Below are positions 1 to 64,000 of a stretch of 64,000 nt of DNA, in pieces. The notes under the pieces were generated by a model. That model ran no database searches. It saw nothing but the letters and a program-made list of their open reading frames with translations, and was not told the origin of the DNA. Within the stretch, counting starts at the first letter, position 1; each line of letters begins with the position of its first letter. The position numbers and the translations under genes are program-made. The DNA is taken from positions 1 through 64,000 of the forward strand of contig JAJEHX010000001.1 of NCBI GenBank assembly GCA_022823465.1, in the 5' to 3' direction. The stretch comes from Candidatus Latescibacterota bacterium. GTDB lineage: Bacteria; JAAXHH01.

Positions 1-1
1 T

Positions 2-3000
2 GTGAGTTGGCAGAGCAGCGACGATACGGTGGCAACGGTGAGTCCTCAGGGTCTGGTGACGGCGGTGGGTAACGGTGTAGCGCGTATCACGGCCAGCTCT
101 GGTAACGCATTGTCCGGCATCTCCGTGACGGTGCAGCAGTCAGCAGGCAGTGTAGTCATCGCGCCGATGGAAGCGACGCTGATGTCACTTGGCGCGACGG
201 TTCAGTTGACCGCCACGGTCTTGGACGAGAACGACCAGCCGGTGGCGGACGCCGTGGTGAGTTGGCAGAGCAGTGACGAGTCGGTGGCTACGGTGAGCGC
301 GCAGGGTCTGGTAACAGCAGTTTCGAACGGAGTCACGCGAATCTGGGCTGCGTCCGGCAGTGCGATGTCCAGTATCGCAGTAGCGGTTCAGTTACCAGTA
401 CCCAGTCCGGACCGGGACGTGCTGGTAGCATTGTACAATGCCATGGACGGGCCGAATTGGACCGTCAACTCGAACTGGCTGACCCAAAGGCATGTTGACG
501 AATGGCATGGCGTTAACACCGACGAGGAAGGACGCGTGACGGCGCTTAACCTGGGTGGCAACAGTCTCAAAGGGGCATTGCCCGCCCAGTTGGCTCAATT
601 GAGTTATCTCGAGGGGCTGTCCCTCGAAGGCAATCAACTGAAAGGCCCCATCCCACCGGAACTGGGTGCGCTTGACAACTTGAAATTACTGTATCTCTTC
701 GACAATCAGTTGACGGGCTCCATCCCGCATGAACTCGGCAAGCTGGTCAACCTGATCCATCTGTGTCTTAACGGAAACGGCCTTACAGGTTCTATACCTT
801 CGGAACTGAGTAGATTAAAGAGTCTCAGATGGCTGCATCTGCACGACAACTTCAATCTCTCAGGTAGTCTACCTACCACACTGGTCGAGCTTGATCTTGA
901 CGCCCTGTTACTGCAAGGAACGCGGGTATGTTTGCCGAACGATCCCGGTTTAAGAAACTGGTTGCGCGGAATCGCCGATGCCCGGATTGCCGAATGCGAA
1001 GGATTCGACCTGGATCGAATTGTCCTTGAAGCACTTTACAATGCAACGGATGGTCCGAATTGGTCACTTAACACAAACTGGCTGAGCGACGCTCCTCTTG
1101 ATGATTGGTACGGAGTCGAAACCGATAACAGCGGGCGGGTAGTCCGCCTCTATCTTAGAGGTAACAATCTGTCCGGTACGATCCCTCCGGAAATTGGGCA
1201 ACTGGTAAACCTGACCGTGTTGGATCTCAGCGCCAATGTGCTTTCGGGTAGTATCCCTGTGGAAATCGGCAACCTCACCGATTTAAAGACCCTGGCCCTC
1301 AGCGAAAACAAGCTAACTGGCACGATACCGTCTGAGTTGGGCAAGCTGCCAACCCTTGGCGAATTGAATCTCCACAACAATGTGCTTTCGGGTAGTATCC
1401 CAGTGGAAGCCGGTAGGTTTTCCAATTTGAAGATCCTGAATCTCGATAAGAACCGCTTATTTGGCGCCATTCCCCCCGAACTGGGCAGTTTGACCAACCT
1501 GATAGACCTACGACTCAATTCCAACCGCCTATCTGGCGCCATCCCTTCCGAACTGGGCAGTTTGACCAACCTGAATTCTCTGCATCTTGGCTTTAATCAG
1601 TTAACCGGCAGCATCCCAGCCGAACTCGCAGAACTGAACAACCTGCGAAGCCTGTCGTTAATATACAACCAACTGACGGGTGTTATCCCCCCCGAACTCG
1701 GGCGGTTAATCAACCTTAGAGACCTTTCTCTAAGATACAATCAGTTAACCGGCAGTATCCCCGTCGAGCTCGGTCAACTTAAAAACTTGGAAGGGTTGGA
1801 TTTAGTAGCCAACCGGTTATCGGGTGGCATTCCACCCGAACTAGGACGGCTGACCAATTTGGATAACTTGTTTCTTGGACAGAATCCGCTCCTTTCAGGT
1901 CCCTTGCCGATCGAGATGACCGCGTTGAATAAGATTCGAATCCTTAATCTATTCCGAACCCAACTCTGCGTTCCCGATAATCCCGCGTTCCAGGAGTGGG
2001 TAAGTGGATTAGGAGAACATGAATGGGAATTCGTGTATTTCCATATCTGCAACCCGGACCGTGATGCGCTGACTGCGTTATATCATTCGACGCAGGGAGA
2101 TAACTGGCATGGCGCCGGCGAATGGTTGAGCGGAAGGTCCCCCAATACGTGGTTTGGCGTAACAACCAATGCCTCGGGGCGGGTAGAAGGGCTTGATCTG
2201 GAAAACAACAACCTGAATGGGACTTTGCCTGCGGAACTGGGCAGCATGATAGATCTGCGCAGGTTGATTCTTGCCGGTAACCCGTTGTTGGCTGGATCCG
2301 TTCCCGGGGAAGTTGTCAATCTGTCACTTGAGACGCTGAAGTTGGAAGGCACGGGTTTGTGTGTACCGGTAGATGACGGATTTCAGTCCTGGCTGGCGGG
2401 TATCATGCAGAGGAGTGGTGTCGTAAACTGCGAAGGCAATTTGGATGACCGCAGCATTTTAACTGGTTGGTTCAATGCCACAAATGGACCGAATTGGGTG
2501 GATAACACCAACTGGTTAAGCGAACTGCCTCTTGATCAATGGTTCGGGGTGACGACAGGGTCCGAAGGTCGAGTGACCAAACTGGAACTGGATAGCAATG
2601 GCATCACCGGACCGCTTCTCCCCGAACTGGGCCAGTTGTCCGGGCTTACCGAGTTAAGTCTTATGGAAAATGACTTAATTGGCAGCATCCCTTCTGAACT
2701 GGGCCAGTTGTCCGAGCTTAGGAGTCTTGAACTCACTGGGAACAAACTAACTGGCAGCATCCCTTCTGAACTGGGCCGGTTGTCCGAGCTTAGGAGTCTT
2801 GAACTCACTAGGAATGGACTAACAGGCAGCATACCTCCCGAACTGGGCCAACTGGCAAACCTCGTCAGGCTCGATCTCTACATCAATCGATTGTCTGGCG
2901 ATATACCCCCCGAATTGGGAAAACTTGCAAACCTGGAAAGACTAAGACTTCTCGAGAACGAATTGTCGGGGAATATACCGGTAGAACTAGCACAACTGGC

Positions 3001-5071
3001 TAAAGTCTGGCAGTTCGATTTAGGCAGGAATAAACTAACGGGCAACATCCCCCCCGAAATTGGCCAGATGACCAATCTGACAATTCTATCTCTTGAGATA
3101 AACGAATTTACGGGCAGTATCCCTCCTGAACTGGGGAAACTGCCACTGGAGTTATTAAGACTTGACCATAACAAACTAACGGGCAGTATCCCTCCTGAAC
3201 TGGAACAGTTGACGAAACTCAATACTCTCAATCTATCGAGTAACGAACTAACTGGTAGTATTCCACCCGGATTAGGGCAGTTCGTCGACTTGCGTCAGCT
3301 AGTTTTGAATGGAAACAGTCTGACAGGCAGTATCCCTCCCGAACTGGGACGACTGATCAGGTTAGAAGCTTTGGAAATCGAATCTAACCGTTTGACTGGA
3401 ACCATTCCCGGTGAACTTGGCGAACTCACAAATCTGAAATCGCTCATACTATCTGGCAATCCAGGTCTAACCGGCCCTATACCGGCATCTCTGACCCGCC
3501 TCGACCTGGAAACGCTGAAGTTGGAAAGAACGCAGATATGTATGCCATCGGATGCGGAGATACGACAGTGGTTTCAGGGAATAGAATCGCGAAGTGCGAT
3601 CACCGTATGCCATGCTCCGATGAATGTGGAAGCATACTTGACACAGGCGGTGCAGTCGTTCAAACGGCCGGTGCCACTGGTGGAAGGCAAACCCGCCTTG
3701 CTTCGGGTGTTCTTCTCCGCGGAGGAAGCAGTTTTGAACCGACCCGCTGTACGGGCTGTCTTCTACCATGATGGCGTCAAGACAGATTCTGTTTTCATTC
3801 CGGCCGGCGCGTTCAAGATCCCTGTTGAGATCAACGAAGGTTCCCTGGATGAATCGGCCAATGCGTTGGTGCCAGCCGAGGAGATCAGGCCGGGATTGGA
3901 AATGGTCATTGAGATTGATCCTGATGGTATGGTCGATCGCGAATCGGGCATATCCGACCGAGTACCCGAATCGGGTAGCATGGAAGTCGACGTACGATCG
4001 GTACCTCAATTGAATCTGACTGTAGTTCCTTTGCTCTGGAGGGAGAATCCTGATTATTCTGTAGTTGATCGAACCAGCGGATTAACGGAAGAAGACGACT
4101 TGTTTCGATTCACGCGCGACGTACTGCCGGTGGGCAGGTTTTCCCTTTCCGTCCGCGAGCCTTTATGGACTTCGGTGGATCCGACTTTTTCTTCTACATT
4201 GAGATTGTTGAGGGAAATCAGTGCGATTCGTGTAATGGACGGTAAAGGCGGACACTACATGGGCGTTATCAGGGGCGGTGGAGCAGCTGGTCGAGCTGTT
4301 TTCGTATCATCACTCCATGATGTAGTCATAGCTCATGAACTCGGTCACCTTATGAGCTTGAGTCATGCCCCGTGCGGTAGTCCTCAGGGGTTAGATCCGG
4401 ATTATCCCTATGCGGATGGCAGTATTGGCGCATGGGGATACAATCCGGAGAGAAACGTGTTGATTGATCCTTACACTCCCGATCTTATGGGATATTGCCA
4501 GGGACGGGAAGGGATCAGCGATTATCATTTCAATAAAGCTATCGAATTCCGGATAAACGAAGAGGAGGACGTTCTACGCATCCAGGCTTCGTCTTCTACA
4601 CAGGAAAGGACCCTGATAGTCTGGGGTGGACTGAACGAGAACGGAGAGCTCGTCCTCGAGCCGGCATTCGTGGTGGACGCCGCCCCATCTCTGCCTCATA
4701 GAAGCGGGCCATATTGGCTCGTAGGAGAAGATACAGAAGGACGCCCGCTATTTAAGCTGGATTTCGCCATCGATGAGATTTCACATAGCGATGGAGGTGG
4801 GGTCTTTGCCTTCACGGTTCCCGTACAGCAGGCGTGGTCAGGCAGGCTGGCGCGCATCACACTTTCCGGCCCCGAGGGATATGCGGAGATGACCAGGGAC
4901 AGCGGCCGGTCCGCCGCCCTCCTGTTGGATCAGTCTACAGGTGAAGTGAGAGGTATCCTGAGGGATTGGCCGGAGCAGGGGACATCCGCGGTATCAGCGC
5001 GGCGCGCGCTGGCGGAACCGGATCTGGATGTTATTATTAGCCCGGGGATTCCCTATCCATCGGATTGGTAG
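2..5071 (+). CDS. Giant secreted Ig-like/LRR protein with C-terminal metzincin protease domain (5' truncated by window)
   Basis: The gene enters from the left edge, so its true start and signal peptide are not visible. Residues 1-133 hold about two bacterial Ig-like (BIG2) repeats. Four leucine-rich-repeat modules follow, starting near residues 136, 340, 680 and 815. Each begins with a cap resembling LxALYNATDGPNW followed by a W-GV box, then roughly 24-residue repeats of the plant type (LTGSIPxELGxLxxL). Near residue 1440 is HELGHLMSLSH, the HExxHxxGxxH-like zinc site of metzincins, although serine replaces the usual glycine. A downstream LMGYC could be the Met-turn. The likely role is an extracellular or surface protease with an adhesive or ligand-binding stalk; the substrate is unknown. 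The repeats are AT-richer than later genes. No sorting signal is recognisable at the C terminus. Domain calls are confident, function is inferred. Confidence 0.85.
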   Translation: MSWQSSDDTVATVSPQGLVTAVGNGVARITASSGNALSGISVTVQQSAGSVVIAPMEATLMSLGATVQLTATVLDENDQPVADAVVSWQSSDESVATVSAQGLVTAVSNGVTRIWAASGSAMSSIAVAVQLPVPSPDRDVLVALYNAMDGPNWTVNSNWLTQRHVDEWHGVNTDEEGRVTALNLGGNSLKGALPAQLAQLSYLEGLSLEGNQLKGPIPPELGALDNLKLLYLFDNQLTGSIPHELGKLVNLIHLCLNGNGLTGSIPSELSRLKSLRWLHLHDNFNLSGSLPTTLVELDLDALLLQGTRVCLPNDPGLRNWLRGIADARIAECEGFDLDRIVLEALYNATDGPNWSLNTNWLSDAPLDDWYGVETDNSGRVVRLYLRGNNLSGTIPPEIGQLVNLTVLDLSANVLSGSIPVEIGNLTDLKTLALSENKLTGTIPSELGKLPTLGELNLHNNVLSGSIPVEAGRFSNLKILNLDKNRLFGAIPPELGSLTNLIDLRLNSNRLSGAIPSELGSLTNLNSLHLGFNQLTGSIPAELAELNNLRSLSLIYNQLTGVIPPELGRLINLRDLSLRYNQLTGSIPVELGQLKNLEGLDLVANRLSGGIPPELGRLTNLDNLFLGQNPLLSGPLPIEMTALNKIRILNLFRTQLCVPDNPAFQEWVSGLGEHEWEFVYFHICNPDRDALTALYHSTQGDNWHGAGEWLSGRSPNTWFGVTTNASGRVEGLDLENNNLNGTLPAELGSMIDLRRLILAGNPLLAGSVPGEVVNLSLETLKLEGTGLCVPVDDGFQSWLAGIMQRSGVVNCEGNLDDRSILTGWFNATNGPNWVDNTNWLSELPLDQWFGVTTGSEGRVTKLELDSNGITGPLLPELGQLSGLTELSLMENDLIGSIPSELGQLSELRSLELTGNKLTGSIPSELGRLSELRSLELTRNGLTGSIPPELGQLANLVRLDLYINRLSGDIPPELGKLANLERLRLLENELSGNIPVELAQLAKVWQFDLGRNKLTGNIPPEIGQMTNLTILSLEINEFTGSIPPELGKLPLELLRLDHNKLTGSIPPELEQLTKLNTLNLSSNELTGSIPPGLGQFVDLRQLVLNGNSLTGSIPPELGRLIRLEALEIESNRLTGTIPGELGELTNLKSLILSGNPGLTGPIPASLTRLDLETLKLERTQICMPSDAEIRQWFQGIESRSAITVCHAPMNVEAYLTQAVQSFKRPVPLVEGKPALLRVFFSAEEAVLNRPAVRAVFYHDGVKTDSVFIPAGAFKIPVEINEGSLDESANALVPAEEIRPGLEMVIEIDPDGMVDRESGISDRVPESGSMEVDVRSVPQLNLTVVPLLWRENPDYSVVDRTSGLTEEDDLFRFTRDVLPVGRFSLSVREPLWTSVDPTFSSTLRLLREISAIRVMDGKGGHYMGVIRGGGAAGRAVFVSSLHDVVIAHELGHLMSLSHAPCGSPQGLDPDYPYADGSIGAWGYNPERNVLIDPYTPDLMGYCQGREGISDYHFNKAIEFRINEEEDVLRIQASSSTQERTLIVWGGLNENGELVLEPAFVVDAAPSLPHRSGPYWLVGEDTEGRPLFKLDFAIDEISHSDGGGVFAFTVPVQQAWSGRLARITLSGPEGYAEMTRDSGRSAALLLDQSTGEVRGILRDWPEQGTSAVSARRALAEPDLDVIISPGIPYPSDW

Positions 5072-5363
5072 TTACGGCCGGTTATCAGGAATTCGATTCA
5101 GCCCGTCCGGGCAAGAAAATACCCCACACAGGCGAGCATAAGTATTTTTAGGAGAACCTGTTCGGAACAGTGGTTGTCCCCCCGGGCAGTTCTGACGTCC
5201 TCCAATCTGGTGAGGCATGCCATCGATACCCGGAGCAGGATTCCCTATGGTATAGCAAAGGTTCTTTTAAAATGACTTTGCTGGAAACCTGTGTGAGGTA
5301 ACGACCATTATACCCGATTGGGGACGGGCGTGCAAGTGTTTTTGATTTGCCATGGGATTGACG
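5072..5363. other. Intergenic region between convergent genes
   Basis: The LRR-protease gene and the minus-strand exported protein converge here. A short GCCC/GGGC hairpin lies near 5102-5113 but has no T-run, so it is not a convincing terminator. No open frame with a ribosome binding site is visible. Confidence 0.4.
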
Positions 5364-6620
5364 TCAGGTTTTGCGCTTCTTCTTCTTTGCCGCGGGGAAG
5401 AGGACGTTGTTCAGGATCAGCCGGTAACCCGGGGAGTTCTTGTGGAGGGCGAGATTGGTCGGCGGGTCGCCCACAAGGTGTTCCTCGTCCTCGGGATCAT
5501 GTCCTCCGTAGAAGGTGAAAGTCCCCCTCCCGTAGTTGCCGTGGATGTACTTGACGTGGTCGGTCCCGGCCTCCTCGGCGAGGACGACCACGGTGCGCTT
5601 GAGCACGTCGCGGTGGAAGGAAGTGGACAGGCCGTAGAAGCCGGCGATGTAGTTCACGTGGCTCTGCGTGAGCATGGTGGGGACCGGGTCGTACTTGGCG
5701 GAGAAATCAAAGAGGGTGAAGGGCCCGGTCGGCACCTTGCCGGCGTTGACCTGGTTCACGTCGATGTCGGAAAAGGAACCGATGAGCGGGTTCAGCTGCA
5801 GCGTGAAGTTCTCGAAGGCGAAAGTCTGGCCGAAGTCCAACTTGGACTGTGCGTCGGGATCGATGGGGGTGTGATCGTACTCCGGCGCCACGATGTCCGT
5901 GCGGGCCGAAGCCAGGGCGATCTCCAGGGTCTCTGTCGCCGCGCACATGGCAAAGAGGAAGCCGCCGTTCCCCACGTAGGACCTGATGCCCTGCGCCACG
6001 GCTTTCTTGGCCTCTGCGACCGTCGGATACCCGAGGGTCCTTGCCAGCGTTTCGTCCGTGGCCTGCTGCTGCTGGTACCAGGGCGTGCGGTGATAGCTGT
6101 AGAACTTGCTGTACTGGCCGGTGAAGTCCTCGTGGTGCAGGTGCAGCCAGTCGTATTCCTTCAATGCTCCGGTCAGCACCTCTTCGTCGAAAATGGTCTC
6201 GTAGGGCACCTCGGCGTACTCCAGCGCCATGGTCACCGCATCGTCCCAGGGACGCTTGTCGGGCCGGGTGTACACGGCGATCCCGGGCGCTTTCTCCAAC
6301 AGCACCCGGTCCATGTTGTTTTCCTCGACATGGGCGTAGATCCGGACCAGTTCCGCGCCGTCGATCACTTTGAAGCTCACGCCCCTCAGGTAGCAGGCCC
6401 GCACCCGGTCCGCCGCGGGGTCCATGATGAAGGACCCGCCGCGGTAGTTCAGCAGCCATTCGACCGTGTGTCCCTGCTCCAGGGCCTGGAAGGCGATTCC
6501 GTAGGCCTTGAGGTGGTCCTGCTGCTCCAGGTCCATGAAGATCAGCATCTTCTGGGCGCTGGCGGCAGGCGCCGAAAGGAGGAACAGAAACGTGACGATG
6601 GGGAGGATGAATCGACGCAT
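5364..6620 (-). CDS. Exported protein of a family often labelled asparagine synthetase B
   Basis: 418 residues with a clear Sec signal peptide (hydrophobic residues 4-17, cleavage after ASA or AQ near residue 22). The mature protein opens with KMLIFMDLEQQDHLKAYGIA and contains RGGSF, WLHLHHED, GGFLFAMCAATETLEIA and GRGTFTFYGGHDPED. I recognise this as a conserved secreted family that automatic pipelines call asparagine synthetase B. It lacks the N-terminal catalytic cysteine and synthetase domain of AsnB. The CAATE segment and the layout look more like a glutamine-amidotransferase-like fold, so the real function is unknown. The C terminus is very basic (AAKKKKRKT). The nearest purine-rich stretch before the ATG is AAGAAAAG, a weak ribosome site. 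Confidence 0.7.
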   Translation of the reverse strand: MRRFILPIVTFLFLLSAPAASAQKMLIFMDLEQQDHLKAYGIAFQALEQGHTVEWLLNYRGGSFIMDPAADRVRACYLRGVSFKVIDGAELVRIYAHVEENNMDRVLLEKAPGIAVYTRPDKRPWDDAVTMALEYAEVPYETIFDEEVLTGALKEYDWLHLHHEDFTGQYSKFYSYHRTPWYQQQQATDETLARTLGYPTVAEAKKAVAQGIRSYVGNGGFLFAMCAATETLEIALASARTDIVAPEYDHTPIDPDAQSKLDFGQTFAFENFTLQLNPLIGSFSDIDVNQVNAGKVPTGPFTLFDFSAKYDPVPTMLTQSHVNYIAGFYGLSTSFHRDVLKRTVVVLAEEAGTDHVKYIHGNYGRGTFTFYGGHDPEDEEHLVGDPPTNLALHKNSPGYRLILNNVLFPAAKKKKRKT

Positions 6621-6792
6621 GCGCTTTTCTTGTTAACTCCCTTTCGGAGGTCGTCCTTTCGGCGTCGTTCGTGTCGCAGGCAACTTCAGGAAACTGAAGA
6701 GAGAATATACCGCAATTACAGCCCCGAAGCAAAGTGGAACGGGTATGACGCGACGTGTTACGCGATTGCTGACTCCTGGTGCGTTGACTTGA

Positions 6793-7251
6793 TCAAACGA
6801 GCGGCAACGACCAGTTCTTCCATTTTCGCTCCCGGGAAGCGCCCAAGGACAGGTAGAATGCCTCGGCGGCGGTGTTTCCAGCCATGACCGTCCAGATCAG
6901 TTCACCCGCCCCGATGGTCCTGGCATGCGAGATCACTGCCTTCATCAACGCCTTTCCCGTTCCCATTTGTCGCGCAGCCTCTGTCACATACAGTTCCTTG
7001 AGCACGAGCTTTGGCCGAAGGGTGTACGTCCAAAGAATCGGATAAGTGACGGCCATACCGACAAGATCATCGTCCTGTTCGGCGACAAACGCAGTGAACA
7101 AACGGCTTTCGCCAAAACCGTGGTGTTGTATGCTCTCCCGCGTCACGGCGAAGTCTTGGATATAGTCCTCGAACCGCGCAAGCTCCCGCATGAGTTCGAG
7201 CAATCTGTCGACGTCCCGTGGCTCGGCCGGTCTGATGTGCATCAGAGTCAC
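6793..7251 (-). CDS. GNAT family N-acetyltransferase
   Basis: 152 residues, one complete GNAT domain. The acetyl-CoA loop is near residues 97-106 (EAARQMGTGKAL, the RxxGxG/A motif with an altered first position). Motif B near the end reads GNTAAEAFYLSLGA. The sequence RFEDYIQDFAVTRESI and the terminal RKWKNWSL resemble diamine or small-amine acetyltransferases, but the substrate cannot be assigned. The start is GTG at 7251, overlapping the TGA of the upstream threonine synthase as GTGA, so translation is probably coupled. An in-frame ATG three codons later (7242) is the alternative. Confidence 0.85.
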   Translation of the reverse strand: MTLMHIRPAEPRDVDRLLELMRELARFEDYIQDFAVTRESIQHHGFGESRLFTAFVAEQDDDLVGMAVTYPILWTYTLRPKLVLKELYVTEAARQMGTGKALMKAVISHARTIGAGELIWTVMAGNTAAEAFYLSLGASRERKWKNWSLPLV

Positions 7252-8456
7252 CGTTCTTCCGGTTCGGGTTGCCGTGCAGGTCCATGCAAGTCCGCCATGT
7301 TGTCCACGTACTTGTGCCCGCTTCCGGTGTTGAAGAGTACCACCCGGTCAGACCGTTCGATGCGGCCCAGGACGAGCATTTTTCGCAGGCCCGCCAGCAC
7401 GGCGCCGCCTTCGGGCGCGGCGAAAATACCCTCGAAGGCACCGATTTCCCGGACGCCCCGGACCATGTCGCCGTCGGGCACGGCCACCGCCTCCCCGCCG
7501 CTCTCCCGGATGGCGGCCAGCATCAGCTTGTCTCCCACCGCGAAGGGCACCCGCAGTCCGCTGGCGAGCGTGCGGGCGTTCTCCCATTCGGGCGCGTCGG
7601 GCCAGTTCTGTTCCCAGGCCCGGACGATGGGCTGGCACCCGGTGGCCTGCACCGCGACCATGCGGGGCCGTTCCGGTCCGATCCAACCGAGCGCTTCCAT
7701 TTCGGCGAAGGCCTTCCACATGCCGATCAGTCCGGTCCCGCCGCCCGCGGGATACAGGATCGCGTCGGGCAATACCCACCCGCACTGTTCCGCGAGTTCG
7801 TACCCCATGGTCTTCTTGCCCTCGACCCGGTAGGGTTCCTTCAGGGTGGACACGTCGAACCAGCCTTCCGCGTCCTTCCGGGCAGCCACGATCTTCCCGC
7901 AGTCCGTGATGAGTCCGTCCACGAGCTCCACCGCGGCGCCATGGGCCCGGCACTCGACGATGAAGGGCAGGGGGGTGTCCCGGGGCATGAACACGTGCAC
8001 GGGGATACCGGCCCTGGCGCCGTAGGCCGAAAGCGCGCCCGCCGCGTTGCCGGCGGAGGGGATGGCCAGGGATTCCGCACCCAGTTCAAGGGCGCGGGAC
8101 ACGGCCATGGCCAGGCCCCGGGCCTTGAAGGACCCGGTGGGATTGAGGGATTCATCCTTTATATACAGGCCGTCCATGCCCAGCCGTTCGCCCAGGCGCC
8201 GGGCGTGGACCAGGGACGTGCCGCCCTCGCTCAGCGTAACGATGGCCGATCTGTCACGCACCGGGAGCATCTCGCGGTAGCGCCAGAGCGTGGGCTCACG
8301 CATCGCCAGGGCTTCCGGGGTAAGGGCCTTGCCTGCCTCTTCCGTATCGTACCGGGCAAGAAGCGGCCGGCCGCAGTCGGGACACAGGTTCCGCAACTGG
8401 TCTGCCGACATTCGCCGGGCGCAGTCGCTGCATTCCAGGTCGATGAGAAAATTCAT
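7248..8456 (-). CDS. thrC: Threonine synthase
   Basis: 402 residues. It converts O-phospho-homoserine to threonine with pyridoxal phosphate in the cytosol. The N terminus carries a zinc-ribbon-like pair (CSDC and CPDC) typical of this clade. The PLP lysine sits in SLNPTGSFKARG near residue 86, and glycine-rich PLP-phosphate loops follow (PSAGNAAGA and PAGGGTGLIGMWKAF). The open frame extends further upstream, but ATG at 8456 is preceded by AAAGG at good spacing and begins directly before the zinc ribbon. Its stop overlaps the start of the GNAT gene. Class II cysteate or diaminobutyrate synthases share this fold, so substrate is likely rather than certain. Confidence 0.9.
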   Translation of the reverse strand: MNFLIDLECSDCARRMSADQLRNLCPDCGRPLLARYDTEEAGKALTPEALAMREPTLWRYREMLPVRDRSAIVTLSEGGTSLVHARRLGERLGMDGLYIKDESLNPTGSFKARGLAMAVSRALELGAESLAIPSAGNAAGALSAYGARAGIPVHVFMPRDTPLPFIVECRAHGAAVELVDGLITDCGKIVAARKDAEGWFDVSTLKEPYRVEGKKTMGYELAEQCGWVLPDAILYPAGGGTGLIGMWKAFAEMEALGWIGPERPRMVAVQATGCQPIVRAWEQNWPDAPEWENARTLASGLRVPFAVGDKLMLAAIRESGGEAVAVPDGDMVRGVREIGAFEGIFAAPEGGAVLAGLRKMLVLGRIERSDRVVLFNTGSGHKYVDNMADLHGPARQPEPEER

Positions 8457-8523
8457 GATCGTTACCTTTGCCAGGGTTCCCGTCGCGTGGGGCCGTTCCG
8501 CGCTCTCTGCTGTCCTCGCGGAG

Positions 8524-8550
8524 CACACTCAGCACACTCAGTACACGCAG
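8524..8550. repeat. Three tandem 9-nt units upstream of thrC
   Basis: CACACTCAG occurs twice in a row and is followed by the variant TACACGCAG. The array lies 68-94 bases upstream of the threonine synthase start. Function unknown. Confidence 0.6.
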
Positions 8551-8589
8551 CACGCGGCTCTTCCGTGCATATTTTGTCTAGTGCAGCTT

Positions 8590-9462
8590 TCACAGGTCGA
8601 AGAACAGCCCGATGCCCCCGTAGTCATCCTGCTGGTGATGGAACTGGCCGTGTTCGCTGCGTCCGCCGTGGTATACGAGTGCCAGGCGAAGGCCGCGCGA
8701 ACCTTCATTGTGAAACATCAGTCCGGCGTGCGCCGTGCGATTGACCGTGAGGTCTCCGTCCCGAAAGACCCGCACATCGCAGGCAAGATAGACCCGGGTC
8801 GCCCCGCCCGTAAGGGGACTGGAGATCAGTTCCGTCCCAGCCTGGACCCGCCACCGCCGCACGCTCGGGATGGCGTGATTCGACCACCGAAGGCTGCCGT
8901 AGGCCCGCGCGCTTGCGAGCATACCACCTCGACGTGTTTCCCGCTCGTAGGCCCCGTACAGCGTGAAGTACTCCCGGCTGTAGGCGAAGGCCCGTTGCGG
9001 GCCGTCGTATCCATCGGCCAGATGGGCGCTCACGTGGGCATATTCGAAACGGCCCGTGAGCCGGCCGCTGCCCAGGTCCGCGTGCATCCCGATCAGGTAG
9101 TCGGCGGTCTCGAGAGGAAAGGTCGTACCGGACCAGCGCAACTTCGAGAAGACGCCCGCGTGGATCCCGGTACGGAACCGCAGCCTGTCCCCTTCGTCCC
9201 GGGTGTATTCGGCGGCTTCCCAGGAACCGCCGATATCCCCGTTCAAACGGTCGTCCAGATTGGTGGTCACGGCAAGCCGAGTCCCGGTCGGGTCGGCCAG
9301 CAACGGGCGGAACAGCGGTCGTTGTGGGGCGGCGAAGCGCCAGGTCCCGGCCGCTGCGTCGAGCGCCGTGAAGAGCGCCGGGACGGCCACCAGGGAAAGG
9401 AGGCAGGCGTGAACCAGCGTGCGTAAAAGGCGCTTTTTCTTTGCCGGGCCGCTCAGGTCCAT
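8590..9462 (-). CDS. Outer-membrane protein, DUF1207-like
   Basis: 290 residues with a signal anchor or peptide at about residues 10-38 (basic KKKRLL, then hydrophobic, ending ALDAAAG). The mature part has alternating polar/hydrophobic strands and ends in GGIGLFFDL, close to the aromatic C terminus of outer-membrane beta-barrels. The segment RPLFRPLLADPTGTRLAV matches the opening of DUF1207 proteins as I remember them. No enzymatic motif is visible; the role is structural or unknown. ATG at 9462. Confidence 0.65.
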   Translation of the reverse strand: MDLSGPAKKKRLLRTLVHACLLSLVAVPALFTALDAAAGTWRFAAPQRPLFRPLLADPTGTRLAVTTNLDDRLNGDIGGSWEAAEYTRDEGDRLRFRTGIHAGVFSKLRWSGTTFPLETADYLIGMHADLGSGRLTGRFEYAHVSAHLADGYDGPQRAFAYSREYFTLYGAYERETRRGGMLASARAYGSLRWSNHAIPSVRRWRVQAGTELISSPLTGGATRVYLACDVRVFRDGDLTVNRTAHAGLMFHNEGSRGLRLALVYHGGRSEHGQFHHQQDDYGGIGLFFDL

Positions 9463-9822
9463 GTGATACCCGTTACAGGATTGGACGACCCATGGAATTC
9501 GTTCCGATTGGGGTTGTTTCGGGAAATCATAGTAGGAGGCGCGTTCAAGTGGTTCAGTTGGGGAATCAGGTTTAAACCAGGATCAGGACAGGGCCGAAAA
9601 CTTGACCCGACGGGCTGCGTATATACATCGTATCTACTCTCGGCCAGTGCCTATCGATGATAGGAAGGACTGCGTTCATGTGTCAAGGCCCGAATGGCCG
9701 TTTGAAGTCCGGCGCACAAGGGTTTTCGCGCGAAGAGCCCGGCGGAATGTGCTTGACAGAAACGTTGCTCGTCGATTAGTTTGCGGAATCTTGTCCAAAC
9801 ACAAATAAAGGAGTCAGCTGAA
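9463..9822. other. Divergent promoter region
   Basis: This 360-base gap separates the minus-strand DUF1207 gene from aconitase. It holds the promoter candidate listed at 9753-9782. Nothing else could be supported. Confidence 0.4.
9753..9782 (+). promoter_or_regulatory. Candidate sigma-70 promoter for aconitase
   Basis: TTGACA at 9753-9758 is a consensus -35 box. An 18-base spacer leads to TAGTTT at 9777-9782, a moderate -10 match. It lies 40 bases upstream of the aconitase GTG start. Predicted by eye only. Confidence 0.4.
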
Positions 9823-12591
9823 GTGTCGGATAATTTGAACAGCTTCGGAGCCCGTGCCGAATTGAACGTGGGCGGAAGCGCCTGTACTTACTATTCGCTT
9901 ACGAAGGCCGCGGCAGGCGGCGCGGGTGACGTTTCCCGCCTGCCCTTTTCCCTCAAGATCATGCTAGAGAACCTGTTGCGCCACGAAGACGGAGTGACGG
10001 TCTCCGCCGAAGACGTGGCAGCCGTAGTGGAGAGCGGTGCGGGCGGACCCACCGAACGGGAGATCTCCTTCCGGCCCGCGCGGGTGCTGATGCAGGACTT
10101 GACGGGCGTGCCGGCCGTCGTAGACCTGGCGGCCATGCGGGACGCCATCCGAAAACTGGGAGGCGGGGCCGACCGCATCAACCCCCTGCAGGACGTGGAC
10201 CTGGTCATCGACCACTCCGTGCAGGTGGACGAGTTCGGTTCCCGGCGGGCTTTCGCGGCCAACGTGGACCGCGAGTTCGGTCGCAACCAGGAGCGGTATC
10301 TCTTCCTGAAATGGGGGCAGCAGGCCTTCGACAACTTCCGCGTCGTCCCGCCCGGTACGGGCATCGTGCACCAGGTCAACCTGGAATACCTGGCCAAGGT
10401 GGTCTTCGCCCGCGGACAAGATGGAGAACGGGTCGCCTATCCCGACACCCTGGTGGGCACGGATTCCCATACGACCATGATCAACGGGCTCGGCGTCGTC
10501 GGATGGGGCGTCGGCGGCATCGAGGCGGAAGCGGCGATGCTCGGCCAGCCCGTATCCATGCTCATCCCGTCCGTGGTGGGGTTCAAGATGACGGGAGCGC
10601 TGCCGGCCGGGGCGACGGCGACGGACCTGGTCCTGACGGTTACCCAGATGCTCCGGGCCCACGGCGTTGTCGGCAAGTTCGTCGAATTTTACGGTCCGGG
10701 ACTGGACAGCCTGACCCTGCCCGACCGGGCCACGATAGCCAACATGGCGCCCGAATACGGCGCCACCGTGGGGTTCTTCCCCGTGGACGGCGAGACGCTG
10801 TCTTACATGGAACTCACCGGCCGCGATTCCGATGAGATCGCCCTGGTCGAAGCCTACACGAAGGCACAGGGTCTCTTCCGCACGAGCGACACGCCCGATC
10901 CGGTTTTCTCGGATGCCCTGGAACTCGATCTCGGTACCGTCGAACCCAGCATGGCGGGCCCGCGCAGGCCCCAGGACCGTGTATCGCTGTCCAGCGTGAA
11001 GCCGTCGTTCCGGAAGGAACTGGCCACCATGCTGGCCGACGAAAACCCGGGCCTGTCCGACGCGACCGTCGACCAGTGGGTGGACGGCAACGGACACGCG
11101 CCCAGCGAAGTGGGCACGCTGACGAAGAAGACGGCCGTCGAAATGGACGGATCTTCCTTCGACCTGGGACACGGTTCGGTGGTAATCGCCGCGATCACCA
11201 GTTGCACGAATACGTCCAACCCTGCTGTATTGGCGGCCGCCGGCGTCCTGGCGAAGAAGGCGGTGGAACGCGGCCTGTCCACACAGCCGTGGGTGAAGAC
11301 CAGCCTCGCGCCGGGCTCCCAGGTCGTGACCCGGTACCTGGAAGACATGGGCCTGCTTCCCTATCTGGAGCAACTCCGGTTCCACGTTGTGGGCTACGGC
11401 TGCACGACGTGCATCGGCAACAGCGGTCCAGTGCCCGCCCCCATTGGCGACGCGGTGCGGGAATCCGACCTGGTGGCAGCCGCCGTACTGAGCGGAAACC
11501 GGAATTTCGAAGGCCGCGTGAATCCCATCGTCAAGGCCAACTATCTGGCCTCACCGCCGCTGGTGGTGGCTTATGCCCTGGCCGGCCGCATGGACGTGGA
11601 CCTGTACAACGAGCCTATTGGTACGGACCGGGACGGCCGCGGCGTCTTCCTGCGGGAGATCTGGCCGACGCCGGATGAAGTCCGGAAAGCCGTACGAACC
11701 TCGGTGCGCCGGGAGATGTTCCAGTCCATCTACGCCGACGTCTTCACGGGGGACGATCGCTGGGCGGAACTGGCGGCGACGAGCGACAAGTCCTACGCCT
11801 GGGACGAAGCTTCCACCTACGTCAAGCTTCCACCCTATTTCGACGGCATGCCGCCTGAGCCCGACGGAATCACGGACATACGCGGCGCCCGCGCGCTGGC
11901 GGTTCTGGGCGATTCCGTCACGACGGACCATATCTCGCCGGCGGGTTCGATTCCGGTCGACAGCCCTGCGGGACGGTATCTGGTCGAGCACGGAGTCGCA
12001 CCCGCGGAATTCAATTCTTACGGTGCGCGGCGGGGGAACCACGAGGTCCTGATTCGAGGCACCTTCGCCAATATCCGGCTCCGCAACCGCATGGCGCCAG
12101 GCACCGAAGGCGGCTGGACCCGCCTGACGCCTGACGCCGAACCGGTCGCCATCTACGACGCCGCCATGGAATATCGGGCCTCCGGCACCCCCTTGGTCGT
12201 GATCGCCGGCAAGGAGTACGGCACGGGATCTTCACGGGACTGGGCCGCCAAGGGGCCTAATCTCCTCGGCGTCCGGGCCGTGATCGTCGAAAGCTACGAA
12301 CGCATCCACCGCAGCAACCTCATCGGCATGGGCATCCTGCCCCTCCAGTTCGAAGAGGGCGAGAGCGCCGAATCCCACGGCCTGACGGGCTTCGAGACCT
12401 TCGACATTGAGGGTATCGAGGGCGGTATCAAGCCCAGGCAGCGCGTCCGTGTCCGCGTGACATCAGACGACGGCGCCACGAAGACGCTGGACACCGTCGT
12501 ACGCATCGACACGCCGGTTGAGGTGGAGTACTACCGCCACGGCGGCATCCTGCAGTTCGTGCTGCGCGGCCTGCTGAAGTCTGGAGAATAG
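9823..12591 (+). CDS. acnA: Aconitate hydratase A
   Basis: 922 residues, the usual length for AcnA/IRP1-type aconitase. It interconverts citrate and isocitrate in the TCA cycle using a [4Fe-4S] cluster. The cluster cysteines are in [10 protein letters not shown] and [13 protein letters not shown]. The family signatures [34 protein letters not shown] and the swivel-domain [26 protein letters not shown] are all present. I chose GTG at 9823 because AAAGGAG at 9807-9813 precedes it at 9 bases. The open frame runs 14 codons further upstream without a comparable ribosome site. GAPDH follows 168 bases later on the same strand. Confidence 0.95.
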
Positions 12592-12699
12592 CGCAGCGCT
12601 TAGATCACCGTGGATCACCCCGCGAACGTGCAAGAGGCGACAACGGCGTGCGCCGCGCAAAAGCTTAGATAACGAACCGGTCAAAGCCGGAATCGATAA

Positions 12700-13758
<1,059 letters not shown>

Positions 13759-13770
13759 GTGGCCCGAGTC

Positions 13771-16119
13771 CTACGCTTCGCTCGGCCGGATCAAGCGGTA
13801 ACCAACTCCGCGCACGTTTGAGATGTAGGACGGATCGGCCGCGTTGTCGCCGAGCTTTCGCCGCAGGCGCTTGACGATGGCGCGCACGAGCCTCGCGTCG
13901 CCCAGGCCCCGCCTGCCCCAGATCTCGCGCAGGAGGGCGTCATAGGTGGCGACCCGTCCCATGCGGAGCGAGAGCACGCGCAGCACATCGTACTCGGTCG
14001 CCGTCAGCGCCACGGACCGACCGCCGAGCGTGACCTCGCGGCGGTCGTAGTCGATGACCAGGTCGCCAAGCACGAAACGTTCGGGATTAGCCCGCCGTCG
14101 CAGGATCGCCCCGATTCGCGCCGTAAGCTCGGTCGGCGAGAACGGCTTGACGATGTAATCCTCGGCGCCGGCCTCCAGGGCCCGTGCGATCGTCTCGTCG
14201 CGGCCGTAACCCGATATGAAGATGACCGGCAGTGTGGCAAGCTCGGGGACAGTCTGCATAAGCTCGATTCCGTCCGTGTCGGGCAGCACGAGGTCGAGCA
14301 GGACCAGTTTGGGCTTTTCTGTTTCGATTATGTGCGAAAGTTCGTTGTGTTCAGCCGTGACCAGCACGGAGTAGCCCGCATCGGCGAGGGTGTCGCGTAC
14401 GTACCGAAGCGCTTGAGGGTCGTCGTCCACAACGAGAATGGGCGTCAGCTGGCGTCCGCCGGCAGGCGGTCCGGACGGGCGTTGGGCATCCCCGGCCGCG
14501 GCGTCTTCACCGGCCACTTCCGCAACGGGAATCGTGAAGGTGAAGCACGTTCCCTGGCCCAGTCCCGCGCTCTCGGCCCGGATACGCCCACCGTGCGCCT
14601 CGACCAGCCCCTTGCAGATGGATAGACCCAACCCTCCGGTCTTACCCGATTCTTTTTCGGTGCGGACGTATTTTTGAAACAGCCTTCCGAGAAGCTCAGG
14701 TTCAATACCACGTCCTTCGTCGGATACCGCGATTGCGACATGCACCCCGTCGCGTTTCGCCGAGATACGGATGGGAGCGGTTTCCGGCGAATGGTGGGCT
14801 GCGTTGGCCAGGAGGTTGTACACCACCTGTACGAGACGCTGTCTGTCGGCCAGAACTCTGGGCAGGTTGGACGGCAGATCGATCTGGATGGTGTGTCTGC
14901 TGCCGCCGGAGAGAAAAGTGTTGCGTGCCCGGTCCACCAGGACGCCGACGTCCGAGGGCTCCGGATGGACCGACAGCGTGCCGGCGTCGATGTGTCCCGC
15001 ATCGAGCAGGTCGCTTATCAGGCTGTCCATGAGGTTGGCCTGCTCGTTGATAATATGGAAAAACTGCCGGATTTCCGCGGGATCCAGCGCCCTGGAGGCG
15101 TCCAGCACCGTCGCCGCCGAACCTTTGATGGAGGTCAGTGGCGCGCGCAGTTCATGGCTCACCATACCGAGGAACTCGGCCCTTGTCCGTTCCAGATCCA
15201 GGACCGGCGCCATATCCTGCATGGTGACCACCAGCGACGCGACCGAGCCGTCTTCGCCGCGGATAGGGGTGGCGTTGACGAGTAACGTTATGCTGCGGCC
15301 GTCGGGTACGGAAAGCACGACCTCCTCGGCCCGAACCGTCTCGGCGCCGCCGAGCACCTGTACCAGCGAGCACTTGTCCAGCATGATTTCGCGTCCGTCG
15401 GCGAAGCGGCAGGTCACCGCCTCTGGCGTGGCCTCCAGTGGCCGGCCCGGCATGCGCAGACTTTCCAGTATCCGCTTCGCCTCCCGGTTCAGCGACGCCG
15501 GATCGCCGGTGCCTGCGTCGAGTACGACGACGCCAATCGGGGAGGTCTCGACCAGTGCCTCCAGGTCGGCCCTCGCGCGTTGCTCGATACGGTGCGCACG
15601 CGCGTTGACGATCGCTGTCGCCGCCGGCAAGGCAAACTGCACAAGGACCTCCTCGTCGTCGTCCGTGAACTCCTCCCCATTCTCCTTCCCGACCAGATAG
15701 AAGTTGCCGACGTGCACGTCGCGGTTTCGCATTGGCGTGCCTTGGAAGGTCCCGACAGGCAGCCGGTCGGTGGAAAAGCCAAGCATGCGCACGTATTCGG
15801 ACAGGTCCGCGAGCCTCATTGGTCCCTGTTGATCCCGGAAGTGCTCAAAGAGACGCAGCCCGTCGGACCACTCCGTCAGGCGGCGGTGTTCGAGCTCGGT
15901 GAGGCCGGAAGTGACGAAATCCTGGGGAGCGCCCGCTTCGTCAATGGTGACGATGGCGCCATAGCGCGCCCCGGTGAGGGCCCTGGCGCTCTCCGCAATC
16001 TCATTGAGCGCGGTCTCCAGGTCCAGGCTCGCGCTGATGCGAAGGCTCGCTGTACTAAGCGCGGAGTTGCGCGCACGCAGTACCTCAATCTCGCGTCTCG
16101 GGTCATCGTATACACTCAA
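13771..16119 (-). CDS. Soluble hybrid histidine kinase fused to a response regulator with OmpR-type winged helix
   Basis: 782 residues in one chain. They comprise a GAF domain (about 20-180), a PAS-like domain (190-305), HisKA with H322 in MVSHELRAPLTS, and HATPase_c with the N, G1 and G2 boxes (NLLANAAHH, DEGRGIEPE, GGLGLSICKGL). A receiver follows at 559-672 with phospho-acceptor D609 and the acidic VVDDD patch, then a winged-helix DNA-binding domain at 683-778 (TATEYDVLRVL, RGVGYRLI). There is no transmembrane segment, so both the sensed signal and the output are cytoplasmic. The start is TTG at 16119, 8 bases after AGGAGG. A 12-bp palindrome lies 22 bases upstream. The architecture allows signal sensing, phosphotransfer and promoter binding by a single protein. 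Regulated genes are unknown. Confidence 0.93.
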   Translation of the reverse strand: MSVYDDPRREIEVLRARNSALSTASLRISASLDLETALNEIAESARALTGARYGAIVTIDEAGAPQDFVTSGLTELEHRRLTEWSDGLRLFEHFRDQQGPMRLADLSEYVRMLGFSTDRLPVGTFQGTPMRNRDVHVGNFYLVGKENGEEFTDDDEEVLVQFALPAATAIVNARAHRIEQRARADLEALVETSPIGVVVLDAGTGDPASLNREAKRILESLRMPGRPLEATPEAVTCRFADGREIMLDKCSLVQVLGGAETVRAEEVVLSVPDGRSITLLVNATPIRGEDGSVASLVVTMQDMAPVLDLERTRAEFLGMVSHELRAPLTSIKGSAATVLDASRALDPAEIRQFFHIINEQANLMDSLISDLLDAGHIDAGTLSVHPEPSDVGVLVDRARNTFLSGGSRHTIQIDLPSNLPRVLADRQRLVQVVYNLLANAAHHSPETAPIRISAKRDGVHVAIAVSDEGRGIEPELLGRLFQKYVRTEKESGKTGGLGLSICKGLVEAHGGRIRAESAGLGQGTCFTFTIPVAEVAGEDAAAGDAQRPSGPPAGGRQLTPILVVDDDPQALRYVRDTLADAGYSVLVTAEHNELSHIIETEKPKLVLLDLVLPDTDGIELMQTVPELATLPVIFISGYGRDETIARALEAGAEDYIVKPFSPTELTARIGAILRRRANPERFVLGDLVIDYDRREVTLGGRSVALTATEYDVLRVLSLRMGRVATYDALLREIWGRRGLGDARLVRAIVKRLRRKLGDNAADPSYISNVRGVGYRLIRPSEA

Positions 16120-16589
16120 TTCTCCATCCTCCTACAATACGCACACGTGTGCATATTGCTCAATTCATCCGCAAAGACAGACGACAGACCGACCGCTCGG
16201 CGGATTAGATTCATTCCGGGCCGTCCGCGAAGAACCCGGCTACCCAGATGTCTCGCTGGACGGCGCGAAATCGCGCAGTTATCTTCTTATATTGTTTTTG
16301 TATACGTTTTTAGCACACAAATCTTGATATTTCCTCAATCCTGTTGTTTTTCTGTATTCGGAACCTCTGCCTGAATCAACCTGCCAACCTGCCAGGCCAG
16401 CGGACAACACTGCCCATGGTAAATGTCCCGGCGGCCTGCGTCTCAGGTTGAACCGCCACGCACCGGACACCATGACAGCGTCCGGCAACCGTACAGCGCC
16501 GGATTTCGCGTCATTTAACGGCTTGTGATCCGGTGTGCCCGGTTGTAAAATGGTATGTTGGCCGGCAACATCGCCCGGGGTTGAGTACC
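16120..16589. other. Divergent intergenic region
   Basis: 470 bases between the sensor kinase and the large exported protein. It contains the palindrome at 16141-16152 and an AT-rich tract with T-runs around 16275-16355 that could hold promoters for either strand. I could not fix a -35/-10 pair and see no supported coding sequence. Confidence 0.4.
16141..16152. promoter_or_regulatory. Palindromic operator candidate (GCACACGTGTGC)
   Basis: A perfect 12-bp palindrome, extending to 18 bp with a single mismatched pair. It sits just upstream of the AGGAGG and TTG start of the kinase-regulator fusion. Its position suits autoregulation, which is inferred only. Confidence 0.4.
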
Positions 16590-19265
16590 ATGCGTATAAA
16601 ACTGTTTATCTGCCTTATTGTCTTTCTGGCGCCGTACCAATCCTCAAGCGCACGGCCGGAGAGTCCGCAAGCGGCGATCACTAAGCAAAGGGGCACGGAG
16701 CAATCGCCTGTGCGCCAGGAGGCCGCTGGCGCGGCACCGAGTGCGCTGGTCGCTGAGCGCGCGCCTCGTGCGCCCGCCCGCCAGGAGGCCGCCGCTCGCC
16801 AGAACGGCAGCCCACGCCTGCTCGTCGTAGACTACGCCATGGCTTATGCGGAAGAGAACACCCGGGTGATCCGGGCGTTCTCGGAAGCCGGTTTCGACGT
16901 CGATTACCGGCCGTATTATCCGGCCATGGTGGAACGGGACGCCGGTGGCTACGACGTCATCTTGCTGCTGGGCGGCGGCGATCCCGGCATGAGCATCCAG
17001 GAAGTGGATCTGGCCATCAACTTCGTTTCGAGGGGGAAAGTGCTTGTTTTGGCGATGCCGGCCGACGGTCCCTACGGTGAACGGCGAAAGGTCAATCCCG
17101 GTGTACACGACCGGTACCAGTTCAATGAGGTCCTGGCCCGCCTGAACATCAACCTGCACGCCCTGAACGCCGACCATGAAACCAGTCCCGTCCTGAATCC
17201 CGTGGTATACTTCGAACCCGCCGTCGGCCATCCGGTCGCACGGAGCCTGGAAGGGACTGTGGCCGCCCGGGCCGGCACCCGCCTGCTTGTGGGCGCCGGG
17301 GCCATGCCGCTGCTCGTGGAGCCGGAAGTGCCTGAGGAGGAACTCGAAGAGGCGCCGCCGCCTGAAGAAGAACCCGAGTACCGTATCGTCCGGCGCACCC
17401 TGCGCATCCAGCCCACCGACGCCATCGCCGGGGAAGATGTCGAACTGCTGTTACGCGGAAACCAGGAACTGCGGGCCAGCCTGTACTACCGGAACAGGGA
17501 ACGCCCCGCGCCGTCGGACTGGAACACAGCGAGGTTCAAGGGCAGAGTTGAAGGCGTTTCAGAAGCGAAAGACACGTTGACCGTACGCATGCCCGGAAAC
17601 CGATGGGGATCCGATTACGCGTTGGTCGGCGTTCCGGTGAAGGTCATCGCCGCCGCTTTCGCCGACCGGGAGATTAGGGAAGAGATCCGGTCCGAGGCGG
17701 ATCTCGAGTCCATGCGGGGCGACGAGGAGACCTTCGGCCGCATGGCGGTAGCGGCCGTGGGACGGACCGGCCGGCTGAACAAGGGATTCGTCCTGGCCGT
17801 TGACCGCCAGGCACTTACCGGCCTTGACCGGCCCCTGCCGCCTCTCGGCATCGGTCCCGTGGACCCGGGTCTCGAAGGGCTGGAAGGCTTTCTGGAGGGA
17901 CTCGCGCGGTACGTCCGTACGCTGGCCGATTTCCCCGGGGAATGGTCCCCCGACCACGACTATCCCACGGCCCAGATGCCAGGAAACCGGAAACCGGATA
18001 TCTCCCTCAACAACATTTCCATTCTGACGGTAGTGCCCGAACGGGTCCGGGTGATCGGCCGCGCGGCGTCCGGTCTCGATGCCGGTACGGTCACCGGCTC
18101 GATCGCCAGCCCGGGTGCAAACGCGGGTTCAGGTCCCGAACCGGGTTCGAACACTGGCTCCAGTCCAGGTCGAGGCACCCAAACGGATGCGGGTCTCGCT
18201 TCCGGCACGGCGGACGTCGCTCCACTTCGGGGCGTTTGGGATTTCGTCGCCCGCCGGCATGAACATGTAGCCGATCTCGCCGGCATGCTACCGGGCCTCG
18301 GGATGGATTTCCTGTGGACCGTGGCCCCGGCCGCCAGTTACACCGGGGGTACCGCGATTACGGGCGACGTGCGTTTCGAATCGTGGGCTTTGCCCATTTT
18401 CAACCGCCTGGGCAGTACGCCCACTGCCTGGTACGCTGGTATCAGCGCCCCTCGCGAGCGCGAGATCGCCGGCGCCTACACGGCCGCCCGTGACGCCCGT
18501 GGGGACGCCGTGGGGCTGCCCTCGCGACTGGACATGGCCTACCTGAACCGCCATCTCTTCGAACCTGCCCGCGCCATCGCCCGGTACAGCCGCGGCCGGG
18601 GGACCCTGCAGGCCATTGTGCACGACTGGGAACCCCATATCGCGCGGCCACTGGAAGCCTATGCCGCGACCGACGCATTCGACGACCTGCATTTCCGGTA
18701 CTTCATCCGCCATCTCGTCCGAAACGGGCTGTACCACGGCGAAGAATTCAAGTCGCTCATGGGGCTGGACCGGAAAAACCGGTTCGAGTGGCTGCTGAAG
18801 TCGGGATACCTCGAGACCTACATCCAACTCCAGGAAACCAACGCCGAACGCCTCGGCACACTGTATCGGAAGTCCATGGACGAGATCAACCCCGGACTGC
18901 GCCACGGCGCCTTCGTCCGTTCCCCGCGGCCGAACTGGTTTCACCTGGGCTTCTGGCGCGGCGCCGGCACGCCGGCACGCCCCTTTCTCGTGTTCTCCTA
19001 CGAACGGCCGCCGCCCTGGTACGCGCAGTTTCTCCGGGGGAAGGGCATATCAGCCCGTGTGATCCCCGTCGGACTGCTGGGGCTGATTGGCGACGCGGAT
19101 ATGGTGGATCTCCTCCAAAAGGCCTCCGATCAGGGCGGCTACGCCCTGGAGCGCGGCATATGGCTCGTCGCCGACCCTGGTGACGAATCGGAGTTGAACA
19201 CGCCTCCCGGGGGCATGTCGCGGGAAGCGCTGCTGGAGGCGATTCGGAAGGTGGTTGGGGAGTAG
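16590..19265 (+). CDS. Large exported protein of unknown function
   Basis: 891 residues from ATG 16590, which begins directly with a signal peptide (MRIKLFICLIVFLAP, cleavage near SSA). Residues about 65-250 look like a GATase/DUF4350-type alpha/beta domain (RLLVVDYAMAY, YDVILLLGGGDPGM, GKVLVLAMPADGPYGER). An acidic Pro/Glu stretch and a beta-rich segment follow. A Gly/Ser/Pro linker of about 40 residues lies near residue 510. The C-terminal 350 residues, with TVAPAASYTGGTAIT, DVRFESWALPIF and HDWEPHIARP, could be a TIM-barrel hydrolase-like domain. I do not recognise the full-length family. It is followed by its own terminator. A role in periplasmic or extracellular polymer handling is a guess. 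Confidence 0.75.
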   Translation: MRIKLFICLIVFLAPYQSSSARPESPQAAITKQRGTEQSPVRQEAAGAAPSALVAERAPRAPARQEAAARQNGSPRLLVVDYAMAYAEENTRVIRAFSEAGFDVDYRPYYPAMVERDAGGYDVILLLGGGDPGMSIQEVDLAINFVSRGKVLVLAMPADGPYGERRKVNPGVHDRYQFNEVLARLNINLHALNADHETSPVLNPVVYFEPAVGHPVARSLEGTVAARAGTRLLVGAGAMPLLVEPEVPEEELEEAPPPEEEPEYRIVRRTLRIQPTDAIAGEDVELLLRGNQELRASLYYRNRERPAPSDWNTARFKGRVEGVSEAKDTLTVRMPGNRWGSDYALVGVPVKVIAAAFADREIREEIRSEADLESMRGDEETFGRMAVAAVGRTGRLNKGFVLAVDRQALTGLDRPLPPLGIGPVDPGLEGLEGFLEGLARYVRTLADFPGEWSPDHDYPTAQMPGNRKPDISLNNISILTVVPERVRVIGRAASGLDAGTVTGSIASPGANAGSGPEPGSNTGSSPGRGTQTDAGLASGTADVAPLRGVWDFVARRHEHVADLAGMLPGLGMDFLWTVAPAASYTGGTAITGDVRFESWALPIFNRLGSTPTAWYAGISAPREREIAGAYTAARDARGDAVGLPSRLDMAYLNRHLFEPARAIARYSRGRGTLQAIVHDWEPHIARPLEAYAATDAFDDLHFRYFIRHLVRNGLYHGEEFKSLMGLDRKNRFEWLLKSGYLETYIQLQETNAERLGTLYRKSMDEINPGLRHGAFVRSPRPNWFHLGFWRGAGTPARPFLVFSYERPPPWYAQFLRGKGISARVIPVGLLGLIGDADMVDLLQKASDQGGYALERGIWLVADPGDESELNTPPGGMSREALLEAIRKVVGE

Positions 19266-19343
19266 GGGCGAAGCGGAGAAGACTAAACTTGAATCTGGGA
19301 TAAAGAGCGTCTTTTAAAACAACATCAGCAGCCAGCAATGTGG

Positions 19344-19375
19344 AACGCCCGGTGGTTCGATCACCGGGCGTTTTT
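19344..19375 (+). terminator. Rho-independent terminator
   Basis: Perfect 11-bp stem AACGCCCGGTG / CACCGGGCGTT with a 7-base loop, running into TTTTT. It lies 78 bases after the stop of the large exported protein and isolates it from the peptide operon downstream. Confidence 0.85.
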
Positions 19376-19706
19376 GTATTGGGTCGATAAATAAAGATTA
19401 TGCGCGAGATACTTGAGGTCGCTTAGACTAATCCTTTCAGACCGCGCGGCAGTTGATGGATTCAATTTTAACATTAGGTCGAGTCCCCGTTTTCAAATCG
19501 ACGCTTACTCTCGGAACTGCGCACTCCGAGATTCGCAAACCGAGTTCCCTGGTACCTGAGCAGAGAATGAGGCCTGTATCGAAGATGAACGGCGGATGGA
19601 ATCTGATTCGAAAGAGGAAAGGAGGTTAACGGCAAAATAAACAAGACATTCGAAGAATAAACCGCACAAGTCCGACTAAACCAGAAATCGAGGAGTATTG
19701 ATCATC
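19376..19706 (+). promoter_or_regulatory. Leader/promoter region of the peptide operon
   Basis: 331 bases between the terminator and the peptide start, noticeably AT-richer than the DNA before it. It contains a CTCGGA/TCCGAG hairpin at 19510-19530. A competing pairing exists between GGAACT (19513-19518) and AGTTCC (19543-19548), and an orphan AAAGGAGG lies at 19618-19625. A long structured 5' leader is plausible; no confident -35/-10 pair was found. Confidence 0.4.
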
Positions 19707-19991
19707 ATGAAAAAACTCATTCTCTCCGTGTTTATGTTCGCCCTGATCGCGGGCGTGGGTGTCACCACCTCGGCCTCCGCGCCGGATGTGGAGTCTCCGA
19801 ACATCGTGGCGACACCGAATATCGCATACTGTCTGTGGGGTTCCAGTATAGCCCTCAATTCAGGTTATGTTTTCGGTGGCGCAGGTTTCGGAGTAGCAGG
19901 TGGCTGGGCGGTAGCCGCCGGATACGGCCTAGCGGCCACCCTGGGCATAGCTTCGGGAGTAGGTGCTGCGTTTCTTGCTGCCGGGGTATAA
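19707..19991 (+). CDS. Secreted hydrophobic, charge-free peptide precursor (bacteriocin-like)
   Basis: 94 residues. ATG at 19707 follows AGGAG at 19691-19695 by 11 bases. Residues 1-25 form a Sec-type leader (MKKLILSVF, cleavage after ASA). A short acidic linker (PDVESPN) follows. From residue 30 to 94 there is no D, E, K, R or H. This region is rich in Gly, Ala, Val and aromatic residues (YVFGGAGFGVAGGWAVAAGY) with one cysteine at 42. The composition resembles the mature part of circular bacteriocins and of Gly/Ala-rich class II microcins. The next genes (DUF95, Yip1, M48, MFP, MacB) suit maturation, export and immunity. A structural surface peptide is the main alternative. Function is inferred from composition and neighbourhood. 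Confidence 0.7.
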   Translation: MKKLILSVFMFALIAGVGVTTSASAPDVESPNIVATPNIAYCLWGSSIALNSGYVFGGAGFGVAGGWAVAAGYGLAATLGIASGVGAAFLAAGV

Positions 19992-20001
19992 GTAAGCCGG
20001 A

Positions 20002-20035
20002 GCGAAGGATGAAGGCTCATGCCTTCATCCTTCGC
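20002..20035 (+). terminator. Terminator-like/attenuating hairpin between peptide and export genes
   Basis: Perfect 15-bp stem (GCGAAGGATGAAGGC and its complement) with a TCAT loop, 10 bases after the peptide stop. It is followed by GATATATATAA, not a T-run. It probably works as a partial attenuator or 3' RNA stabiliser, giving more peptide than downstream proteins. It also contains a spurious upstream ATG for the next gene. Confidence 0.65.
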
Positions 20036-20060
20036 GATATATATAAGGACCGTGCATATC

Positions 20061-20642
20061 GTGAACGCTGCATCCGTGCGCTTGGCGAACAAGCTTCCTT
20101 TCCTGCTGTCTATTTGTTCCGTACTTATCGGAATGGGTATTGGCGCCATGATCCACCTTGGCCCCGAGGAGGACGGAGTAAATCCCGTGCGGTCTTCTCC
20201 ACTATATGCTAATACCCGACCACTGTTGGAAGATGGAGACGAAATGAGATTCATTTTGAGTACCAATTTACTCGTTTCCTGCAAAATGCTCTTGGGACTC
20301 ATAACCTGTGGGATGATCAGCATCGTTATGCTGATGTGGACAGGCATGAACATTTCATGGGCTGTGCAATCGGCACTGGAATCCGGTATTCCGTTGAATA
20401 CCGTAGCGGCTCTGATATTGCCGCATGGCATTATTGAACTGGCGGGATTCTTATTTTTCGGTTCGACAGGCTGCGAGGGGTTGTTACTGGTCTTCCGCAA
20501 ACTGAAATATGACGAGTGGCAGGTCGATTCGAGCAGGTTAAACCTGAATATCTGCCGTGTACTTGCAGGTTTCTTTTTGATTTCTTTCGCGTCTGTATTG
20601 GAGACTTTCGTCACTGGCCTGGTTTCGGCCAAATTCAACTGA
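20061..20642 (+). CDS. SpoIIM/DUF95 family membrane protein
   Basis: 193 residues from GTG 20061 (AAGGA at 20045-20049). An in-frame ATG at 20019 lies inside the hairpin and is rejected as start. There are four to five membrane segments. The family signature is clear: FILSTNLLVSCKMLLGLITCG, then VAALILPHGIIELAGFLFFG, and a final ISFASVLETFVTGL helix. SpoIIM/DUF95 proteins are a constant part of circular-bacteriocin loci, where they are implicated in maturation and self-protection. Here it directly follows a hydrophobic leader peptide, which supports that role. Developmental (sporulation) function is unlikely in this setting. Confidence 0.85.
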   Translation: MNAASVRLANKLPFLLSICSVLIGMGIGAMIHLGPEEDGVNPVRSSPLYANTRPLLEDGDEMRFILSTNLLVSCKMLLGLITCGMISIVMLMWTGMNISWAVQSALESGIPLNTVAALILPHGIIELAGFLFFGSTGCEGLLLVFRKLKYDEWQVDSSRLNLNICRVLAGFFLISFASVLETFVTGLVSAKFN

Positions 20643-20653
20643 ACGGGTCGAAC

Positions 20654-21289
20654 ATGAAAAGACACATGCGGATCTTTGAAAGGTTCTCATCAATCAGTAC
20701 GGCCGAGTCTATATGGATGGGCATCGGCGTGTTTGCCACTTACTTGGTTTCGAACGGTCTGGTGTTGTTCTTGGTGTTCAGCGTAATCAATGAGCACCTA
20801 CCGGATCATCTTTCAGGTTTATTTACGCAGGTGTTCCCTGTTCTGTACATCAGCATGGCAATGGGAGCCACACTAGGGGAGATCGTTACCTTTGTCCTTG
20901 GATGGTTATTCACTATTATCGCCGTAGCGCTGCTGAACGGTAAGCGGCAACATCGTGCTCTGTTCGGATGGCTAGGTATTGGATATCTCCCGGTCGCATT
21001 GTATTCGGTATTAGCATTTGTATTCATTCTGCTTTATTCCGACCAGATGGTCCCTGCCGGAGTGTCGAACATGTCCACAATCGAACAGCTGCCTGTTGAA
21101 ATAACGAAGATGCAAAATACCGGATGGTTCCAGTGGATACGATATGGACGATATATTGCATTAGTTCTGGTTGTCATATTCGCGATCGAAGTGGTGCACA
21201 GGGTCTGCGTGCTGTGCAGGTACAAGGCAATCGGGGTGTTACTGGTTTATGTCGTCCTTAACGTTTTCATACACGTGATCATTGCATAA
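20654..21289 (+). CDS. Yip1-like polytopic membrane protein
   Basis: 211 residues from ATG 20654, 11 bases after the DUF95 stop. About five hydrophobic segments are visible: two in the N-terminal half and the others around LFGWLGIGYLPVALYSVLAFVFILL, YIALVLVVIFAI and the C terminus. The pattern of a soluble N-terminal stub, LGWLFTIIAVALLNGKRQHRAL, then GYLP fits bacterial Yip1-domain proteins. The match is by pattern only. It is likely co-transcribed with its neighbours and may be an immunity or assembly component. Confidence 0.65.
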   Translation: MKRHMRIFERFSSISTAESIWMGIGVFATYLVSNGLVLFLVFSVINEHLPDHLSGLFTQVFPVLYISMAMGATLGEIVTFVLGWLFTIIAVALLNGKRQHRALFGWLGIGYLPVALYSVLAFVFILLYSDQMVPAGVSNMSTIEQLPVEITKMQNTGWFQWIRYGRYIALVLVVIFAIEVVHRVCVLCRYKAIGVLLVYVVLNVFIHVIIA

Positions 21290-21312
21290 GTCTGATAGGA
21301 TGGGAGTTTTCA

Positions 21313-22236
21313 GTGTGTGTTTCTACGTTCAGGCCAGACCAGAGAGTCGATCGTGCTGAGGATAAAGCGATCCGGTTGTCATGGCGGGAAAAGCTGGTAG
21401 AGGTCGGACTGCACATGGGCCTGGTGATGTCGGGTTTGTTGATTACCGTTGTCGTTTACTTCGGTTTACTGATCATAGCGTATGATGCAGTCGATACGAT
21501 CGTACCCGGCTTTTGGGTGGATTCATCTCTAAAGTTATTGGCTCTTGCAATTGTATCCGCCTGTATCGGTAATACATGCGCGTTTTGTTGCTTCCCCTAT
21601 CTGATACGACTGATCTTTCGAGGATATGAACTAAGGGACGTTCGCCTGGACCGCTCGGTGAGGAAACTTGTAACGGCGACAGGAATGAACATCATGGCAG
21701 AAAAGCTGTATGCTATAAAAGGAAAAACGGCGAACGCGGTTGTTTCAGGACTGTTTCGCAAATCACGGCACGTATTCTTTACGAACAAGATATTGGAGAA
21801 AATGACCGAAGAAGAAATCATCGCAATTTTTGCCCACGAACTGGCTCACGCAAAACACCGGCATATTCCTAAGATGTTGTTCGCTGTCATGCTATGGATA
21901 TGCGCATTCCAGACCTTCATGTATTTGATAGGCTTTAACCAATACTTCAATGAGATTGCTGAGTCCGTGAAGATGTGGGTTGCCGGGTTGATTACCTATT
22001 TACATGTATTGCTGATGATGTTCTTGGTTCTATTCCCCCTATCGAGAAGAAATGAGTATGAAGCGGATGCAACCGCAGCGACTTGGGTCGGCGTTGAGTG
22101 TTATAAAAGCGCCCTCCACCGCCTGTACCAGTTGAATGACAAATTAAAGCCACCTCCGGGATATTCGAAAGTACTTCAAACCCATCCCACCCTGCAAAAC
22201 CGTCTCGACCGCTTATCACGTTTGGACTCGAAATAG
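21313..22236 (+). CDS. M48 family membrane zinc metalloprotease
   Basis: 307 residues. GTG at 21313 follows GGGAG at 6 bases. Two N-terminal membrane helices (about 32-60 and 72-95) precede a conserved cytosolic stretch (YLIRLIFRGYELRD, LYAIKGKTANAVVSGLFRK). The active site HELAHAKHRH has zinc ligands H175 and H179 and catalytic E176. The third ligand is E248 in NEYEAD. Two further hydrophobic segments lie between them. HtpX/Ste24-type M48 enzymes cut membrane-bound substrates. In this operon the most attractive substrate is the leader of the hydrophobic peptide; quality control is the alternative. A close paralogue sits at 26765-27721 on the opposite strand. Confidence 0.9.
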   Translation: MCVSTFRPDQRVDRAEDKAIRLSWREKLVEVGLHMGLVMSGLLITVVVYFGLLIIAYDAVDTIVPGFWVDSSLKLLALAIVSACIGNTCAFCCFPYLIRLIFRGYELRDVRLDRSVRKLVTATGMNIMAEKLYAIKGKTANAVVSGLFRKSRHVFFTNKILEKMTEEEIIAIFAHELAHAKHRHIPKMLFAVMLWICAFQTFMYLIGFNQYFNEIAESVKMWVAGLITYLHVLLMMFLVLFPLSRRNEYEADATAATWVGVECYKSALHRLYQLNDKLKPPPGYSKVLQTHPTLQNRLDRLSRLDSK

Positions 22237-22256
22237 GTGCACCACATGCAGTTGGA

Positions 22257-23477
22257 ATGGATATGAAACCAATGAAGTTGGTTCGACTTGTCATAGTGCT
22301 GCTGACCCTCAGCGCGCTGACTGACCTACGCTTCGCTTCGTACGGAGCGTTGCCGGACTCCCTTGCGCTGTCCGAATTCGCCAGGATCATAACTGCTTTC
22401 TCGGAAGAAGCGGGCCACTTTCCAGGCGACAACTTCGTTACAAATGAAACGTCCTATCTGCACGTAGTTCCGACGGTAATCGAGCTGGGCAAACGTGGAG
22501 GTGTCTATATCGGTGTCGGAACCGAACAGAATTTCTCCTACATTGCCGCCACAAGGCCTGAGATCGTTTTTATCGTCGACATCCGTCGCAAGAACCTGCT
22601 TCAGCATCTGCTCTACAAAGCCCTGTTTGCCCTGGCCCGGGACCGCACGTCTTTCCTGATGCTGCTGTTCAGCAGACAGAATCTGGAAGGCGGATCGGCT
22701 TCGAACGAAGTACCGGAAAATACAGCCTCCGTTACGGAAGTCCTGGATTACATCGAATCGTCAACCTCGGCCGACTCACAGCTTTTCGAGCTGAACTGGA
22801 AGCGGCTGAAACGAGAAGTAAGACGATACGGGATCGTAGACCGGGAAGATCTCGAAAGGATGCTTTACATATACCGATCGTTTTACGAAAAGCAACTTTC
22901 GATCCGATACGCCGAAACACGACTCGGAAACGGCTTATCATATCCTACGTTCAAGGACCTGATGACCAGCACGACGATAGAAGGAGAATTCGCCGGTTTC
23001 CTAAGCACGGATACAAAATTCGAATTCGTTAGAGACCTGCATCTCAGAAATCTGATCATTCCCGTCGTGGGCGACTTCGCGGGCGAGAAGACGTTGAGAG
23101 CCATCGCCTCATTCGCTGAAGCTCACGATACGAGTATATCCGTTCTCTATGTGTCGAACGTAGAGTATTTCCTCATAAATCACTTCTACTACATATTCAA
23201 ATGGTACGTCGCGAATGTCGATGCGCTTCCGATCGATGAACACAGCCTCATGATTCGCTCATACCTTGGCGTGGAATCCCACCCCAAGCGGGTCGGCCGG
23301 CATATGTCCACAAGTACGGTACATCACATCAGTACGTTCCTGGAGCGTTTTCGCCAGGGTGCGTATACCCGTTCGAAACCGATCTGGTGGAGGTTCTGGC
23401 CCTGGGACAGGCCATTCTGGTCGGGAGGCGGACACAGTTACTACCATCTGGTCATTATGGGAGACCTATGCCCTTGA
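22257..23477 (+). CDS. Exported Rossmann-like protein of unknown function
   Basis: 406 residues from ATG 22257. An in-frame ATG at 22263 fits the TTGGA upstream slightly better. A signal peptide is visible (KLVRLVIVLLTLSALTDL). The core reads GGVYIGVGTEQNFSYIA, then VFIVDIRRKNLLQHLLYKALF, a pattern like motifs I and II of SAM-binding folds. A second block is PVVGDFAGEKTLRAI with YVSNVEYFL. I remember this as a conserved uncharacterised bacterial family with no assigned activity. Finding an exported member inside the peptide cluster is unusual. The C terminus is rich in tryptophan (WWRFWPWDRPFW). The gene overlaps the next by 10 bases. Confidence 0.7.
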   Translation: MDMKPMKLVRLVIVLLTLSALTDLRFASYGALPDSLALSEFARIITAFSEEAGHFPGDNFVTNETSYLHVVPTVIELGKRGGVYIGVGTEQNFSYIAATRPEIVFIVDIRRKNLLQHLLYKALFALARDRTSFLMLLFSRQNLEGGSASNEVPENTASVTEVLDYIESSTSADSQLFELNWKRLKREVRRYGIVDREDLERMLYIYRSFYEKQLSIRYAETRLGNGLSYPTFKDLMTSTTIEGEFAGFLSTDTKFEFVRDLHLRNLIIPVVGDFAGEKTLRAIASFAEAHDTSISVLYVSNVEYFLINHFYYIFKWYVANVDALPIDEHSLMIRSYLGVESHPKRVGRHMSTSTVHHISTFLERFRQGAYTRSKPIWWRFWPWDRPFWSGGGHSYYHLVIMGDLCP

Positions 23478-24199
23478 ACGCTACTACAGACATGAGAAGT
23501 TATCCCACCCGATGGCTAAGGGTCCTGTACAATCCCAGGAAGGCATATGCAGAGCTTGAAACCGAACATTCTGCCACTGAGTGGATACTGATTCTGATCG
23601 TTGTCATGTCGATCGTCCTTTGTGCCGGGATAATAACTTTACCAGTTGCGCTGAACACAGAACGGGAACTGATCGAAACAGAACTCCGGTCGTATTCGAG
23701 TCTAAATACAGTTCAGCAATCTGTCATTCTGCGCGAGGCGTCGAAACTCGACCATCGACAACTCGTCGGTCTTCTGATCATGCCGGCCAGCGTCTGCTTT
23801 CTGATTGTTGCGTGGTCGGTAGTTGGAAAACACTGCGGCGAGATGATATTCGGCAAGCTTTTGCCGTACGACAGGGTCCTTTCGATTACTGGCTATGCCT
23901 CGCTTGTCCTCGTACCCGAAACAGTCGTCAAGACCATACTGGTTTTGCTTTACGGGTCGCTTGATCCTGCCATCCATCCAGGCGTGTTTCTCGATGATAC
24001 ATACCTCGAAACCCTGCCAGGGATATTCCTGTCAGGTGTAGACTTTTTCGGTATCTGGTTTCTTTACCTGCTGGGGCTCGGCCTGGCTCAAACTTTCCGG
24101 GGATCATCTACGTTCACCTGGCTCGTGCTGGGACTTGTATGGTGTGCGTGGATTGTCATTCGCAGGACCATGGAGATTATCGGTACTGTTTACGTGTAG
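23468..24199 (+). CDS. Yip1-domain membrane protein
   Basis: 243 residues. ATG at 23468 lies inside the end of the preceding gene after GGGAGA, indicating translational coupling. The N terminus WLRVLYNPRKAYAEL is the typical soluble lead-in of bacterial Yip1 proteins. Five membrane segments follow, with SVVGKHCGEMIFGKLLPYDRVLSITGYASLVLVPE and a final WLVLGLVWCAWIVI. It sits directly before the adaptor and permease, so an accessory or protective role in export is plausible. It is the second Yip1-like protein of the operon and more typical of the family than the first. Confidence 0.8.
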   Translation: MPLNATTDMRSYPTRWLRVLYNPRKAYAELETEHSATEWILILIVVMSIVLCAGIITLPVALNTERELIETELRSYSSLNTVQQSVILREASKLDHRQLVGLLIMPASVCFLIVAWSVVGKHCGEMIFGKLLPYDRVLSITGYASLVLVPETVVKTILVLLYGSLDPAIHPGVFLDDTYLETLPGIFLSGVDFFGIWFLYLLGLGLAQTFRGSSTFTWLVLGLVWCAWIVIRRTMEIIGTVYV

Positions 24200-24220
24200 A
24201 ACGAGGGCATCATCGCACTC

Positions 24221-25435
24221 ATGAAAAAAGGGATAGTCATTGCCTGTGTATCGGTCTGTAGCCTCTGTGCCGTATTGCTGTACTTCTTATACGGTTCCAC
24301 AGATCGGACGGTCTCGTATCGAACTCACCAGGTCCGCCACGGCCCGATCTCCGACGTCCTGACGGAAACAGGCACGATCCAGTACGTCAGGACCGTCATG
24401 GTCAAACCTACGGTATCCGGGGAAGTCAGACATCTTCACGCCGATGTCGGGGATCGAATCGCAGAGGGGGAAGTACTTGCCGTGATAGAGCCGGATCCGT
24501 CTCAGTCCCTTCAGCTGTCCCGGCAACGCGCCAGGGTTGACGGTGCCCGAATAGATCTTTCAGAGCAGGAAATGACCTTTGAGAGAAAGCGTAAACTGTA
24601 TGAGGGATCCCTGATTTCGTCTGAGGAATTCGACAGGGCAAGGATTGAGAACACCAGGGCCCATCACAATCTCAATATGGCGGAGCTTGAACTCAGGATA
24701 TTGGAATTGAAGGTGAATGTCGAGGTGGACTCGAACAAAACCCATGGTGCCGTAAGGGTCCTGTCCCCGTTGACCGGTATCGTCATTGCTCGCATGGTGG
24801 AGACGGGTGAGGTCGTTGCGTCGGGTACTTCTTCGTATACCGGCGGTACGGAGATGTTCCGCATTGGCGATCCGGGCAGAATGATTGTCAGATCGGCCAT
24901 TGGAGAAATAGACGCGGGACGGGTCAGGCCGGGGCAGGAGGTGCGGATTCGTGTCGATGCCTACCCGGATGCAATGTACAGTGGGCGTGTTGAACGGGTG
25001 GCGCCGGTCGGAGTGCGAAAACCCGGGAGTACGCTTGTCACGTTCGATACCGAAATCGTGATCTCGAATCCATCGCTGGAGTTACAACAGGGAATGTCCT
25101 GTGATATCGACATCGTGGTGGAGAAGAATGACAGTTCGGTGCTGGTTCCCGCTTCTTCAGTCATGGAATTGGATGTTTACAAGGATATGATCACTGAACG
25201 GAAGGATCCGGCATTGACTGGACAGGTACCCGGCAAGCGACACATCGTCTATCGATGTAACTCAGTGGAATCTGAAAGGTCCACATGTTCGGCAGCGTAT
25301 CTGGAATCGTCCCTGGTCGAGATCGGTATTGAATCTGCCGAAAACGTGGAGATCCTGTCCGGTATTGTACCCGGCGTTCACATTGCGCTGGATGCAAGAG
25401 CGGTCTTTTCCGCGCTGAATTCAAAACACCGGTAG
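24221..25435 (+). CDS. MacA/HlyD-type periplasmic adaptor protein
   Basis: 404 residues with one N-terminal membrane anchor (residues 4-23). The first half-lipoyl motif is VMVKPTVSGEVRHLHADVGD followed by GEVLAVIEPD. A coiled-coil hairpin spans about residues 90-165. The second lipoyl half is VRVLSPLTGIVIARMVETGE, and a beta-barrel region (RIRVDAYPDAMYSGRVERV) follows. This is the layout of adaptor subunits that couple a MacB-type permease to an outer-membrane channel or outer-leaflet substrate. No outer-membrane TolC-like gene is present nearby. It is 34 bases from the permease gene. In AS-48-type loci an HlyD-like protein occupies the same relative position. Confidence 0.9.
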   Translation: MKKGIVIACVSVCSLCAVLLYFLYGSTDRTVSYRTHQVRHGPISDVLTETGTIQYVRTVMVKPTVSGEVRHLHADVGDRIAEGEVLAVIEPDPSQSLQLSRQRARVDGARIDLSEQEMTFERKRKLYEGSLISSEEFDRARIENTRAHHNLNMAELELRILELKVNVEVDSNKTHGAVRVLSPLTGIVIARMVETGEVVASGTSSYTGGTEMFRIGDPGRMIVRSAIGEIDAGRVRPGQEVRIRVDAYPDAMYSGRVERVAPVGVRKPGSTLVTFDTEIVISNPSLELQQGMSCDIDIVVEKNDSSVLVPASSVMELDVYKDMITERKDPALTGQVPGKRHIVYRCNSVESERSTCSAAYLESSLVEIGIESAENVEILSGIVPGVHIALDARAVFSALNSKHR

Positions 25436-25469
25436 TCCGCTGATTGCAAAATTGTCGGATCCGAGGGTT

Positions 25470-26693
25470 ATGTCGATAACGCACCATATTCATACGGTGA
25501 TCACCAATCTCTTTCATTACAGGCTGCGTTCAGTCCTGACGTTACTGGGCATTGCGGTCGGCATAGGCGCCGTAACGGGAATCCTCTCGATTGGCGAAGG
25601 GCTTCACGGCATGGTGATGAAGGAATTCGAATCCGTGCGCGGCGGCACCATGGTATGGGTGAGTCCATCAAGATTCGTAAACCGGGAAGGGCGTTGGACC
25701 GCGGTATCGGATTACGAACATCTCCTTTGGCAGGATATGCTGGAAATCGGGAGAAGATCGAACGCTGTCCGTCAACTGGTCCCTGCCGCGACATTGAATG
25801 CGGATCTCAGATACGCGAAAATGTCCTATGGCGGAATGTTGTACGGCACGACGCCTTTATTTCCGGATATGTACCAATGGTCGGTTTCAACGGGTCGGTT
25901 CATTATCGACCGTGACGTCGAACGATGGCGCAAAGTGTGCGTGCTGGGCGATGAGTTGGCCGCTAAACTGTTTGACGATACCACGCCGGTCGGCAAGGAG
26001 CTGAAATTGAATGGGCAGAGATTTGCCGTGATCGGTGTCATGCAGCCCAAGACCGTGTTCAATGAGAGCTGGGGGAATAGAGTATTCGTTCCGATTACAA
26101 CGGTCCAGAAACGGATGCTTGGGCATGAAGGCTTCGATCAATTGTCCATTAAGGTAGCGGATACGAGTATGATGGATAGTGCGGTGGATGACATTGAGGC
26201 GGCCTTGAAAGCAAACCATGGCGATGCGGCTGGATTTGACATAGTCAATGGCAAAAACGCCATGGATCAGATAGGCGACGTGATAAGCGCGGTTAAATCG
26301 TCGATTGCCGCCGTAGCGGGTATCTCTCTGATGGTGGGTGGAATCGGGATCATGAATATGATGCTGGTCTCCGTTACAGAACGGAGGCGGGAAATAGGGA
26401 TCAGGAAGTCAGTGGGGGCAAGACATGTCGACATCGTGAAGCAATTTACGCTGGAAGCCATAAGCATCAGTACGTTGGGAGGGCTGCTGGGGTTATCGCT
26501 GGGACTGGGTCTTGGTTCGGTTTTCTCCTTTGTCTTGAATCAGGCATGGAATCTCAGTTTCACGAGCGGAACGTCGGTATCCAATATCCTCATATCGCTG
26601 GCGATTTCACTGGCAATTGGTCTTTGTGCCGGTATTTATCCCGCTTTGAAGGCGTCGCAGTTGAGCCCGGTGGATGCGATGAACCAGGAGTGA
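25470..26693 (+). CDS. MacB-type ABC transporter permease (no ATPase domain)
   Basis: 407 residues from ATG 25470. TTG at 25452 is an alternative, and the ribosome site is weak for both. The first helix (LTLLGIAVGIGAVTGILSIGEG) is followed by a large MacB periplasmic domain of about 230 residues. Three C-terminal helices then form the FtsX fold (SLMVGGIGIMNMMLVSVTERRREIGIRKSVGA). The coupling-helix sequence ERRREIGIRKSVGA is intact, so it should bind a LolD/MacB-like ATPase. No Walker-motif protein is encoded in this cluster, so the ATPase must come from elsewhere. It likely exports or extracts the peptide or provides immunity. Confidence 0.9.
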   Translation: MSITHHIHTVITNLFHYRLRSVLTLLGIAVGIGAVTGILSIGEGLHGMVMKEFESVRGGTMVWVSPSRFVNREGRWTAVSDYEHLLWQDMLEIGRRSNAVRQLVPAATLNADLRYAKMSYGGMLYGTTPLFPDMYQWSVSTGRFIIDRDVERWRKVCVLGDELAAKLFDDTTPVGKELKLNGQRFAVIGVMQPKTVFNESWGNRVFVPITTVQKRMLGHEGFDQLSIKVADTSMMDSAVDDIEAALKANHGDAAGFDIVNGKNAMDQIGDVISAVKSSIAAVAGISLMVGGIGIMNMMLVSVTERRREIGIRKSVGARHVDIVKQFTLEAISISTLGGLLGLSLGLGLGSVFSFVLNQAWNLSFTSGTSVSNILISLAISLAIGLCAGIYPALKASQLSPVDAMNQE

Positions 26694-26764
26694 GTCCCGT
26701 ATGCCCGGCTCGTAATTTTCTTTCCGACACGGACAACCCGCCGAAAGTGCCAACAGAGCACCAT

Positions 26765-27721
26765 TCAAGCGTCCCCAACCCGCTCCAGCCGCTCCTGAAG
26801 CGTAGGATGCGTCCCCAGTTTCGCCAGGACCTTCCTCGGCGGTTTAAGTCGATCATTCAGTTGATGCAGCCGGTACAACGCTTGCTTATAGCAGTCAATA
26901 CCCACCCACCGGGCCGCGGTCGCGTCCGCCTGGTATTCGTGCCGTCTTGAAAGCGGAAACAAGACGAGGAGTACCAGCAGATAGAAGTTCACTGCGGTCA
27001 ATCCGCCACTCGCCCACATTTGCCAGTACTCGTCGATAGTCTGGAAATAGGCGTTAAGGGCGGTCAGCCGTATGAATACCTGGACCACGCACATCCATAG
27101 CAAGACGGCCAGCAACATCCTGGGCATGTGTTTGTGCTTCACGTGCGCCAGTTCGTGGGCGAGGATTGCCGAGATTTCTTCTTCATTCATTCTCTCCAGG
27201 AGCTTGTCGGTGAAAAAGATATACTGGGCCTTGCGAAACAGGCCGGACACGGCGGCGTTGGCCGTCCTGCCTTTTATGGCGTATATCTTTTCGGGCTTTA
27301 TGTCCATCCCGGTCACGGCTATCAAGCGTTTCAAAGCGCGGTCGATCCGCTCGTCCTTCAGCTCGTAGCCGCGGAAAATGAGTCGAATCAGGTAGGGAGC
27401 GCAGACGAACGAACAGGCATTGCCGATGGCCGCGCACAGGACGATCAGGACGACGAATGAAATTGAACCCGGCTCTGCAAATCCCGGAGCCAACTCGTCG
27501 AAGGCACTGTACATGATAAACAGAGAAGCTATGATTATGATCACCGCGATCAGCATGCCGCACACGATCATTGCCCCCATCAGGCCGGCTTCGACCAGCT
27601 TCTCGCGCCAGTTCAGCCGGATCACGTCATCATCGTCCCGCGTCACCGAGTCTGCGCTCGGTTCCTGGTTTCCTTGCGGTACCTGGTTTTCTAATGGATT
27701 GCCGTCCGTGGCATCATGCAA
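26765..27721 (-). CDS. M48 family membrane metalloprotease, paralogue of 21313-22236
   Basis: 318 residues. The start is TTG at 27721, 8 bases after GGAG; no ATG is available near the N terminus. Zinc site HELAHVKHKH has H189, E190 and H193, and the third ligand lies in the HEYQAD motif. The sequence is strongly similar to the operon's other M48 protein throughout (IRLxWREKLVEaGL, PYLIRLIFRGYEL, KIYAIKGRTANAAVSGLFRK). It has an extra hydrophilic N-terminal extension of about 30 residues (DDDD region). It is convergent with the permease gene and must have its own promoter. The two may process different substrates or different steps. Confidence 0.9.
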   Translation of the reverse strand: MHDATDGNPLENQVPQGNQEPSADSVTRDDDDVIRLNWREKLVEAGLMGAMIVCGMLIAVIIIIASLFIMYSAFDELAPGFAEPGSISFVVLIVLCAAIGNACSFVCAPYLIRLIFRGYELKDERIDRALKRLIAVTGMDIKPEKIYAIKGRTANAAVSGLFRKAQYIFFTDKLLERMNEEEISAILAHELAHVKHKHMPRMLLAVLLWMCVVQVFIRLTALNAYFQTIDEYWQMWASGGLTAVNFYLLVLLVLFPLSRRHEYQADATAARWVGIDCYKQALYRLHQLNDRLKPPRKVLAKLGTHPTLQERLERVGDA

Positions 27722-28062
27722 TTCGAGTACTCCGGTGTTCTGGTCAGACTGAATTCGTCGCGCGAAACCGCATCTGACTCCCTACCTTAGAAGCTCCGAA
27801 GTCCAGAACACAAGACGATCGCGAGCGAACCACAGAGATATGACGAGGTTTCGCGATATGTGAATCATCGGTACATAATAAATAGCATTTTACAACGCAC
27901 AACAAACGTTTGCAAGATCAATAATTGAACATGCATCAGTATCCATGTATATTCTACCCGAATCCCGCCTGCCGAAGCACCCATCCTGCTCTGCCTGAAA
28001 AACGGATGCCTGGTCGAACCGATCGATACGGAATACGGGATCGAGCCGTGGTGTGAGGTCAC
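27722..28062. other. Divergent intergenic region
   Basis: 341 bases between the minus-strand M48 gene and the small methyltransferase. AT-rich stretches near 27855-27955 probably carry promoters. No coding frame, convincing hairpin or operator was found. Confidence 0.35.
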
Positions 28063-28566
28063 ATGAAATGGACTACCGCGAAGGCCATCGTCCTTCTTCC
28101 GGCGGCGGCTACCATCTACGTGCCGGGTACGATCCTGTGGGTATTGGCCGACACGCCGGGCGCACTGTCGCCGGCGTTGCCCTCCCAGGTCCGGTTCTGG
28201 ATCGGGGTCGCGATGGCAGTGGACGGCCTGTTCCTGGCCGCCTGGACCATGGTGCTGTTCGACAGGGTCGGCAAGGGCACGCCGGCGCCATGGTCCCCGC
28301 CGGAGAAACTGGTCGTCCTCGGACCCTATCGCCATGTCCGCAATCCCATGAATTCGGGAATGCTGCTCATACTCGGAGCCGAAGCGCTTCTTTTCGGCTC
28401 ATGGCACCTGGCGGTCTGGGTGTGCGTGTTTTTCGCGGTGTGCGCGGTCTACTTCCCATGCCATGAGGAACCGGGCCTTGAGCGTCGATTCGGAGACGCC
28501 TATCGGCAGTACAAGGCAAGCGTGCCGCGTTGGATACCGAGGCTGCGGCCCTGGGACGGGACGTGA
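28063..28566 (+). CDS. Isoprenylcysteine/phospholipid methyltransferase-like membrane protein
   Basis: 167 residues with four hydrophobic segments. The C-terminal signature of the ICMT/PEMT family is clear: GPYRHVRNPMNSGMLL, then EEPGLERRFGDAYRQYKASVPRWIPR. These proteins bind SAM and methylate lipid or membrane-associated substrates. The actual substrate in bacteria is usually unknown. ATG at 28063 is preceded by GAGGT. It is a single gene between the M48 paralogue and the cytochrome operon. Confidence 0.85.
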   Translation: MKWTTAKAIVLLPAAATIYVPGTILWVLADTPGALSPALPSQVRFWIGVAMAVDGLFLAAWTMVLFDRVGKGTPAPWSPPEKLVVLGPYRHVRNPMNSGMLLILGAEALLFGSWHLAVWVCVFFAVCAVYFPCHEEPGLERRFGDAYRQYKASVPRWIPRLRPWDGT

Positions 28567-28579
28567 CCAGTCCCGGCGC

Positions 28580-28619
28580 CCTGCATCTTGTACGGGGTGC
28601 CTGCATCTTGTACAGGGTG
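28580..28619. repeat. Two tandem 20-nt units after the ICMT-like gene
   Basis: The unit CCTGCATCTTGTACRGGGTG occurs twice head to tail with one mismatch, starting 14 bases after the stop codon. Confidence 0.75.
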
Positions 28620-28841
28620 ACAGGACGGTCGCGGGATGAATGATCCCTTTCGCTCCTTCATACGCGGAAGGCCGTCCTTACGCTATATTCATGGCAGGCC
28701 AAGGGATCTGGCTTAGCGGCGTTTTGTATACACAACCGGGCGATTCCGTTTTGATCGAAACAGGACCTTGCGTATCATAAAATGTAACATGGTGCGTTTC
28801 CGAGTCTTGCAATTACCCGTTGGACGACAGCCGGAGCATGG

Positions 28842-30197
28842 ATGAAGACCACCGTTGTGCCGTCCTTTCGAGTTATGTCTGGGTTATTGTCCAGGCAACG
28901 CAAATGCACTATTCCCTCCCTGAGTATAACTTCCCCGATTCCTTTCCTGCTCGTGTTTCTGGCAGTGACCGCATGCGGCAGCGGCGGTGATCCGCCCGTG
29001 GCCACATCCGACTGCGTGGAATGCCACCGGCAGGCCACGCCCGGAATCGTCACGGACTGGGAGCTCAGCACCCACAGCACGAATGGCGTGGACTGCGCTA
29101 TGTGTCATGGAGGCGGGCACCGCACGGAGGACGACGTCGCCTTGGCCGGGGTCGCCACCCCCGACGTGTGCGCCACGTGCCATCCGATCCAGGTCGAGCA
29201 GTTCGCGGGGGGCAAGCACGCGCTCGCATGGGCCAGCATGAACGCCATGCCGACGACCCACTTCCTGCCGATGGCCCTGACGGAGGGGATGAAGGGCTGC
29301 GGCGGATGTCACCGCATCGGCCTCAAGACCGAAGAAGAAATCAAGACGATCAAGGCGCAGGACGGGCTGTTCGGCCTGTCGTCCTGCGACGTCTGCCATA
29401 CCCGCCATCTCTTCTCGGTGAAGGAGGCCATGGAGCCCCAGGCGTGCAGGACGTGCCACATGGGCTTCGACCATCCGCAGTGGGAGATGTACTCGTCCTC
29501 CAAGCACGGCGTCAGGCACCTGCTCAAGCAGAACGGCACGCTGCCCGCGCACGCCCAGGCGCCCACGTGCCAGACCTGCCACATGCCACAGGGAGACCAC
29601 GGCGTGCGGACCGCGTGGGGGTTCCTGGCCGTCCGCCTGCCCATGCCGGAAGACCCGCAGTGGGCGGCGGACCGGGCAACGATACTGCAGGCGCTCGGGG
29701 TACTGGATCCGGAAGGTAACCCCACGCCTCGCCTGGAGGTGGTCAAACAGGCCGACGTGGCACGGCTGACCGAGGAAGACTGGCAGCGGGAGCGCGACCG
29801 CATGACCGGCATCTGCGAGCAGTGCCACTCGGCCAATCTCGTGCGGGCCGAACTTGAAAAAGGCGACGAGATGATCCGCGAGACAGACCGGCTCCTGGCC
29901 GAGGCGATCCGCATCGTCGCCACACTGTACCGGGACGGGATACTGGCCCGACCGGAACACTACACCTACGACTATCCCGATCTGCTGGCGTTCCACGACG
30001 CGCCTACGATGATTGAGCAGCGGCTGTTCAGGATGCACCTGGAGCATCGGATGAGGGCGTTCCAGGGGACCTTCCACAACAATCCGGATTACGCGCTGTG
30101 GTACGGCTGGAGTGAAATGGTGCAGGACCTGGCCGAAATCCGGGCGCTCGCCCGGGACCTGCGGGAAGACGCCGGTCGGCGCGGCAAGGCGGAGTAA
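28842..30197 (+). CDS. Octahaem HAO-like cytochrome c lipoprotein
   Basis: 451 residues. The N terminus has a long basic and hydrophobic leader ending in a lipobox (LAVTAC, Cys45). Eight CxxCH haem sites appear in order: CVECH, CAMCH, CATCH, CGGCH, CDVCH, CRTCH, CQTCH and CEQCH. The C-terminal helices (MRAFQGTFHNNPDYALWYGWSEMVQDLAEI) match the hydroxylamine oxidoreductase (HAO) superfamily. Such enzymes interconvert hydroxylamine, nitrite or NO. Whether this one oxidises or reduces depends on a cross-linking tyrosine I cannot assign by eye. The following NapC-type gene suggests electrons arrive from quinol, favouring a reductive role as in epsilonproteobacterial HAO/CycX systems. Lipid anchoring of an HAO is notable. 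Confidence 0.85.
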   Translation: MKTTVVPSFRVMSGLLSRQRKCTIPSLSITSPIPFLLVFLAVTACGSGGDPPVATSDCVECHRQATPGIVTDWELSTHSTNGVDCAMCHGGGHRTEDDVALAGVATPDVCATCHPIQVEQFAGGKHALAWASMNAMPTTHFLPMALTEGMKGCGGCHRIGLKTEEEIKTIKAQDGLFGLSSCDVCHTRHLFSVKEAMEPQACRTCHMGFDHPQWEMYSSSKHGVRHLLKQNGTLPAHAQAPTCQTCHMPQGDHGVRTAWGFLAVRLPMPEDPQWAADRATILQALGVLDPEGNPTPRLEVVKQADVARLTEEDWQRERDRMTGICEQCHSANLVRAELEKGDEMIRETDRLLAEAIRIVATLYRDGILARPEHYTYDYPDLLAFHDAPTMIEQRLFRMHLEHRMRAFQGTFHNNPDYALWYGWSEMVQDLAEIRALARDLREDAGRRGKAE

Positions 30198-30199
30198 TT

Positions 30200-30323
30200 G
30201 GCCGGCGCGGTCGAAGCGGCTGGTGCGGTCGTAGTGATCGGCGCGGTCGAAGCAGTTGGAGCGGCCGAAGTGGCTGGTTCGGTCTGGGACTGGAGCGGTC
30301 GAAGTGGCCGGCGCGGACTGGGA
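30200..30323. repeat. Degenerate 18-nt tandem repeat between the HAO-like and NapC-like genes
   Basis: About seven units around the theme GGCCGGCGCGGTCGAAGC, one of them shortened to 16 bases, start right after the TAA stop. The reading frame stays open to 30338 and would encode GAVEAA-like hexapeptides if the stop were read through. Probably recent slippage or duplication. Confidence 0.75.
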
Positions 30324-30338
30324 CAGGAGGCGAACTGA

Positions 30339-30956
30339 GTGACCGGATACACCGTCAGCCTCATCGTCCTGGCGCTCGCCACGCTCGCCATGATCGCGGT
30401 ACTCCTGCGGCGGCCGGACATGGCCGCCACGGCCGGAGGCATGGTATTCGCGTTTTTCACTTTCTTCCTGCTGCCGGGCACGGCCCTGCTCGGCGGCGCC
30501 GTGCAGCACTACGAGCAGGCCAAGACCACGGAATTCTGCGTCTCCTGCCACGTCAATCAGCCCTACGAAGAGAGTCTCTACATCGATGACGGGCGGTTCC
30601 TGCCTGCCGCGCATTTCCAGAACAAGCGGGTCCCGGCGGAGCGCGCCTGCTATGCCTGCCATTCGGACTACACCATGTTCGGGGACGTGGACGATAAGAT
30701 CCGGGGCGTGCGGCACGTCTGGCACAATGTCTTGGGGACCTGGTCCACGCCCGTCGCGTTGTACAAGCCTTACGAAAACACGGCCTGTCTCGAATGCCAC
30801 GCGGGTGCGCGTTCGTACGAGGATCATCCGGAGCACCGGCCCTATCTTCGGGAACTCGTCGACGGTTCGAAATCTTGCGTAATGTGCCACAATCTGGTGC
30901 ACGAGGTGGACAAGCTGGATCGATTCGGGAAATGGGAACCGGAGGTTGGCGAATGA
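30339..30956 (+). CDS. NapC/NirT-type tetrahaem cytochrome c (quinol dehydrogenase)
   Basis: 205 residues from GTG 30339, preceded by GGAGG. Two hydrophobic N-terminal segments (about 5-22 and 32-52) anchor it; classical NapC has one. Four CxxCH sites follow: CVSCH (C67), CYACH, CLECH and CVMCH. The spacing and the ERACYACHSDYTMFG segment fit NapC/NirT/CycX proteins, which take electrons from the quinol pool and pass them to periplasmic multihaem reductases. The obvious partner is the octahaem protein just upstream. Its stop overlaps the start of the 70-residue membrane protein. Confidence 0.88.
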   Translation: MTGYTVSLIVLALATLAMIAVLLRRPDMAATAGGMVFAFFTFFLLPGTALLGGAVQHYEQAKTTEFCVSCHVNQPYEESLYIDDGRFLPAAHFQNKRVPAERACYACHSDYTMFGDVDDKIRGVRHVWHNVLGTWSTPVALYKPYENTACLECHAGARSYEDHPEHRPYLRELVDGSKSCVMCHNLVHEVDKLDRFGKWEPEVGE

Positions 30957-31165
30957 GGGGTCTGCGGGAGTCCGGCCAGGGAGAGGGATTCGCCCGGCGC
31001 CTTTTTATCTCGGGCTGGCTGATCGCGGCGGGCCTGGTTGTGATATTGGCGACCCTGTTCTGGAACCATCCGGTCTCGATGACCCTGTTCCTTTGCCTGG
31101 GAGCCGTGCTCGTCCTCGCCGGCATGGCGCTTTTCCTGTGGTCCGTCGTCTCCGGCCGCGAGTGA
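30953..31165 (+). CDS. Small two-helix membrane protein in the cytochrome operon
   Basis: 70 residues. ATG at 30953 overlaps the NapC-like stop as ATGA, so translation is coupled. Two helices (LFISGWLIAAGLVVILATLFW and MTLFLCLGAVLVLAGMALFLW) are joined by a short loop. No haem motif or known domain. It may stabilise the quinol dehydrogenase complex; function unknown. Confidence 0.75.
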   Translation: MRGLRESGQGEGFARRLFISGWLIAAGLVVILATLFWNHPVSMTLFLCLGAVLVLAGMALFLWSVVSGRE

Positions 31166-31231
31166 TGGCTCCCGCGAAACCTGTATAGATTATCCCTCCG
31201 CGCCTGCGATTCCCTCCACGTCGTCGATTCC

Positions 31232-31882
31232 CTAGGTGCCTGCGGTATCTTCAGTGTCGTCGATTTCCTCGGCGTCCTCAATCGGGTGTAGATCAATCGG
31301 CGTGAGCACGCCGTAGAATCCGTATTTCGTGCCTCGCCGATCACCCATTCCCGGCGGAAAGTACGCTTCGATCAGGGCCAGCAGCCTCCGGCTGAATTCG
31401 GCCGCCTGTTCTTCTGACAGGCGCGCCCGGTTATGGTTGACGGACGCCTGGTAATTCGGGCCGTACACCCCTTCCGCCGCTTCGCGAAAAGCCTGGTTGA
31501 ACTGGAAGGCTACGTCCGATGGTATGGCATCTTCCTGTATAGTCTCTTCTTGTATGACCTTTTCCTGCTGATCATCCGATTCGAGATGCTCCCGGACGCG
31601 AATCGCGCCTGCCGCCGGCAGACAACGCCGGTCCCCGGGACGCGCACTTTCTTCCAACACGACGACGCCTGTTTGTTCCAGTTTTTGAAGATGGTACAGT
31701 ACCCGGGCGTCGGTAACGTCCAGGGCCCGTGAAATCTCCGCGACCGACTTCCCCGCGCCAAGGATTTCGAGCATGCGCCAGCGCAGGGGGTCGAGGATTA
31801 CGTCGGCGCGGCCGTCTTCGATGACGAGGGCCGCGTCCTTCGATAAACCGTTAGGGAAGTTCAGTTCACGCCAGGCAGTCAT
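31232..31882 (-). CDS. ArsR-like winged-helix transcriptional regulator
   Basis: 216 residues from ATG 31882, chosen because GGAGG precedes it by 5 bases; the upstream ATG at 31912 lacks a ribosome site. Residues about 20-85 form a helix-turn-helix of ArsR type (DPLRWRMLEILGAGKSVAEISRALDV, then LYHLQKLEQTGVVVL). The remaining C-terminal half has a Gln/Glu-rich linker and a helical domain, so ligand or partner binding there is likely. No metal-binding cysteine pair is visible. It converges on the cytochrome operon; targets unknown. Confidence 0.8.
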   Translation of the reverse strand: MTAWRELNFPNGLSKDAALVIEDGRADVILDPLRWRMLEILGAGKSVAEISRALDVTDARVLYHLQKLEQTGVVVLEESARPGDRRCLPAAGAIRVREHLESDDQQEKVIQEETIQEDAIPSDVAFQFNQAFREAAEGVYGPNYQASVNHNRARLSEEQAAEFSRRLLALIEAYFPPGMGDRRGTKYGFYGVLTPIDLHPIEDAEEIDDTEDTAGT

Positions 31883-32082
31883 TCGGACCTCCGCGCTTAT
31901 GAGTCGTGGCATGGCTCGGGATGAGAAAAGATGTCATATATCTGGAATGCATGCATCGTTGAAGAGAGGATATGTGCTTCTTAATTTAATGGATGAGGCG
32001 AACCACGTTGGTTTATATTTGTTTGGGTTCGGCTTAAGTCATACGGCAACACAGAGAATGAGCATACATACACGGAGCGAAT

Positions 32083-32889
32083 GTGGACCGGAATGTAATC
32101 CAGTACTACGAGAAGATCGAGAACGAATCCGATCGCCTGGACAGGGGAACCGCCCGGTTAGAAGGCGAAAGGACCAGGGCGTTTCTTCAGGAACACCTCC
32201 CCTCGCCGCCGGCCCGTGTCCTCGACGTCGGCGGCGGCCCTGGCGCCTACGCCTTATGGCTGGCCGAGCAGTCCTACGAAGTCCATTTGTTGGACATTGT
32301 CCCGCTCCACATCGAGCAGGCAAAGGAACGGGATAAAGACGGATTGCTGAAGAGCGCGGCGGTCGGTGACGCCAGAACCCTGGACTTCGAGACGGGTTCC
32401 GTGGACGCGGTCCTTCTTCTGGGACCGCTGTACCACCTTCCGGAGCGGCCTGACCGGATTGAGGCCCTCGAGGAATCCCTTCGCGTGCTGAAACCAGGGG
32501 GCGTTCTGGTCTGTGCGGCCATTTCCAGGTTCGCTTCGTTCCTGGACGGCATGAGGAAAGGATACCTGTTCGATCCGGTGTTTTCCAGGATCGTCCTGAA
32601 AGACCTGAACGAAGGGCGCCACGAAAATCCGGGAATGGATCCCCGTTATTTCACTACTTCCTGTTTCCACCGGCCTGAAGAACTTGAAGAAGAGATCACA
32701 GACGCGGGATTCGACCTGGTGAAGACAATTGGACTGGAAGGCCCGGCCTGGTTTCTGAGTGATTTCGATGACCTGTGGGCGGATGCGTCAAAACGCCAGG
32801 AGTTGCTCACCTTCCTGAAGTTGATCGAGACGGAATCCTCGCTCATCGGCGTGAGCGCGCACATCCTCACCGTAGCGAAGGCGCCTTGA
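32083..32889 (+). CDS. Class I SAM-dependent methyltransferase
   Basis: 268 residues. GTG at 32083 follows GGAG. Motif I is RVLDVGGGPGAYALWLA, motif II VHLLDIVP, and post-II DAVLLLGPLYHL with LKPGGVLVCAAISRFASFLDGM. This layout is typical of the small-molecule Methyltransf_11/25 group. The substrate is unknown. It leads a plus-strand run of single-domain enzymes that continues to 38.3 kb. Confidence 0.88.
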   Translation: MDRNVIQYYEKIENESDRLDRGTARLEGERTRAFLQEHLPSPPARVLDVGGGPGAYALWLAEQSYEVHLLDIVPLHIEQAKERDKDGLLKSAAVGDARTLDFETGSVDAVLLLGPLYHLPERPDRIEALEESLRVLKPGGVLVCAAISRFASFLDGMRKGYLFDPVFSRIVLKDLNEGRHENPGMDPRYFTTSCFHRPEELEEEITDAGFDLVKTIGLEGPAWFLSDFDDLWADASKRQELLTFLKLIETESSLIGVSAHILTVAKAP

Positions 32890-32926
32890 AGTACGCTGAC
32901 CTGCCCTGAAGTGTGCTGATTCACCC
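32887..32926. repeat. Two tandem 20-nt units spanning a stop codon
   Basis: TGAAGTACGCTGACCTGCCC is followed by a related copy beginning TGAAGTGTGCTGATTC. The first TGA is the stop of the methyltransferase. A further similar stretch occurs near 36175. Confidence 0.6.
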
Positions 32927-32958
32927 GGCAGCCCGCCTGTTTCGAAGAGGCCAGAGCC

Positions 32959-33675
32959 TTGCGGATTTCAGCGATATCTTTTGATGGCGACATGACCCTG
33001 TGGGATTTTCAGCAGGTTATGCGGCATTCATTGAAAAAAGCCCTTGTGGAACTGCGCAGGCTGGTACCTTCACGGCGCGCCCAGAACCTCTCTGTGGAGG
33101 AAATGATTACCATTCGCAATCAGGTTGAGGAAGAAGTAAAAGGCGAGGTCTGGAACCACGAGGAAATCAGGCTGCTTGCTTTTGAGCGGACGCTCGAAAG
33201 CATAGGGTGTCCGGACCGTGAACTGGCTGCCTACCTGAATAGGTTATACCTCAAACATCGTTTCGAAGACACTGAACTGTATCCCGACGTCGTACCCGCG
33301 TTCGACCAACTGGCGCCTCGTTACAAACTGGGCCTGCTGTCCAATGGGAACAGTTACCCCGAGCGGTGCGGGCTGGAGGGACGTTTTGCCTTCGTGATCT
33401 TTTCGCAGGATGTGCGCGTTAAGAAGCCTGATCGGAGGATTTTTGAGATCACCGCGCAGAAAGCAGGTTGTCCGATGGACGAGCTTCTGCACGTGGGGGA
33501 TTCCCTTAAGAACGACGTAATGGGAGCGCAAGAGGCCGGAGCGAAAACAGTCTGGCTGAATCGTGATGGCTTGGCAAACGACACCGGGATCAGAGCCGAC
33601 CATGAGATCGGCACGTTGGCCGAGTTGCCAGAAGTAGTGAGGACAGTCGCAAACAAAGCCAGGAAGAATCTATAA
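32959..33675 (+). CDS. HAD superfamily hydrolase
   Basis: 238 residues. The start is TTG at 32959, 8 bases after GAAGAGG. Motif I is FDGDMTLWD (nucleophile and acid/base aspartates), motif II LLSNGN, motif III the lysine in KKPDRRIFE, and motif IV GDSLKNDVMGA. A helical cap lies between residues 15 and 90, giving subclass IA. Likely a phosphatase of a small phosphorylated metabolite. The next gene starts one base after its stop. Confidence 0.9.
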   Translation: MRISAISFDGDMTLWDFQQVMRHSLKKALVELRRLVPSRRAQNLSVEEMITIRNQVEEEVKGEVWNHEEIRLLAFERTLESIGCPDRELAAYLNRLYLKHRFEDTELYPDVVPAFDQLAPRYKLGLLSNGNSYPERCGLEGRFAFVIFSQDVRVKKPDRRIFEITAQKAGCPMDELLHVGDSLKNDVMGAQEAGAKTVWLNRDGLANDTGIRADHEIGTLAELPEVVRTVANKARKNL

Positions 33676-33676
33676 G

Positions 33677-34447
33677 ATGCTGCAAGAGGGTGATTCCGTC
33701 CAGGGTAGTATCAATCCTGTTGTGCGGATTGGAGAAACCATACGCAGACCGGTCCATAGGTGGACTCCAGCCGTCCATTCCTTGCTGCGCTACCTGGAGG
33801 AGATTGGTTTTTCCGGCGTCCCTCGTGTTCTTGGAATCGACGACCTGGGAAGAGAGATACTTTCGTTCATTCCCGGGGAGGTGGCTTGGCGACCTTGGCC
33901 GGAGGTGATGCTTGAGGAAAACGGGCTCGTGGAAATAGCGCACTTCTTGCGTCGATACCACCACGCAGTGCGAGATTTCGAGCCTCCACCGGATGTGGAA
34001 TGGTATGCTCCCCACGTAACGTGGCAACCAGGAATGTCCATCCGACACGGGGATCTTGGACCCTGGAATACTGTCTGGAAAGGTCGAGTTTTAGAGGGAG
34101 TGATCGACTGGGACTTTGCTGAACCAGGCGATCCTCTCAGCAACGTTAGCCAATTTGCCTGGTACGCAGTGCCTCTACGAGGTGACGACCATTGGAAAAG
34201 AGTTGGATTTACCGAAAAACCCGATCTCAGGACCAGATTGTTGGTACTCTCTGACACTTATGGTACGGACTCCACTGCAATTCTGGACGCCTTATGCGAT
34301 CTGCAACTGGAAGAGTATCGCAGAATCGAGACGCTTGGCGGACAGGGACTCCATCCATGGTCCGTTTTCTACCAGCGCGGGGATCTTGCAGAACTCGCAG
34401 AGGAGAACTCGTGGCTGCGGGAGAATTACGATTCGCTTGCCGCGTAG
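33677..34447 (+). CDS. Aminoglycoside phosphotransferase (APH) family kinase-like protein
   Basis: 256 residues. The catalytic loop IRHGDLGPWNTVW and the metal-binding VIDWDFAEPGDPLSN are both intact, as in APH/choline kinases. The N-terminal nucleotide-binding lobe is short. A true antibiotic-resistance role cannot be claimed; such genes often phosphorylate other alcohols. It probably forms an operon with the HAD gene, which ends one base upstream. Confidence 0.85.
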   Translation: MLQEGDSVQGSINPVVRIGETIRRPVHRWTPAVHSLLRYLEEIGFSGVPRVLGIDDLGREILSFIPGEVAWRPWPEVMLEENGLVEIAHFLRRYHHAVRDFEPPPDVEWYAPHVTWQPGMSIRHGDLGPWNTVWKGRVLEGVIDWDFAEPGDPLSNVSQFAWYAVPLRGDDHWKRVGFTEKPDLRTRLLVLSDTYGTDSTAILDALCDLQLEEYRRIETLGGQGLHPWSVFYQRGDLAELAEENSWLRENYDSLAA

Positions 34448-34486
34448 ACGTGGACTACGCGTCTTCCAACACGTTACTTGCTGAAA

Positions 34487-34680
34487 ATGCCAGCCATCCC
34501 GAGAAAACCCATCCATACGGTCGGGGACGCGGAACTGCTTAATATGTCCCTGCCCCACAAAATAGGTTGAGAAGGATTCTACAGCACTTTTTCGAGATTG
34601 TCGAGTTTCGGTCCATGAAGGTACAATCTGCAGACAGCGGGTTGTTCGGCATGGACGGACTATGGGCAATTCTGATGAAG
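34487..34680 (+). pseudogene. Truncated copy of the methyltransferase gene at 37152-37862
   Basis: The first 77 bases match 37152-37228 with three differences. The remaining 115 match 37732-37846 with about ten differences. Roughly 500 bp of the middle are missing. The fused frame stops after 27 codons. The homology begins at the start codon and does not extend upstream. This is a decayed, internally deleted duplicate. Confidence 0.85.
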
Positions 34681-34842
34681 CCGCTCAGATGTGCCAACAA
34701 GTAACCGATCTACCCATTCTGGACAAAATCGCCTTTTCTTGCGAAAACCATCAACGACAGGGACGAGTCCATTCATGCACGGAATGCAATTTAGCTTTGA
34801 ATGCCAAATCGTCTTGTAAGCTATCCATTTTGGATGATCAAC

Positions 34843-35322
34843 ATGCGGGACAAACAGGATTTGATCCGAATCGAGTCTCTTGACCCTAAGCACTATGATG
34901 GGATTCTCAAAATCGTAGAGAATCTCCCCGAATGGTTTGACGAGTCCGCCCGAAGCAAGTCCGTCCCTGTTGATATTCGACATCAGATGGGTTTTGTGGC
35001 CGTTGCATCCAACAAGATCGTTGGCTTTGTTACCCTGTACGTGGCAGAGGGACGACTTCACATCGGCTGGCTCGCCGTCGAACGGGAGTCTCAGCGGCAG
35101 GGTCTAGGCAGCAGACTGCTGGATGCCGCGGAGGCGAAAGCCCGGGAGATGGGTATAGATGAACTCGCGACTTATACGCTGGGAGAAAACGTTGCGTATT
35201 CCCCATACGAGGTGACGAGGAGTTTCTACTGGAATCGCGGATTCCGAGTGTATAAACGATCCAGGACGGACAACCCTGGTTGCCCGGAAGAAATCTGGAT
35301 TTCGAAACATGTCAGGGAGTGA
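34843..35322 (+). CDS. GNAT family N-acetyltransferase
   Basis: 159 residues from ATG 34843; in-frame ATGs at 34801 and 34834 have no better ribosome site. The acetyl-CoA motif is RESQRQGLGSRLLDAAE, preceded by LHIGWLAVE, and motif B is SFYWNRGFRVY. It belongs to the Acetyltransf_1 group with unknown substrate. It lies between the decayed methyltransferase copy and an overlapping unknown gene. Confidence 0.82.
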   Translation: MRDKQDLIRIESLDPKHYDGILKIVENLPEWFDESARSKSVPVDIRHQMGFVAVASNKIVGFVTLYVAEGRLHIGWLAVERESQRQGLGSRLLDAAEAKAREMGIDELATYTLGENVAYSPYEVTRSFYWNRGFRVYKRSRTDNPGCPEEIWISKHVRE

Positions 35323-36082
35323 GAGACCTTCCTCAGGTTATGCATCGGAGGAGCCCGTGGCAGAGTTGTTTTCCATCACGCGTGTGAATCGCCTGCGGCG
35401 GGCTGCTGTAAAGGCCGGAAAGATTCCCTATAAAGAGGGCGAATGGGCACTGGAATACCAACCCATCGTTAGTAGATTCGCCTATGATCTGTTGAGTGTC
35501 TTCGACACACTTTGGCTCAAGCCAGGATTCGAACTGCAAGCCTCCGTGTACTGGTCGGGCGGAAACGGAAACGGCAGTATCTGGGCGGTTTCGACCGATA
35601 CCCGGCCCGATGCTTCGGATGAGAATTTCAAGCTTGAAGACAAGTCCATGGATCGTTCACGCGAGTTCGTCCCTCTCATGCAGGCAATAGAAGGTGACGG
35701 GAGTCCCTGGTCCTACCTGTCTGCTTCGATCCTGTCTCGCGAGGCCGAGGAATTTGGAGCGTTGTGGCACGGCTGTGTATGGAGCGACCAGGAGATACTC
35801 TCCAAACCTCCTCCGCAGGCAGATGGCCAGGATTCTGTTGGCAGGCGGAAGTCGACCGGCGTGGCACCGGTCAGTGAGTGGAGATGGTGCGAAGCTGTTC
35901 CTCATACCTGGCAGCCGACCTACGCGGACACTGGAACGAACAGTGAGGTCATTCTGCACATCTACAATCCTGTGGGTGGAGAAAGAATCTACCGGGCTAC
36001 GGATACCTACTCCGCTGGCAGCTACGTTTGCAAGACCGAAGATTCCATACTGTGCTGGGGTGGTCCAGGTATCATCTACTGA
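35309..36082 (+). CDS. Hypothetical protein
   Basis: 257 residues, no signal peptide or membrane segment. It overlaps the GNAT gene by 14 bases. Tryptophan-rich blocks (ASVYWSGGNGNGSIWAVSTDTRPD, GSPWSYLSASILSREAEEFGALWHGCVW, WRWCEAVPHTWQPTY) suggest a compact soluble beta-rich domain. I do not recognise the family. Base composition resembles the neighbouring AT-richer genes. Confidence 0.6.
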   Translation: MSGSERPSSGYASEEPVAELFSITRVNRLRRAAVKAGKIPYKEGEWALEYQPIVSRFAYDLLSVFDTLWLKPGFELQASVYWSGGNGNGSIWAVSTDTRPDASDENFKLEDKSMDRSREFVPLMQAIEGDGSPWSYLSASILSREAEEFGALWHGCVWSDQEILSKPPPQADGQDSVGRRKSTGVAPVSEWRWCEAVPHTWQPTYADTGTNSEVILHIYNPVGGERIYRATDTYSAGSYVCKTEDSILCWGGPGIIY

Positions 36083-36348
36083 CCGATCATGCACTTGATT
36101 GGGATAACGCAGACAGTATCCACCGCTAGTTGTCTGGCAACAGCTTTATCTCCGATGTGCGAGAACCTATCGTAGGTGCGCTGATCTGCCATTTAGTGTT
36201 CTCATCCATCCTTCAGTTTGGATATGACGTATTGAGATGGTTCAGCACTTGAAGGGTATTGTGTACCGGAGCCAGAATGAACATATTCAATGGCCGATCT
36301 GATCAAAGTCCTGAAGTTGCGTTTAGTCTATTTCCATAGGAGCGTACA

Positions 36349-37149
36349 ATGAGCACACTCAAACTCGTAATCAGTATCTGTCTGATGGGTTTCGGATTTC
36401 ATGGCTGCTCCGCATCCGATACGTCAGATAGTCCGCCACCCGATGCCGAGATGACGGCTTGGGGCTACGAAGCAGAGAACGGGCCGGACGTCTGGGGCCA
36501 GTTGGACCCCGGCTACGTTCTTTGTGCGGAGGGAACGCTTCAATCACCCATCGACCTGGCAAATGCCACCTCGGCAGAGCTTCCTGCCATTGTTTTCAAC
36601 TACCAGCCGTCAATAATGGACGTCCACAATAACGGCCACACGATCGAAGTGGCGCCTGTCGAAGAAAACCGGATAGAGATCGATGGTACGGGGTATGAGC
36701 TTTTACAGTTTCATTTTCACGCGCCGAGCGAGCACACGTTGGCCGGCCGGTTATTTGATATGGAGATGCACCTCGTGCACCGGAACGAGGAGGGGACGCT
36801 TGCGGTAATCGGGGTTTTGGTCGGGCAGGGCAACGAAAACGCGGCGTTTAATCCCATGTGGGATCAGTTGCCGGCCACGGCGGGCGAAACGAACCGCGTT
36901 GAAAATGCCGCTATTGATGCCGGCGATCTGCTACCGGATGACAGAAGCACATTTCGCTATGACGGTTCGTTGACTACGCCCCCCTGTTCAGAAGGTGTCC
37001 GGTGGAACGTGCTGACAACGCCCATTGAACTTTCCGAGACGCAGATCGCTGCTTTCAAAGCACTGGTCCATGACAACAACAGACCGGTACAGCCGCTGAA
37101 TGAGCGTGAACTCCTTGTGGATGTTGCAGACGGCGGCCAGAACAGGTAG
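36349..37149 (+). CDS. Alpha-type carbonic anhydrase, lipoprotein
   Basis: 266 residues. A lipobox-like signal (LMGFGFHGC, Cys20) suggests membrane anchoring on the periplasmic side. Zinc ligands are H122 and H124 in QFHFHAPSEH and H141 in MHLVH. The substrate pocket SLTTPPCSEGVRW is intact. It hydrates CO2 to bicarbonate. AGGAG precedes the ATG. It ends 2 bases before the intact methyltransferase gene. Confidence 0.95.
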   Translation: MSTLKLVISICLMGFGFHGCSASDTSDSPPPDAEMTAWGYEAENGPDVWGQLDPGYVLCAEGTLQSPIDLANATSAELPAIVFNYQPSIMDVHNNGHTIEVAPVEENRIEIDGTGYELLQFHFHAPSEHTLAGRLFDMEMHLVHRNEEGTLAVIGVLVGQGNENAAFNPMWDQLPATAGETNRVENAAIDAGDLLPDDRSTFRYDGSLTTPPCSEGVRWNVLTTPIELSETQIAAFKALVHDNNRPVQPLNERELLVDVADGGQNR

Positions 37150-37151
37150 AA

Positions 37152-37862
37152 ATGCCAGCCATCCCGCGAAAACCCATCCATACGGTCGGGGACGCGGAAC
37201 TGCTTAATATGTCCCTGCCCCATAAGATAGACTGGGAATCCTTCTACGCCCGTGGGAAACGGACCCCGCCCTTTCTCCGGAATATCCCGGACGAAAACCT
37301 GGTCGAATGGTTTGAACAGGGACGCTTCAAGCCCGGCAATGCCGTTGATCTGGGATGCGGGATAGGCCGTAATGCGATTTATCTGGCGAAAGCGGGATGT
37401 CGGGTTGACGCTATCGATTTATCAGAAACCGCAATTGAGAAAGCGCGTTCGCTGGCGAACGAAGCCGGGGTATCCGTTAACTTCATCGTCGGGTCGATCT
37501 TCGATGGTCCGCTAACGGAAAACCGATATGACTTTGCCTACGATGGCGGTCTTCTGCATCACCTGCAGCCTCATCGTCGGCCGTACTATCTTGACCTGGT
37601 TCGTGGAGCGCTCAAGCCAGATGGCGTGTTTGGGATGACCTGCTTCGACACGTCAGCCGGAGTCCCAAAGGAAGACTGGGAGATTTACGAAGAGGGTAGC
37701 ATGCCGTCGGGAATCGGTTACTCCGAAGCCAGGTTGAGAAGGATTCTGCAGCACTTTTTCGAGATTATAGAGTTTCGGTCCATGAAGGTACAATCCGAAG
37801 ACAGCGGGTTATTTGGCATGGAAGGACTATGGGCGATTCTGATGAGCCCCTTGTATTCATGA
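37152..37862 (+). CDS. Class I SAM-dependent methyltransferase (intact parent of the 34.5 kb remnant)
   Basis: 236 residues. Motif I is AVDLGCGIGRNAIYLA, motif II VDAIDLSE, followed by FIVGSIFDG and YDGGLLHHLQPHRR. LKPDGVFGMTCFDT closes the core. The sequence suggests a tellurite-resistance/thiopurine-type methyltransferase (TehB-like) but this is weak. An internally deleted copy lies 2.7 kb upstream. Confidence 0.88.
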   Translation: MPAIPRKPIHTVGDAELLNMSLPHKIDWESFYARGKRTPPFLRNIPDENLVEWFEQGRFKPGNAVDLGCGIGRNAIYLAKAGCRVDAIDLSETAIEKARSLANEAGVSVNFIVGSIFDGPLTENRYDFAYDGGLLHHLQPHRRPYYLDLVRGALKPDGVFGMTCFDTSAGVPKEDWEIYEEGSMPSGIGYSEARLRRILQHFFEIIEFRSMKVQSEDSGLFGMEGLWAILMSPLYS

Positions 37863-37884
37863 CGCATTTACCAGAACAAACGTG

Positions 37885-38322
37885 ATGGCCGACAGGTTCA
37901 AACTGATCGCGGACGTTCATGTTTTCGTTAAGAACGACCGTAACGAGATTCTGCTCCTGAGGCGCGTAAACACCGGATACGAGGATGGAAACTACAGCGT
38001 GGTCGCCGGGCATCTAGACGGTCACGAGGAAGTAATAGGGGCGGCTATCCGGGAGGCCAGGGAAGAAGCGGGTATCGAGATTCGTGCCTCGGACATCGAA
38101 GTGGTCGGTGTTATGCACAGGAAGGAAAACGATGAAAGGATTTCGTTTTTTCTGACCACGTCCATATGGTATGGAGACATCGTCAACGCGGAGCCGGAAA
38201 GGTGTGATGACCTGTCCTGGTTTTCCATACACGATTTGCCTGTCAATACGATTCCCTATGTCAGGCGAGCCATTGGTAACCACCTGAAAGGGGTGTTTTT
38301 CGACAGCTTCGGTTGGCGGTAG
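37885..38322 (+). CDS. Nudix hydrolase
   Basis: 145 residues from ATG 37885; a GTG directly before it is possible. The Nudix box is complete: the G of GHLDGHEE, E, then REAREEAG with the metal-binding glutamates, ending in a hydrophobic residue. Such enzymes hydrolyse nucleoside-diphosphate-linked compounds. The substrate is unknown. Confidence 0.92.
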   Translation: MADRFKLIADVHVFVKNDRNEILLLRRVNTGYEDGNYSVVAGHLDGHEEVIGAAIREAREEAGIEIRASDIEVVGVMHRKENDERISFFLTTSIWYGDIVNAEPERCDDLSWFSIHDLPVNTIPYVRRAIGNHLKGVFFDSFGWR

Positions 38323-38329
38323 ATCAGAG

Positions 38330-39634
38330 TCACCCCCGTCCCCCCACCGGAATCCCGTACCGCTGCAGCGTGGTCTCGAGCGTCGGGCGCCCGAGGCGGA
38401 TCCGGTCGCCGTTCAGCAGGTAGGAGAACAGGTACCCGGCGCCGAGCATGAGGATCCCGATCAGGAAGCAATACATGACCGCCCGGTCGGGATAGACGTC
38501 CTTGAGGTACCCCACGTACAGCGGGCCGAAGATCCCCGCGGCGGCCCAGGCCGTCAGCACCGCGCCGTAGATGGTGGACATCTTCTTCGTGCCGAACACG
38601 TCGAGGACGAAGGAAGGCATGGTGGCGAACCCCCCGCCGAAGCAGAGCAGCACGTAGCAGACCAGGGCCGAGAAGATCCAGGGGTTGGTCTCGGTCATGA
38701 GGATGCCGAAGACCACCATCTGGCTGCCCAGCAATACCCTGAAGACCGTAACCCGCCCGAATCGATCGGAAAGCAGTCCCCAGAACAGGCGCCCCAGGCC
38801 GTTGCAGATCGAACTTACCGCAATGAGCGTGGCGCCGTACTCGGCCAGCGTGGTCGGTTCGATGGAGTCATCCGCCAGGCCCCAGATTTCCTGCAGGATT
38901 TCCGACTGGAAACTGACGACCGAGATCCCGGCCGCGATGTTGAAGAAGAAGACGATCCACATGAAGACGAACTGCGTGGTGCCCAGGTAGGTGCGGGCGT
39001 ATTTCGGCTCGTTGGCCTCGTCGGGATCGGCCGTACTGGCCGTTGAACCCGTGGTCGACGGCGGTGGATCGGTCAGCGCCAGGCTGCAGGGAATGAGAAT
39101 CAGCGCGAAGATGACACCGAGCCAGATGAAGACAGCCGGCAGGGCGCCCGCGGTCCTGACGATGAGGAAGGGCGCCAGTCCCTTGCTGAGCAGAAAAGCC
39201 CCCACGCCGAAGCCCATGACGACGATTCCGGTGGCCAGTCCCTTGCGGTCCGGAAACCATTTCGCGACGGTGGCGACAGGGGTCACGTATCCCAGCCCGA
39301 TGCCCGCTCCTCCGATCACCCCGTAGCCGAGATAGAACAGCGGGATAGAGCCCATCTCCAGCGCCAGGCCCGAGATCAGATACCCGCTCGCGAACATGAA
39401 GCTGCCGATCAGCGCGAGTTTACGGGGTCCCATCTTCGGCAGCATGTTCCCGGCCCACGCCGCCGACACGCCCAGCGTAAAGATGGCGATGCTGAAGGCC
39501 CAGGCCGTTTCGGTGTGGGTCCAGCCGATCTGGCGTACCAGTATCGTCTGAAAGAAGCTCCAGGCGTACACCGTTCCGAAGCAGATCTGCAGCGCCGTGC
39601 AGAAGAGCGCGATGGCGCTTCGGGGAATGCGCAT
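38330..39634 (-). CDS. MFS transporter, oxalate/formate antiporter (OFA) type
   Basis: 434 residues with twelve membrane segments. The N-terminal half has the OFA features TVYAWSFFQTILVRQIGW and GYGVIGGAGIGLGYVTPVATVAKWFPDRKGLATGIVVMGFGVGAF. The loop between helices 6 and 7 is hydrophilic (PSTTGSTASTADPDEANEPK). These carriers exchange small carboxylates across the inner membrane. GGAGG precedes the ATG. It lies downstream of the HAMP-receptor gene, 14 bases away, and may be in the same transcript. Confidence 0.88.
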   Translation of the reverse strand: MRIPRSAIALFCTALQICFGTVYAWSFFQTILVRQIGWTHTETAWAFSIAIFTLGVSAAWAGNMLPKMGPRKLALIGSFMFASGYLISGLALEMGSIPLFYLGYGVIGGAGIGLGYVTPVATVAKWFPDRKGLATGIVVMGFGVGAFLLSKGLAPFLIVRTAGALPAVFIWLGVIFALILIPCSLALTDPPPSTTGSTASTADPDEANEPKYARTYLGTTQFVFMWIVFFFNIAAGISVVSFQSEILQEIWGLADDSIEPTTLAEYGATLIAVSSICNGLGRLFWGLLSDRFGRVTVFRVLLGSQMVVFGILMTETNPWIFSALVCYVLLCFGGGFATMPSFVLDVFGTKKMSTIYGAVLTAWAAAGIFGPLYVGYLKDVYPDRAVMYCFLIGILMLGAGYLFSYLLNGDRIRLGRPTLETTLQRYGIPVGGRG

Positions 39635-39648
39635 CGCTTATCCTCCCA

Positions 39649-40389
39649 CTAACGGACGTTCTCAGGCGGCGTGCCAGGCGCGCCGGATCCGGGCGGCTGG
39701 TCGGAGATATGGCGGAAAAGGCGGGCAAGGTCGCCTACTTCGTCGTCGCGTCCAAGGAGATCGTCGGCCGAGGTTTCCGGCTCCTTGTTGCCCGCTATAT
39801 TGACGGCGTAGGCGAGCAGTTCCGCCAGGGGTTTCGCGGCGAGATTGACCAGCCAGATCGAAGCCAGTACGCCCACGACGAGGAAAATGCAGATGAGGAT
39901 GACCTGCTGGCCGATGGCGCGCTGGATCTTGAGAGCGACCTCATCCTGGTCCATGCCGACGTGCACCGTGCCCGCGACACCGGCGAGTATGGGGCTGCCG
40001 ACCTCCAGAAAATCACCCAGGCCCGGGATGCTTCGCTCCACGGGTTCGATATTCGAATGATCGCTCGCGAGGATCTGCTCGGGTATGCCGGGCACGAAGG
40101 TATGGGCGAGATACTCGCCGTTCTCGCTGGTGATATAGATGTACCGGATGCCCTGGATCTCGACGAACTGATCGATCATCGATTGCAGCGTGGCCAGGTT
40201 TCGGTTGAGCAGAATGTCGACGCTGGCGTCGGCGACGCTCTTGGCGATGTTCTGGCTGTTGGTCTCGTATTCCGACGTCAATTGTGTATCTACAGTGTAT
40301 ATACACAGGGCAGACGTAGAGAGGACGATGACGCCGAAGAGCAGAAAGATACCGAAACGGGTGCGCTGGAAAAGCTTTTGTATTTTCAT
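39649..40389 (-). CDS. Membrane receptor with periplasmic sensor and HAMP domain, no output domain
   Basis: 246 residues. A first helix (GIFLLFGVIVLSTSALCIYTV) is followed by a periplasmic domain of about 130 residues resembling single Cache domains. A second helix (VILICIFLVVGVLASIWLV) leads into a HAMP segment (NLAAKPLAELLAYAVNIAGN, EVGDLARLFRHI). The protein then ends in a short Gly/Pro tail, with no kinase, methyl-accepting or cyclase domain. It begins one base after the stop of the binding-protein gene, so the two are translated together. It may act as a co-receptor for a separate kinase. Confidence 0.8.
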   Translation of the reverse strand: MKIQKLFQRTRFGIFLLFGVIVLSTSALCIYTVDTQLTSEYETNSQNIAKSVADASVDILLNRNLATLQSMIDQFVEIQGIRYIYITSENGEYLAHTFVPGIPEQILASDHSNIEPVERSIPGLGDFLEVGSPILAGVAGTVHVGMDQDEVALKIQRAIGQQVILICIFLVVGVLASIWLVNLAAKPLAELLAYAVNIAGNKEPETSADDLLGRDDEVGDLARLFRHISDQPPGSGAPGTPPENVR

Positions 40390-40390
40390 G

Positions 40391-41770
40391 CTAGGATAGC
40401 CAACCTTGCCAGTCGTCCAGGGTCACGAAACGACCCTCTTGAACGACGGTGTAGTAGACCGTCTGCAGTCCCTGCCGGCGGTCCGGCCCGAAGGAGACGC
40501 GCTCGCCGATTCCCAGGTCGAAGTCCTGGACCGAGAACACCGCTTCCTCCAACCCATCCCGGTCGGGGGTTCCTCCAAGGCGCCGCAGGATCTCGGTCAT
40601 CAGCTTGGCGTCCAGGAACCCCTCGAGGCTGACGAAGCTCTGGGGAAAGGGGCTGTATGATTCCTGGACAAGCTCATCGGGAACCGCCGGATCGTAACGT
40701 TCCATCAGTTCGCGGTACTCGCGAACGGCCGGGATGGAGGTATCCTCGTAGCTCGGCACCACCTGGGAGTTGACAAGATAACGGGAGTAGGTCTCCACGT
40801 CCTCCCCCAGGTCGCTGAGCAACTGGAGCATGTTTTCACTGCCAACGAAGGAGAGGTTGGCGATGGGAACCCGAAGGTCCCTGTCGATGGCGTCCCGGGC
40901 GAAGGCCGCACAGGCCGCGTACGAACCGATGCAGATGACGGCGTCCGGAGCATTGGCCTTGAGGATTTCCACCTGTTCCCGCATGCTGCCGGTGAATCGC
41001 TGGCCCCGGCGGTACGTCGCCTCGCCCGCGAGGCGCTCTCCGTGCCCGTCGAGGGCGGCCCGGACCCCGGCCCAGCCGCTTCTGCCGTAGGCGTCGGCCT
41101 GGTAGAACACGGCGATGCGTTTTTTCCCGGCGGCGAGGAAATTGGTAACGAGTCCGGCCGTCTCCTGGCGGTAGGAGGCCCGGAGGTTGAAGGCGAAATC
41201 TCCGTAAGGCGGCTCGCGCTGTGGCTGGGCGCCGGTGAAGGGGAAGAAGAGGTAGACCTGCTCGTCCTGGAACTTCTTCAGCAGGGGCAGCACGCGCGTT
41301 ACCGTCGGCGTGCCCACGTACCCGAAGAGCAGGAAGACGTTGTCCTCGAGCATGAGCTTCATGGTGTTCCGGACACAGGGATCCGGCTGGTAGCCATCGT
41401 CGTACAGCTTCAGGGAGATCTTGCGTCCGGCCACGCCCCCGTTGTCGTTGACGTGATTGAAATAGGCCATGGCTCCGCGGTACAACTCGCTGCCCAGTCC
41501 CCTGGAGGGGCCCGAAAAGGCGGCCGACATGCCCAGGACGATCTCATCGTCCGTCGCGCCTTCAAAGCCGGTTCCGCTTCCTGTTTCCTGTGCTGAAACC
41601 ATATTCAGTCCCCCCAATACGGCATCGGCGTCCTTCCGGCCCGCCCAGCCCGCGCAGGAGACCGCCAGGAGTCCCGCGAGGCCGCGGCGCAACATGGTCC
41701 TCCGCGTCAACAACGGCGAGGGCGGACCGGGCTTGTCTCCTGATTGACCGTTACCGTCACGCACACCCAT
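40391..41770 (-). CDS. Branched-chain amino acid-type ABC substrate-binding protein
   Basis: 459 residues from ATG 41770, preceded by GAGGAA; an in-frame ATG five codons upstream is weaker. The N terminus has a Tat-like signal (RRTMLRRGLAGLLAVSCAGW). The mature part follows the Peripla_BP_6 layout: EIVLGMSAAFSGPSRGLG, LLFGYVGTPT, AVFYQADAYGRSGW and DAVICIGSYAACAAF. No permease or ATPase for it is nearby, so it may serve sensing with the adjacent HAMP receptor rather than transport. The ligand is unknown. Confidence 0.88.
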   Translation of the reverse strand: MGVRDGNGQSGDKPGPPSPLLTRRTMLRRGLAGLLAVSCAGWAGRKDADAVLGGLNMVSAQETGSGTGFEGATDDEIVLGMSAAFSGPSRGLGSELYRGAMAYFNHVNDNGGVAGRKISLKLYDDGYQPDPCVRNTMKLMLEDNVFLLFGYVGTPTVTRVLPLLKKFQDEQVYLFFPFTGAQPQREPPYGDFAFNLRASYRQETAGLVTNFLAAGKKRIAVFYQADAYGRSGWAGVRAALDGHGERLAGEATYRRGQRFTGSMREQVEILKANAPDAVICIGSYAACAAFARDAIDRDLRVPIANLSFVGSENMLQLLSDLGEDVETYSRYLVNSQVVPSYEDTSIPAVREYRELMERYDPAVPDELVQESYSPFPQSFVSLEGFLDAKLMTEILRRLGGTPDRDGLEEAVFSVQDFDLGIGERVSFGPDRRQGLQTVYYTVVQEGRFVTLDDWQGWLS

Positions 41771-42049
41771 GCGTTTCCTCGTCATCTGATGAGCCGTGCA
41801 GGTTCCTCAACCTGGAATCTACGGCTGTCTGTCAGCCGCGACCGGGCTGATTTGTTGACTAAATCGGAAATCGCTGTATAAATGTCTGAATATTGAGATA
41901 TTTTGTTGTAACTACGTAGTATAGTAGATTTATGATTCAAAATGATAAGACCGCCAAAACCTTGTTGCAAGGTATTTTTAAGAACGCAAGACAGGTCGAG
42001 ACACGGCTGAACCGCCCCGGGACAGGCTACAGACAGGAGATCAGAAGCG
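41771..42049. promoter_or_regulatory. Divergent control region with ACTACGTAGT palindrome
   Basis: AT-rich region upstream of both the binding-protein gene and the PhyH gene. A perfect 10-bp palindrome ACTACGTAGT at 41911-41920 is followed by TATAGT. A short ACCTTG/CAAGGT hairpin at 41959-41973 precedes ATTTTT. These may be operator and promoter parts; no complete promoter was assigned. Confidence 0.35.
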
Positions 42050-42886
42050 ATGGATAATCAACTGACAGAACAGCAACTCGCGTTTTTCGATACCTTCGGG
42101 TACCTGGGGTTTCCCGGGCTGCTCAACGATCGTATCGACGAGATCATCAACGGCTTCGAAGAAGTGTGGGCGAGACACGGCGGCGGTCACAACGGCCGCC
42201 CCCACGACGGTAAGGAACGATCATGCATCGTACAGTTCATCGACCATCATGAACGGCTTTCTTCCCTGCTGGACGACCCACGGATCAGAGGGATCGCGTC
42301 CAGTCTGCTGGGCGATGATTTCAATTACATGGGCAGCGACGGCAATTACTACGTCGGAGATACGAGGTGGCATTCGGACGGCTGGCATGCCGAGACCATG
42401 CATATCAAAATCGCCTATTACCTGGATCCGCTGACAAGAGACACAGGCTGTATCCGGGTCATTCCAGGCAGCCACAAGATGGGGGACGTCTACGCGGACG
42501 GGTTGCAGAAGCAAGTCGGCGAGAGTTCAACTCTGTGGGCCACCGAGGCGCCGGATATCCCCGCCGTGGCGCTGGAGACCAGTCCGGGAGACGTCGTCTG
42601 TTTCAACCACAATACCAAGCACGCCTCCTTCGGCGGCGGTATTCGCCGGCGCATGTTCACCATGAACCTGTGCCAGCGTTATCCGGAGCATCGCATCGAG
42701 GACCTTCGCGACTACGTCAGCGGCGGGTCCCGGTTCTGGCTGGAGGAAGCGTATGGCAAGGCTATGATCCGCACCGCCTCCCCGGAACGCATGCGCCACC
42801 TGGAGCAGGTCATGGCCAACGACGACCATCTGCCGGAATTGAGCCGCCAGGCGAGGGAACGCATGAGCGAGCCATCAAGGGGCTGA
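42050..42886 (+). CDS. Phytanoyl-CoA dioxygenase (PhyH) family protein
   Basis: 278 residues. It should be an Fe(II)/2-oxoglutarate-dependent oxygenase. The iron triad is H108 and D110 in RWHSDGWH plus H191 in HNTKHAS; R199 in GIRRR can bind 2-oxoglutarate. CIRVIPGSHK is the family signature. GGAG lies 10 bases before the ATG. The substrate is unknown; bacterial members hydroxylate small carboxylic or amino acids. Confidence 0.9.
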   Translation: MDNQLTEQQLAFFDTFGYLGFPGLLNDRIDEIINGFEEVWARHGGGHNGRPHDGKERSCIVQFIDHHERLSSLLDDPRIRGIASSLLGDDFNYMGSDGNYYVGDTRWHSDGWHAETMHIKIAYYLDPLTRDTGCIRVIPGSHKMGDVYADGLQKQVGESSTLWATEAPDIPAVALETSPGDVVCFNHNTKHASFGGGIRRRMFTMNLCQRYPEHRIEDLRDYVSGGSRFWLEEAYGKAMIRTASPERMRHLEQVMANDDHLPELSRQARERMSEPSRG

Positions 42887-42903
42887 TCACAACATAGGGG
42901 TTA

Positions 42904-44310
42904 CTACCTACGTAGCATCCTTGGATCAGGCCTATAGCTGGCGTATGGTTCCGGAACGCCGTTGTTCGCCAAATCCTCCATAACTTCGCAGAAGTAATCC
43001 AACTCGGACAGCGTCGTGTACAGATTCGGCGTGATGCGAACCCACTGCTGGCTATAGTCCTCTCCCATGTAACGGCCCCGGGATGTCCGGATCTGATGCT
43101 CATCCCACAGATAGTCTCGCATTCCGGTCGGATCAATCCCTTCAATCCCGACCCCGGCGATACAACAGCTCATTTCTGAGGCGGTCGGCGTGTATACGTT
43201 AATCCGGGCGTGCTTGCCGAGGCGCTCCGCCCAGTGGTTTTTCAGATACCGCAGCCGCTCTTCCTTTCGCTTCGGACCGATGGCGTTGTGGAACGCAATG
43301 GCCTCGCCAATGGCAAGGTACGGCGCGTAGGATACGGTGCCGACGGATTCGTATTTCCGCATGCTTGTTCTTGCATTGAACCGGCGGCTTGTATATACGC
43401 CGTATATCGGCTCGATCTTCTCGATGTGCTCGCGTTTCATGTATAGCAGGCCGGTCCCCTTAGGCGCGCTGAGCCACTTGTGCAGACTCGTACCGTAATA
43501 ATCGCAATCCAGATCCGAAATGTTGAAATCCAGCTGGCCGACCGCGTGCGCGCCGTCGACGACCACTTCGATGCCGTGCCGGTGCGCCAGGTCGCAGATA
43601 CGCCGGACCGGGAACACCTGCCCGGTGGTGTAGGTGATGTGTGACAGGAGGATCAGTCGCGTCTTAGGCGTGATGGCGCGCTCGAAGATCCCTTCCAGGT
43701 CGTCCATTGACTGCGCGGGGAGGGGCACCGGCGCCTGCACCAGTTTGATCCCTTCCTGCTTAACCCGGTTCTCCAGAGCGCTCACCATGGACGAGTAATC
43801 GTGCGTCGTGGTGAGGACTTCATCTCCCGGCCCGAGGGGAACGCCGTACAGGACCGTCTTGAGCGCCTCGGTGGTATTGCGGACGATGGCGATTTCCTCG
43901 GGACTGCTCCCGATCAGCCGCGCCAGGGACCGCTTCACCGTGACCACCTGATCTCTGGCCTTCTGGACAAACGAACCGTAGGGCCCCTGTTCCTGTTCCC
44001 AGATATAACGCACGACCGCTTCCGTGACCACGCGGGGCTGGGGGCACGTGTAGCCGTTGTCGAGATTGATGAGGGTTCGACTGACCGTAAAAGCCTGCTT
44101 AACTTCGCTCCAGAACGCTTCATCCCGTGCGGCCTGCCATGGCGTGAGATCCGAGACGTCGTTTACCGCCGCCTCGATGCCCCGGAACGAATCGGCACCC
44201 ATTAAGGTCGCCAGGCCCGCGGATATACCCGCGGTTTTGAGGAAACCGCGGCGTTCCATCGTATGCAGGCGCTCGTGTCGGCTTTCTGGTGCTTCATCTT
44301 CGGATCGCAT
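42904..44310 (-). CDS. Tat-exported class V aminotransferase-fold enzyme
   Basis: 468 residues from ATG 44310, 7 bases after AGGAG. A Tat signal is at residues about 17-40 (MERRGFLKTAGISAGLATLMG). The PLP-enzyme body follows, with NTTEALKTVLYG, DGAHAVGQLDF and the Schiff-base lysine in GTSLHKWLSAPKGTGLLY. It is closest in pattern to isopenicillin N epimerase-like or cysteine desulfurase-like enzymes of unknown reaction. Export of a folded, cofactor-loaded PLP enzyme explains the Tat signal. It converges on the PhyH gene with 17 bases between stops. Confidence 0.9.
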   Translation of the reverse strand: MRSEDEAPESRHERLHTMERRGFLKTAGISAGLATLMGADSFRGIEAAVNDVSDLTPWQAARDEAFWSEVKQAFTVSRTLINLDNGYTCPQPRVVTEAVVRYIWEQEQGPYGSFVQKARDQVVTVKRSLARLIGSSPEEIAIVRNTTEALKTVLYGVPLGPGDEVLTTTHDYSSMVSALENRVKQEGIKLVQAPVPLPAQSMDDLEGIFERAITPKTRLILLSHITYTTGQVFPVRRICDLAHRHGIEVVVDGAHAVGQLDFNISDLDCDYYGTSLHKWLSAPKGTGLLYMKREHIEKIEPIYGVYTSRRFNARTSMRKYESVGTVSYAPYLAIGEAIAFHNAIGPKRKEERLRYLKNHWAERLGKHARINVYTPTASEMSCCIAGVGIEGIDPTGMRDYLWDEHQIRTSRGRYMGEDYSQQWVRITPNLYTTLSELDYFCEVMEDLANNGVPEPYASYRPDPRMLRR

Positions 44311-44689
44311 GATTCTTCTCCTGTGAAGTTGCCTTCGCATCCCCGTGATCGTCGACCGCCGATAAACCGGCCAATCCACCATCTTCGATGACGTAATACC
44401 AAACGACTTCAGGACGCAATAAACTTGATGTCAGGGCGTATCGCCCGTTTCCGGAGGAGACGTCGGATATGGATATTAGTAATATCTTCTTGTTGGACCA
44501 CTATTTATTATAGAACGAGGTACATTGATCCTTCAATTTCCTTCGCATAGTGGGTTCCTTACGCCGCTGCCCGTATTGGTTTTATGAGCCGGTACGGATG
44601 TGCATCCAACTAAGTGGGATACGATACTTGGTGGAGGGGTTGTGGGACTCTTCCGAATACGCTGGTCAAATTGAGGATAAAGGACATCC
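44311..44689. other. Divergent intergenic region
   Basis: 379 bases between the Tat enzyme and the methyltransferase operon. It contains a GATATT-AGT-AATATC palindrome at 44472-44486 and an AT-rich run (TATTTATTATAG) at 44502-44513 that may be part of a plus-strand promoter. No coding sequence is supported. Confidence 0.4.
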
Positions 44690-45373
44690 ATGGACCCTCG
44701 CATCCGGCAAAGCATGAACGAGTACTACGACGAGCGAGCAGCCGAGTTCGACGAGATCTACACCCTGGGCAAGCCGCCCGGATCGGTGAAGGACCCCGAG
44801 CTTTACATGAAAGAAGCACGTGTACTGGCGACCATTGTGAGAGCACATTGCCACGGCGATCTCCTGGACATCCCATGCGGCACGGGCTACTGGCTCGGAT
44901 TTTACGCCGAAAACTGTTCGGCGATCACGCTCGTGGACCAGTCGGAAAACATGCTGCGGGAAAGCCGCGAAAAAGCGCGCGAGCATGACGTAGAGTCAAT
45001 CACCAGGTTCTTCAGGGGCGATGCCCTTGAAGTGCAACTGGAAGATCGATCCTTCGATTCCGTACTGATCGGTTTTTTCCTCAGTCATATCACTGATCGG
45101 CAGATGGCCCTGTTTTTTCGGAATCTGCGCAACCTGCTAAAGCCGGACGGGCGCGTGCTCATTTTGGATTCCATCTGGTCGCCCTTTCGCAGATCCCGTC
45201 CCAAGGAAGGCACTACGAATCGCAGGCTCAATGACGGCAGACAGTATGAGATCTACAAGCGGTACTTTGAAACGGCCGATCTGGACCGGATGTCGAAATC
45301 GTATGGAATGGACTTCAGTCTGCTGCATGAAGGAGAACTCTACATCGGCTTTACGGGTAGGGTTCGTGGGTGA
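44690..45373 (+). CDS. SAM-dependent methyltransferase, first of a coupled pair
   Basis: 227 residues. Motif I is DLLDIPCGTGYWLGFYA, motif II ITLVDQSENML, then FDSVLIGFFLSHITDRQ and LKPDGRVLILDSIW. The N terminus MNEYYDERAAEFDEIY is typical of the Methyltransf_25 group. Its TGA overlaps the GTG of the next gene. Substrate unknown. Confidence 0.88.
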   Translation: MDPRIRQSMNEYYDERAAEFDEIYTLGKPPGSVKDPELYMKEARVLATIVRAHCHGDLLDIPCGTGYWLGFYAENCSAITLVDQSENMLRESREKAREHDVESITRFFRGDALEVQLEDRSFDSVLIGFFLSHITDRQMALFFRNLRNLLKPDGRVLILDSIWSPFRRSRPKEGTTNRRLNDGRQYEIYKRYFETADLDRMSKSYGMDFSLLHEGELYIGFTGRVRG

Positions 45374-46104
45374 GTCAGATGGCACGTGTCCCGGGAAGAA
45401 ATCGCGGTCCGCTCGCGCCTGAACCGGAACATCTCCACCGGGCCACAGCCGAGTATTACAACCTGCGACAGGTCCATGGGGACATGCCGCACGGGAAACC
45501 CCGGGGACCGGCGCCGGACCTGCCCGGTGAACAGGCCAGGATGGTAGGCGAATCTCAACAGGCGATGCGCGGTAGACGCGTACTCGAAATCGCCAGCGGA
45601 ACAGGGACGGCGACACGGGAGATCGCGGTTACCGCCGCATCCGTCACGGGCGTGGAGATCGCTCCCAACATGCTCAGGATTGCCAGGGAAAGCGACAACC
45701 CGGCCAACGTGACTTACCAGGCCGGCGACGCTTTCGATCTCGAAGAACTGGACCTGGGTAAAGGGTTCAATGGCGGATTCGCGGCTGGATTTTTCCACGT
45801 CTGTCCTTCGTCGAGATACGACGAGTTCCTGGAAGGATTCCACGCTAGACTCGAGAAGGGCGCCACCGTTTTCATGCGTTCATCCCGGCCGACGAGTCCG
45901 GACGCGGTCAGCCGGTTGTTCCGGATCGAAGGTCACGCGGACCAGTACATGACCCGGCAACTGTCCGACGGCTCCGAGTACGTCATGGTCGAGAACGATC
46001 CTTCCGAAGAGGAATTCAGGCGGGTATTCGAGCCCAGATCGAAGAACCTCCAGGTGCACATCGGCAATTACTGGTGGTGGCTCCGGTACGAGCTGCCAGG
46101 CTAG
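45370..46104 (+). CDS. SAM-dependent methyltransferase, second of a coupled pair
   Basis: 244 residues from GTG 45370, overlapping the previous stop as GTGA. Motif I is RVLEIASGTGTATREIA, motif II VTGVEIAPNML, then FNGGFAAGFFHVCP. It differs markedly from its partner, so the pair is not a simple duplication. The C terminus is tryptophan-rich (NYWWWLRYELPG). Four bases separate it from the GNAT gene. Confidence 0.87.
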   Translation: MSQMARVPGRNRGPLAPEPEHLHRATAEYYNLRQVHGDMPHGKPRGPAPDLPGEQARMVGESQQAMRGRRVLEIASGTGTATREIAVTAASVTGVEIAPNMLRIARESDNPANVTYQAGDAFDLEELDLGKGFNGGFAAGFFHVCPSSRYDEFLEGFHARLEKGATVFMRSSRPTSPDAVSRLFRIEGHADQYMTRQLSDGSEYVMVENDPSEEEFRRVFEPRSKNLQVHIGNYWWWLRYELPG

Positions 46105-46108
46105 TCCC

Positions 46109-46993
46109 ATGTTCGCAATCGTAAAACACGATCACGCAGACGAAATCGTCGCCCTGTCCGGCGCTTATCTGGAACGACGGGAGAGCGAGAACAACCTGCC
46201 CTACGGTCTTGCGCGCACGCTGGCCACGGACCCTCACTACTTCGGTCCCGAACCCCCGCTGCTTCTGAGCGCGCTGGAGCATGGCGAACCGGTCGGCGTA
46301 GCGGTGAGGACGCCGCCGCACAGGATCGTCCTGAGTCGATTCGACACCGCGATCGAAACGGCCGCGGGCCATCTCGTTCATTTCCTTCAGGCGCAAGCCG
46401 AGCAGGTTCCGGGCGTCGTGGGTCCGGAGCATGAAGCCCGTTGCTTCGCCGATCGGTGGACATCGAAATACCCGGGAATGACCGCGAAGGTCTCCACGCG
46501 GCTGCGTGTCTTCGAGGCGCGCCGCGTCGTCGATGTCCCGATTTCGCCGGGCATATTACGCCATGCCGAACTGGATGATCTCCCATTGATGACGCAGTGG
46601 GTCGGGGATTTCGCGGAAACCGCCATAGGGGCGGAATCCGATCCGGCCAAGGCCCGGGCCAACGCGGAGAAGTATACAGCGGAAAGAAAACTCTACATCT
46701 GGGACCACAACGGGCCCGTATCGATCGCGAGGGAATCGAGGGCCTTGGAAAATGGTACGGTGATTTCGTTGGTATATACTCCGCCGGAACTGCGAAACAG
46801 GGGATATGCGACTTCGTGCGTATATGCGCTTACGAAGAGACTGCTCTCCGGCGGGCATTCGTTCTGCAGCCTTTATACGGACCTCTCGAACCCGACTTCC
46901 AACCACATCTATCCAAAAGTAGGGTACGTACCCCTGGGCGATTCGCTTGAATTCGATTTCGTTCCCGAAGACGGCCAAACCGTCTCCTGTTGA
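46109..46993 (+). CDS. GNAT family N-acetyltransferase with N-terminal extension
   Basis: 294 residues. The GNAT domain occupies the C-terminal half; its acetyl-CoA motif is PPELRNRGYATSCVYAL after GTVISLVYT, and motif B is TSNHIYPKVGYVPL. The N-terminal 150 residues look like a diverged companion domain of two-domain GNATs. It completes the methyltransferase-methyltransferase-GNAT operon. Its TGA lies inside a 12-nt tandem duplication. Confidence 0.82.
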   Translation: MFAIVKHDHADEIVALSGAYLERRESENNLPYGLARTLATDPHYFGPEPPLLLSALEHGEPVGVAVRTPPHRIVLSRFDTAIETAAGHLVHFLQAQAEQVPGVVGPEHEARCFADRWTSKYPGMTAKVSTRLRVFEARRVVDVPISPGILRHAELDDLPLMTQWVGDFAETAIGAESDPAKARANAEKYTAERKLYIWDHNGPVSIARESRALENGTVISLVYTPPELRNRGYATSCVYALTKRLLSGGHSFCSLYTDLSNPTSNHIYPKVGYVPLGDSLEFDFVPEDGQTVSC

Positions 46994-47012
46994 GCGCGTC
47001 GTTGAGCGCGTC
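46989..47012. repeat. Exact 12-nt tandem duplication across a stop codon
   Basis: GTTGAGCGCGTC occurs twice in a row; the first copy contains the TGA stop of the GNAT gene. Confidence 0.8.
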
Positions 47013-47044
47013 CCGGATTTGTGCTGCCCCTCCGCTTTTCTGCG

Positions 47045-47899
47045 TTACGTCATCTTCCACTTCGTGTCGGGTATATCGCCGTGCTGGACGCGCCGCTCCA
47101 GTATGGGCGTCCCGCGCAACTCCCGGATCAGTTCGATCAACCCATTGATGGCGGCCTCCAGGAACTTCTTTCCCTTTTCTTTCGTCGCTTTCGTGGCATC
47201 CCCCATGACCCCGCTGGGTGAAATCGAACTCCAGTAGGGTACCATGCGGGCGTCGGAACCCCCGGGATGTCCGCCGGCCAGGAGATCGGTCTTGAAACTG
47301 TCGGGCATCGGACTCCGATTGTCCACGGCCTTGTCCATGTCGACCAGGTCTGGTTTGAGGGCGAGGTAGAGGGACGTCTCGTATTCCCCGCCGTGGGACG
47401 TCCCGCCGTAATCCGAATCCCGGAGTTCCGCACCCTTTTCCCTGGCCAGCCGAAGTCCCCAGTGGTTGGCGCTGGCGCACAGGATACGCCCTTCGAAATC
47501 GATAACGGTAAGGCGCGCGGCCAGATCGAGGGGCGAGGTGTTGCTTCCGTGGCCGTTGATGATCAGGATGCGCTTGAAACCGTGATAGGCCAGGCTGCAG
47601 CATACGTCGCGGACATAGTTGATGAAGGTATCCCACCGGATGGTAATCGTGCCGTGGAAATCCATGTGATGGGGGCTGTAACCGTGGGTCACTGGCGGGG
47701 CGAGCACGACCTCTTCCGGTATCCGGGCGGCGGCGCGCCTGCAGATCTCCGTCGCCAGGACCACGTCGACGTCCACGGGCAGGTGCGGTCCATGGTCCTC
47801 GTAGGTGGCCACAGGCAGGAGGGCCACCCGGTCCTCGGCGGCCGCGTCTCGTATCTCGTTCCAGATCATCTCCGCATAGTCATACTTGATCGAAGCCAT
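47045..47899 (-). CDS. Creatininase-family amidohydrolase
   Basis: 284 residues. The metal-binding signature ATYEDHGPHLPVDVDVV places E34, H36 and D45 as likely ligands. RILIINGHGSNTSPL and GTSHGGEYETSLYL are the other family blocks. Members hydrolyse creatinine or formamide bonds (ArfB-type). It is the last gene of the minus-strand hut run, 79 bases after hutF. No N-formylglutamate deformylase (HutG) is visible, so this enzyme may supply that step; that is inference. Creatinine degradation is the default alternative. Confidence 0.85.
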   Translation of the reverse strand: MASIKYDYAEMIWNEIRDAAAEDRVALLPVATYEDHGPHLPVDVDVVLATEICRRAAARIPEEVVLAPPVTHGYSPHHMDFHGTITIRWDTFINYVRDVCCSLAYHGFKRILIINGHGSNTSPLDLAARLTVIDFEGRILCASANHWGLRLAREKGAELRDSDYGGTSHGGEYETSLYLALKPDLVDMDKAVDNRSPMPDSFKTDLLAGGHPGGSDARMVPYWSSISPSGVMGDATKATKEKGKKFLEAAINGLIELIRELRGTPILERRVQHGDIPDTKWKMT

Positions 47900-47978
47900 T
47901 ACGGTCTCCTATTGGTTCATGCTGCTGGTTCAGCGGGTTCATCCCATCTTCCCGACGCGATTCCACTTTTTCCTGAAT

Positions 47979-49226
47979 TCAGATCAGCTCCAGATTTTTC
48001 AGTGACTTGCAATAGAGCTCCAATGTCTCCCCGTACTGTGCATGGCGGCCTTCCGTGATGATCTGCTTCCCTGCGATGACGACAGACCTCACCGCCCGCG
48101 GCGTGGCTCCGAAGAGGATCGCGTCGGGAGCGTGTCCCGGATCGATGGCCGCGATAGAAGGATCATCGGGATCCAGGGCTATGTGATCCTCCATCCAGCG
48201 GTTGTCAAAACCACAGGCCGCATAGCCGATCCGGGTGGCTGCGTCGAGCAGTGACGGCGCTTCCGCCGCGGCATGTCGTATCTTCAAGCGGGAACGTTCA
48301 TCCAGTTCCACGGCCCTGACCTCCTCGAAGGCATTCTCGCAGGCGTGACTGTCCACGCCCACGCAGAGGCGCGCGCCGGCTTCAAGGAGTTCGGACGCAG
48401 GCGGCAACCCGTCGCCGAGGTCCCGTTCCGTGGTGCGGCAAATGCAGACAAACGACCGGTTGTCGCCGAGTGCCGCCACTTCCGCTTCATCCAGGTGCGT
48501 GGCATGTACGGCTACGAACCTCGAAGAAAGTACGCCTTCTCCGGAGAGCAGGGCGACAGGTGTTTTACCGTACTCGGCCCTGCATTCCTCCAGCTCGGCC
48601 CGTTGTTCGCAGACGTGCATGTGGAAGGGAAGTTCATGCGCTTCGGCGTAGGCCGACAGGACGCGGATACCAGGCAGGGGTACGGCGCGTATGCTGTGGG
48701 CGGCCGCGGCCAGGGCCACGTATGGGTCATCCGCGTAGCGCGACCGCAGGGCGTCGAGGTCCTGGAGCACGTGATCGATCGAAGGGTCGAGAAACCGGTC
48801 CTGGGCGGGAACGGCGGACTGGCGATAACCGGCCCTGAGATAGGCGGTTCGGATCAGGCAGATGCGCAACCCCACGTCCCGCGCCGCGCGTATTACGGCG
48901 TCCGCGAGTTCGGTGCGTTCGGCATAGGGACGGCCCCCGGTACCGTGATGCACGTAGTGGAACTCACCGACGGCCGTGACCCCGGACATCGCAAGTTCGG
49001 TATAGGCCAGGCGCGCGATTGCGTACAGATCGTCCGGGTTCAACCTTTCGGCCAGCCGGTACATTTCTTCCCGCCAGCCCCAGAAAGTTCCCGCGCGGCT
49101 CGCCCGGCGCTGGGTCCGCCCGCGAAGCGCGCGCTGGAAGGCGTGGGAATGGGCCGAGGCCATCCCGGGCATGACCCAGCGCCGAGCGGCGTATCGAACG
49201 GCAGGCGCATCGTTCCCGGTATTCAT
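47979..49226 (-). CDS. hutF: Formimidoylglutamate deiminase
   Basis: 415 residues, shorter at the N terminus than typical HutF: it starts almost directly at PGMASAHSHAFQRALRG, lacking most of the first beta-sandwich strands. Metal ligands are the HSH pair, a histidine in HMHVCEQ, one in AVHATHL and the aspartate in VGVDSH. It deiminates N-formimino-L-glutamate to N-formyl-L-glutamate and ammonia. The ATG overlaps the hutI stop as ATGA. Confidence 0.88.
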   Translation of the reverse strand: MNTGNDAPAVRYAARRWVMPGMASAHSHAFQRALRGRTQRRASRAGTFWGWREEMYRLAERLNPDDLYAIARLAYTELAMSGVTAVGEFHYVHHGTGGRPYAERTELADAVIRAARDVGLRICLIRTAYLRAGYRQSAVPAQDRFLDPSIDHVLQDLDALRSRYADDPYVALAAAAHSIRAVPLPGIRVLSAYAEAHELPFHMHVCEQRAELEECRAEYGKTPVALLSGEGVLSSRFVAVHATHLDEAEVAALGDNRSFVCICRTTERDLGDGLPPASELLEAGARLCVGVDSHACENAFEEVRAVELDERSRLKIRHAAAEAPSLLDAATRIGYAACGFDNRWMEDHIALDPDDPSIAAIDPGHAPDAILFGATPRAVRSVVIAGKQIITEGRHAQYGETLELYCKSLKNLELI

Positions 49227-50497
49227 GGGTCCAATACCTGCCCGTTCTTGATCACGGTATGCACCGGATTGCTCCCGAAGAAATAGGGGATGTGGCGGTA
49301 ATCGCCCTCGCTCAGAATCAGGATATCGGCCCGCTTGCCGGCTTCTATGGAACCGGTCTCATCTCCCTGGCCGATGGCGCAGGCGCCGTTGATGGTGGAA
49401 GCGTGCAGCGCTTCCGCGGGGGTGAATCGCTGGTACCTGCAGGCGATGGCCATGACCGCGGGCATGGACGGGCAGGGCGCCGACCCGGGATTGAGGTCGG
49501 TGGCGAGGGCCACGACTGCGCCGGAATCCATCATCGTCCGCGCGTCGGCGTAGTTTGTCAATCCCAGGTTGAAGTTCACGGCAGGCAGCAGGACGGCGAT
49601 CGTGTCGGACTGTGCCAGAGACGCGATCGCCTCCGGACCTGTCACGTCGAGATGATCCACCGACGCCGCGTCGAGTTCCAGGGCCGTGGCGACGCCGCCG
49701 AAATCGTTGAACTGGTCCACGTGCATCTTGGCGCGAAAGCCGGATTCGATACCGGCCTCAAGCACCCGGCGGGACTGGTTGAGATCGAAGGCGTGGTCTT
49801 CGCAGAACACGTCGATGTACATGGATACGCCGCGTTCCGCGAACCGGGAGGTCTTATACCAGTCCGCCACTTCAGGCAGGATCTTATCGATTACGCACCG
49901 CGTGTACGCCTCGGAATCCCCATCGAACTCGGGTGGGACGGCGTGGGCGCCCAGAAACGTGGGAACGATATCGCAGGGATGGTTCTGATCGAGCCGCTCG
50001 ATGACTTGAAGCATCTTCAGTTCGTCTGAAACACTCAGGCCATATCCGGTCTTGATCTCCACGGTCGTGGTGCCCAGCGCAAGCATCTCGTCGAGGCGCT
50101 TGCACGCCGCCGACTCCAGTTCGCTCATCGATGCCGCTCGCGTGTACCTTACGGTACTGACGATCCCACCGCCGGCCGCCATGATCTCGAGGTAGGAGGC
50201 GCCCTTGATCCGCAGCTCGAACTCCGCGGCGCGATCCCCGCCGAAAACCGTGTGGGTATGGGCGTCCACGAAGCCGGGGCACACTGATCTTCCCCGGCAG
50301 TCGATTGTGCGTCTGGGTGCAAACCTGCCTTGGAGGTCATCGGTCGTTCCGACCGCCACGATCCGCCCGGCGCTAACCGCTACAGCCCCGTTTTCGATCA
50401 CAGCGGCCTCCGCCATGGTCGGCCCGCGACGGGGCGCCCCGGACGCGCAGGTCACTACCTGTTCCGCGTTGTGGAGGTATAGATCTACTGTTTCCAT
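49223..50497 (-). CDS. hutI: Imidazolonepropionase
   Basis: 424 residues, normal length. It hydrolyses 4-imidazolone-5-propionate to formiminoglutamate. Signatures are CPGFVDAHTHTVFGGDRAAEFELR, EIKTGYGLS, KMHVDQFND and ATDLNPGSAPCPSM. Metal-binding histidines are in DAHTH, and further ligands in the HVDQ and ATDLN blocks. ATG at 50497; 111 bases separate it from hutH. Confidence 0.95.
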   Translation of the reverse strand: METVDLYLHNAEQVVTCASGAPRRGPTMAEAAVIENGAVAVSAGRIVAVGTTDDLQGRFAPRRTIDCRGRSVCPGFVDAHTHTVFGGDRAAEFELRIKGASYLEIMAAGGGIVSTVRYTRAASMSELESAACKRLDEMLALGTTTVEIKTGYGLSVSDELKMLQVIERLDQNHPCDIVPTFLGAHAVPPEFDGDSEAYTRCVIDKILPEVADWYKTSRFAERGVSMYIDVFCEDHAFDLNQSRRVLEAGIESGFRAKMHVDQFNDFGGVATALELDAASVDHLDVTGPEAIASLAQSDTIAVLLPAVNFNLGLTNYADARTMMDSGAVVALATDLNPGSAPCPSMPAVMAIACRYQRFTPAEALHASTINGACAIGQGDETGSIEAGKRADILILSEGDYRHIPYFFGSNPVHTVIKNGQVLDP

Positions 50498-50608
50498 GTT
50501 TCTTTACTACGGACGATGGCTGATGCCGTCGATTCGAGACATCCCCATTGGTGCTGAACCTGGATCGGGTCGAGGGGACACGGACGTTTGCAATTCCGGC
50601 GGGATGAC

Positions 50609-52192
50609 TCAATCCAGCGTGGGGCCGGGCACCTTCACTTTCTCCCCGACCGCGTCTACTATGCTGCACTGCGATACAAGCTTGCGTATGGATTCGATCA
50701 GCGGCGCGAGGGGGGCGTCGCGGTCCAGGAAGGGGACGTGCCGGCGAATCATCCGGTACGCCGGTCCGGTACCCCGCCCCATGTCATCCGAAGTGACGCC
50801 AGGCTCCCTGCACCTGAAATCGATTGCCTGGGCCGCGGCCATCAATTCTATGGCGACAATGGTCTCCACGTTTTCAAGGACCTGCAGCGTATGATATACC
50901 GACGCCGCGCCCATGCTCACGTGATCTTCCGTGTTCGCGCCGCTCGGGATGGAGTCCGCGCTGGCGGGATGGGCCAGCACCTTGTTCTCCGACGCCAGGG
51001 CCGCCGCCGTGTACTGGGTGAGCATCAACCCGCTTTCCAGTCCACCATGGTCGGTAAGGAACATGGGCAGCACGTGACCGTTCGAATCGGCATCCACGAG
51101 GCGGGCCGTGCGCCGCTCGCTCATGTTGCCCATGTCCACGAGCGACAGCTTCATGCTGTCCATCGCCACGGCGATGGGTTCGCCGTGGAAGTTGCCCGCG
51201 CTGATGATCTCCGCGTCGCCGGGATCATCCCCGGCGAAGACGAGGGGATTATCGTTCGCGGCGTTCAGTTCGATATTGATCATCCAGCGGGCGTAGTCGA
51301 TCGTGTCCCTGACCGCGCCGTGTACCTGGGGCACGCAGCGCAGCGTGTAGGGGTCCTGCACGTTGCCTGGATCGTCGGAACGCAGTAACCGGCTGCCGTG
51401 CAGGATGTCCCGCAGGAACGCCGCACAGGCGATCTGCCTGGGATGGGGGCGGATGGCGTGCACGCGGGCGTCGTAGGCTCGGTCGGTACCGAGCAGCGCT
51501 TCCAAAGTCATGGCGGCCGCGATATCCGCCGTAAGCGCGAGAACGGTTGCCCGGTGGACCAGCAAGGCGCCGAGACCGGCCATGAGGGTCGTGCCGTTGG
51601 TCAGAGCCAGTCCCTCCTTGGCCTTCAGACTGACCGGATGAAGGCCCGCTTCCCGCAGTGCTGTCGCGCCGTCAAGCCGCCGTCCTCGATAGTAGGCCTC
51701 CCCTTCTCCAATCAGCACCAGGGACATATGCGCCAGGGTCGCCAGATCGCCACTCGCGCCGAGGGAACCCCGTCCGGGTATGCAGGGATGGACACCCTCG
51801 TTGAGCATGTCCACCATCAGCTGCACGACTTCCGGCCGGATGCCCGAGTAGCCCATGGCGAGCGTATTCACCCGGGTGACCAGCATGGCGCGCACGGTCT
51901 CCTCATCCAGTTCGGGACCGGCGCCGGCCGCGTGGCTCCGAATAAGGTTCGTCTGCAGTTCGGCGACCTGGCCGGAGGAGATCAGCTTGTCCTTGAACCG
52001 GCCGAATCCGGTGGTGATCCCGTAGGCGATCCGGCCTTCCGAGACCAGCCGGTCCACCACTTCCCGGGAACGCGTCATCCCGGGGAGGGCGTCGGGGTGT
52101 ATGGCTACGGGGCGGCCCTTCGAGACGGCGACCACCTCGTCAATGGTGAGATCGTGACCCGTGAGGGCCAGTGGGTCATGGGAATGGACCAT
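50609..52192 (-). CDS. hutH: Histidine ammonia-lyase
   Basis: 527 residues from ATG 52192; GTG at 52201 is possible but closer to the G-rich ribosome site. The MIO cofactor forms from the ASG of GSLGASGDLATLAHMSL near residue 145. YGITTGFGRFKD, EDHVSMGAA and the C-terminal helices are present. It deaminates histidine to urocanate, the first step of the pathway. Confidence 0.95.
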   Translation of the reverse strand: MVHSHDPLALTGHDLTIDEVVAVSKGRPVAIHPDALPGMTRSREVVDRLVSEGRIAYGITTGFGRFKDKLISSGQVAELQTNLIRSHAAGAGPELDEETVRAMLVTRVNTLAMGYSGIRPEVVQLMVDMLNEGVHPCIPGRGSLGASGDLATLAHMSLVLIGEGEAYYRGRRLDGATALREAGLHPVSLKAKEGLALTNGTTLMAGLGALLVHRATVLALTADIAAAMTLEALLGTDRAYDARVHAIRPHPRQIACAAFLRDILHGSRLLRSDDPGNVQDPYTLRCVPQVHGAVRDTIDYARWMINIELNAANDNPLVFAGDDPGDAEIISAGNFHGEPIAVAMDSMKLSLVDMGNMSERRTARLVDADSNGHVLPMFLTDHGGLESGLMLTQYTAAALASENKVLAHPASADSIPSGANTEDHVSMGAASVYHTLQVLENVETIVAIELMAAAQAIDFRCREPGVTSDDMGRGTGPAYRMIRRHVPFLDRDAPLAPLIESIRKLVSQCSIVDAVGEKVKVPGPTLD

Positions 52193-52213
52193 GCCTGCCA
52201 CCCCCTGCCGGTT

Positions 52214-53851
<1,638 letters not shown>

Positions 53852-53871
53852 GTTACAGTCCAGTAGGCTGC

Positions 53872-54546
53872 TTACGCCCTCGATTCCCGATTCTTCCACT
53901 TTTCGTAGGTAAAGTCGGGACTGTTTATCATGTCGAAATGGGAACGCTCCCAGGTCCTGATCTCTCCCGCCTTTTTCAACGTGTCTTCCGCTATGTCGAG
54001 GGGGATCTTCACCACGCCGTCCACGTCCGCGAGCAACAGGTCGCCGGTCTGAACGAGCAGTTGGCCGGCGACGAGGGGGCGGCCGACGGTCCGCACGTTG
54101 AAGGGCCCGTGGCCGGAGACCGTGCCGAGGCCCCAAATGGGCAGTCCCGCCGCCCGAATGCCTTCGAGATCGCGGACGCAGCCTTCGACCACGGCGCCCA
54201 CCACGCCGAGTTTCCTGTGGATATGCGCCATGCCGTCGCCGAAGAGGGCGGCCCGCCTGGGGCGCGTGTCGACATCCTTCATCACCGCGATCATGGGTCC
54301 CGGCGTCTCGTTCAGCGCATCGTAGTAGTCGGACCAGCTCAGGTTGGCCGGTGTGGCGTCCAGCGGTGTGACCTCGGAGGTCACGGCGTACCCGATCACG
54401 GCGCCGAACTCGGGCGTCAGATACTGGATCTCCGGTCCGGTGTAATCGTCATTTGAAACGCCCTGTACTTTTTCCACGGCATTGTAAACTGTGGCCGAGT
54501 CGAATCCGGCCAGGCCGTTCAATATGGCATCGTCCACGCGGGTCAT
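53872..54546 (-). CDS. RraA-family protein (oxaloacetate decarboxylase/HMG aldolase-like)
   Basis: 224 residues from ATG 54546, preceded by AAGGAG at 8 bases. The core [28 protein letters not shown] and the D-V-DGVVKIP block match the RraA/HMG-aldolase superfamily, which acts on 2-keto acids with Mg. It is the first gene of the hut operon, 20 bases before hutU. Metabolic rather than RNase E-regulating function is likely. Its substrate in this context is unknown. Confidence 0.85.
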
Positions 54547-54862
54547 TCCTGTAACTCCTTTTATTTGAAGGAAAAGCAACTATTCGACGTATAAGAATCG
54601 TCGCAAGAGGAAGGGCCGATTAAACGTAGTGGCTCGCAGGCTAAAATCGATATGGGAGGGTCAAAAATCAAGGGAAATACACTACGAGCACACCGATCCA
54701 GGTGGCCTGCCTGAGGTGGACGGACCGTCTGGTTTCCATCTCGTACCGTTGGATCGCCGGCCCGACGTAAACCCGTTGACATGGGTCCGAATCTGTGCCA
54801 TTTTCTCTGTTCGCAGCCATTAACTGGCATAACTGAACAAGTACCGTTTTCAGGAGGTTTTT
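54547..54862. other. Divergent control region of the hut operon and DUF2911 gene
   Basis: 316 bases. On the plus strand TTGACA at 54776-54781 with a 17-base spacer to CATTTT (54799-54804) is a possible promoter, and AGGAGG at 54852-54857 is a strong ribosome site for the DUF2911 gene. I could not place the hut promoter and see no coding frame. Confidence 0.4.
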
Positions 54863-55420
54863 ATGCATCGCATCACCCGTATGCTCGGCGTTCTTGCCCT
54901 TTCCATGGCTTTCATGGCCATGGGCGGAACCGCCGACGCCCAGACCACCATGCCTTCGGGCGGCGCCAGTTCGGATCCCGGCCGGGGCATGGCGGAAGTC
55001 TCATTGGCCGGCGGCAAAGTGTCCATCGACTACGGCCGTCCGGAGATGAAGGGCAGGGACATGCTCGCCATGGCCCCTGATGGATTCGTCTGGCGTTTCG
55101 GCAGCAACAAATCCACCACCTTCACGACGGAAGCCGATCTCATGTTCGGCGACATGACACTGGCAAAAGGCGAATACAGCGCCTGGGTCAAGCACGTGGA
55201 AGGCGATTCGTGGTCGCTCATCTTCAACAGCGAAGTAGGGATCTGGGGCGCGCCCGGCGCCAAGCGGGAGAACGACGTGCTGGAGGTTCCGCTGACGTAC
55301 ACGATGGAAGATGACATGGTCGAACGCCTGACGGTGGACCTGAGGGACGAGGATGGCAAGGGATTACTGGTCGTTTCGTGGGGGGCCCACTGCCTCACGA
55401 CCAGTTTCTCGGCCAAGTAG
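54863..55420 (+). CDS. Exported DUF2911 protein
   Basis: 185 residues with a signal peptide (VLALSMAFMAMGGTADA, cleavage before QTT). The DUF2911 core is clear: VSIDYGRPEMKGRDMLAMAPDGFVWRFGSNKSTTFTT, then LAKGEYSAWV and WSLIFNSEVGIWG. Its function is unknown; it is probably a small periplasmic beta-sandwich. A terminator follows. Confidence 0.85.
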   Translation: MHRITRMLGVLALSMAFMAMGGTADAQTTMPSGGASSDPGRGMAEVSLAGGKVSIDYGRPEMKGRDMLAMAPDGFVWRFGSNKSTTFTTEADLMFGDMTLAKGEYSAWVKHVEGDSWSLIFNSEVGIWGAPGAKRENDVLEVPLTYTMEDDMVERLTVDLRDEDGKGLLVVSWGAHCLTTSFSAK

Positions 55421-55450
55421 TTACCGCGGCAATCGCGCAATGCAATCTTC

Positions 55451-55485
55451 AAAGGGACAGGGGTACATTACGCCTGTCCCTTTTT
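55451..55485 (+). terminator. Rho-independent terminator
   Basis: 11-bp stem AAAGGGACAGG / CCTGTCCCTTT with an 11-base loop and a T-run. It ends the DUF2911 transcript and lies just beyond the convergent dehydrogenase stop, so it may serve both strands. Confidence 0.8.
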
Positions 55486-55487
55486 CT

Positions 55488-56546
55488 TTACCATTTTTCA
55501 GGATTCAGACCGACGCGGATACCCGCATCCCTGATCTGTTGCCACGTGGTATCGTCGATGTTGATCCCATCCCGGCGACGCGCCTCCGCCAGCCGGAACT
55601 CCGGTTCGCCCGGCATGAGGATCTCGTCGAAACCGGGGGCGGTCCGGCTGGCTTTTACGTGGCGGATCATCCCTTCGACTTCCTCGTAGTACCAGTCCAG
55701 TTCCGTGAAGAACGAAATGTCGTAGACGGTGAAAAGCACCCCGTTGCTTTCCACGATCTGTTCGCCCTGCGCGCATCCCTGCCCACTCAGCGTACCACCC
55801 AGGATTTCCACGAGCAGTCCCAGGCTGTACCCTTTGTGAGCGACGATGCCGCCCATGGGCAGGATGGCGCCGTTGGGCGGCGGCCCCTTGATGACCGTGG
55901 GATCCGTTGTGGGATTGCCTTCATGATCGATCAGCCAGCCCTCGGGAACCTGCACCCCCTTGTTCGCGGCGACGCGTACCTTCCCCTCCGCGACGACAGA
56001 CGTCGTCAGGTCCACGAGGACGGGCTCGGCGTCGCGACGGGGAGCCGAAAAGGCGATGGGGTTGGTGCTGATGCGTCCATCGATGCCGCCGAAGGGCGAG
56101 ATCTGGCGTCCGAAGCGTCCCGCGTTTACGAAGGCCAGCCCGATCAGCCCTTCCCGGGCCGCCATGAGCGGATAGGCGCCCACCCGGCCCACGTGGCTGG
56201 TACGCCGGAGCGACACCGTGGCCGTGCCGTGTTTCCGCGCCTTTTCTATGGCCAGCTTCATGGCGAAGGTGCCGCCCACCTGGCCGAGCGCGCCGCCGTT
56301 GTCGACCACGGCCGTACAGGGACTTTCCCGGATGATGCGCACGTCGGCCCGGGCCTTGAATCGGCCTTCATCCATGATGGCCCTGACGTATTCCGGGAGA
56401 CGGATGGCGCCGTGGGAATCATGGCCGAAGAGGTTCGAGTCCACGAGGTGATCCACCACGCTGCGGGCATCCTCCGCCGTGCAGCCTGCCGCCTCCAGTA
56501 CTTCGCAGCCGATCGTATGCAGTTTCTCGGGGGATATTACTGGCAT
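55488..56546 (-). CDS. Ldh-family (malate/L-lactate/ureidoglycolate dehydrogenase type) oxidoreductase
   Basis: 352 residues from ATG 56546, with AAAGGAAG directly upstream; the long upstream extension of the open frame is shadow. Features are SNLFGHDSHGAIRLPEYV (catalytic His), SLRRTSHVGRVGAYP, and GRISTNPIAFSAPR. It belongs to the NAD(P)-dependent LDH2/MDH2 fold. It likely oxidises a 2-hydroxy acid; the exact one is unknown. Confidence 0.9.
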   Translation of the reverse strand: MPVISPEKLHTIGCEVLEAAGCTAEDARSVVDHLVDSNLFGHDSHGAIRLPEYVRAIMDEGRFKARADVRIIRESPCTAVVDNGGALGQVGGTFAMKLAIEKARKHGTATVSLRRTSHVGRVGAYPLMAAREGLIGLAFVNAGRFGRQISPFGGIDGRISTNPIAFSAPRRDAEPVLVDLTTSVVAEGKVRVAANKGVQVPEGWLIDHEGNPTTDPTVIKGPPPNGAILPMGGIVAHKGYSLGLLVEILGGTLSGQGCAQGEQIVESNGVLFTVYDISFFTELDWYYEEVEGMIRHVKASRTAPGFDEILMPGEPEFRLAEARRRDGINIDDTTWQQIRDAGIRVGLNPEKW

Positions 56547-56656
56547 TGGCTTCCTTTCATATTCTTGCCTGCGCGTTTTGTCCGGTAAGGGCTTTCTGTC
56601 AAAAAGTAACCGGCAGTAATCTTCGTTTAAAGGCGCCGAGTAAGATACCGGCCGAA

Positions 56657-57691
56657 TCAACTTCTGAACTTCTCCAGCTTCTTTCTCAGTCCGGGCCGCT
56701 CGAGCACCTCCCTGTTGACCACGTAGGGAGGCTCCTCCCCCCTGGAGACGGCCAGGGCCGCCTTCATGCAGTCGTGTCCGATATCGCGAAACAGCTCGTA
56801 GGTCCAGCACGAAGCGTGAGGCGCCAGGATGACGTTCGGGAGCGAGAGCAGTGGGTCGTCGGCGTCTGGCGGTTCCTGCTCGAAGACGTCAATGGCCGCG
56901 CCTGCGATCCAGCCTTCCTGCAACGCCTGCTCCAGTGCTCTCTGGTCGACGATGGCACCACGCGCCGTGTTGATCAGGAAGGCGTCCGGCCTCATCATGC
57001 GCAATTCCCGCGAACCGACCAGGTACCGGGTGTGTTCGTTCAGCGGGCAGTGAATGGAGACGAACGTGCAGCGTTTCAGGAGGGTCTCCAGGTCCACCAG
57101 CGTTACCCCAAGCTGCGCGGCCTCCTCCGCGGACACGGCCGGATCGGTGACGAGGATCCCGGACGGTTCGAAAGGCGCGAGCATGCGCACCACCTCGCGG
57201 CCGATCATGCCCATGCCGATCAGGCCGACCACGCGCCCCCGGATCTCGCATCCCATGTGATCGAAGCGGATATTCCAGTCGTCATTCCGGACGATGGCGT
57301 CCTTGATCGTCACCCGGTGGCAGAGACCGAGCATCAGGGCCATCGTCGCGCTGGCCACGGGTTTCCTGGTGGCCTCCGGAGTGATCGTTATCATGACGTC
57401 CGCATCGGTCGCCGCGTCGAGATCGATCATGTCGTAGCCCACACCGGTTCGCGCGATGAGCGCAAGCCGATCGATACCCGTGAGGCTGTCACGCGTATAG
57501 GCCTGTCCCATCGATATGACCACGTCGAAGTCCGCGAGTTGATCCGGGGTAACGGGACTCCGGTCCTCGGCCAGGAACGCGTGGGAAACACCTGCCTCGT
57601 CCAGCAGGTCGATCCCGAAATCCTTGAACACGACTTCGCCGTCGGAACCCAGCAAATCGGCGACGAGGGCTACGTGGAATTCGTTTTTCAT
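56657..57691 (-). CDS. D-isomer-specific 2-hydroxyacid dehydrogenase
   Basis: 344 residues from ATG 57691, where similarity begins; its ribosome site is weak. The NAD-binding motif is VVGLIGMGMIGREVVRML. The catalytic Arg/Glu/His are in INTARGAIVD, the DVFEQEPPD block and LAPHASCWT. In the standard motif the last one is LTPHIA, so the His is retained. It interconverts D-2-hydroxy and 2-keto acids. Pairing with an Ldh-type enzyme suggests a pathway handling both stereoisomers or two successive oxidations. Confidence 0.92.
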   Translation of the reverse strand: MKNEFHVALVADLLGSDGEVVFKDFGIDLLDEAGVSHAFLAEDRSPVTPDQLADFDVVISMGQAYTRDSLTGIDRLALIARTGVGYDMIDLDAATDADVMITITPEATRKPVASATMALMLGLCHRVTIKDAIVRNDDWNIRFDHMGCEIRGRVVGLIGMGMIGREVVRMLAPFEPSGILVTDPAVSAEEAAQLGVTLVDLETLLKRCTFVSIHCPLNEHTRYLVGSRELRMMRPDAFLINTARGAIVDQRALEQALQEGWIAGAAIDVFEQEPPDADDPLLSLPNVILAPHASCWTYELFRDIGHDCMKAALAVSRGEEPPYVVNREVLERPGLRKKLEKFRS

Positions 57692-57836
57692 GAAAAAAGT
57701 CAGACTATTGCAACAGCTTGATAATCGTAACAATGCCTCTGATTTATGAACAGGGTAGTTGCGTCCCGCGCCGTCCCTCCCCGCCGTTCCGCGCCGACAA
57801 AACACCTGCGGTACGTCGGAGCCCGTCCCCGCCGTG

Positions 57837-59888
57837 TCAGAACAGGATCTGGGACGTGGACTTGGCGATCAGCACCAGGGACACGGCCGCCATGCCGATC
57901 AGGCCCAGGCCGCACCCGTATCCGGCCAGGATCACCGGCGCGTAGGCGCGCCATCGTTTTTCTCCGTACCGCCGTCCGAAATAGAACCGGCCGAGCATCG
58001 CTCCGATGAACGTGGGCAGCGTGTAGTGTATCCACGCTCCGGTACCCAGTCCGGCTATCAGTCCGTAGAACAGCAGCGGCGGCGCCTTGAGCAGGGTCAG
58101 GACCCCGTACAGCGCGGCCGCAAACCCCATGCCCGCGCCGATATACTCCCACCGTATCAGTTGTCCGATCACGTCCGAACCGCCCGGCAGGGTCGACTTG
58201 ATCCAGATCGTCTCCATGGTCGCCTGCAGCGGCCACATCTTCTCGACGAAGGGATAGGCGGCCGACGGGATGGGCGCCAGTTTCCAGATCAGGGCGTAGA
58301 ACAGGAAACTGAATACGATGAGCAGTATCAGGCTCAATATATACAGTTTGATCAGGCTTGGGAATCGCGTTCGGGTGAGTTCCAGCTGCCTGAAGGTTGC
58401 CACGACGCCGCTGTGATCGAAGAGGGGAACCGGGGCGAACCATATCGCCACCCCCTTGTAGCCCGAGAGATAGAAGGTTCCCTCCCTGGCGTAGGGGAAG
58501 GAAGATCCGTAGGGCGATCCCGTGAGTCCGATCATGCGGGCGCCGATGTAGGAGAAGAAGGGCGTCCACAGGAACCCGAATACCACGGAGATCCAGACGG
58601 GGAACGCCGGTTCAAGGTAGTATACCAGGAGAATGAAGCACAGGGTCGATAACGCCCAGAGCGCAATGGGAATGGGCAGCCTGAAATCTCCCCTTTCCGG
58701 CGGCGGCCTGCGAGGTCCCCGGACGCCGGACGAGCCTTCCGGATCCCTCCTCAACGCGCGTGCGAAGGCGACCAGGCCGATCAGGCCGATGACCAGCGAA
58801 GTGCCGATGGAGGAGAAGCTCAGCCAGAAGTCGATGGTGTTGTTGATTGAGGTGGGTATGGTGCTCATACCGGGCGTCCAGCTGTGCAGCAGGCCGAGAT
58901 GATAGAGGAGCGGATTGGCGATAAAGGTGATGAAGAAGGAACTGATGAAGGTGCCGACCACGATCCAGAACGGCAGGACGAATCCCACCAGGAGCGTGGC
59001 CATGTCCGTGCCGATGCCAATGGGCGTGGCGGGCAGGACGTCCCGGAACCGCGGCGTGAAGTCCGCGAAGGGAATGGGGAAGACCTCCACTCCCTTGGTC
59101 AGTACCACGCCGGAAACCGTGGGCACGACCACGTAGAGTATGCCCCAGCCCAGGCCGATCATGGCCCCGACCGTGAAGAGGCGCCAGCGCCAGGTCTCCT
59201 CTCCTGCGGACGATTCCGCCAGGGCGGTGGCGCCGGCCGCCTGCACGGGCGCCAGGGGAAAGGGCAGGCGCTCTGTATCCGCCGTAATGCGGAAGAGCAC
59301 GTATCCAAGGGAAAGGGCGTTGACCAGGCCGAGGATGGAAACGAGGACGGCCAGGAGGATCGGTTCCAGCCACTCCATGGAGAAGAGGGTACGGGTAATC
59401 AGCGAATCGGAGCCCCGGGGCGGAGAGACCCACTGGGGCAGGAGCTGGGCCAGGCCGTCCGCCTGGGGCGACTGGATCAGGTACTGGAACCAGATCATCT
59501 TGGCGAAGGGCGCGCCGTGCACCGACGATCCGGCCGCCATGCCGCTGGCGCCCAGTCCCGTGGCCGCCAGCCCCGCGGCGAGCCAGTAGAGGATGATGGC
59601 TTCCTGGGGCTTCAGCTTGATGAACAGCCGCTTGCCGATCTCGATGAACATGATGATGGTGACCCACTCCGCGGCTCCCGCGAAGCTCTTCCCGGTCACC
59701 AGTTCCAGGTAGATCGCCCCGGGGAGCATGACCAGCCCGACGAAGAAGGCGGCCCAGATGATCCGTCCACTGAACCCGTCCTCGTAGGGCAGGCTGTCCG
59801 GCACGATCTGCCACCGGTCATCCTGTCGGTCGGCGGCAGCCTCCGGTTCCTGCCGTTCCTGTGGTTCACGCCTGTCCGTATCGCTCAT
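57837..59888 (-). CDS. Large polytopic membrane protein, OPT-like transporter
   Basis: 683 residues with about 14 membrane segments. A hydrophilic N terminus (about 35 residues) precedes them. FRITADTERLPFPLAPVQAAGATALAE resembles the conserved LPFP region of oligopeptide-transporter (OPT/YSL) superfamily members. It may import the substrate of the neighbouring dehydrogenases and amidohydrolase. Assignment to OPT is by pattern and moderate. Confidence 0.65.
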   Translation of the reverse strand: MSDTDRREPQERQEPEAAADRQDDRWQIVPDSLPYEDGFSGRIIWAAFFVGLVMLPGAIYLELVTGKSFAGAAEWVTIIMFIEIGKRLFIKLKPQEAIILYWLAAGLAATGLGASGMAAGSSVHGAPFAKMIWFQYLIQSPQADGLAQLLPQWVSPPRGSDSLITRTLFSMEWLEPILLAVLVSILGLVNALSLGYVLFRITADTERLPFPLAPVQAAGATALAESSAGEETWRWRLFTVGAMIGLGWGILYVVVPTVSGVVLTKGVEVFPIPFADFTPRFRDVLPATPIGIGTDMATLLVGFVLPFWIVVGTFISSFFITFIANPLLYHLGLLHSWTPGMSTIPTSINNTIDFWLSFSSIGTSLVIGLIGLVAFARALRRDPEGSSGVRGPRRPPPERGDFRLPIPIALWALSTLCFILLVYYLEPAFPVWISVVFGFLWTPFFSYIGARMIGLTGSPYGSSFPYAREGTFYLSGYKGVAIWFAPVPLFDHSGVVATFRQLELTRTRFPSLIKLYILSLILLIVFSFLFYALIWKLAPIPSAAYPFVEKMWPLQATMETIWIKSTLPGGSDVIGQLIRWEYIGAGMGFAAALYGVLTLLKAPPLLFYGLIAGLGTGAWIHYTLPTFIGAMLGRFYFGRRYGEKRWRAYAPVILAGYGCGLGLIGMAAVSLVLIAKSTSQILF

Positions 59889-59981
59889 ACGTCACACTCG
59901 GCCCTGATGCGTTTGTAATCACTCATCTCATTCCTGTCGCCTATTCGTCGCGCAAGTCCGCCGTCGCGCAAGTCCAACCGC

Positions 59982-61139
59982 TCAATCGATCCTGGTATAG
60001 TTGCCTGCCTTGTCCCACTCCAGCCGCGTCAGACCGTTCAGGTCCCAGACCACCTCTCCGGCGCGGACGGTCAACAGGCACCTGAGGCGCCGGTCGCCGC
60101 GCATGCGGGCATGGCCCGAATCGACGAAACCGAATTCTCCGTATTCCAGTTCGAGCACGGCGACGTCCGCCTCCGCGCCGATGCTCAGGGTGCCCAGTTC
60201 GGGGCGCCGGATGACGCGGGCGGGGTTGCGCGTGGAGCGCATCACCACGTCCTCCAGCGTCATGCCCATGTTGAGGCATTTGGACATGGTCGTGTTCATG
60301 TTCGCGTTCGGGAGCAGAGCGCTGTACTTGTGAAAGTCGGTGCTGACCGTGTCCGGCAGGAAGCCCTGTTCGACTGCCGGCACGGCAATGCGGAACCAGA
60401 AGCTGCCGCCGCCGTGGCCCAGGTCGAACTGGATGCCCTTGTCCCGGGCCTCCCGGACGTAGTCGTTCACCCTGCCGTGCTCGTCCAGCAGGGGGATGTG
60501 CTGCGCGTACATGTGCGTGTGGATGTCGCCCGGACTCAGTTTCTTCAGCAGCAGGTCCCGGTAGCTGCGGGCCGGTTTCGGCGCGAAATCGATCATGGCG
60601 ATGGTGCCGCTCCGGCGGGCCGCCGCGACCGCGCCGTCCACCGCCTCCCAGCCCGGACCGTTGAAATGGGCGGTCTTTGACCCGACTATATGTTCGGGAT
60701 ACCTGCTGATCATGTCCGCGCAGGGCAAAGGATCCATCTCGGAAACGTCCTGTTCCACCGCGCCTTCCATGCCGGCGCCCACGATGTTGACCAGGGCCAG
60801 CACGCGGGTAATGGATTCGGCGATGACCGTGTCCTTGAAGTCTTCGAATTTCTTCCAGCCGGCGCCCCCGGTATCGAGCACCGTGGTCACCCCGTTGGGG
60901 AGCACGTGGGCATCGGGGAAGACCCATCCCCGGTAACCGCCGTAGGCATGCATGTGGATGTCGATCAGCCCGGGCGTGACGTAATGGCCGTGGACGCGGG
61001 CGACCTTCCGCCCGTATTCCGCGGGGATGTCGTGTTCCACTGCCGCAACGAGTCCGCCGTTCACGGCCACGTCCCGGCTTCCGTTGATGCCGTTCTCCGG
61101 ATCGATGACGTGGCCGCCCTTGATGATCAGGTCGTACAT
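59982..61139 (-). CDS. Amidohydrolase/deacetylase family metal-dependent hydrolase
   Basis: 385 residues from ATG 61139, 5 bases after AGGAG. The composite beta domain and metal site YVTPGLIDIHMHAYGG start the family pattern. Further ligands are likely in HMYAQHIP and GHGGGSFWF, with DTVSTDFHKYS the last aspartate. A lysine suitable for carbamylation is in GSKTAHFNG. It resembles dihydroorotase-like deacetylases. Substrate unknown. Confidence 0.88.
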   Translation of the reverse strand: MYDLIIKGGHVIDPENGINGSRDVAVNGGLVAAVEHDIPAEYGRKVARVHGHYVTPGLIDIHMHAYGGYRGWVFPDAHVLPNGVTTVLDTGGAGWKKFEDFKDTVIAESITRVLALVNIVGAGMEGAVEQDVSEMDPLPCADMISRYPEHIVGSKTAHFNGPGWEAVDGAVAAARRSGTIAMIDFAPKPARSYRDLLLKKLSPGDIHTHMYAQHIPLLDEHGRVNDYVREARDKGIQFDLGHGGGSFWFRIAVPAVEQGFLPDTVSTDFHKYSALLPNANMNTTMSKCLNMGMTLEDVVMRSTRNPARVIRRPELGTLSIGAEADVAVLELEYGEFGFVDSGHARMRGDRRLRCLLTVRAGEVVWDLNGLTRLEWDKAGNYTRID

Positions 61140-61190
61140 CTCCGCTCCTCTCTCATGAACGCACCGTACACTTCCTCTCCTCACCATCGA

Positions 61191-63998
61191 TTACAGGGGG
61201 GTGTGACGATCGAAAGCCTTGATTTCCCGGTACTGTTCCTTAATGGGCTCGGCGATCGTCCGCCACACGAGAAACCGCTTCCTCAATACGGTGAAGAACC
61301 GGCGGTTGATCGTCTGCCACTGCGCCCGGTCGCCGCTTCGGCGGCGGATCACGATCAGGATGCGATACAGCCGTTCCTCCGGGACGGGTTCCAGTTGCAG
61401 CCGGACTTCCTGGCTGATGGCGAGGTCATAGGGCGCCAGCCAGACGGCGGCCGCCACGTGATACGTATCGAAGGTATCGCCCGGTATCACGTCGAGCATG
61501 GCGCCCTCTGTGACGAAGTCCTCCGCCGAACTGTCTTCATGCGTCTTGAATACGTGGGTCAGATAACCCGAAAGAGGCAACGCTTCGGGGACGGTCACCG
61601 TGAACGGGAACTCGAATCGCCAGTCGTCTCCAACGGGCGGCGGCGGCGACCAGCGCCTCGTGACGTCCTCCACCGTCATGTCCGCGGCTTTCTTGGCGGG
61701 GTAGAGGGTGGACAGGAAGACCACGGCCATGACGACCATCGTGGCATACACGGTCGACAGGGAGGAATAGTTGAGCGACAAGCCTCCCAGAAGGTCCCAC
61801 TGCGACAGTGCCATGGTGATGATTTGGCCGGAAAGGTAGCCGAACACGGCGCCGAGGGTGGCAAATACGGCTGCTTCGGCGATGAACAGTGCGGCGACGT
61901 GGTTCGGCGCCAGGCCGACCGCGCTGTACACGCCGATCTCCCGGAACCGTTCAAACACGGCGCCCATCATCGTGTTCAGCACCAGGAACGCGGCGATCAG
62001 CACAGGTATGATCAGGTTGGCCAGGCCCGACACCGAGGTCGCCCCCAGGGAACTGTAGACTTCGACCCCGTCTTCCATGCCCACGAATACGGCCAGAAGG
62101 ACCCGCGACATGAAGGCCTCGACGGCGCCGCGCAACTGGTCCTCGTCGGCGAACCCCGAAACGGCCACCGAACGCGTGGAACCGTTCAGGTCGAGGGTCT
62201 GGCGGTAGGGCAGCACCAGCACGTTGCGGGACGGCAGATGTTCGGAAGCCTGGATTGTCGACATGAACACCTCGATGTCCATCTCGGTAAAGGTGCGGGT
62301 CATGGAAAAACTGGCGGGCATGACGCTCTCGTCGTCCATGTCCCGGTATGCGTCGAGCCCGTCGGAATCCAGCAGGCCGATCACGGTATATCGGCCGCCC
62401 AGGATCTCCACTTCGGCCAGGCCGACGTCTTCCGTCGTCACATCCAGCCTTTCGGCCAGTTCCGTGGGCAGCAGGCAGACCGCCCTCTCGTCCGGGGCAA
62501 ACCAGCGGCCGCCCGGCACCAGGTAGCGGTCCAGGCCGGAAATGGCCGGTTCGCCGGAATGCAGTCCCAGGATGGACTGTACCGTGGTGGCGGTTCCCCG
62601 GCCCGGCGCGCGCAGGTCGATGTAGGGACTGGTGAGGTCCTCGGGTTCGTACCACGAACGGGGCACCACGTCCGCCTGGCCGCCGAAGGCGTTTTCCACG
62701 TAGGGAAGGAAGGAAGTGGGCAGCGAGTGCCACGACAGACTGCGCATGAGGACACCGTTGTACGGCGGGGTGTTCTCGCGGTCCAGCGTGTAGAACTGGA
62801 TACCGGTCCTGAAGGACGTAAACGACAGTACGGTGAAAGTAAGCAGCGTGAGCGTGACAGCGGTCAGCGCCGTGCGCATCTTCCGCTTGCGCAGGTTGGA
62901 AATCCCCAGGGAAATGGCCACGGCCGTGGCGCTCAGCCGGCCGATGTCCGCTTCGTGCAGGCCCGCGGCGGAACGGGTCAGGTTCTTCATCTCCGTGTCG
63001 AACCGTGTGACGAGCATGGTGATGATGATCAGCGCCAGGGCCAGGATGATGAAGGCGAGGAAGACCATGTAAGGCGTCAGGCTGAGTTGGAAGGCGGGGT
63101 GCACGTTCTGCAGCAGCATGAAGACGGCGGCGAAGATGACGCCCACCGTGACCAGCCGCTTCCGTATGTCCGTGAACCCGAAGAACAGCCTTTCGAGGAA
63201 GAAGCAGAAGGGGACCAGCAGCATGAAGTAGAACACGATGCCGTCCACCGTATCGTCCGCGGCGTATCGCACGTCGGGATAGGCCCGCGTCTCGTAGCCC
63301 CACGCTTCCCTCGACCGTGCGGCGAACGTGTCGTAACGCCGGTCCTCAAGGGCTGCCCGGGCCGCCCGCAGCGCTTGCGTGCTCTCCTCGTGAAGTTCGG
63401 CGGCCCGGGCGTTGGTGACTCCGTGGTCCTCCAGTTTCGTGAGCCGCGCGCCGTTCAGCGACCACAGATCGAGGGCGCTCTGGTAGAAGGGGTAGGGGAT
63501 CAGCCCCTGTACCGGATCGAAACCACGGCCCTGGGCCAGCGCCATGACGTCGTCGGATATGACTTCCGGCGGATCGTAGAGCCAGGACTCCGGCGTGTTG
63601 GTCAGCAGGTACTTGACGCCCAGGGGCCCTGTGCTCATGAACATCTTGACCCGGTCCCCGGGCCTGGCGAAAACCACCGCGGCGTTGGTCATCCAGTTTC
63701 CGAAGAAATCCTGGTCTTCCACGAAGGCCGCCCCGTACTTGCGCAGAGGACTGTTGTCGCGGCCCAGCACGGTCAGGTTGTCGAGGGCGACAAAGACGCC
63801 CGGGTCCACGATGTCGAAGAGGTTGATCTCCTCGCAGGGGAAGAGCACCTGGATGGTATTGTTCACCTTGGAGGAGTTCGGCACCGCGAGGGGGAAGGTG
63901 GCATTGCCCTCTTCACCCAGATCGGGGGCGTACACGACCCTGCCTTCGTCGTCGAGGCCGTAACTGCGCAAATCTATCGGGCCCCTGGTGTCCCTCAC
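61191..63998 (-). CDS. FtsX/MacB-type ABC permease-like protein (5' end beyond window)
   Basis: At least 935 residues; the frame is open to the window edge, so the N terminus is missing. A large extracytoplasmic region precedes helices near IVFYFMLLVPFCFFLERLFFGF, LVTVGVIFAAVFMLLQNV and PYMVFLAFIILALALIIITMLV. An FtsX core follows (VLNTMMGAVFERFREIGVYSAVGLAPNHVAALF). RKRKMRTALTAVTLTLLTFTVL is a second FtsX-like helix start. The tail of about 200 residues is soluble. It probably works with an ATPase encoded further right. Lipoprotein or macrolide-type export is possible, not shown. Confidence 0.85.
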   Translation of the reverse strand: MRDTRGPIDLRSYGLDDEGRVVYAPDLGEEGNATFPLAVPNSSKVNNTIQVLFPCEEINLFDIVDPGVFVALDNLTVLGRDNSPLRKYGAAFVEDQDFFGNWMTNAAVVFARPGDRVKMFMSTGPLGVKYLLTNTPESWLYDPPEVISDDVMALAQGRGFDPVQGLIPYPFYQSALDLWSLNGARLTKLEDHGVTNARAAELHEESTQALRAARAALEDRRYDTFAARSREAWGYETRAYPDVRYAADDTVDGIVFYFMLLVPFCFFLERLFFGFTDIRKRLVTVGVIFAAVFMLLQNVHPAFQLSLTPYMVFLAFIILALALIIITMLVTRFDTEMKNLTRSAAGLHEADIGRLSATAVAISLGISNLRKRKMRTALTAVTLTLLTFTVLSFTSFRTGIQFYTLDRENTPPYNGVLMRSLSWHSLPTSFLPYVENAFGGQADVVPRSWYEPEDLTSPYIDLRAPGRGTATTVQSILGLHSGEPAISGLDRYLVPGGRWFAPDERAVCLLPTELAERLDVTTEDVGLAEVEILGGRYTVIGLLDSDGLDAYRDMDDESVMPASFSMTRTFTEMDIEVFMSTIQASEHLPSRNVLVLPYRQTLDLNGSTRSVAVSGFADEDQLRGAVEAFMSRVLLAVFVGMEDGVEVYSSLGATSVSGLANLIIPVLIAAFLVLNTMMGAVFERFREIGVYSAVGLAPNHVAALFIAEAAVFATLGAVFGYLSGQIITMALSQWDLLGGLSLNYSSLSTVYATMVVMAVVFLSTLYPAKKAADMTVEDVTRRWSPPPPVGDDWRFEFPFTVTVPEALPLSGYLTHVFKTHEDSSAEDFVTEGAMLDVIPGDTFDTYHVAAAVWLAPYDLAISQEVRLQLEPVPEERLYRILIVIRRRSGDRAQWQTINRRFFTVLRKRFLVWRTIAEPIKEQYREIKAFDRHTPL

Positions 63999-64000
63999 CA

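Follow-up and report, generated by a model that had tools for sequence, protein, structure and literature searches.

A 64,000-nucleotide stretch of Candidatus Latescibacterota DNA (the window) carries eight head-to-tail genes at positions 19707-26693, followed by the convergent gene of an M48 metalloprotease paralogue (Table 1). Gaps between consecutive genes in the run range from -10 to +27 nt, which is consistent with the eight genes forming one operon. The genes look built to make, process and export a small hydrophobic peptide, and the group of double-membraned bacteria that carries them is little-studied. All of the parts named in a preliminary description of this DNA lie at the positions given there. 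The protein termed exported and Rossmann-like in that account does have an N-terminal signal, and its identity is that of a DUF7790 protein.

Table 1. Features of the locus, by position in the window
Feature	Positions	Strand	Remarks
Precursor peptide, 94 aa from ATG	19707..19991	+	leader 1-38, core 39-94
SpoIIM/DUF95 membrane protein, 207 aa, start uncertain	20019..20642	+	Pfam PF01944 4.8e-12
Yip1-like multi-helix membrane protein, 211 aa	20654..21289	+	weak Yip1 family match
M48a membrane metalloprotease, HtpX-like, HELAH motif	21313..22236	+	PF01435 3.9e-29
DUF7790 protein, N-terminal signal	22257..23477	+	PF25046 1.3e-38
YknW/Yip1-family transporter accessory protein	23468..24199	+	PF04893 2.1e-10; NCBIfam NF052650 (YknW) 8e-7, below cut-off
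Membrane-fusion/periplasmic adaptor, MacA/YknX-like	24221..25435	+	PF16576 2.5e-17; TIGR01730 1.3e-33, over cut-off
MacB/YknZ-like permease without ATPase domain	25452..26693	+	PF12704 9.6e-40; PF02687 1.2e-19
M48b, convergent paralogue of M48a	26765..27721	-	Pfam match
Exchangeable cassette: peptide core, SpoIIM, Yip1-like protein, M48a	19821..22236	+	identity drop and return, tree conflict

Distribution of the operon and architecture of its peptide

Of the 16 genomes of the phylum that were examined, exactly 13 carry the peptide and SpoIIM genes, always as a pair, and the remaining three have neither. Twelve of the positive genomes belong to one genus, in which every genome carries the locus at one chromosomal site, and the thirteenth represents a sister genus that lacks the adaptor and permease genes beside the operon. 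Gene order is conserved across loci. In all of them the precursor is coupled to the SpoIIM, Yip1-like, M48a, DUF7790 and YknW genes, the M48 gene being present in every locus whose contig extends that far. One locus (L020) has tandem duplicate precursors. The preliminary description had proposed checking whether a short Gly/Ala-rich open reading frame always lies upstream; it does so in every operon-bearing genome, with zero exceptions. Related metagenome-assembled genome records carry the label Latescibacterota or Gemmatimonadetes.

As previously remarked, the tract is AT-richer than its surroundings, with a GC content of 47-53% versus roughly 60-65% in the flanks. The suggestion drawn from this composition, that the tract as a whole was acquired, is not supported, since all members of the genus have the operon at the same conserved site and it is an inner cassette alone that moves. 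Recent acquisition of the entire tract was rejected on the same observation. Neither RNA families nor a tRNA-linked insertion were found at the locus, and a defense or phage origin was rejected because PADLOC and PHROGs gave no meaningful match.

In the precursor, a conserved leader that closes with (T/S)PN precedes a Gly/Ala-rich core, which is hypervariable and 52-61 aa long. The leader is a Sec-type signal of 37-38 aa, as measured to the inferred cleavage site. This site is predicted to follow the P-N pair, which is kept in 13 of 14 precursors with I, L or A as the next residue. When the peptide is split at residue 42, mean identity is 80% for the leader versus 46% for the core. The dN/dS is 0.33 in the leader and 0.88 in the core, compared with 0.17-0.27 for the neighboring genes. 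Because the reading frame is conserved in 13 genomes and its leader is under purifying selection, it is more than a chance open reading frame. The cores have GRAVY values of 0.9-1.4 and net charges of -2 to +1. The leader-bearing hydrophobic peptide of the preliminary description is found, and its label "charge-free" is accurate for the window core, which contains no D, E, K, R or H after residue 38, but is not a family trait, because relatives have some charged residues. A cysteine at position 42 is conserved, and many members have a second one.

The precursor has no match in Pfam, NCBIfam or the PDB, and its profile HMM scores at most 4.3 bits against the Priestia, AS-48, gaaA, plc and paracasei bacteriocin precursors. 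Direct homology to known bacteriocins was therefore rejected on the strength of these comparisons. An AlphaFold model of the precursor (pLDDT 52) is not usable. Judged instead by the architecture used to define circular-bacteriocin precursors (a cleavable leader of 2-48 aa and a hydrophobic core of about 58-70 aa), the leader falls within range and most cores are slightly short when counted from the inferred cleavage site.

An exchangeable cassette on a conserved backbone

What is new at this locus is that the peptide core and the genes for SpoIIM, the Yip1-like protein and M48a form one exchangeable cassette. Comparison of two loci, L018 and L021, makes the exchange visible. Their DNA is 91-93% identical upstream of the cassette and 100% identical through codon 35 of the peptide gene, whereas identity falls to 53-69% across the cassette, with the drop beginning at peptide codon 36-42. 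It is back to 93% directly after M48a, from DUF7790 onward. The edges of the cassette thus lie at peptide codon 36-42 and at the 3' end of M48a. Trees built from the cassette and from the backbone conflict (AU p values of 1.7e-37 and 3.3e-56). The two proteases differ in the same way: between L018 and L021, M48b is 91% identical and M48a 59%, and M48b evolves with the backbone, not with the cassette. The core diversifies while the leader is conserved, and the whole cassette is swapped together within a conserved backbone whose chromosomal site is fixed. Swapping of a core together with three membrane-protein genes between species looks like what is expected of a weapon or a recognition signal.

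M48 and Yip1 genes have already been reported in some circular-bacteriocin clusters, and two group 1 clusters resemble the present operon in having an M48 peptidase gene three genes downstream of the precursor (PMC8659200). In those clusters M48 is the exception, whereas here it is constant and is exchanged with the core, SpoIIM and the Yip1-like gene. This singles out the three proteins as a core-matched processing or immunity set, and the swapped cassettes make the question of processing or immunity directly testable.

Relation to circular-bacteriocin and peptide-efflux loci

Firmicutes are the source of nearly all reported circular-bacteriocin clusters, Actinobacteria contributing two and Thermotogae one (PMC8534725). 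SpoIIM is encoded in all circular-bacteriocin clusters (PMC6131525), and an ATP-binding protein is a required component (PMC8534725); the ATPase and a small cationic immunity peptide are regular parts (PMC8534725, PMC6131525). Group ii circular bacteriocins have 58 aa and a GRAVY of about 1.0 (PMC6131525), and their leaders end in Asn before Ile (TAN↓IYW, TVN↓IVW and FTN↓IYF; PMC8659200). The precursor described here resembles those of group ii (gassericin A and plantaricyclin A/plantacyclin B21AG; class IIc cyclic) in that its hydrophobic leader is predicted to stop at an Asn followed by a hydrophobic residue, in the comparable size and GRAVY of its neutral putative core, which has a Gly/Ala-rich C-terminal half, and in its adjoining SpoIIM gene. 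It is unlike them in having no detectable homology to a known precursor and a longer, Sec-like signal leader, and in the added M48, DUF7790 and Yip1-like genes. The group ii systems belong to Gram-positive lactobacilli and have an ATPase and an ABC-2 permease encoded directly downstream.

The combination of precursor, SpoIIM, HlyD/MFP adaptor and MacB-like permease is shared with the cerecyclin (cyc) and AS-48 (as-48A-D1, EFGH) clusters, and a Yip1-family protein is shared with cyc (PMC8534725). The permease is 26% identical to AS-48H (6e-29). Unlike in cyc and AS-48, all genes of the operon lie in one co-directional run. Furthermore, ATPase genes are part of both cyc and as-48, and the known clusters have a gene for a small immunity protein, whereas this operon has neither. 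The ORF list and Pfam reveal no ATPase between 19707 and 27721, which excludes one hidden in the operon, and the conserved spacing of the other loci leaves no room for it; the preliminary description does not mention this absence. No ORF for a small cationic hydrophobic immunity protein occurs in the intergenic gaps. An orphan MacB-type ATPase gene elsewhere in the genome (G000:C49:231810-232526), whose product is 43% identical to AS-48G, is a candidate partner.

Yip1 (YknW), MFP and MacB-type permease genes stand together here as they do for transporters of the YknWXYZ and AS-48EFGH type. YknWXYZ is the SDP efflux pump of Bacillus, in which YknW is a Yip1 protein, and it protects from this hydrophobic peptide toxin (PMC4887032). 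The YknW (Yip1), YknX (MFP) and YknZ (MacB-type permease) components have counterparts in the operon, but the YknY ATPase does not, and here the pump genes share an operon with a peptide-production cassette.

The SpoIIM family groups with seven plasmid SpoIIMs, six from circular-bacteriocin clusters and one Geobacillus homologue of unproven context, apart from 29 generic ones, with weak support (67/86). An alternative clade of the family with circular-bacteriocin SpoIIMs that leaves out G069 is neither rejected nor preferred (AU 0.38), and profile scores against circular-bacteriocin and generic SpoIIMs do not differ significantly (p=0.14). The best plasmid match is weak (E=3); it is to a SpoIIM from Priestia, encoded in a circular-bacteriocin cluster in which YIP1, MFP and ATPase genes occur as well. 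The Yip1-like protein of the window has no family match on its own; 10 of 12 members of its family match Yip1 (best 8e-4). Its AlphaFold model is all-helical (pLDDT 83) and a fold search finds no PDB match under E 0.001. Profile comparison with the YknW/Yip1 protein of the same operon also gives no match, so the two are not demonstrably paralogues.

The relation to circular-bacteriocin loci put forward earlier is thus partly supported, by the leader/core precursor, by the side of the tree on which SpoIIM falls, albeit weakly, and by the Yip1, MFP and MacB set seen in as-48EFGH, cyc and YknWXYZ. Membership among them is not established, because there is neither precursor homology nor an ATPase in the operon. 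If the relation is true, circular-bacteriocin-like systems would extend to a double-membrane candidate phylum.

Candidate functions of the locus

Taken together, the sequences suggest that this is probably a bacteriocin-like locus for a secreted, membrane-active peptide of exchangeable specificity in a double-membrane bacterium. In support of that cell type, which the preliminary description assumed, the genome encodes 12 TolC/OEP domains. By analogy, our best reading is that the system would work like circular bacteriocins, with a group ii-like precursor and transport of the YknWXYZ/AS-48EFGH type. The precursor would be inserted by Sec, and M48a, the proposed leader peptidase, would cut off the leader alone or with signal peptidase; the most likely position is PN38↓hydrophobic or close to it. 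SpoIIM, a proposed maturation/cyclisation or immunity factor, and the Yip1-like protein may then mature the neutral 52-61-aa core, perhaps by head-to-tail closure, or give matched immunity, or both. The YknW-adaptor-MacB permease, with an ATPase encoded elsewhere and a TolC-type channel, would expel the peptide or protect the producer. The targets are probably close relatives. The absence of the adaptor and permease genes next to the sister-genus operon counts against this reading, as does that of an ATPase and a small cationic immunity peptide.

No enzyme responsible for leader cleavage and ring closure in circular bacteriocins is known (PMC8534725, PMC8659200). We tentatively entertain a more specific version of the bacteriocin-like reading, in which the peptides form a Sec-delivered cyclised class in double-membrane bacteria, the dedicated M48 works with SpoIIM as the leader peptidase/cyclase partner that has long been sought, and the core-SpoIIM-Yip1-like-protease cassette is traded between species on a fixed chromosomal backbone as an intra-genus kin-discrimination locus.

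Several of the same features would suit an SDP-like peptide for cannibalism or kin discrimination, which Sec would export, which signal peptidase and M48a would trim, and which would stay linear throughout. The leader is typically Sec-like, Cys42 and the frequent second cysteine fit, and membrane proteins that swap with the core suit matched immunity by SpoIIM and the Yip1-like protein. Moreover, the YknW family match recalls the pump that exports SDP (PMC4887032), so that the YknW-adaptor-MacB set could expel returning toxin. We nonetheless consider this unlikely. The second cysteine is missing from the window peptide and from L018, L019 and L020, and scans of Pfam and NCBIfam find no SdpA-, SdpB- or SdpI-like proteins in the operon. 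SpoIIM, though present here, is to our knowledge not part of SDP systems, whereas all circular-bacteriocin clusters have it (PMC6131525).

A secreted signaling or recognition peptide without toxicity, its cassette comprising peptide, processing protease and membrane receptor of incompatible pheromone types, would likewise account for the block swap of a signal with its processing and reception partners; it is improbable, as the operon encodes no histidine kinase, regulator or cytoplasmic receptor and the hydrophobicity of the cores is far above that of typical diffusible pheromones. Very improbable, too, is a membrane peptide with a structural or stress-related role, encoded in an envelope operon of housekeeping type. 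Its occurrence at a single site across all genomes of the genus would fit such a role, and a near-neutral core dN/dS would fit relaxed constraint on a hydrophobic segment, but such relaxation cannot explain the sharp exchange with three membrane proteins under purifying selection and leaves the conserved leader, PN and Cys and the duplicate precursors unaccounted for.

Regarding the locus itself, one further protein deserves mention. The DUF7790 protein is a relative of PDB 6ulo (9e-13). It was rejected as a marker of the system, being mostly a lone gene elsewhere, and the copy in the operon is a slow-evolving paralogue of this usually solitary protein.

Gene content and distribution of the locus

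The preliminary description reported an unusual gene set at 19707-27721, and all of it is present: eight co-directional genes with intergenic gaps of -10 to +27 nt, plus a convergent M48 gene. The protein it called exported and Rossmann-like is likewise encoded there and is identified here as DUF7790, which has one remote solved relative (6ulo). The third product is probably a Yip1-like membrane protein, given a weak but recurrent match to Yip1 in 10 of 12 family members (best 8e-4). The genome also carries 12 TolC-type OEP domains and thus is of the double-membrane type, as previously proposed. Paralogues of DUF7790 with 33-38% identity to the operon copy occur in G012 through G015, four other genomes compared (loci L118-L124), where they stand as single genes in differing surroundings, some of them having lipoprotein-like N-termini.

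Features of the locus and of related loci
Feature	Coordinates	Remarks
910-aa exported protein	16533-19265	Left neighbour, conserved across genus; no Pfam match
Operon	19707-26693	Order: 94-aa peptide, SpoIIM/DUF95, Yip1-like membrane protein, M48a protease, DUF7790, YknW/Yip1, MFP adaptor, MacB-type permease
Yip1-like membrane protein	20654-21289	
M48b	ends at 26765	M48 paralogue, convergent to operon
Multihaem cytochrome c gene pair	28842-30956	Cytochrome c554/NapC-NirT type, just downstream of locus
Tandem precursors	L020:8762-9427	Genome G005
Compact SpoIIM locus L187	5985-9106	Within G069:C10:55000-68000
Orphan MacB-type ATPase	C49:231810-232526	Elsewhere in window genome

SpoIIM is found in 13 of the 16 genomes examined from this phylum, specifically all 12 of the genus and G013 (another genus of the same family), and is not found in G012, G014 or G015. 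When we ran the proposed check for a short peptide ORF ahead of the operon, a separate peptide profile recovered exactly the same 13 genomes, with one locus in each. Among related MAG records, titles name a Candidatus Latescibacterota or a Gemmatimonadetes bacterium. Gene order is complete in every locus where contigs allow, and in G005 two tandem precursors with differing cores precede one SpoIIM. In G013 the run extends from the peptide through YknW without an adjoining adaptor or permease, and the best permease elsewhere in that genome is only 32% identical. This leaves the stretch from peptide to YknW as the minimal unit.

The same 910-aa gene lies upstream of the peptide in several members, and hence the chromosomal site is fixed. 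The proposed acquisition of the whole tract is thus not supported. A small charged ORF of about 92-114 aa, containing QFEEDLEQIRDDISRIREDI, is conserved between these two genes in L018, L020, L021 and L025, and is not seen in the window.

Exchange of the peptide core and linked membrane proteins

Pairwise identities across the locus show two rates, a pattern that was absent from the preliminary description and that reveals cassette exchange. Specifically, loci L018 and L021 share 90% (DUF7790), 87% (YknW), 90% (MFP), 90% (MacB) and 91% (M48b) identity in the backbone, versus 48% (SpoIIM), 50% (Yip1-like) and 59% (M48a) in the cassette. Against the window, L018 is 78% identical in Yip1-like, 76% in M48a, 79% in DUF7790 and 67% in YknW. 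L018 and L021 DNA is 91-93% identical upstream of the peptide and 100% through its codon 35, drops from codons 36-42, remains at 53-69% until M48a ends, and returns to 93% from the next bin. The left breakpoint coincides with the proposed leader/core junction.

Backbone and cassette trees conflict. The backbone rejects a grouping of the window with L018 (AU 1.7e-37), whereas the cassette joins them (support 99/98) and rejects L018 with its backbone relatives (AU 3.3e-56); the identity table had prompted these groupings, and the p-values leave ample margin for that. The cassettes fall into at least three types: the window with L018; L016, L017 and L019; and L020-L026. Cassette GC is 45-53% versus 52-58% for the backbone, which accounts for part of the AT-richness noted previously.

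If the peptide were a housekeeping membrane component, a constant leader with an exchangeable core and linked membrane proteins would not be expected. This arrangement instead resembles that of polymorphic loci for bacteriocins, immunity or recognition.

Likeness to circular bacteriocin systems

An alignment of 14 precursors shows MKKLILSVFMFALIAGASVNSTANA to be common to genus members with few changes, followed by a spacer ending in (T/S)PN in 13 and in PQ in one. Genus members further share Cys42 and, near the C-terminus, a Gly before one final residue that is mostly hydrophobic. Their identity averages 80% over residues 1-42 and 46% over the rest of the peptide. Calculated for a single allelic type, dN/dS is 0.33 for the leader, 0.88 for the core and 0.17-0.27 for SpoIIM, Yip1-like, M48a and DUF7790.

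Cleavage after N38 would give cores of 52-61 aa, whose net charge ranges from -2 to +1 and whose GRAVY is 0.9-1.4. The corresponding stretches in records of known precursors are ...TTAN|IYWIADQFG (gassericin A), ...ATVN|IVWIARQFG (plantacyclin B21AG) and ...LFTN|IYFIANKLG (a third), with bars where we take cleavage to occur, partly from the literature. In size, charge and GRAVY the putative cores resemble those of group ii circular bacteriocins, which are neutral, 58 aa long and have GRAVY about 1 (PMC6131525). Those bacteriocins are cleaved at an asparaginyl site (PMC8659200), and the proposed leader would likewise end in Asn. Sequence comparison detects no homology between the peptide and known bacteriocin precursors, and therefore the resemblance is one of build, not kinship.

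In a search of 7.3 Gb of plasmids, the top SpoIIM match has a non-significant E=3. It comes from a Priestia circular-bacteriocin cluster, which also encodes YIP1, four circularin/uberolysin precursors, an ATPase and an MFP. The family profile scores this protein at 50.5 bits and a Listeria AS-48-like SpoIIM at 33.9, both above 29 generic SpoIIMs (at most 27.1), although the groups overlap overall (p=0.14). The SpoIIM tree places the family with 7 of 7 plasmid proteins (six from annotated circular-bacteriocin clusters, one a Geobacillus homologue of unproven context) and one compact SpoIIM, apart from the 29 generic proteins (weak support of 67/86, long branches). The compact protein belongs to G069, a distant double-membrane genome that itself has OEP domains. 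At its locus L187, a 67-aa signal-bearing Gly/Ala-rich ORF directly precedes SpoIIM, and three membrane proteins and then an ABC ATPase follow. This gene set makes a similar unit in another lineage possible, and L187 may be an independent relative.

The best single reading is that the locus works like a circular-bacteriocin system, with cyclisation only predicted. The stronger claim, that it is one, is not established: precursor homology is undetected, and the operon contains neither an ATPase gene nor a small immunity peptide.

Transport and proposed maturation

YknW, MFP and the MacB permease match YknWXYZ, the efflux system for the SDP peptide toxin (PMC4887032), but lack its ATPase; they also match the Yip1/EFGH accessory sets of cerecyclin and AS-48 (PMC8534725). 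An orphan MacB-type ATPase elsewhere in the genome is 43% identical to AS-48G and has no permease. Two further ATPases are paired with adaptors and lack a permease (L195; L200). The gene beside the orphan is ComEC-like. Most other MacB_PCD matches fall in long open frames of about 800 aa, a length that fits ADOP-type permeases; some 20 such MacB_PCD/FtsX permeases, and that of the operon, have no ATPase domain. Separation of permease and ATPase is therefore common in this genome, and the operon transporter would pair with an unlinked ATPase.

The genes present, their co-occurrence, the division into leader and core, and the exchange of the cassette are observed, whereas each biochemical step that follows is inferred. 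The precursor would be inserted by Sec, and M48a, signal peptidase or both would remove its leader near (T/S)PN|. Maturation of the core, perhaps by head-to-tail closure, may fall to SpoIIM and the Yip1-like protein together, and YknW-MFP-MacB, working with TolC and an ATPase encoded elsewhere, would serve peptide export or self-protection. No leader peptidase is known for circular bacteriocins (PMC8534725), and two group 1 clusters carry M48 genes three genes downstream of the precursor (PMC8659200). The constant, cassette-linked M48a is the strongest genetic pointer we found to a leader-peptidase role.

Follow-up and report, generated by a model that had tools for sequence, protein, structure and literature searches.

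A probable circular-type bacteriocin system with an exchangeable core cassette in a Candidatus Latescibacterota bacterium

We identified a probable circular-type bacteriocin system in a member of the Latescibacterota, a phylum for which we found no such system described in the open-licence literature; Latescibacterota and bacteriocins come together there only in passing mentions, and an earlier description elsewhere is possible. In the window, by which we mean the whole stretch of 64,000 nucleotides that was analyzed, a short open reading frame (Table 1) can be read with moderate confidence as the precursor of a secreted, membrane-active, SpoIIM-associated (circular-type) bacteriocin that would be cut after Asn38. 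The core of this precursor is inherited together with the genes for SpoIIM, the membrane protein TM211 and the metalloprotease M48a as an exchangeable cassette, while the leader and the genes for DUF7790, Yip1, the periplasmic adaptor and the permease stay with the genome. To our knowledge, exchange of a core with these three genes behind a constant leader is undescribed for circular bacteriocins.

The cutting and ring closure of circular bacteriocins are an open question in the field, and the exchange of the cassette makes the roles of the SpoIIM and M48 proteins directly testable. Natural recombination amounts here to a pairing experiment, which separates the genes matched to one core (SpoIIM, TM211 and M48a) from DUF7790, Yip1, the adaptor and the permease, which go with whichever core is present. 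The host organisms are uncultured and, judging by how isolates are named and by published work on sponge Latescibacterota (PMC12993501), probably sponge-associated; the system would add a bacteriocin-like arms race to such bacteria.

The precursor, its leader and its core

Each of the 12 genomes of the genus carries, at the same location, an in-frame homologue of the precursor, the point on which the first-pass annotation of this DNA had made its reading depend, and the insertions and deletions among the copies are multiples of three. In a search of 96 genomes these 12 matched and none of the 84 others did so at the threshold used. A strongly diverged precursor in the same gene order was found below that threshold in G013, a genome from another genus of the same family; it retains the Pro-Asn-x-x-Tyr-Cys motif and otherwise only scattered leader positions. 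The pN/pS ratio is below 1 in the leader and in the core. The open reading frame is a real, conserved gene. All close relatives that carry it are metagenome-assembled genomes.

The same annotation had drawn attention to the lack of charged side chains in precursor residues 30-94, and this holds: D, E, K, R and H are all absent from these 65 residues, which form the longest uncharged run of the window when all six frames are scanned. An uncharged run of 64 occurs in the MacB-type permease encoded by the operon as well, so the precursor run is not extreme by itself and alone proves nothing. In full length the run occurs in the window and in only three of the 12 other genus copies. Each of the remaining cores includes at least one charged residue, some of them several, at net charges of -2 to +1, and the conserved trait is therefore the near-neutrality of the core, not a total absence of charge. 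The expectation that a neutral circular bacteriocin would be distinct has to be given up, as the circular bacteriocins of subgroup ii are already neutral (PMC8659200).

Leader and core differ in their rate of change. Mean identity among the genus copies is 81% in the leader (residues 1-38) versus 48% in the core, and within-clade pN/pS is 0.30-0.41 in the leader versus 0.62-0.89 in the core. The consensus at the border between them is (A/S/V/M)(T/S)PN or close to it; two hydrophobic residues come next, then Tyr (Leu in two copies) and Cys. The residue before the core is Asn in 13 of the 14 copies and Gln in one. Since the cassette breakpoint described below falls at codon 38/39, the position of the border is fixed independently of conservation. 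A 38-residue leader followed by a hydrophobic core of 56 residues in the window, and of 52-61 across copies, fits the leader and core of about 58-70 residues by which circular bacteriocins are recognized, with the cleavage itself a prediction. With its neutral core and border Asn the precursor agrees with subgroup ii (the gassericin type), in which the Asn at the cleavage site is conserved (PMC8659200).

Conservation of Cys42 and of the end residues that ring closure would link had been proposed as a check, and the two gave opposite results. The cysteine is kept in 14 of 14 copies, eight of which have a second Cys, the window and five other copies having a single one. The ends are unconserved, with I, L or A as the first core residue and V, L, I, Y, A or M as the last. 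We rejected the idea that Cys42 marks a lipoprotein, because the residue directly ahead of it is Tyr or Leu, and neither is fit for a lipobox in that place.

Comparison of the core with AS-48, its Listeria relative, gassericin A and plantacyclin gave a best score of 25.0 bits, against a mean of 24.1 and a maximum of 28.5 for shuffled sequences. A likeness to AS-48 seen by eye in the cores of 90-residue precursors (AGGW and GGL stretches) was dropped for the same reason, composition shuffles reaching 28.5 bits. The bacteriocin models of Pfam and NCBIfam did not match the precursor, and a PDB sequence search with the precursor alignment found no similar solved structure. AlphaFold predicted helices for the whole precursor and for the core alone, both at low confidence (pLDDT 51 and 52).

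One genome (G005) has two tandem precursors at locus L024, positions 5001-5279 and 5388-5669, with similar leaders and different cores; in one of the two, Gln replaces the Asn ahead of the core. The untranslated region upstream of the precursor in the window is conserved to an unusual degree between species and is perhaps a regulatory element. An inverted repeat in it, CTCGGA...TCCGAG, is retained in nearly all loci, and a AGGAAAGGAGG stretch lies roughly 70-80 nt ahead of the start codon; an Rfam search of the region returned no match. Just upstream, positions 16533-19265 encode a 910-residue protein that has no Pfam match, is 72-87% conserved in the genus and lies outside the exchanged cassette.

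Table 1. Features of the precursor locus and its operon in the window
Feature	Position	Strand	Matches and remarks
Conserved untranslated region upstream of precursor, including GAGGAG ribosome-binding site	19440..19706	+	mean column identity 76% in an alignment of 11 loci
Precursor open reading frame	19707-19991	+	94 aa; start preceded at about 11 nt by a GAGGAG ribosome-binding site
Precursor leader, residues 1-38	19707..19820	+	signal-like MKKLILSVFMFALIAG..., then a short linker with Thr-Pro-Asn end
Precursor core, residues 39-94 (56 aa)	19821..19991	+	IAYCLWGSS...AAGV; Gly/Ala-rich and neutral; fourth core residue an invariant Cys
SpoIIM (formerly DUF95) membrane protein	20019..20642	+	PF01944, E 4.8e-12; real start may be GTG 20061
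TM211, membrane protein	20654..21289	+	unmatched in Pfam, NCBIfam and PHROG; travels with the core
M48a, HtpX-like zinc metalloprotease with HELAH	21313..22236	+	PF01435, E 3.9e-29; HExxH invariant
DUF7790 / LIC_10091-like protein	22257..23477	+	PF25046, E 1.3e-38; outside the exchanged cassette
Yip1 (YknW-like) membrane protein	23387..24199	+	PF04893, E 3.1e-10; YknW family, 7.1e-7; likely start near 23468
HlyD/MacA-type periplasmic adaptor (YknX-like)	24221..25435	+	PF16576, E 2.5e-17; TIGR01730, 1.3e-33
MacB-type ABC permease (YknZ-like), no ATPase domain	25452..26693	+	PF12704, E 9.6e-40; PF02687, 1.2e-19
M48b, second M48 protease, convergent	26765..27721	-	PF01435, E 2e-29; outside the exchanged cassette

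The operon and the exchange of its cassette

The operon has the order precursor, SpoIIM, TM211, M48a, DUF7790, Yip1, adaptor, permease, and this order is the same in every genome of the genus as far as the contigs reach. SpoIIM is a single-copy gene in the source genome; among 16 genomes of the phylum it is present in all 13 that have the precursor and in none of the three that lack it. At full length TM211 occurs, among 384 genomes, only in this genus and in G013, and the match outside the family is a weak, partial one to a 931-residue open frame of G205. M48a is found in every genome whose contig extends to it. It is 54% identical to M48b, and the two paralogues may differ in role, the M48b tree tracking the genome flanks rather than the core.

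At locus L045 of G013 (contig C152) the operon consists of precursor through Yip1, with no adaptor or permease gene after these on the contig; the transporter half of the operon seems separable. DUF7790 (PF25046) occurs in several copies per genome in the phylum (for example on contigs C13 and C49 of G000). We tried it as a marker for similar clusters elsewhere, and it failed because genomes without the precursor also have multiple copies. PHROGs and PADLOC searches gave nothing useful. Over the operon the G+C content drops from about 0.65 to 0.46-0.55 (window positions 19000-28000), as is expected of horizontally acquired or exchanged DNA.

Two loci from different species, L014 and L019, are mosaics whose leader and flanks belong with one lineage and whose cassette belongs with another. 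The proteins of L014 (G008) and L021 (G002) are 87-90% identical upstream and 87-91% identical from DUF7790 onward (DUF7790 and permease 90% each), but between these flanks identity is 35% in the core, 48% in SpoIIM, 50% in TM211 and 59% in M48a. At the DNA level the two loci share all 114 leader bases up to and including codon 38 (GCGACGCCGAAC), diverge from codon 39 and exceed 90% identity again about 2500 bases past the start codon, where M48a is close to its end. The pair L020/L021, misregistered in the DNA comparison, is left out of account. For L019 (G007) and L015 (G011) the corresponding protein identities are 92 and 83% upstream, 97% in the leader, 29% in the core, 47% in both SpoIIM and TM211 and 67% in M48a, followed by 88-90% past the cassette (DUF7790 88%). 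The L019 cassette is 71-96% like those of L018 and L023, and the DUF7790 proteins of L014 and L020 are 92% identical.

Trees of SpoIIM, TM211 and M48a each split the 94-type from the 90-type and reject the grouping of the upstream gene (AU p of 3e-85, 2e-40 and 4e-62, respectively), and the upstream gene in turn rejects the cassette (94-type) grouping (p of 1e-38); these AU values, like those that follow, are descriptive, the tree groups having been named after the identities had been seen. The downstream genes reject a group of the window with L014 (p of 5e-9), as does M48b (p of 6e-5), and a broader downstream test with all 94-type rows was not significant (p of 0.12).

The simplest reading of these patterns, drawn from loci that are metagenome assemblies, is that homologous recombination between shared flanks swaps the core, SpoIIM, TM211 and M48a together. 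The metagenomic origin of the loci and the position of the junctions, which adjoin conserved sequence, would also suit an assembly artefact, in which L014 and L019 are chimeric contigs joined in conserved stretches and the peptide gene is nonetheless real. We regard such an artefact as highly improbable. The two cases come from different assemblies, and either one would call for a pair of matching joins. At the protein level the L014 cassette is 22-65% different from all others compared, and the single-gene trees of the cassette agree.

Proposed function and alternative readings

The genes that travel with the core permit a guess at its immunity and processing partners. In the bacteriocin reading, the signal-like leader would bring the precursor to the inner membrane, and cleavage after Asn38 would release a 56-residue neutral, hydrophobic core whose ends are probably joined. 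Yip1, the adaptor and the MacB-type permease would export the core or keep it off the producer's membrane, in the manner of As-48EFGH and YknWXYZ; the As-48EFGH module serves self-immunity (PMC10598978). SpoIIM, TM211 and M48a would be specific to a single type of core and contribute to its immunity, its processing or both. According to a review, SpoIIM is present in every circular bacteriocin cluster, and the precursors of these share very little sequence (PMC6131525), and Yip1 in many clusters for head-to-tail cyclized bacteriocins (Major et al., PMC8659200). We saw no small open reading frame for a small cationic, hydrophobic immunity protein in the cluster, and SpoIIM or TM211 could serve in its place.

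The operon, unlike the known circular bacteriocin clusters, contains no ATPase gene between or beside those for the adaptor and the MacB-type permease. Elsewhere in the genome there are YknY-like ATPases without an adjacent MacB-type permease, for instance at L079, which adjoins an adaptor gene, and at L081, which stands alone, and an ATPase encoded outside the operon may serve the permease in trans. Because the cluster lacks an ATPase and no sequence model matches the precursor, we do not file the system as a proven member of the circular bacteriocins, although it would work like one. The first-pass suggestion of a membrane-active peptide, possibly a circular bacteriocin, has gained from the gene context (SpoIIM/DUF95, Yip1, HlyD- and MacB-type genes, M48) and from the conserved Asn at the border, while circularization stays a prediction.

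Surveyed circular bacteriocin clusters are mostly without a protease (PMC8534725, PMC8659200). Exchange with the core makes M48a a candidate for the enzyme that these clusters lack. We propose, tentatively and with considerable doubt, that M48a is a leader protease dedicated to this bacteriocin, that it perhaps closes the ring as well, and that it is exchanged with the core because it is matched to the core type. If this is true, M48a would be the long-missing processing enzyme of circular bacteriocins, and in a double-membraned phylum.

The Yip1/YknW, YknX-like and YknZ-like genes of the operon also recall Bacillus, where YknWXYZ exports the SDP toxin (PMC4887032). The peptide could accordingly be a linear, Sec-exported pore-former of the SDP kind, protected against by the YknWXZ-like proteins, with SpoIIM and TM211 as immunity proteins, unjoined ends and a cysteine engaged in a disulfide or a dimer. 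The leader, in which small residues stand around position 25, resembles a signal peptide, and the second Cys of eight of the 14 copies would suit a disulfide. In the window copy and the five others with a single Cys, however, an internal disulfide is impossible. Two features of the locus are typical of circular bacteriocins, the SpoIIM gene directly behind that of the precursor and the border Asn, and no SdpA-, SdpB- or SdpI-like gene was identified among the operon families. We consider an SDP-like toxin unlikely.

Still less probable are two readings in which the peptide has no antibacterial role. Peptide signalling systems, too, show a hypervariable product, a constant leader and co-inherited partner genes, and the variable product and co-inherited genes found here could belong to a secreted pheromone paired with its own receptor or processing genes. 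Against this, the exchanged cassette holds neither a sensor kinase nor a cytoplasmic receptor, the neighbouring hybrid kinase (13771-16119) tracks the flank and not the core, and the product is long, hydrophobic and membrane-like; we give the idea little credence. A hydrophobic, Gly/Ala-rich peptide predicted to be helical, albeit in low-confidence models, might otherwise be a small, non-toxic structural or envelope membrane protein served by its own membrane quality-control genes. A core that evolves fast behind a constant leader argues against such a protein, as does its being swapped together with SpoIIM, TM211 and M48a, a pattern of toxin and immunity and not of housekeeping, and we think a structural role very unlikely.

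Comparison with known systems

Predicted circular bacteriocins come almost wholly from Firmicutes, with a few from Actinobacteria and Thermotogae (PMC8534725). For sponge Latescibacterota, RiPP-like antiSMASH hits have been reported, and no such system was named (PMC12993501).

The cluster of enterocin AS-48 (subgroup i) on plasmid pPD1, whose sequence record we examined, contains precursor, SpoIIM, adaptor, ATPase and permease genes. Like the Latescibacterota operon, it has a signal-like leader of about 35 residues, a SpoIIM gene, and an adaptor and MacB-type permease (As-48F and H) that are preceded by a small membrane protein. Its core, in contrast, is 70 residues long and strongly cationic and has no detectable sequence similarity to the window core. 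The AS-48 cluster also has two ATPase genes and the large As-48B protein, lacks an M48 protease, and is plasmid-borne in a Gram-positive host.

Gassericin A, plantacyclin B21AG and paracyclicin (subgroup ii) resemble the present system in their neutral, hydrophobic core of about 58 residues, in the Asn followed by Ile at the core start, and in having SpoIIM next to or near the precursor. They differ in having an ATPase and permease without the Yip1-adaptor module and a core without Cys, and their similarity to the window core does not rise above that of shuffled sequences.

The Bacillus YknWXYZ system and its SDP toxin (PMC4887032) offer counterparts of YknW, the adaptor YknX and the permease YknZ beside a membrane-active peptide. 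Unlike that system, the Latescibacterota operon includes SpoIIM, and neither a YknY ATPase nor sdp processing genes were found in it. The group 1 clusters for head-to-tail cyclized bacteriocins that have an M48 zinc peptidase (PMC8659200) share SpoIIM and Yip1 with our operon and have the M48 gene, as here, three genes downstream of the precursor. Their producers are Firmicutes, and the peptidase occurs in two members only of the group, whereas here M48a is present wherever the contig extends to it and is exchanged together with the core.
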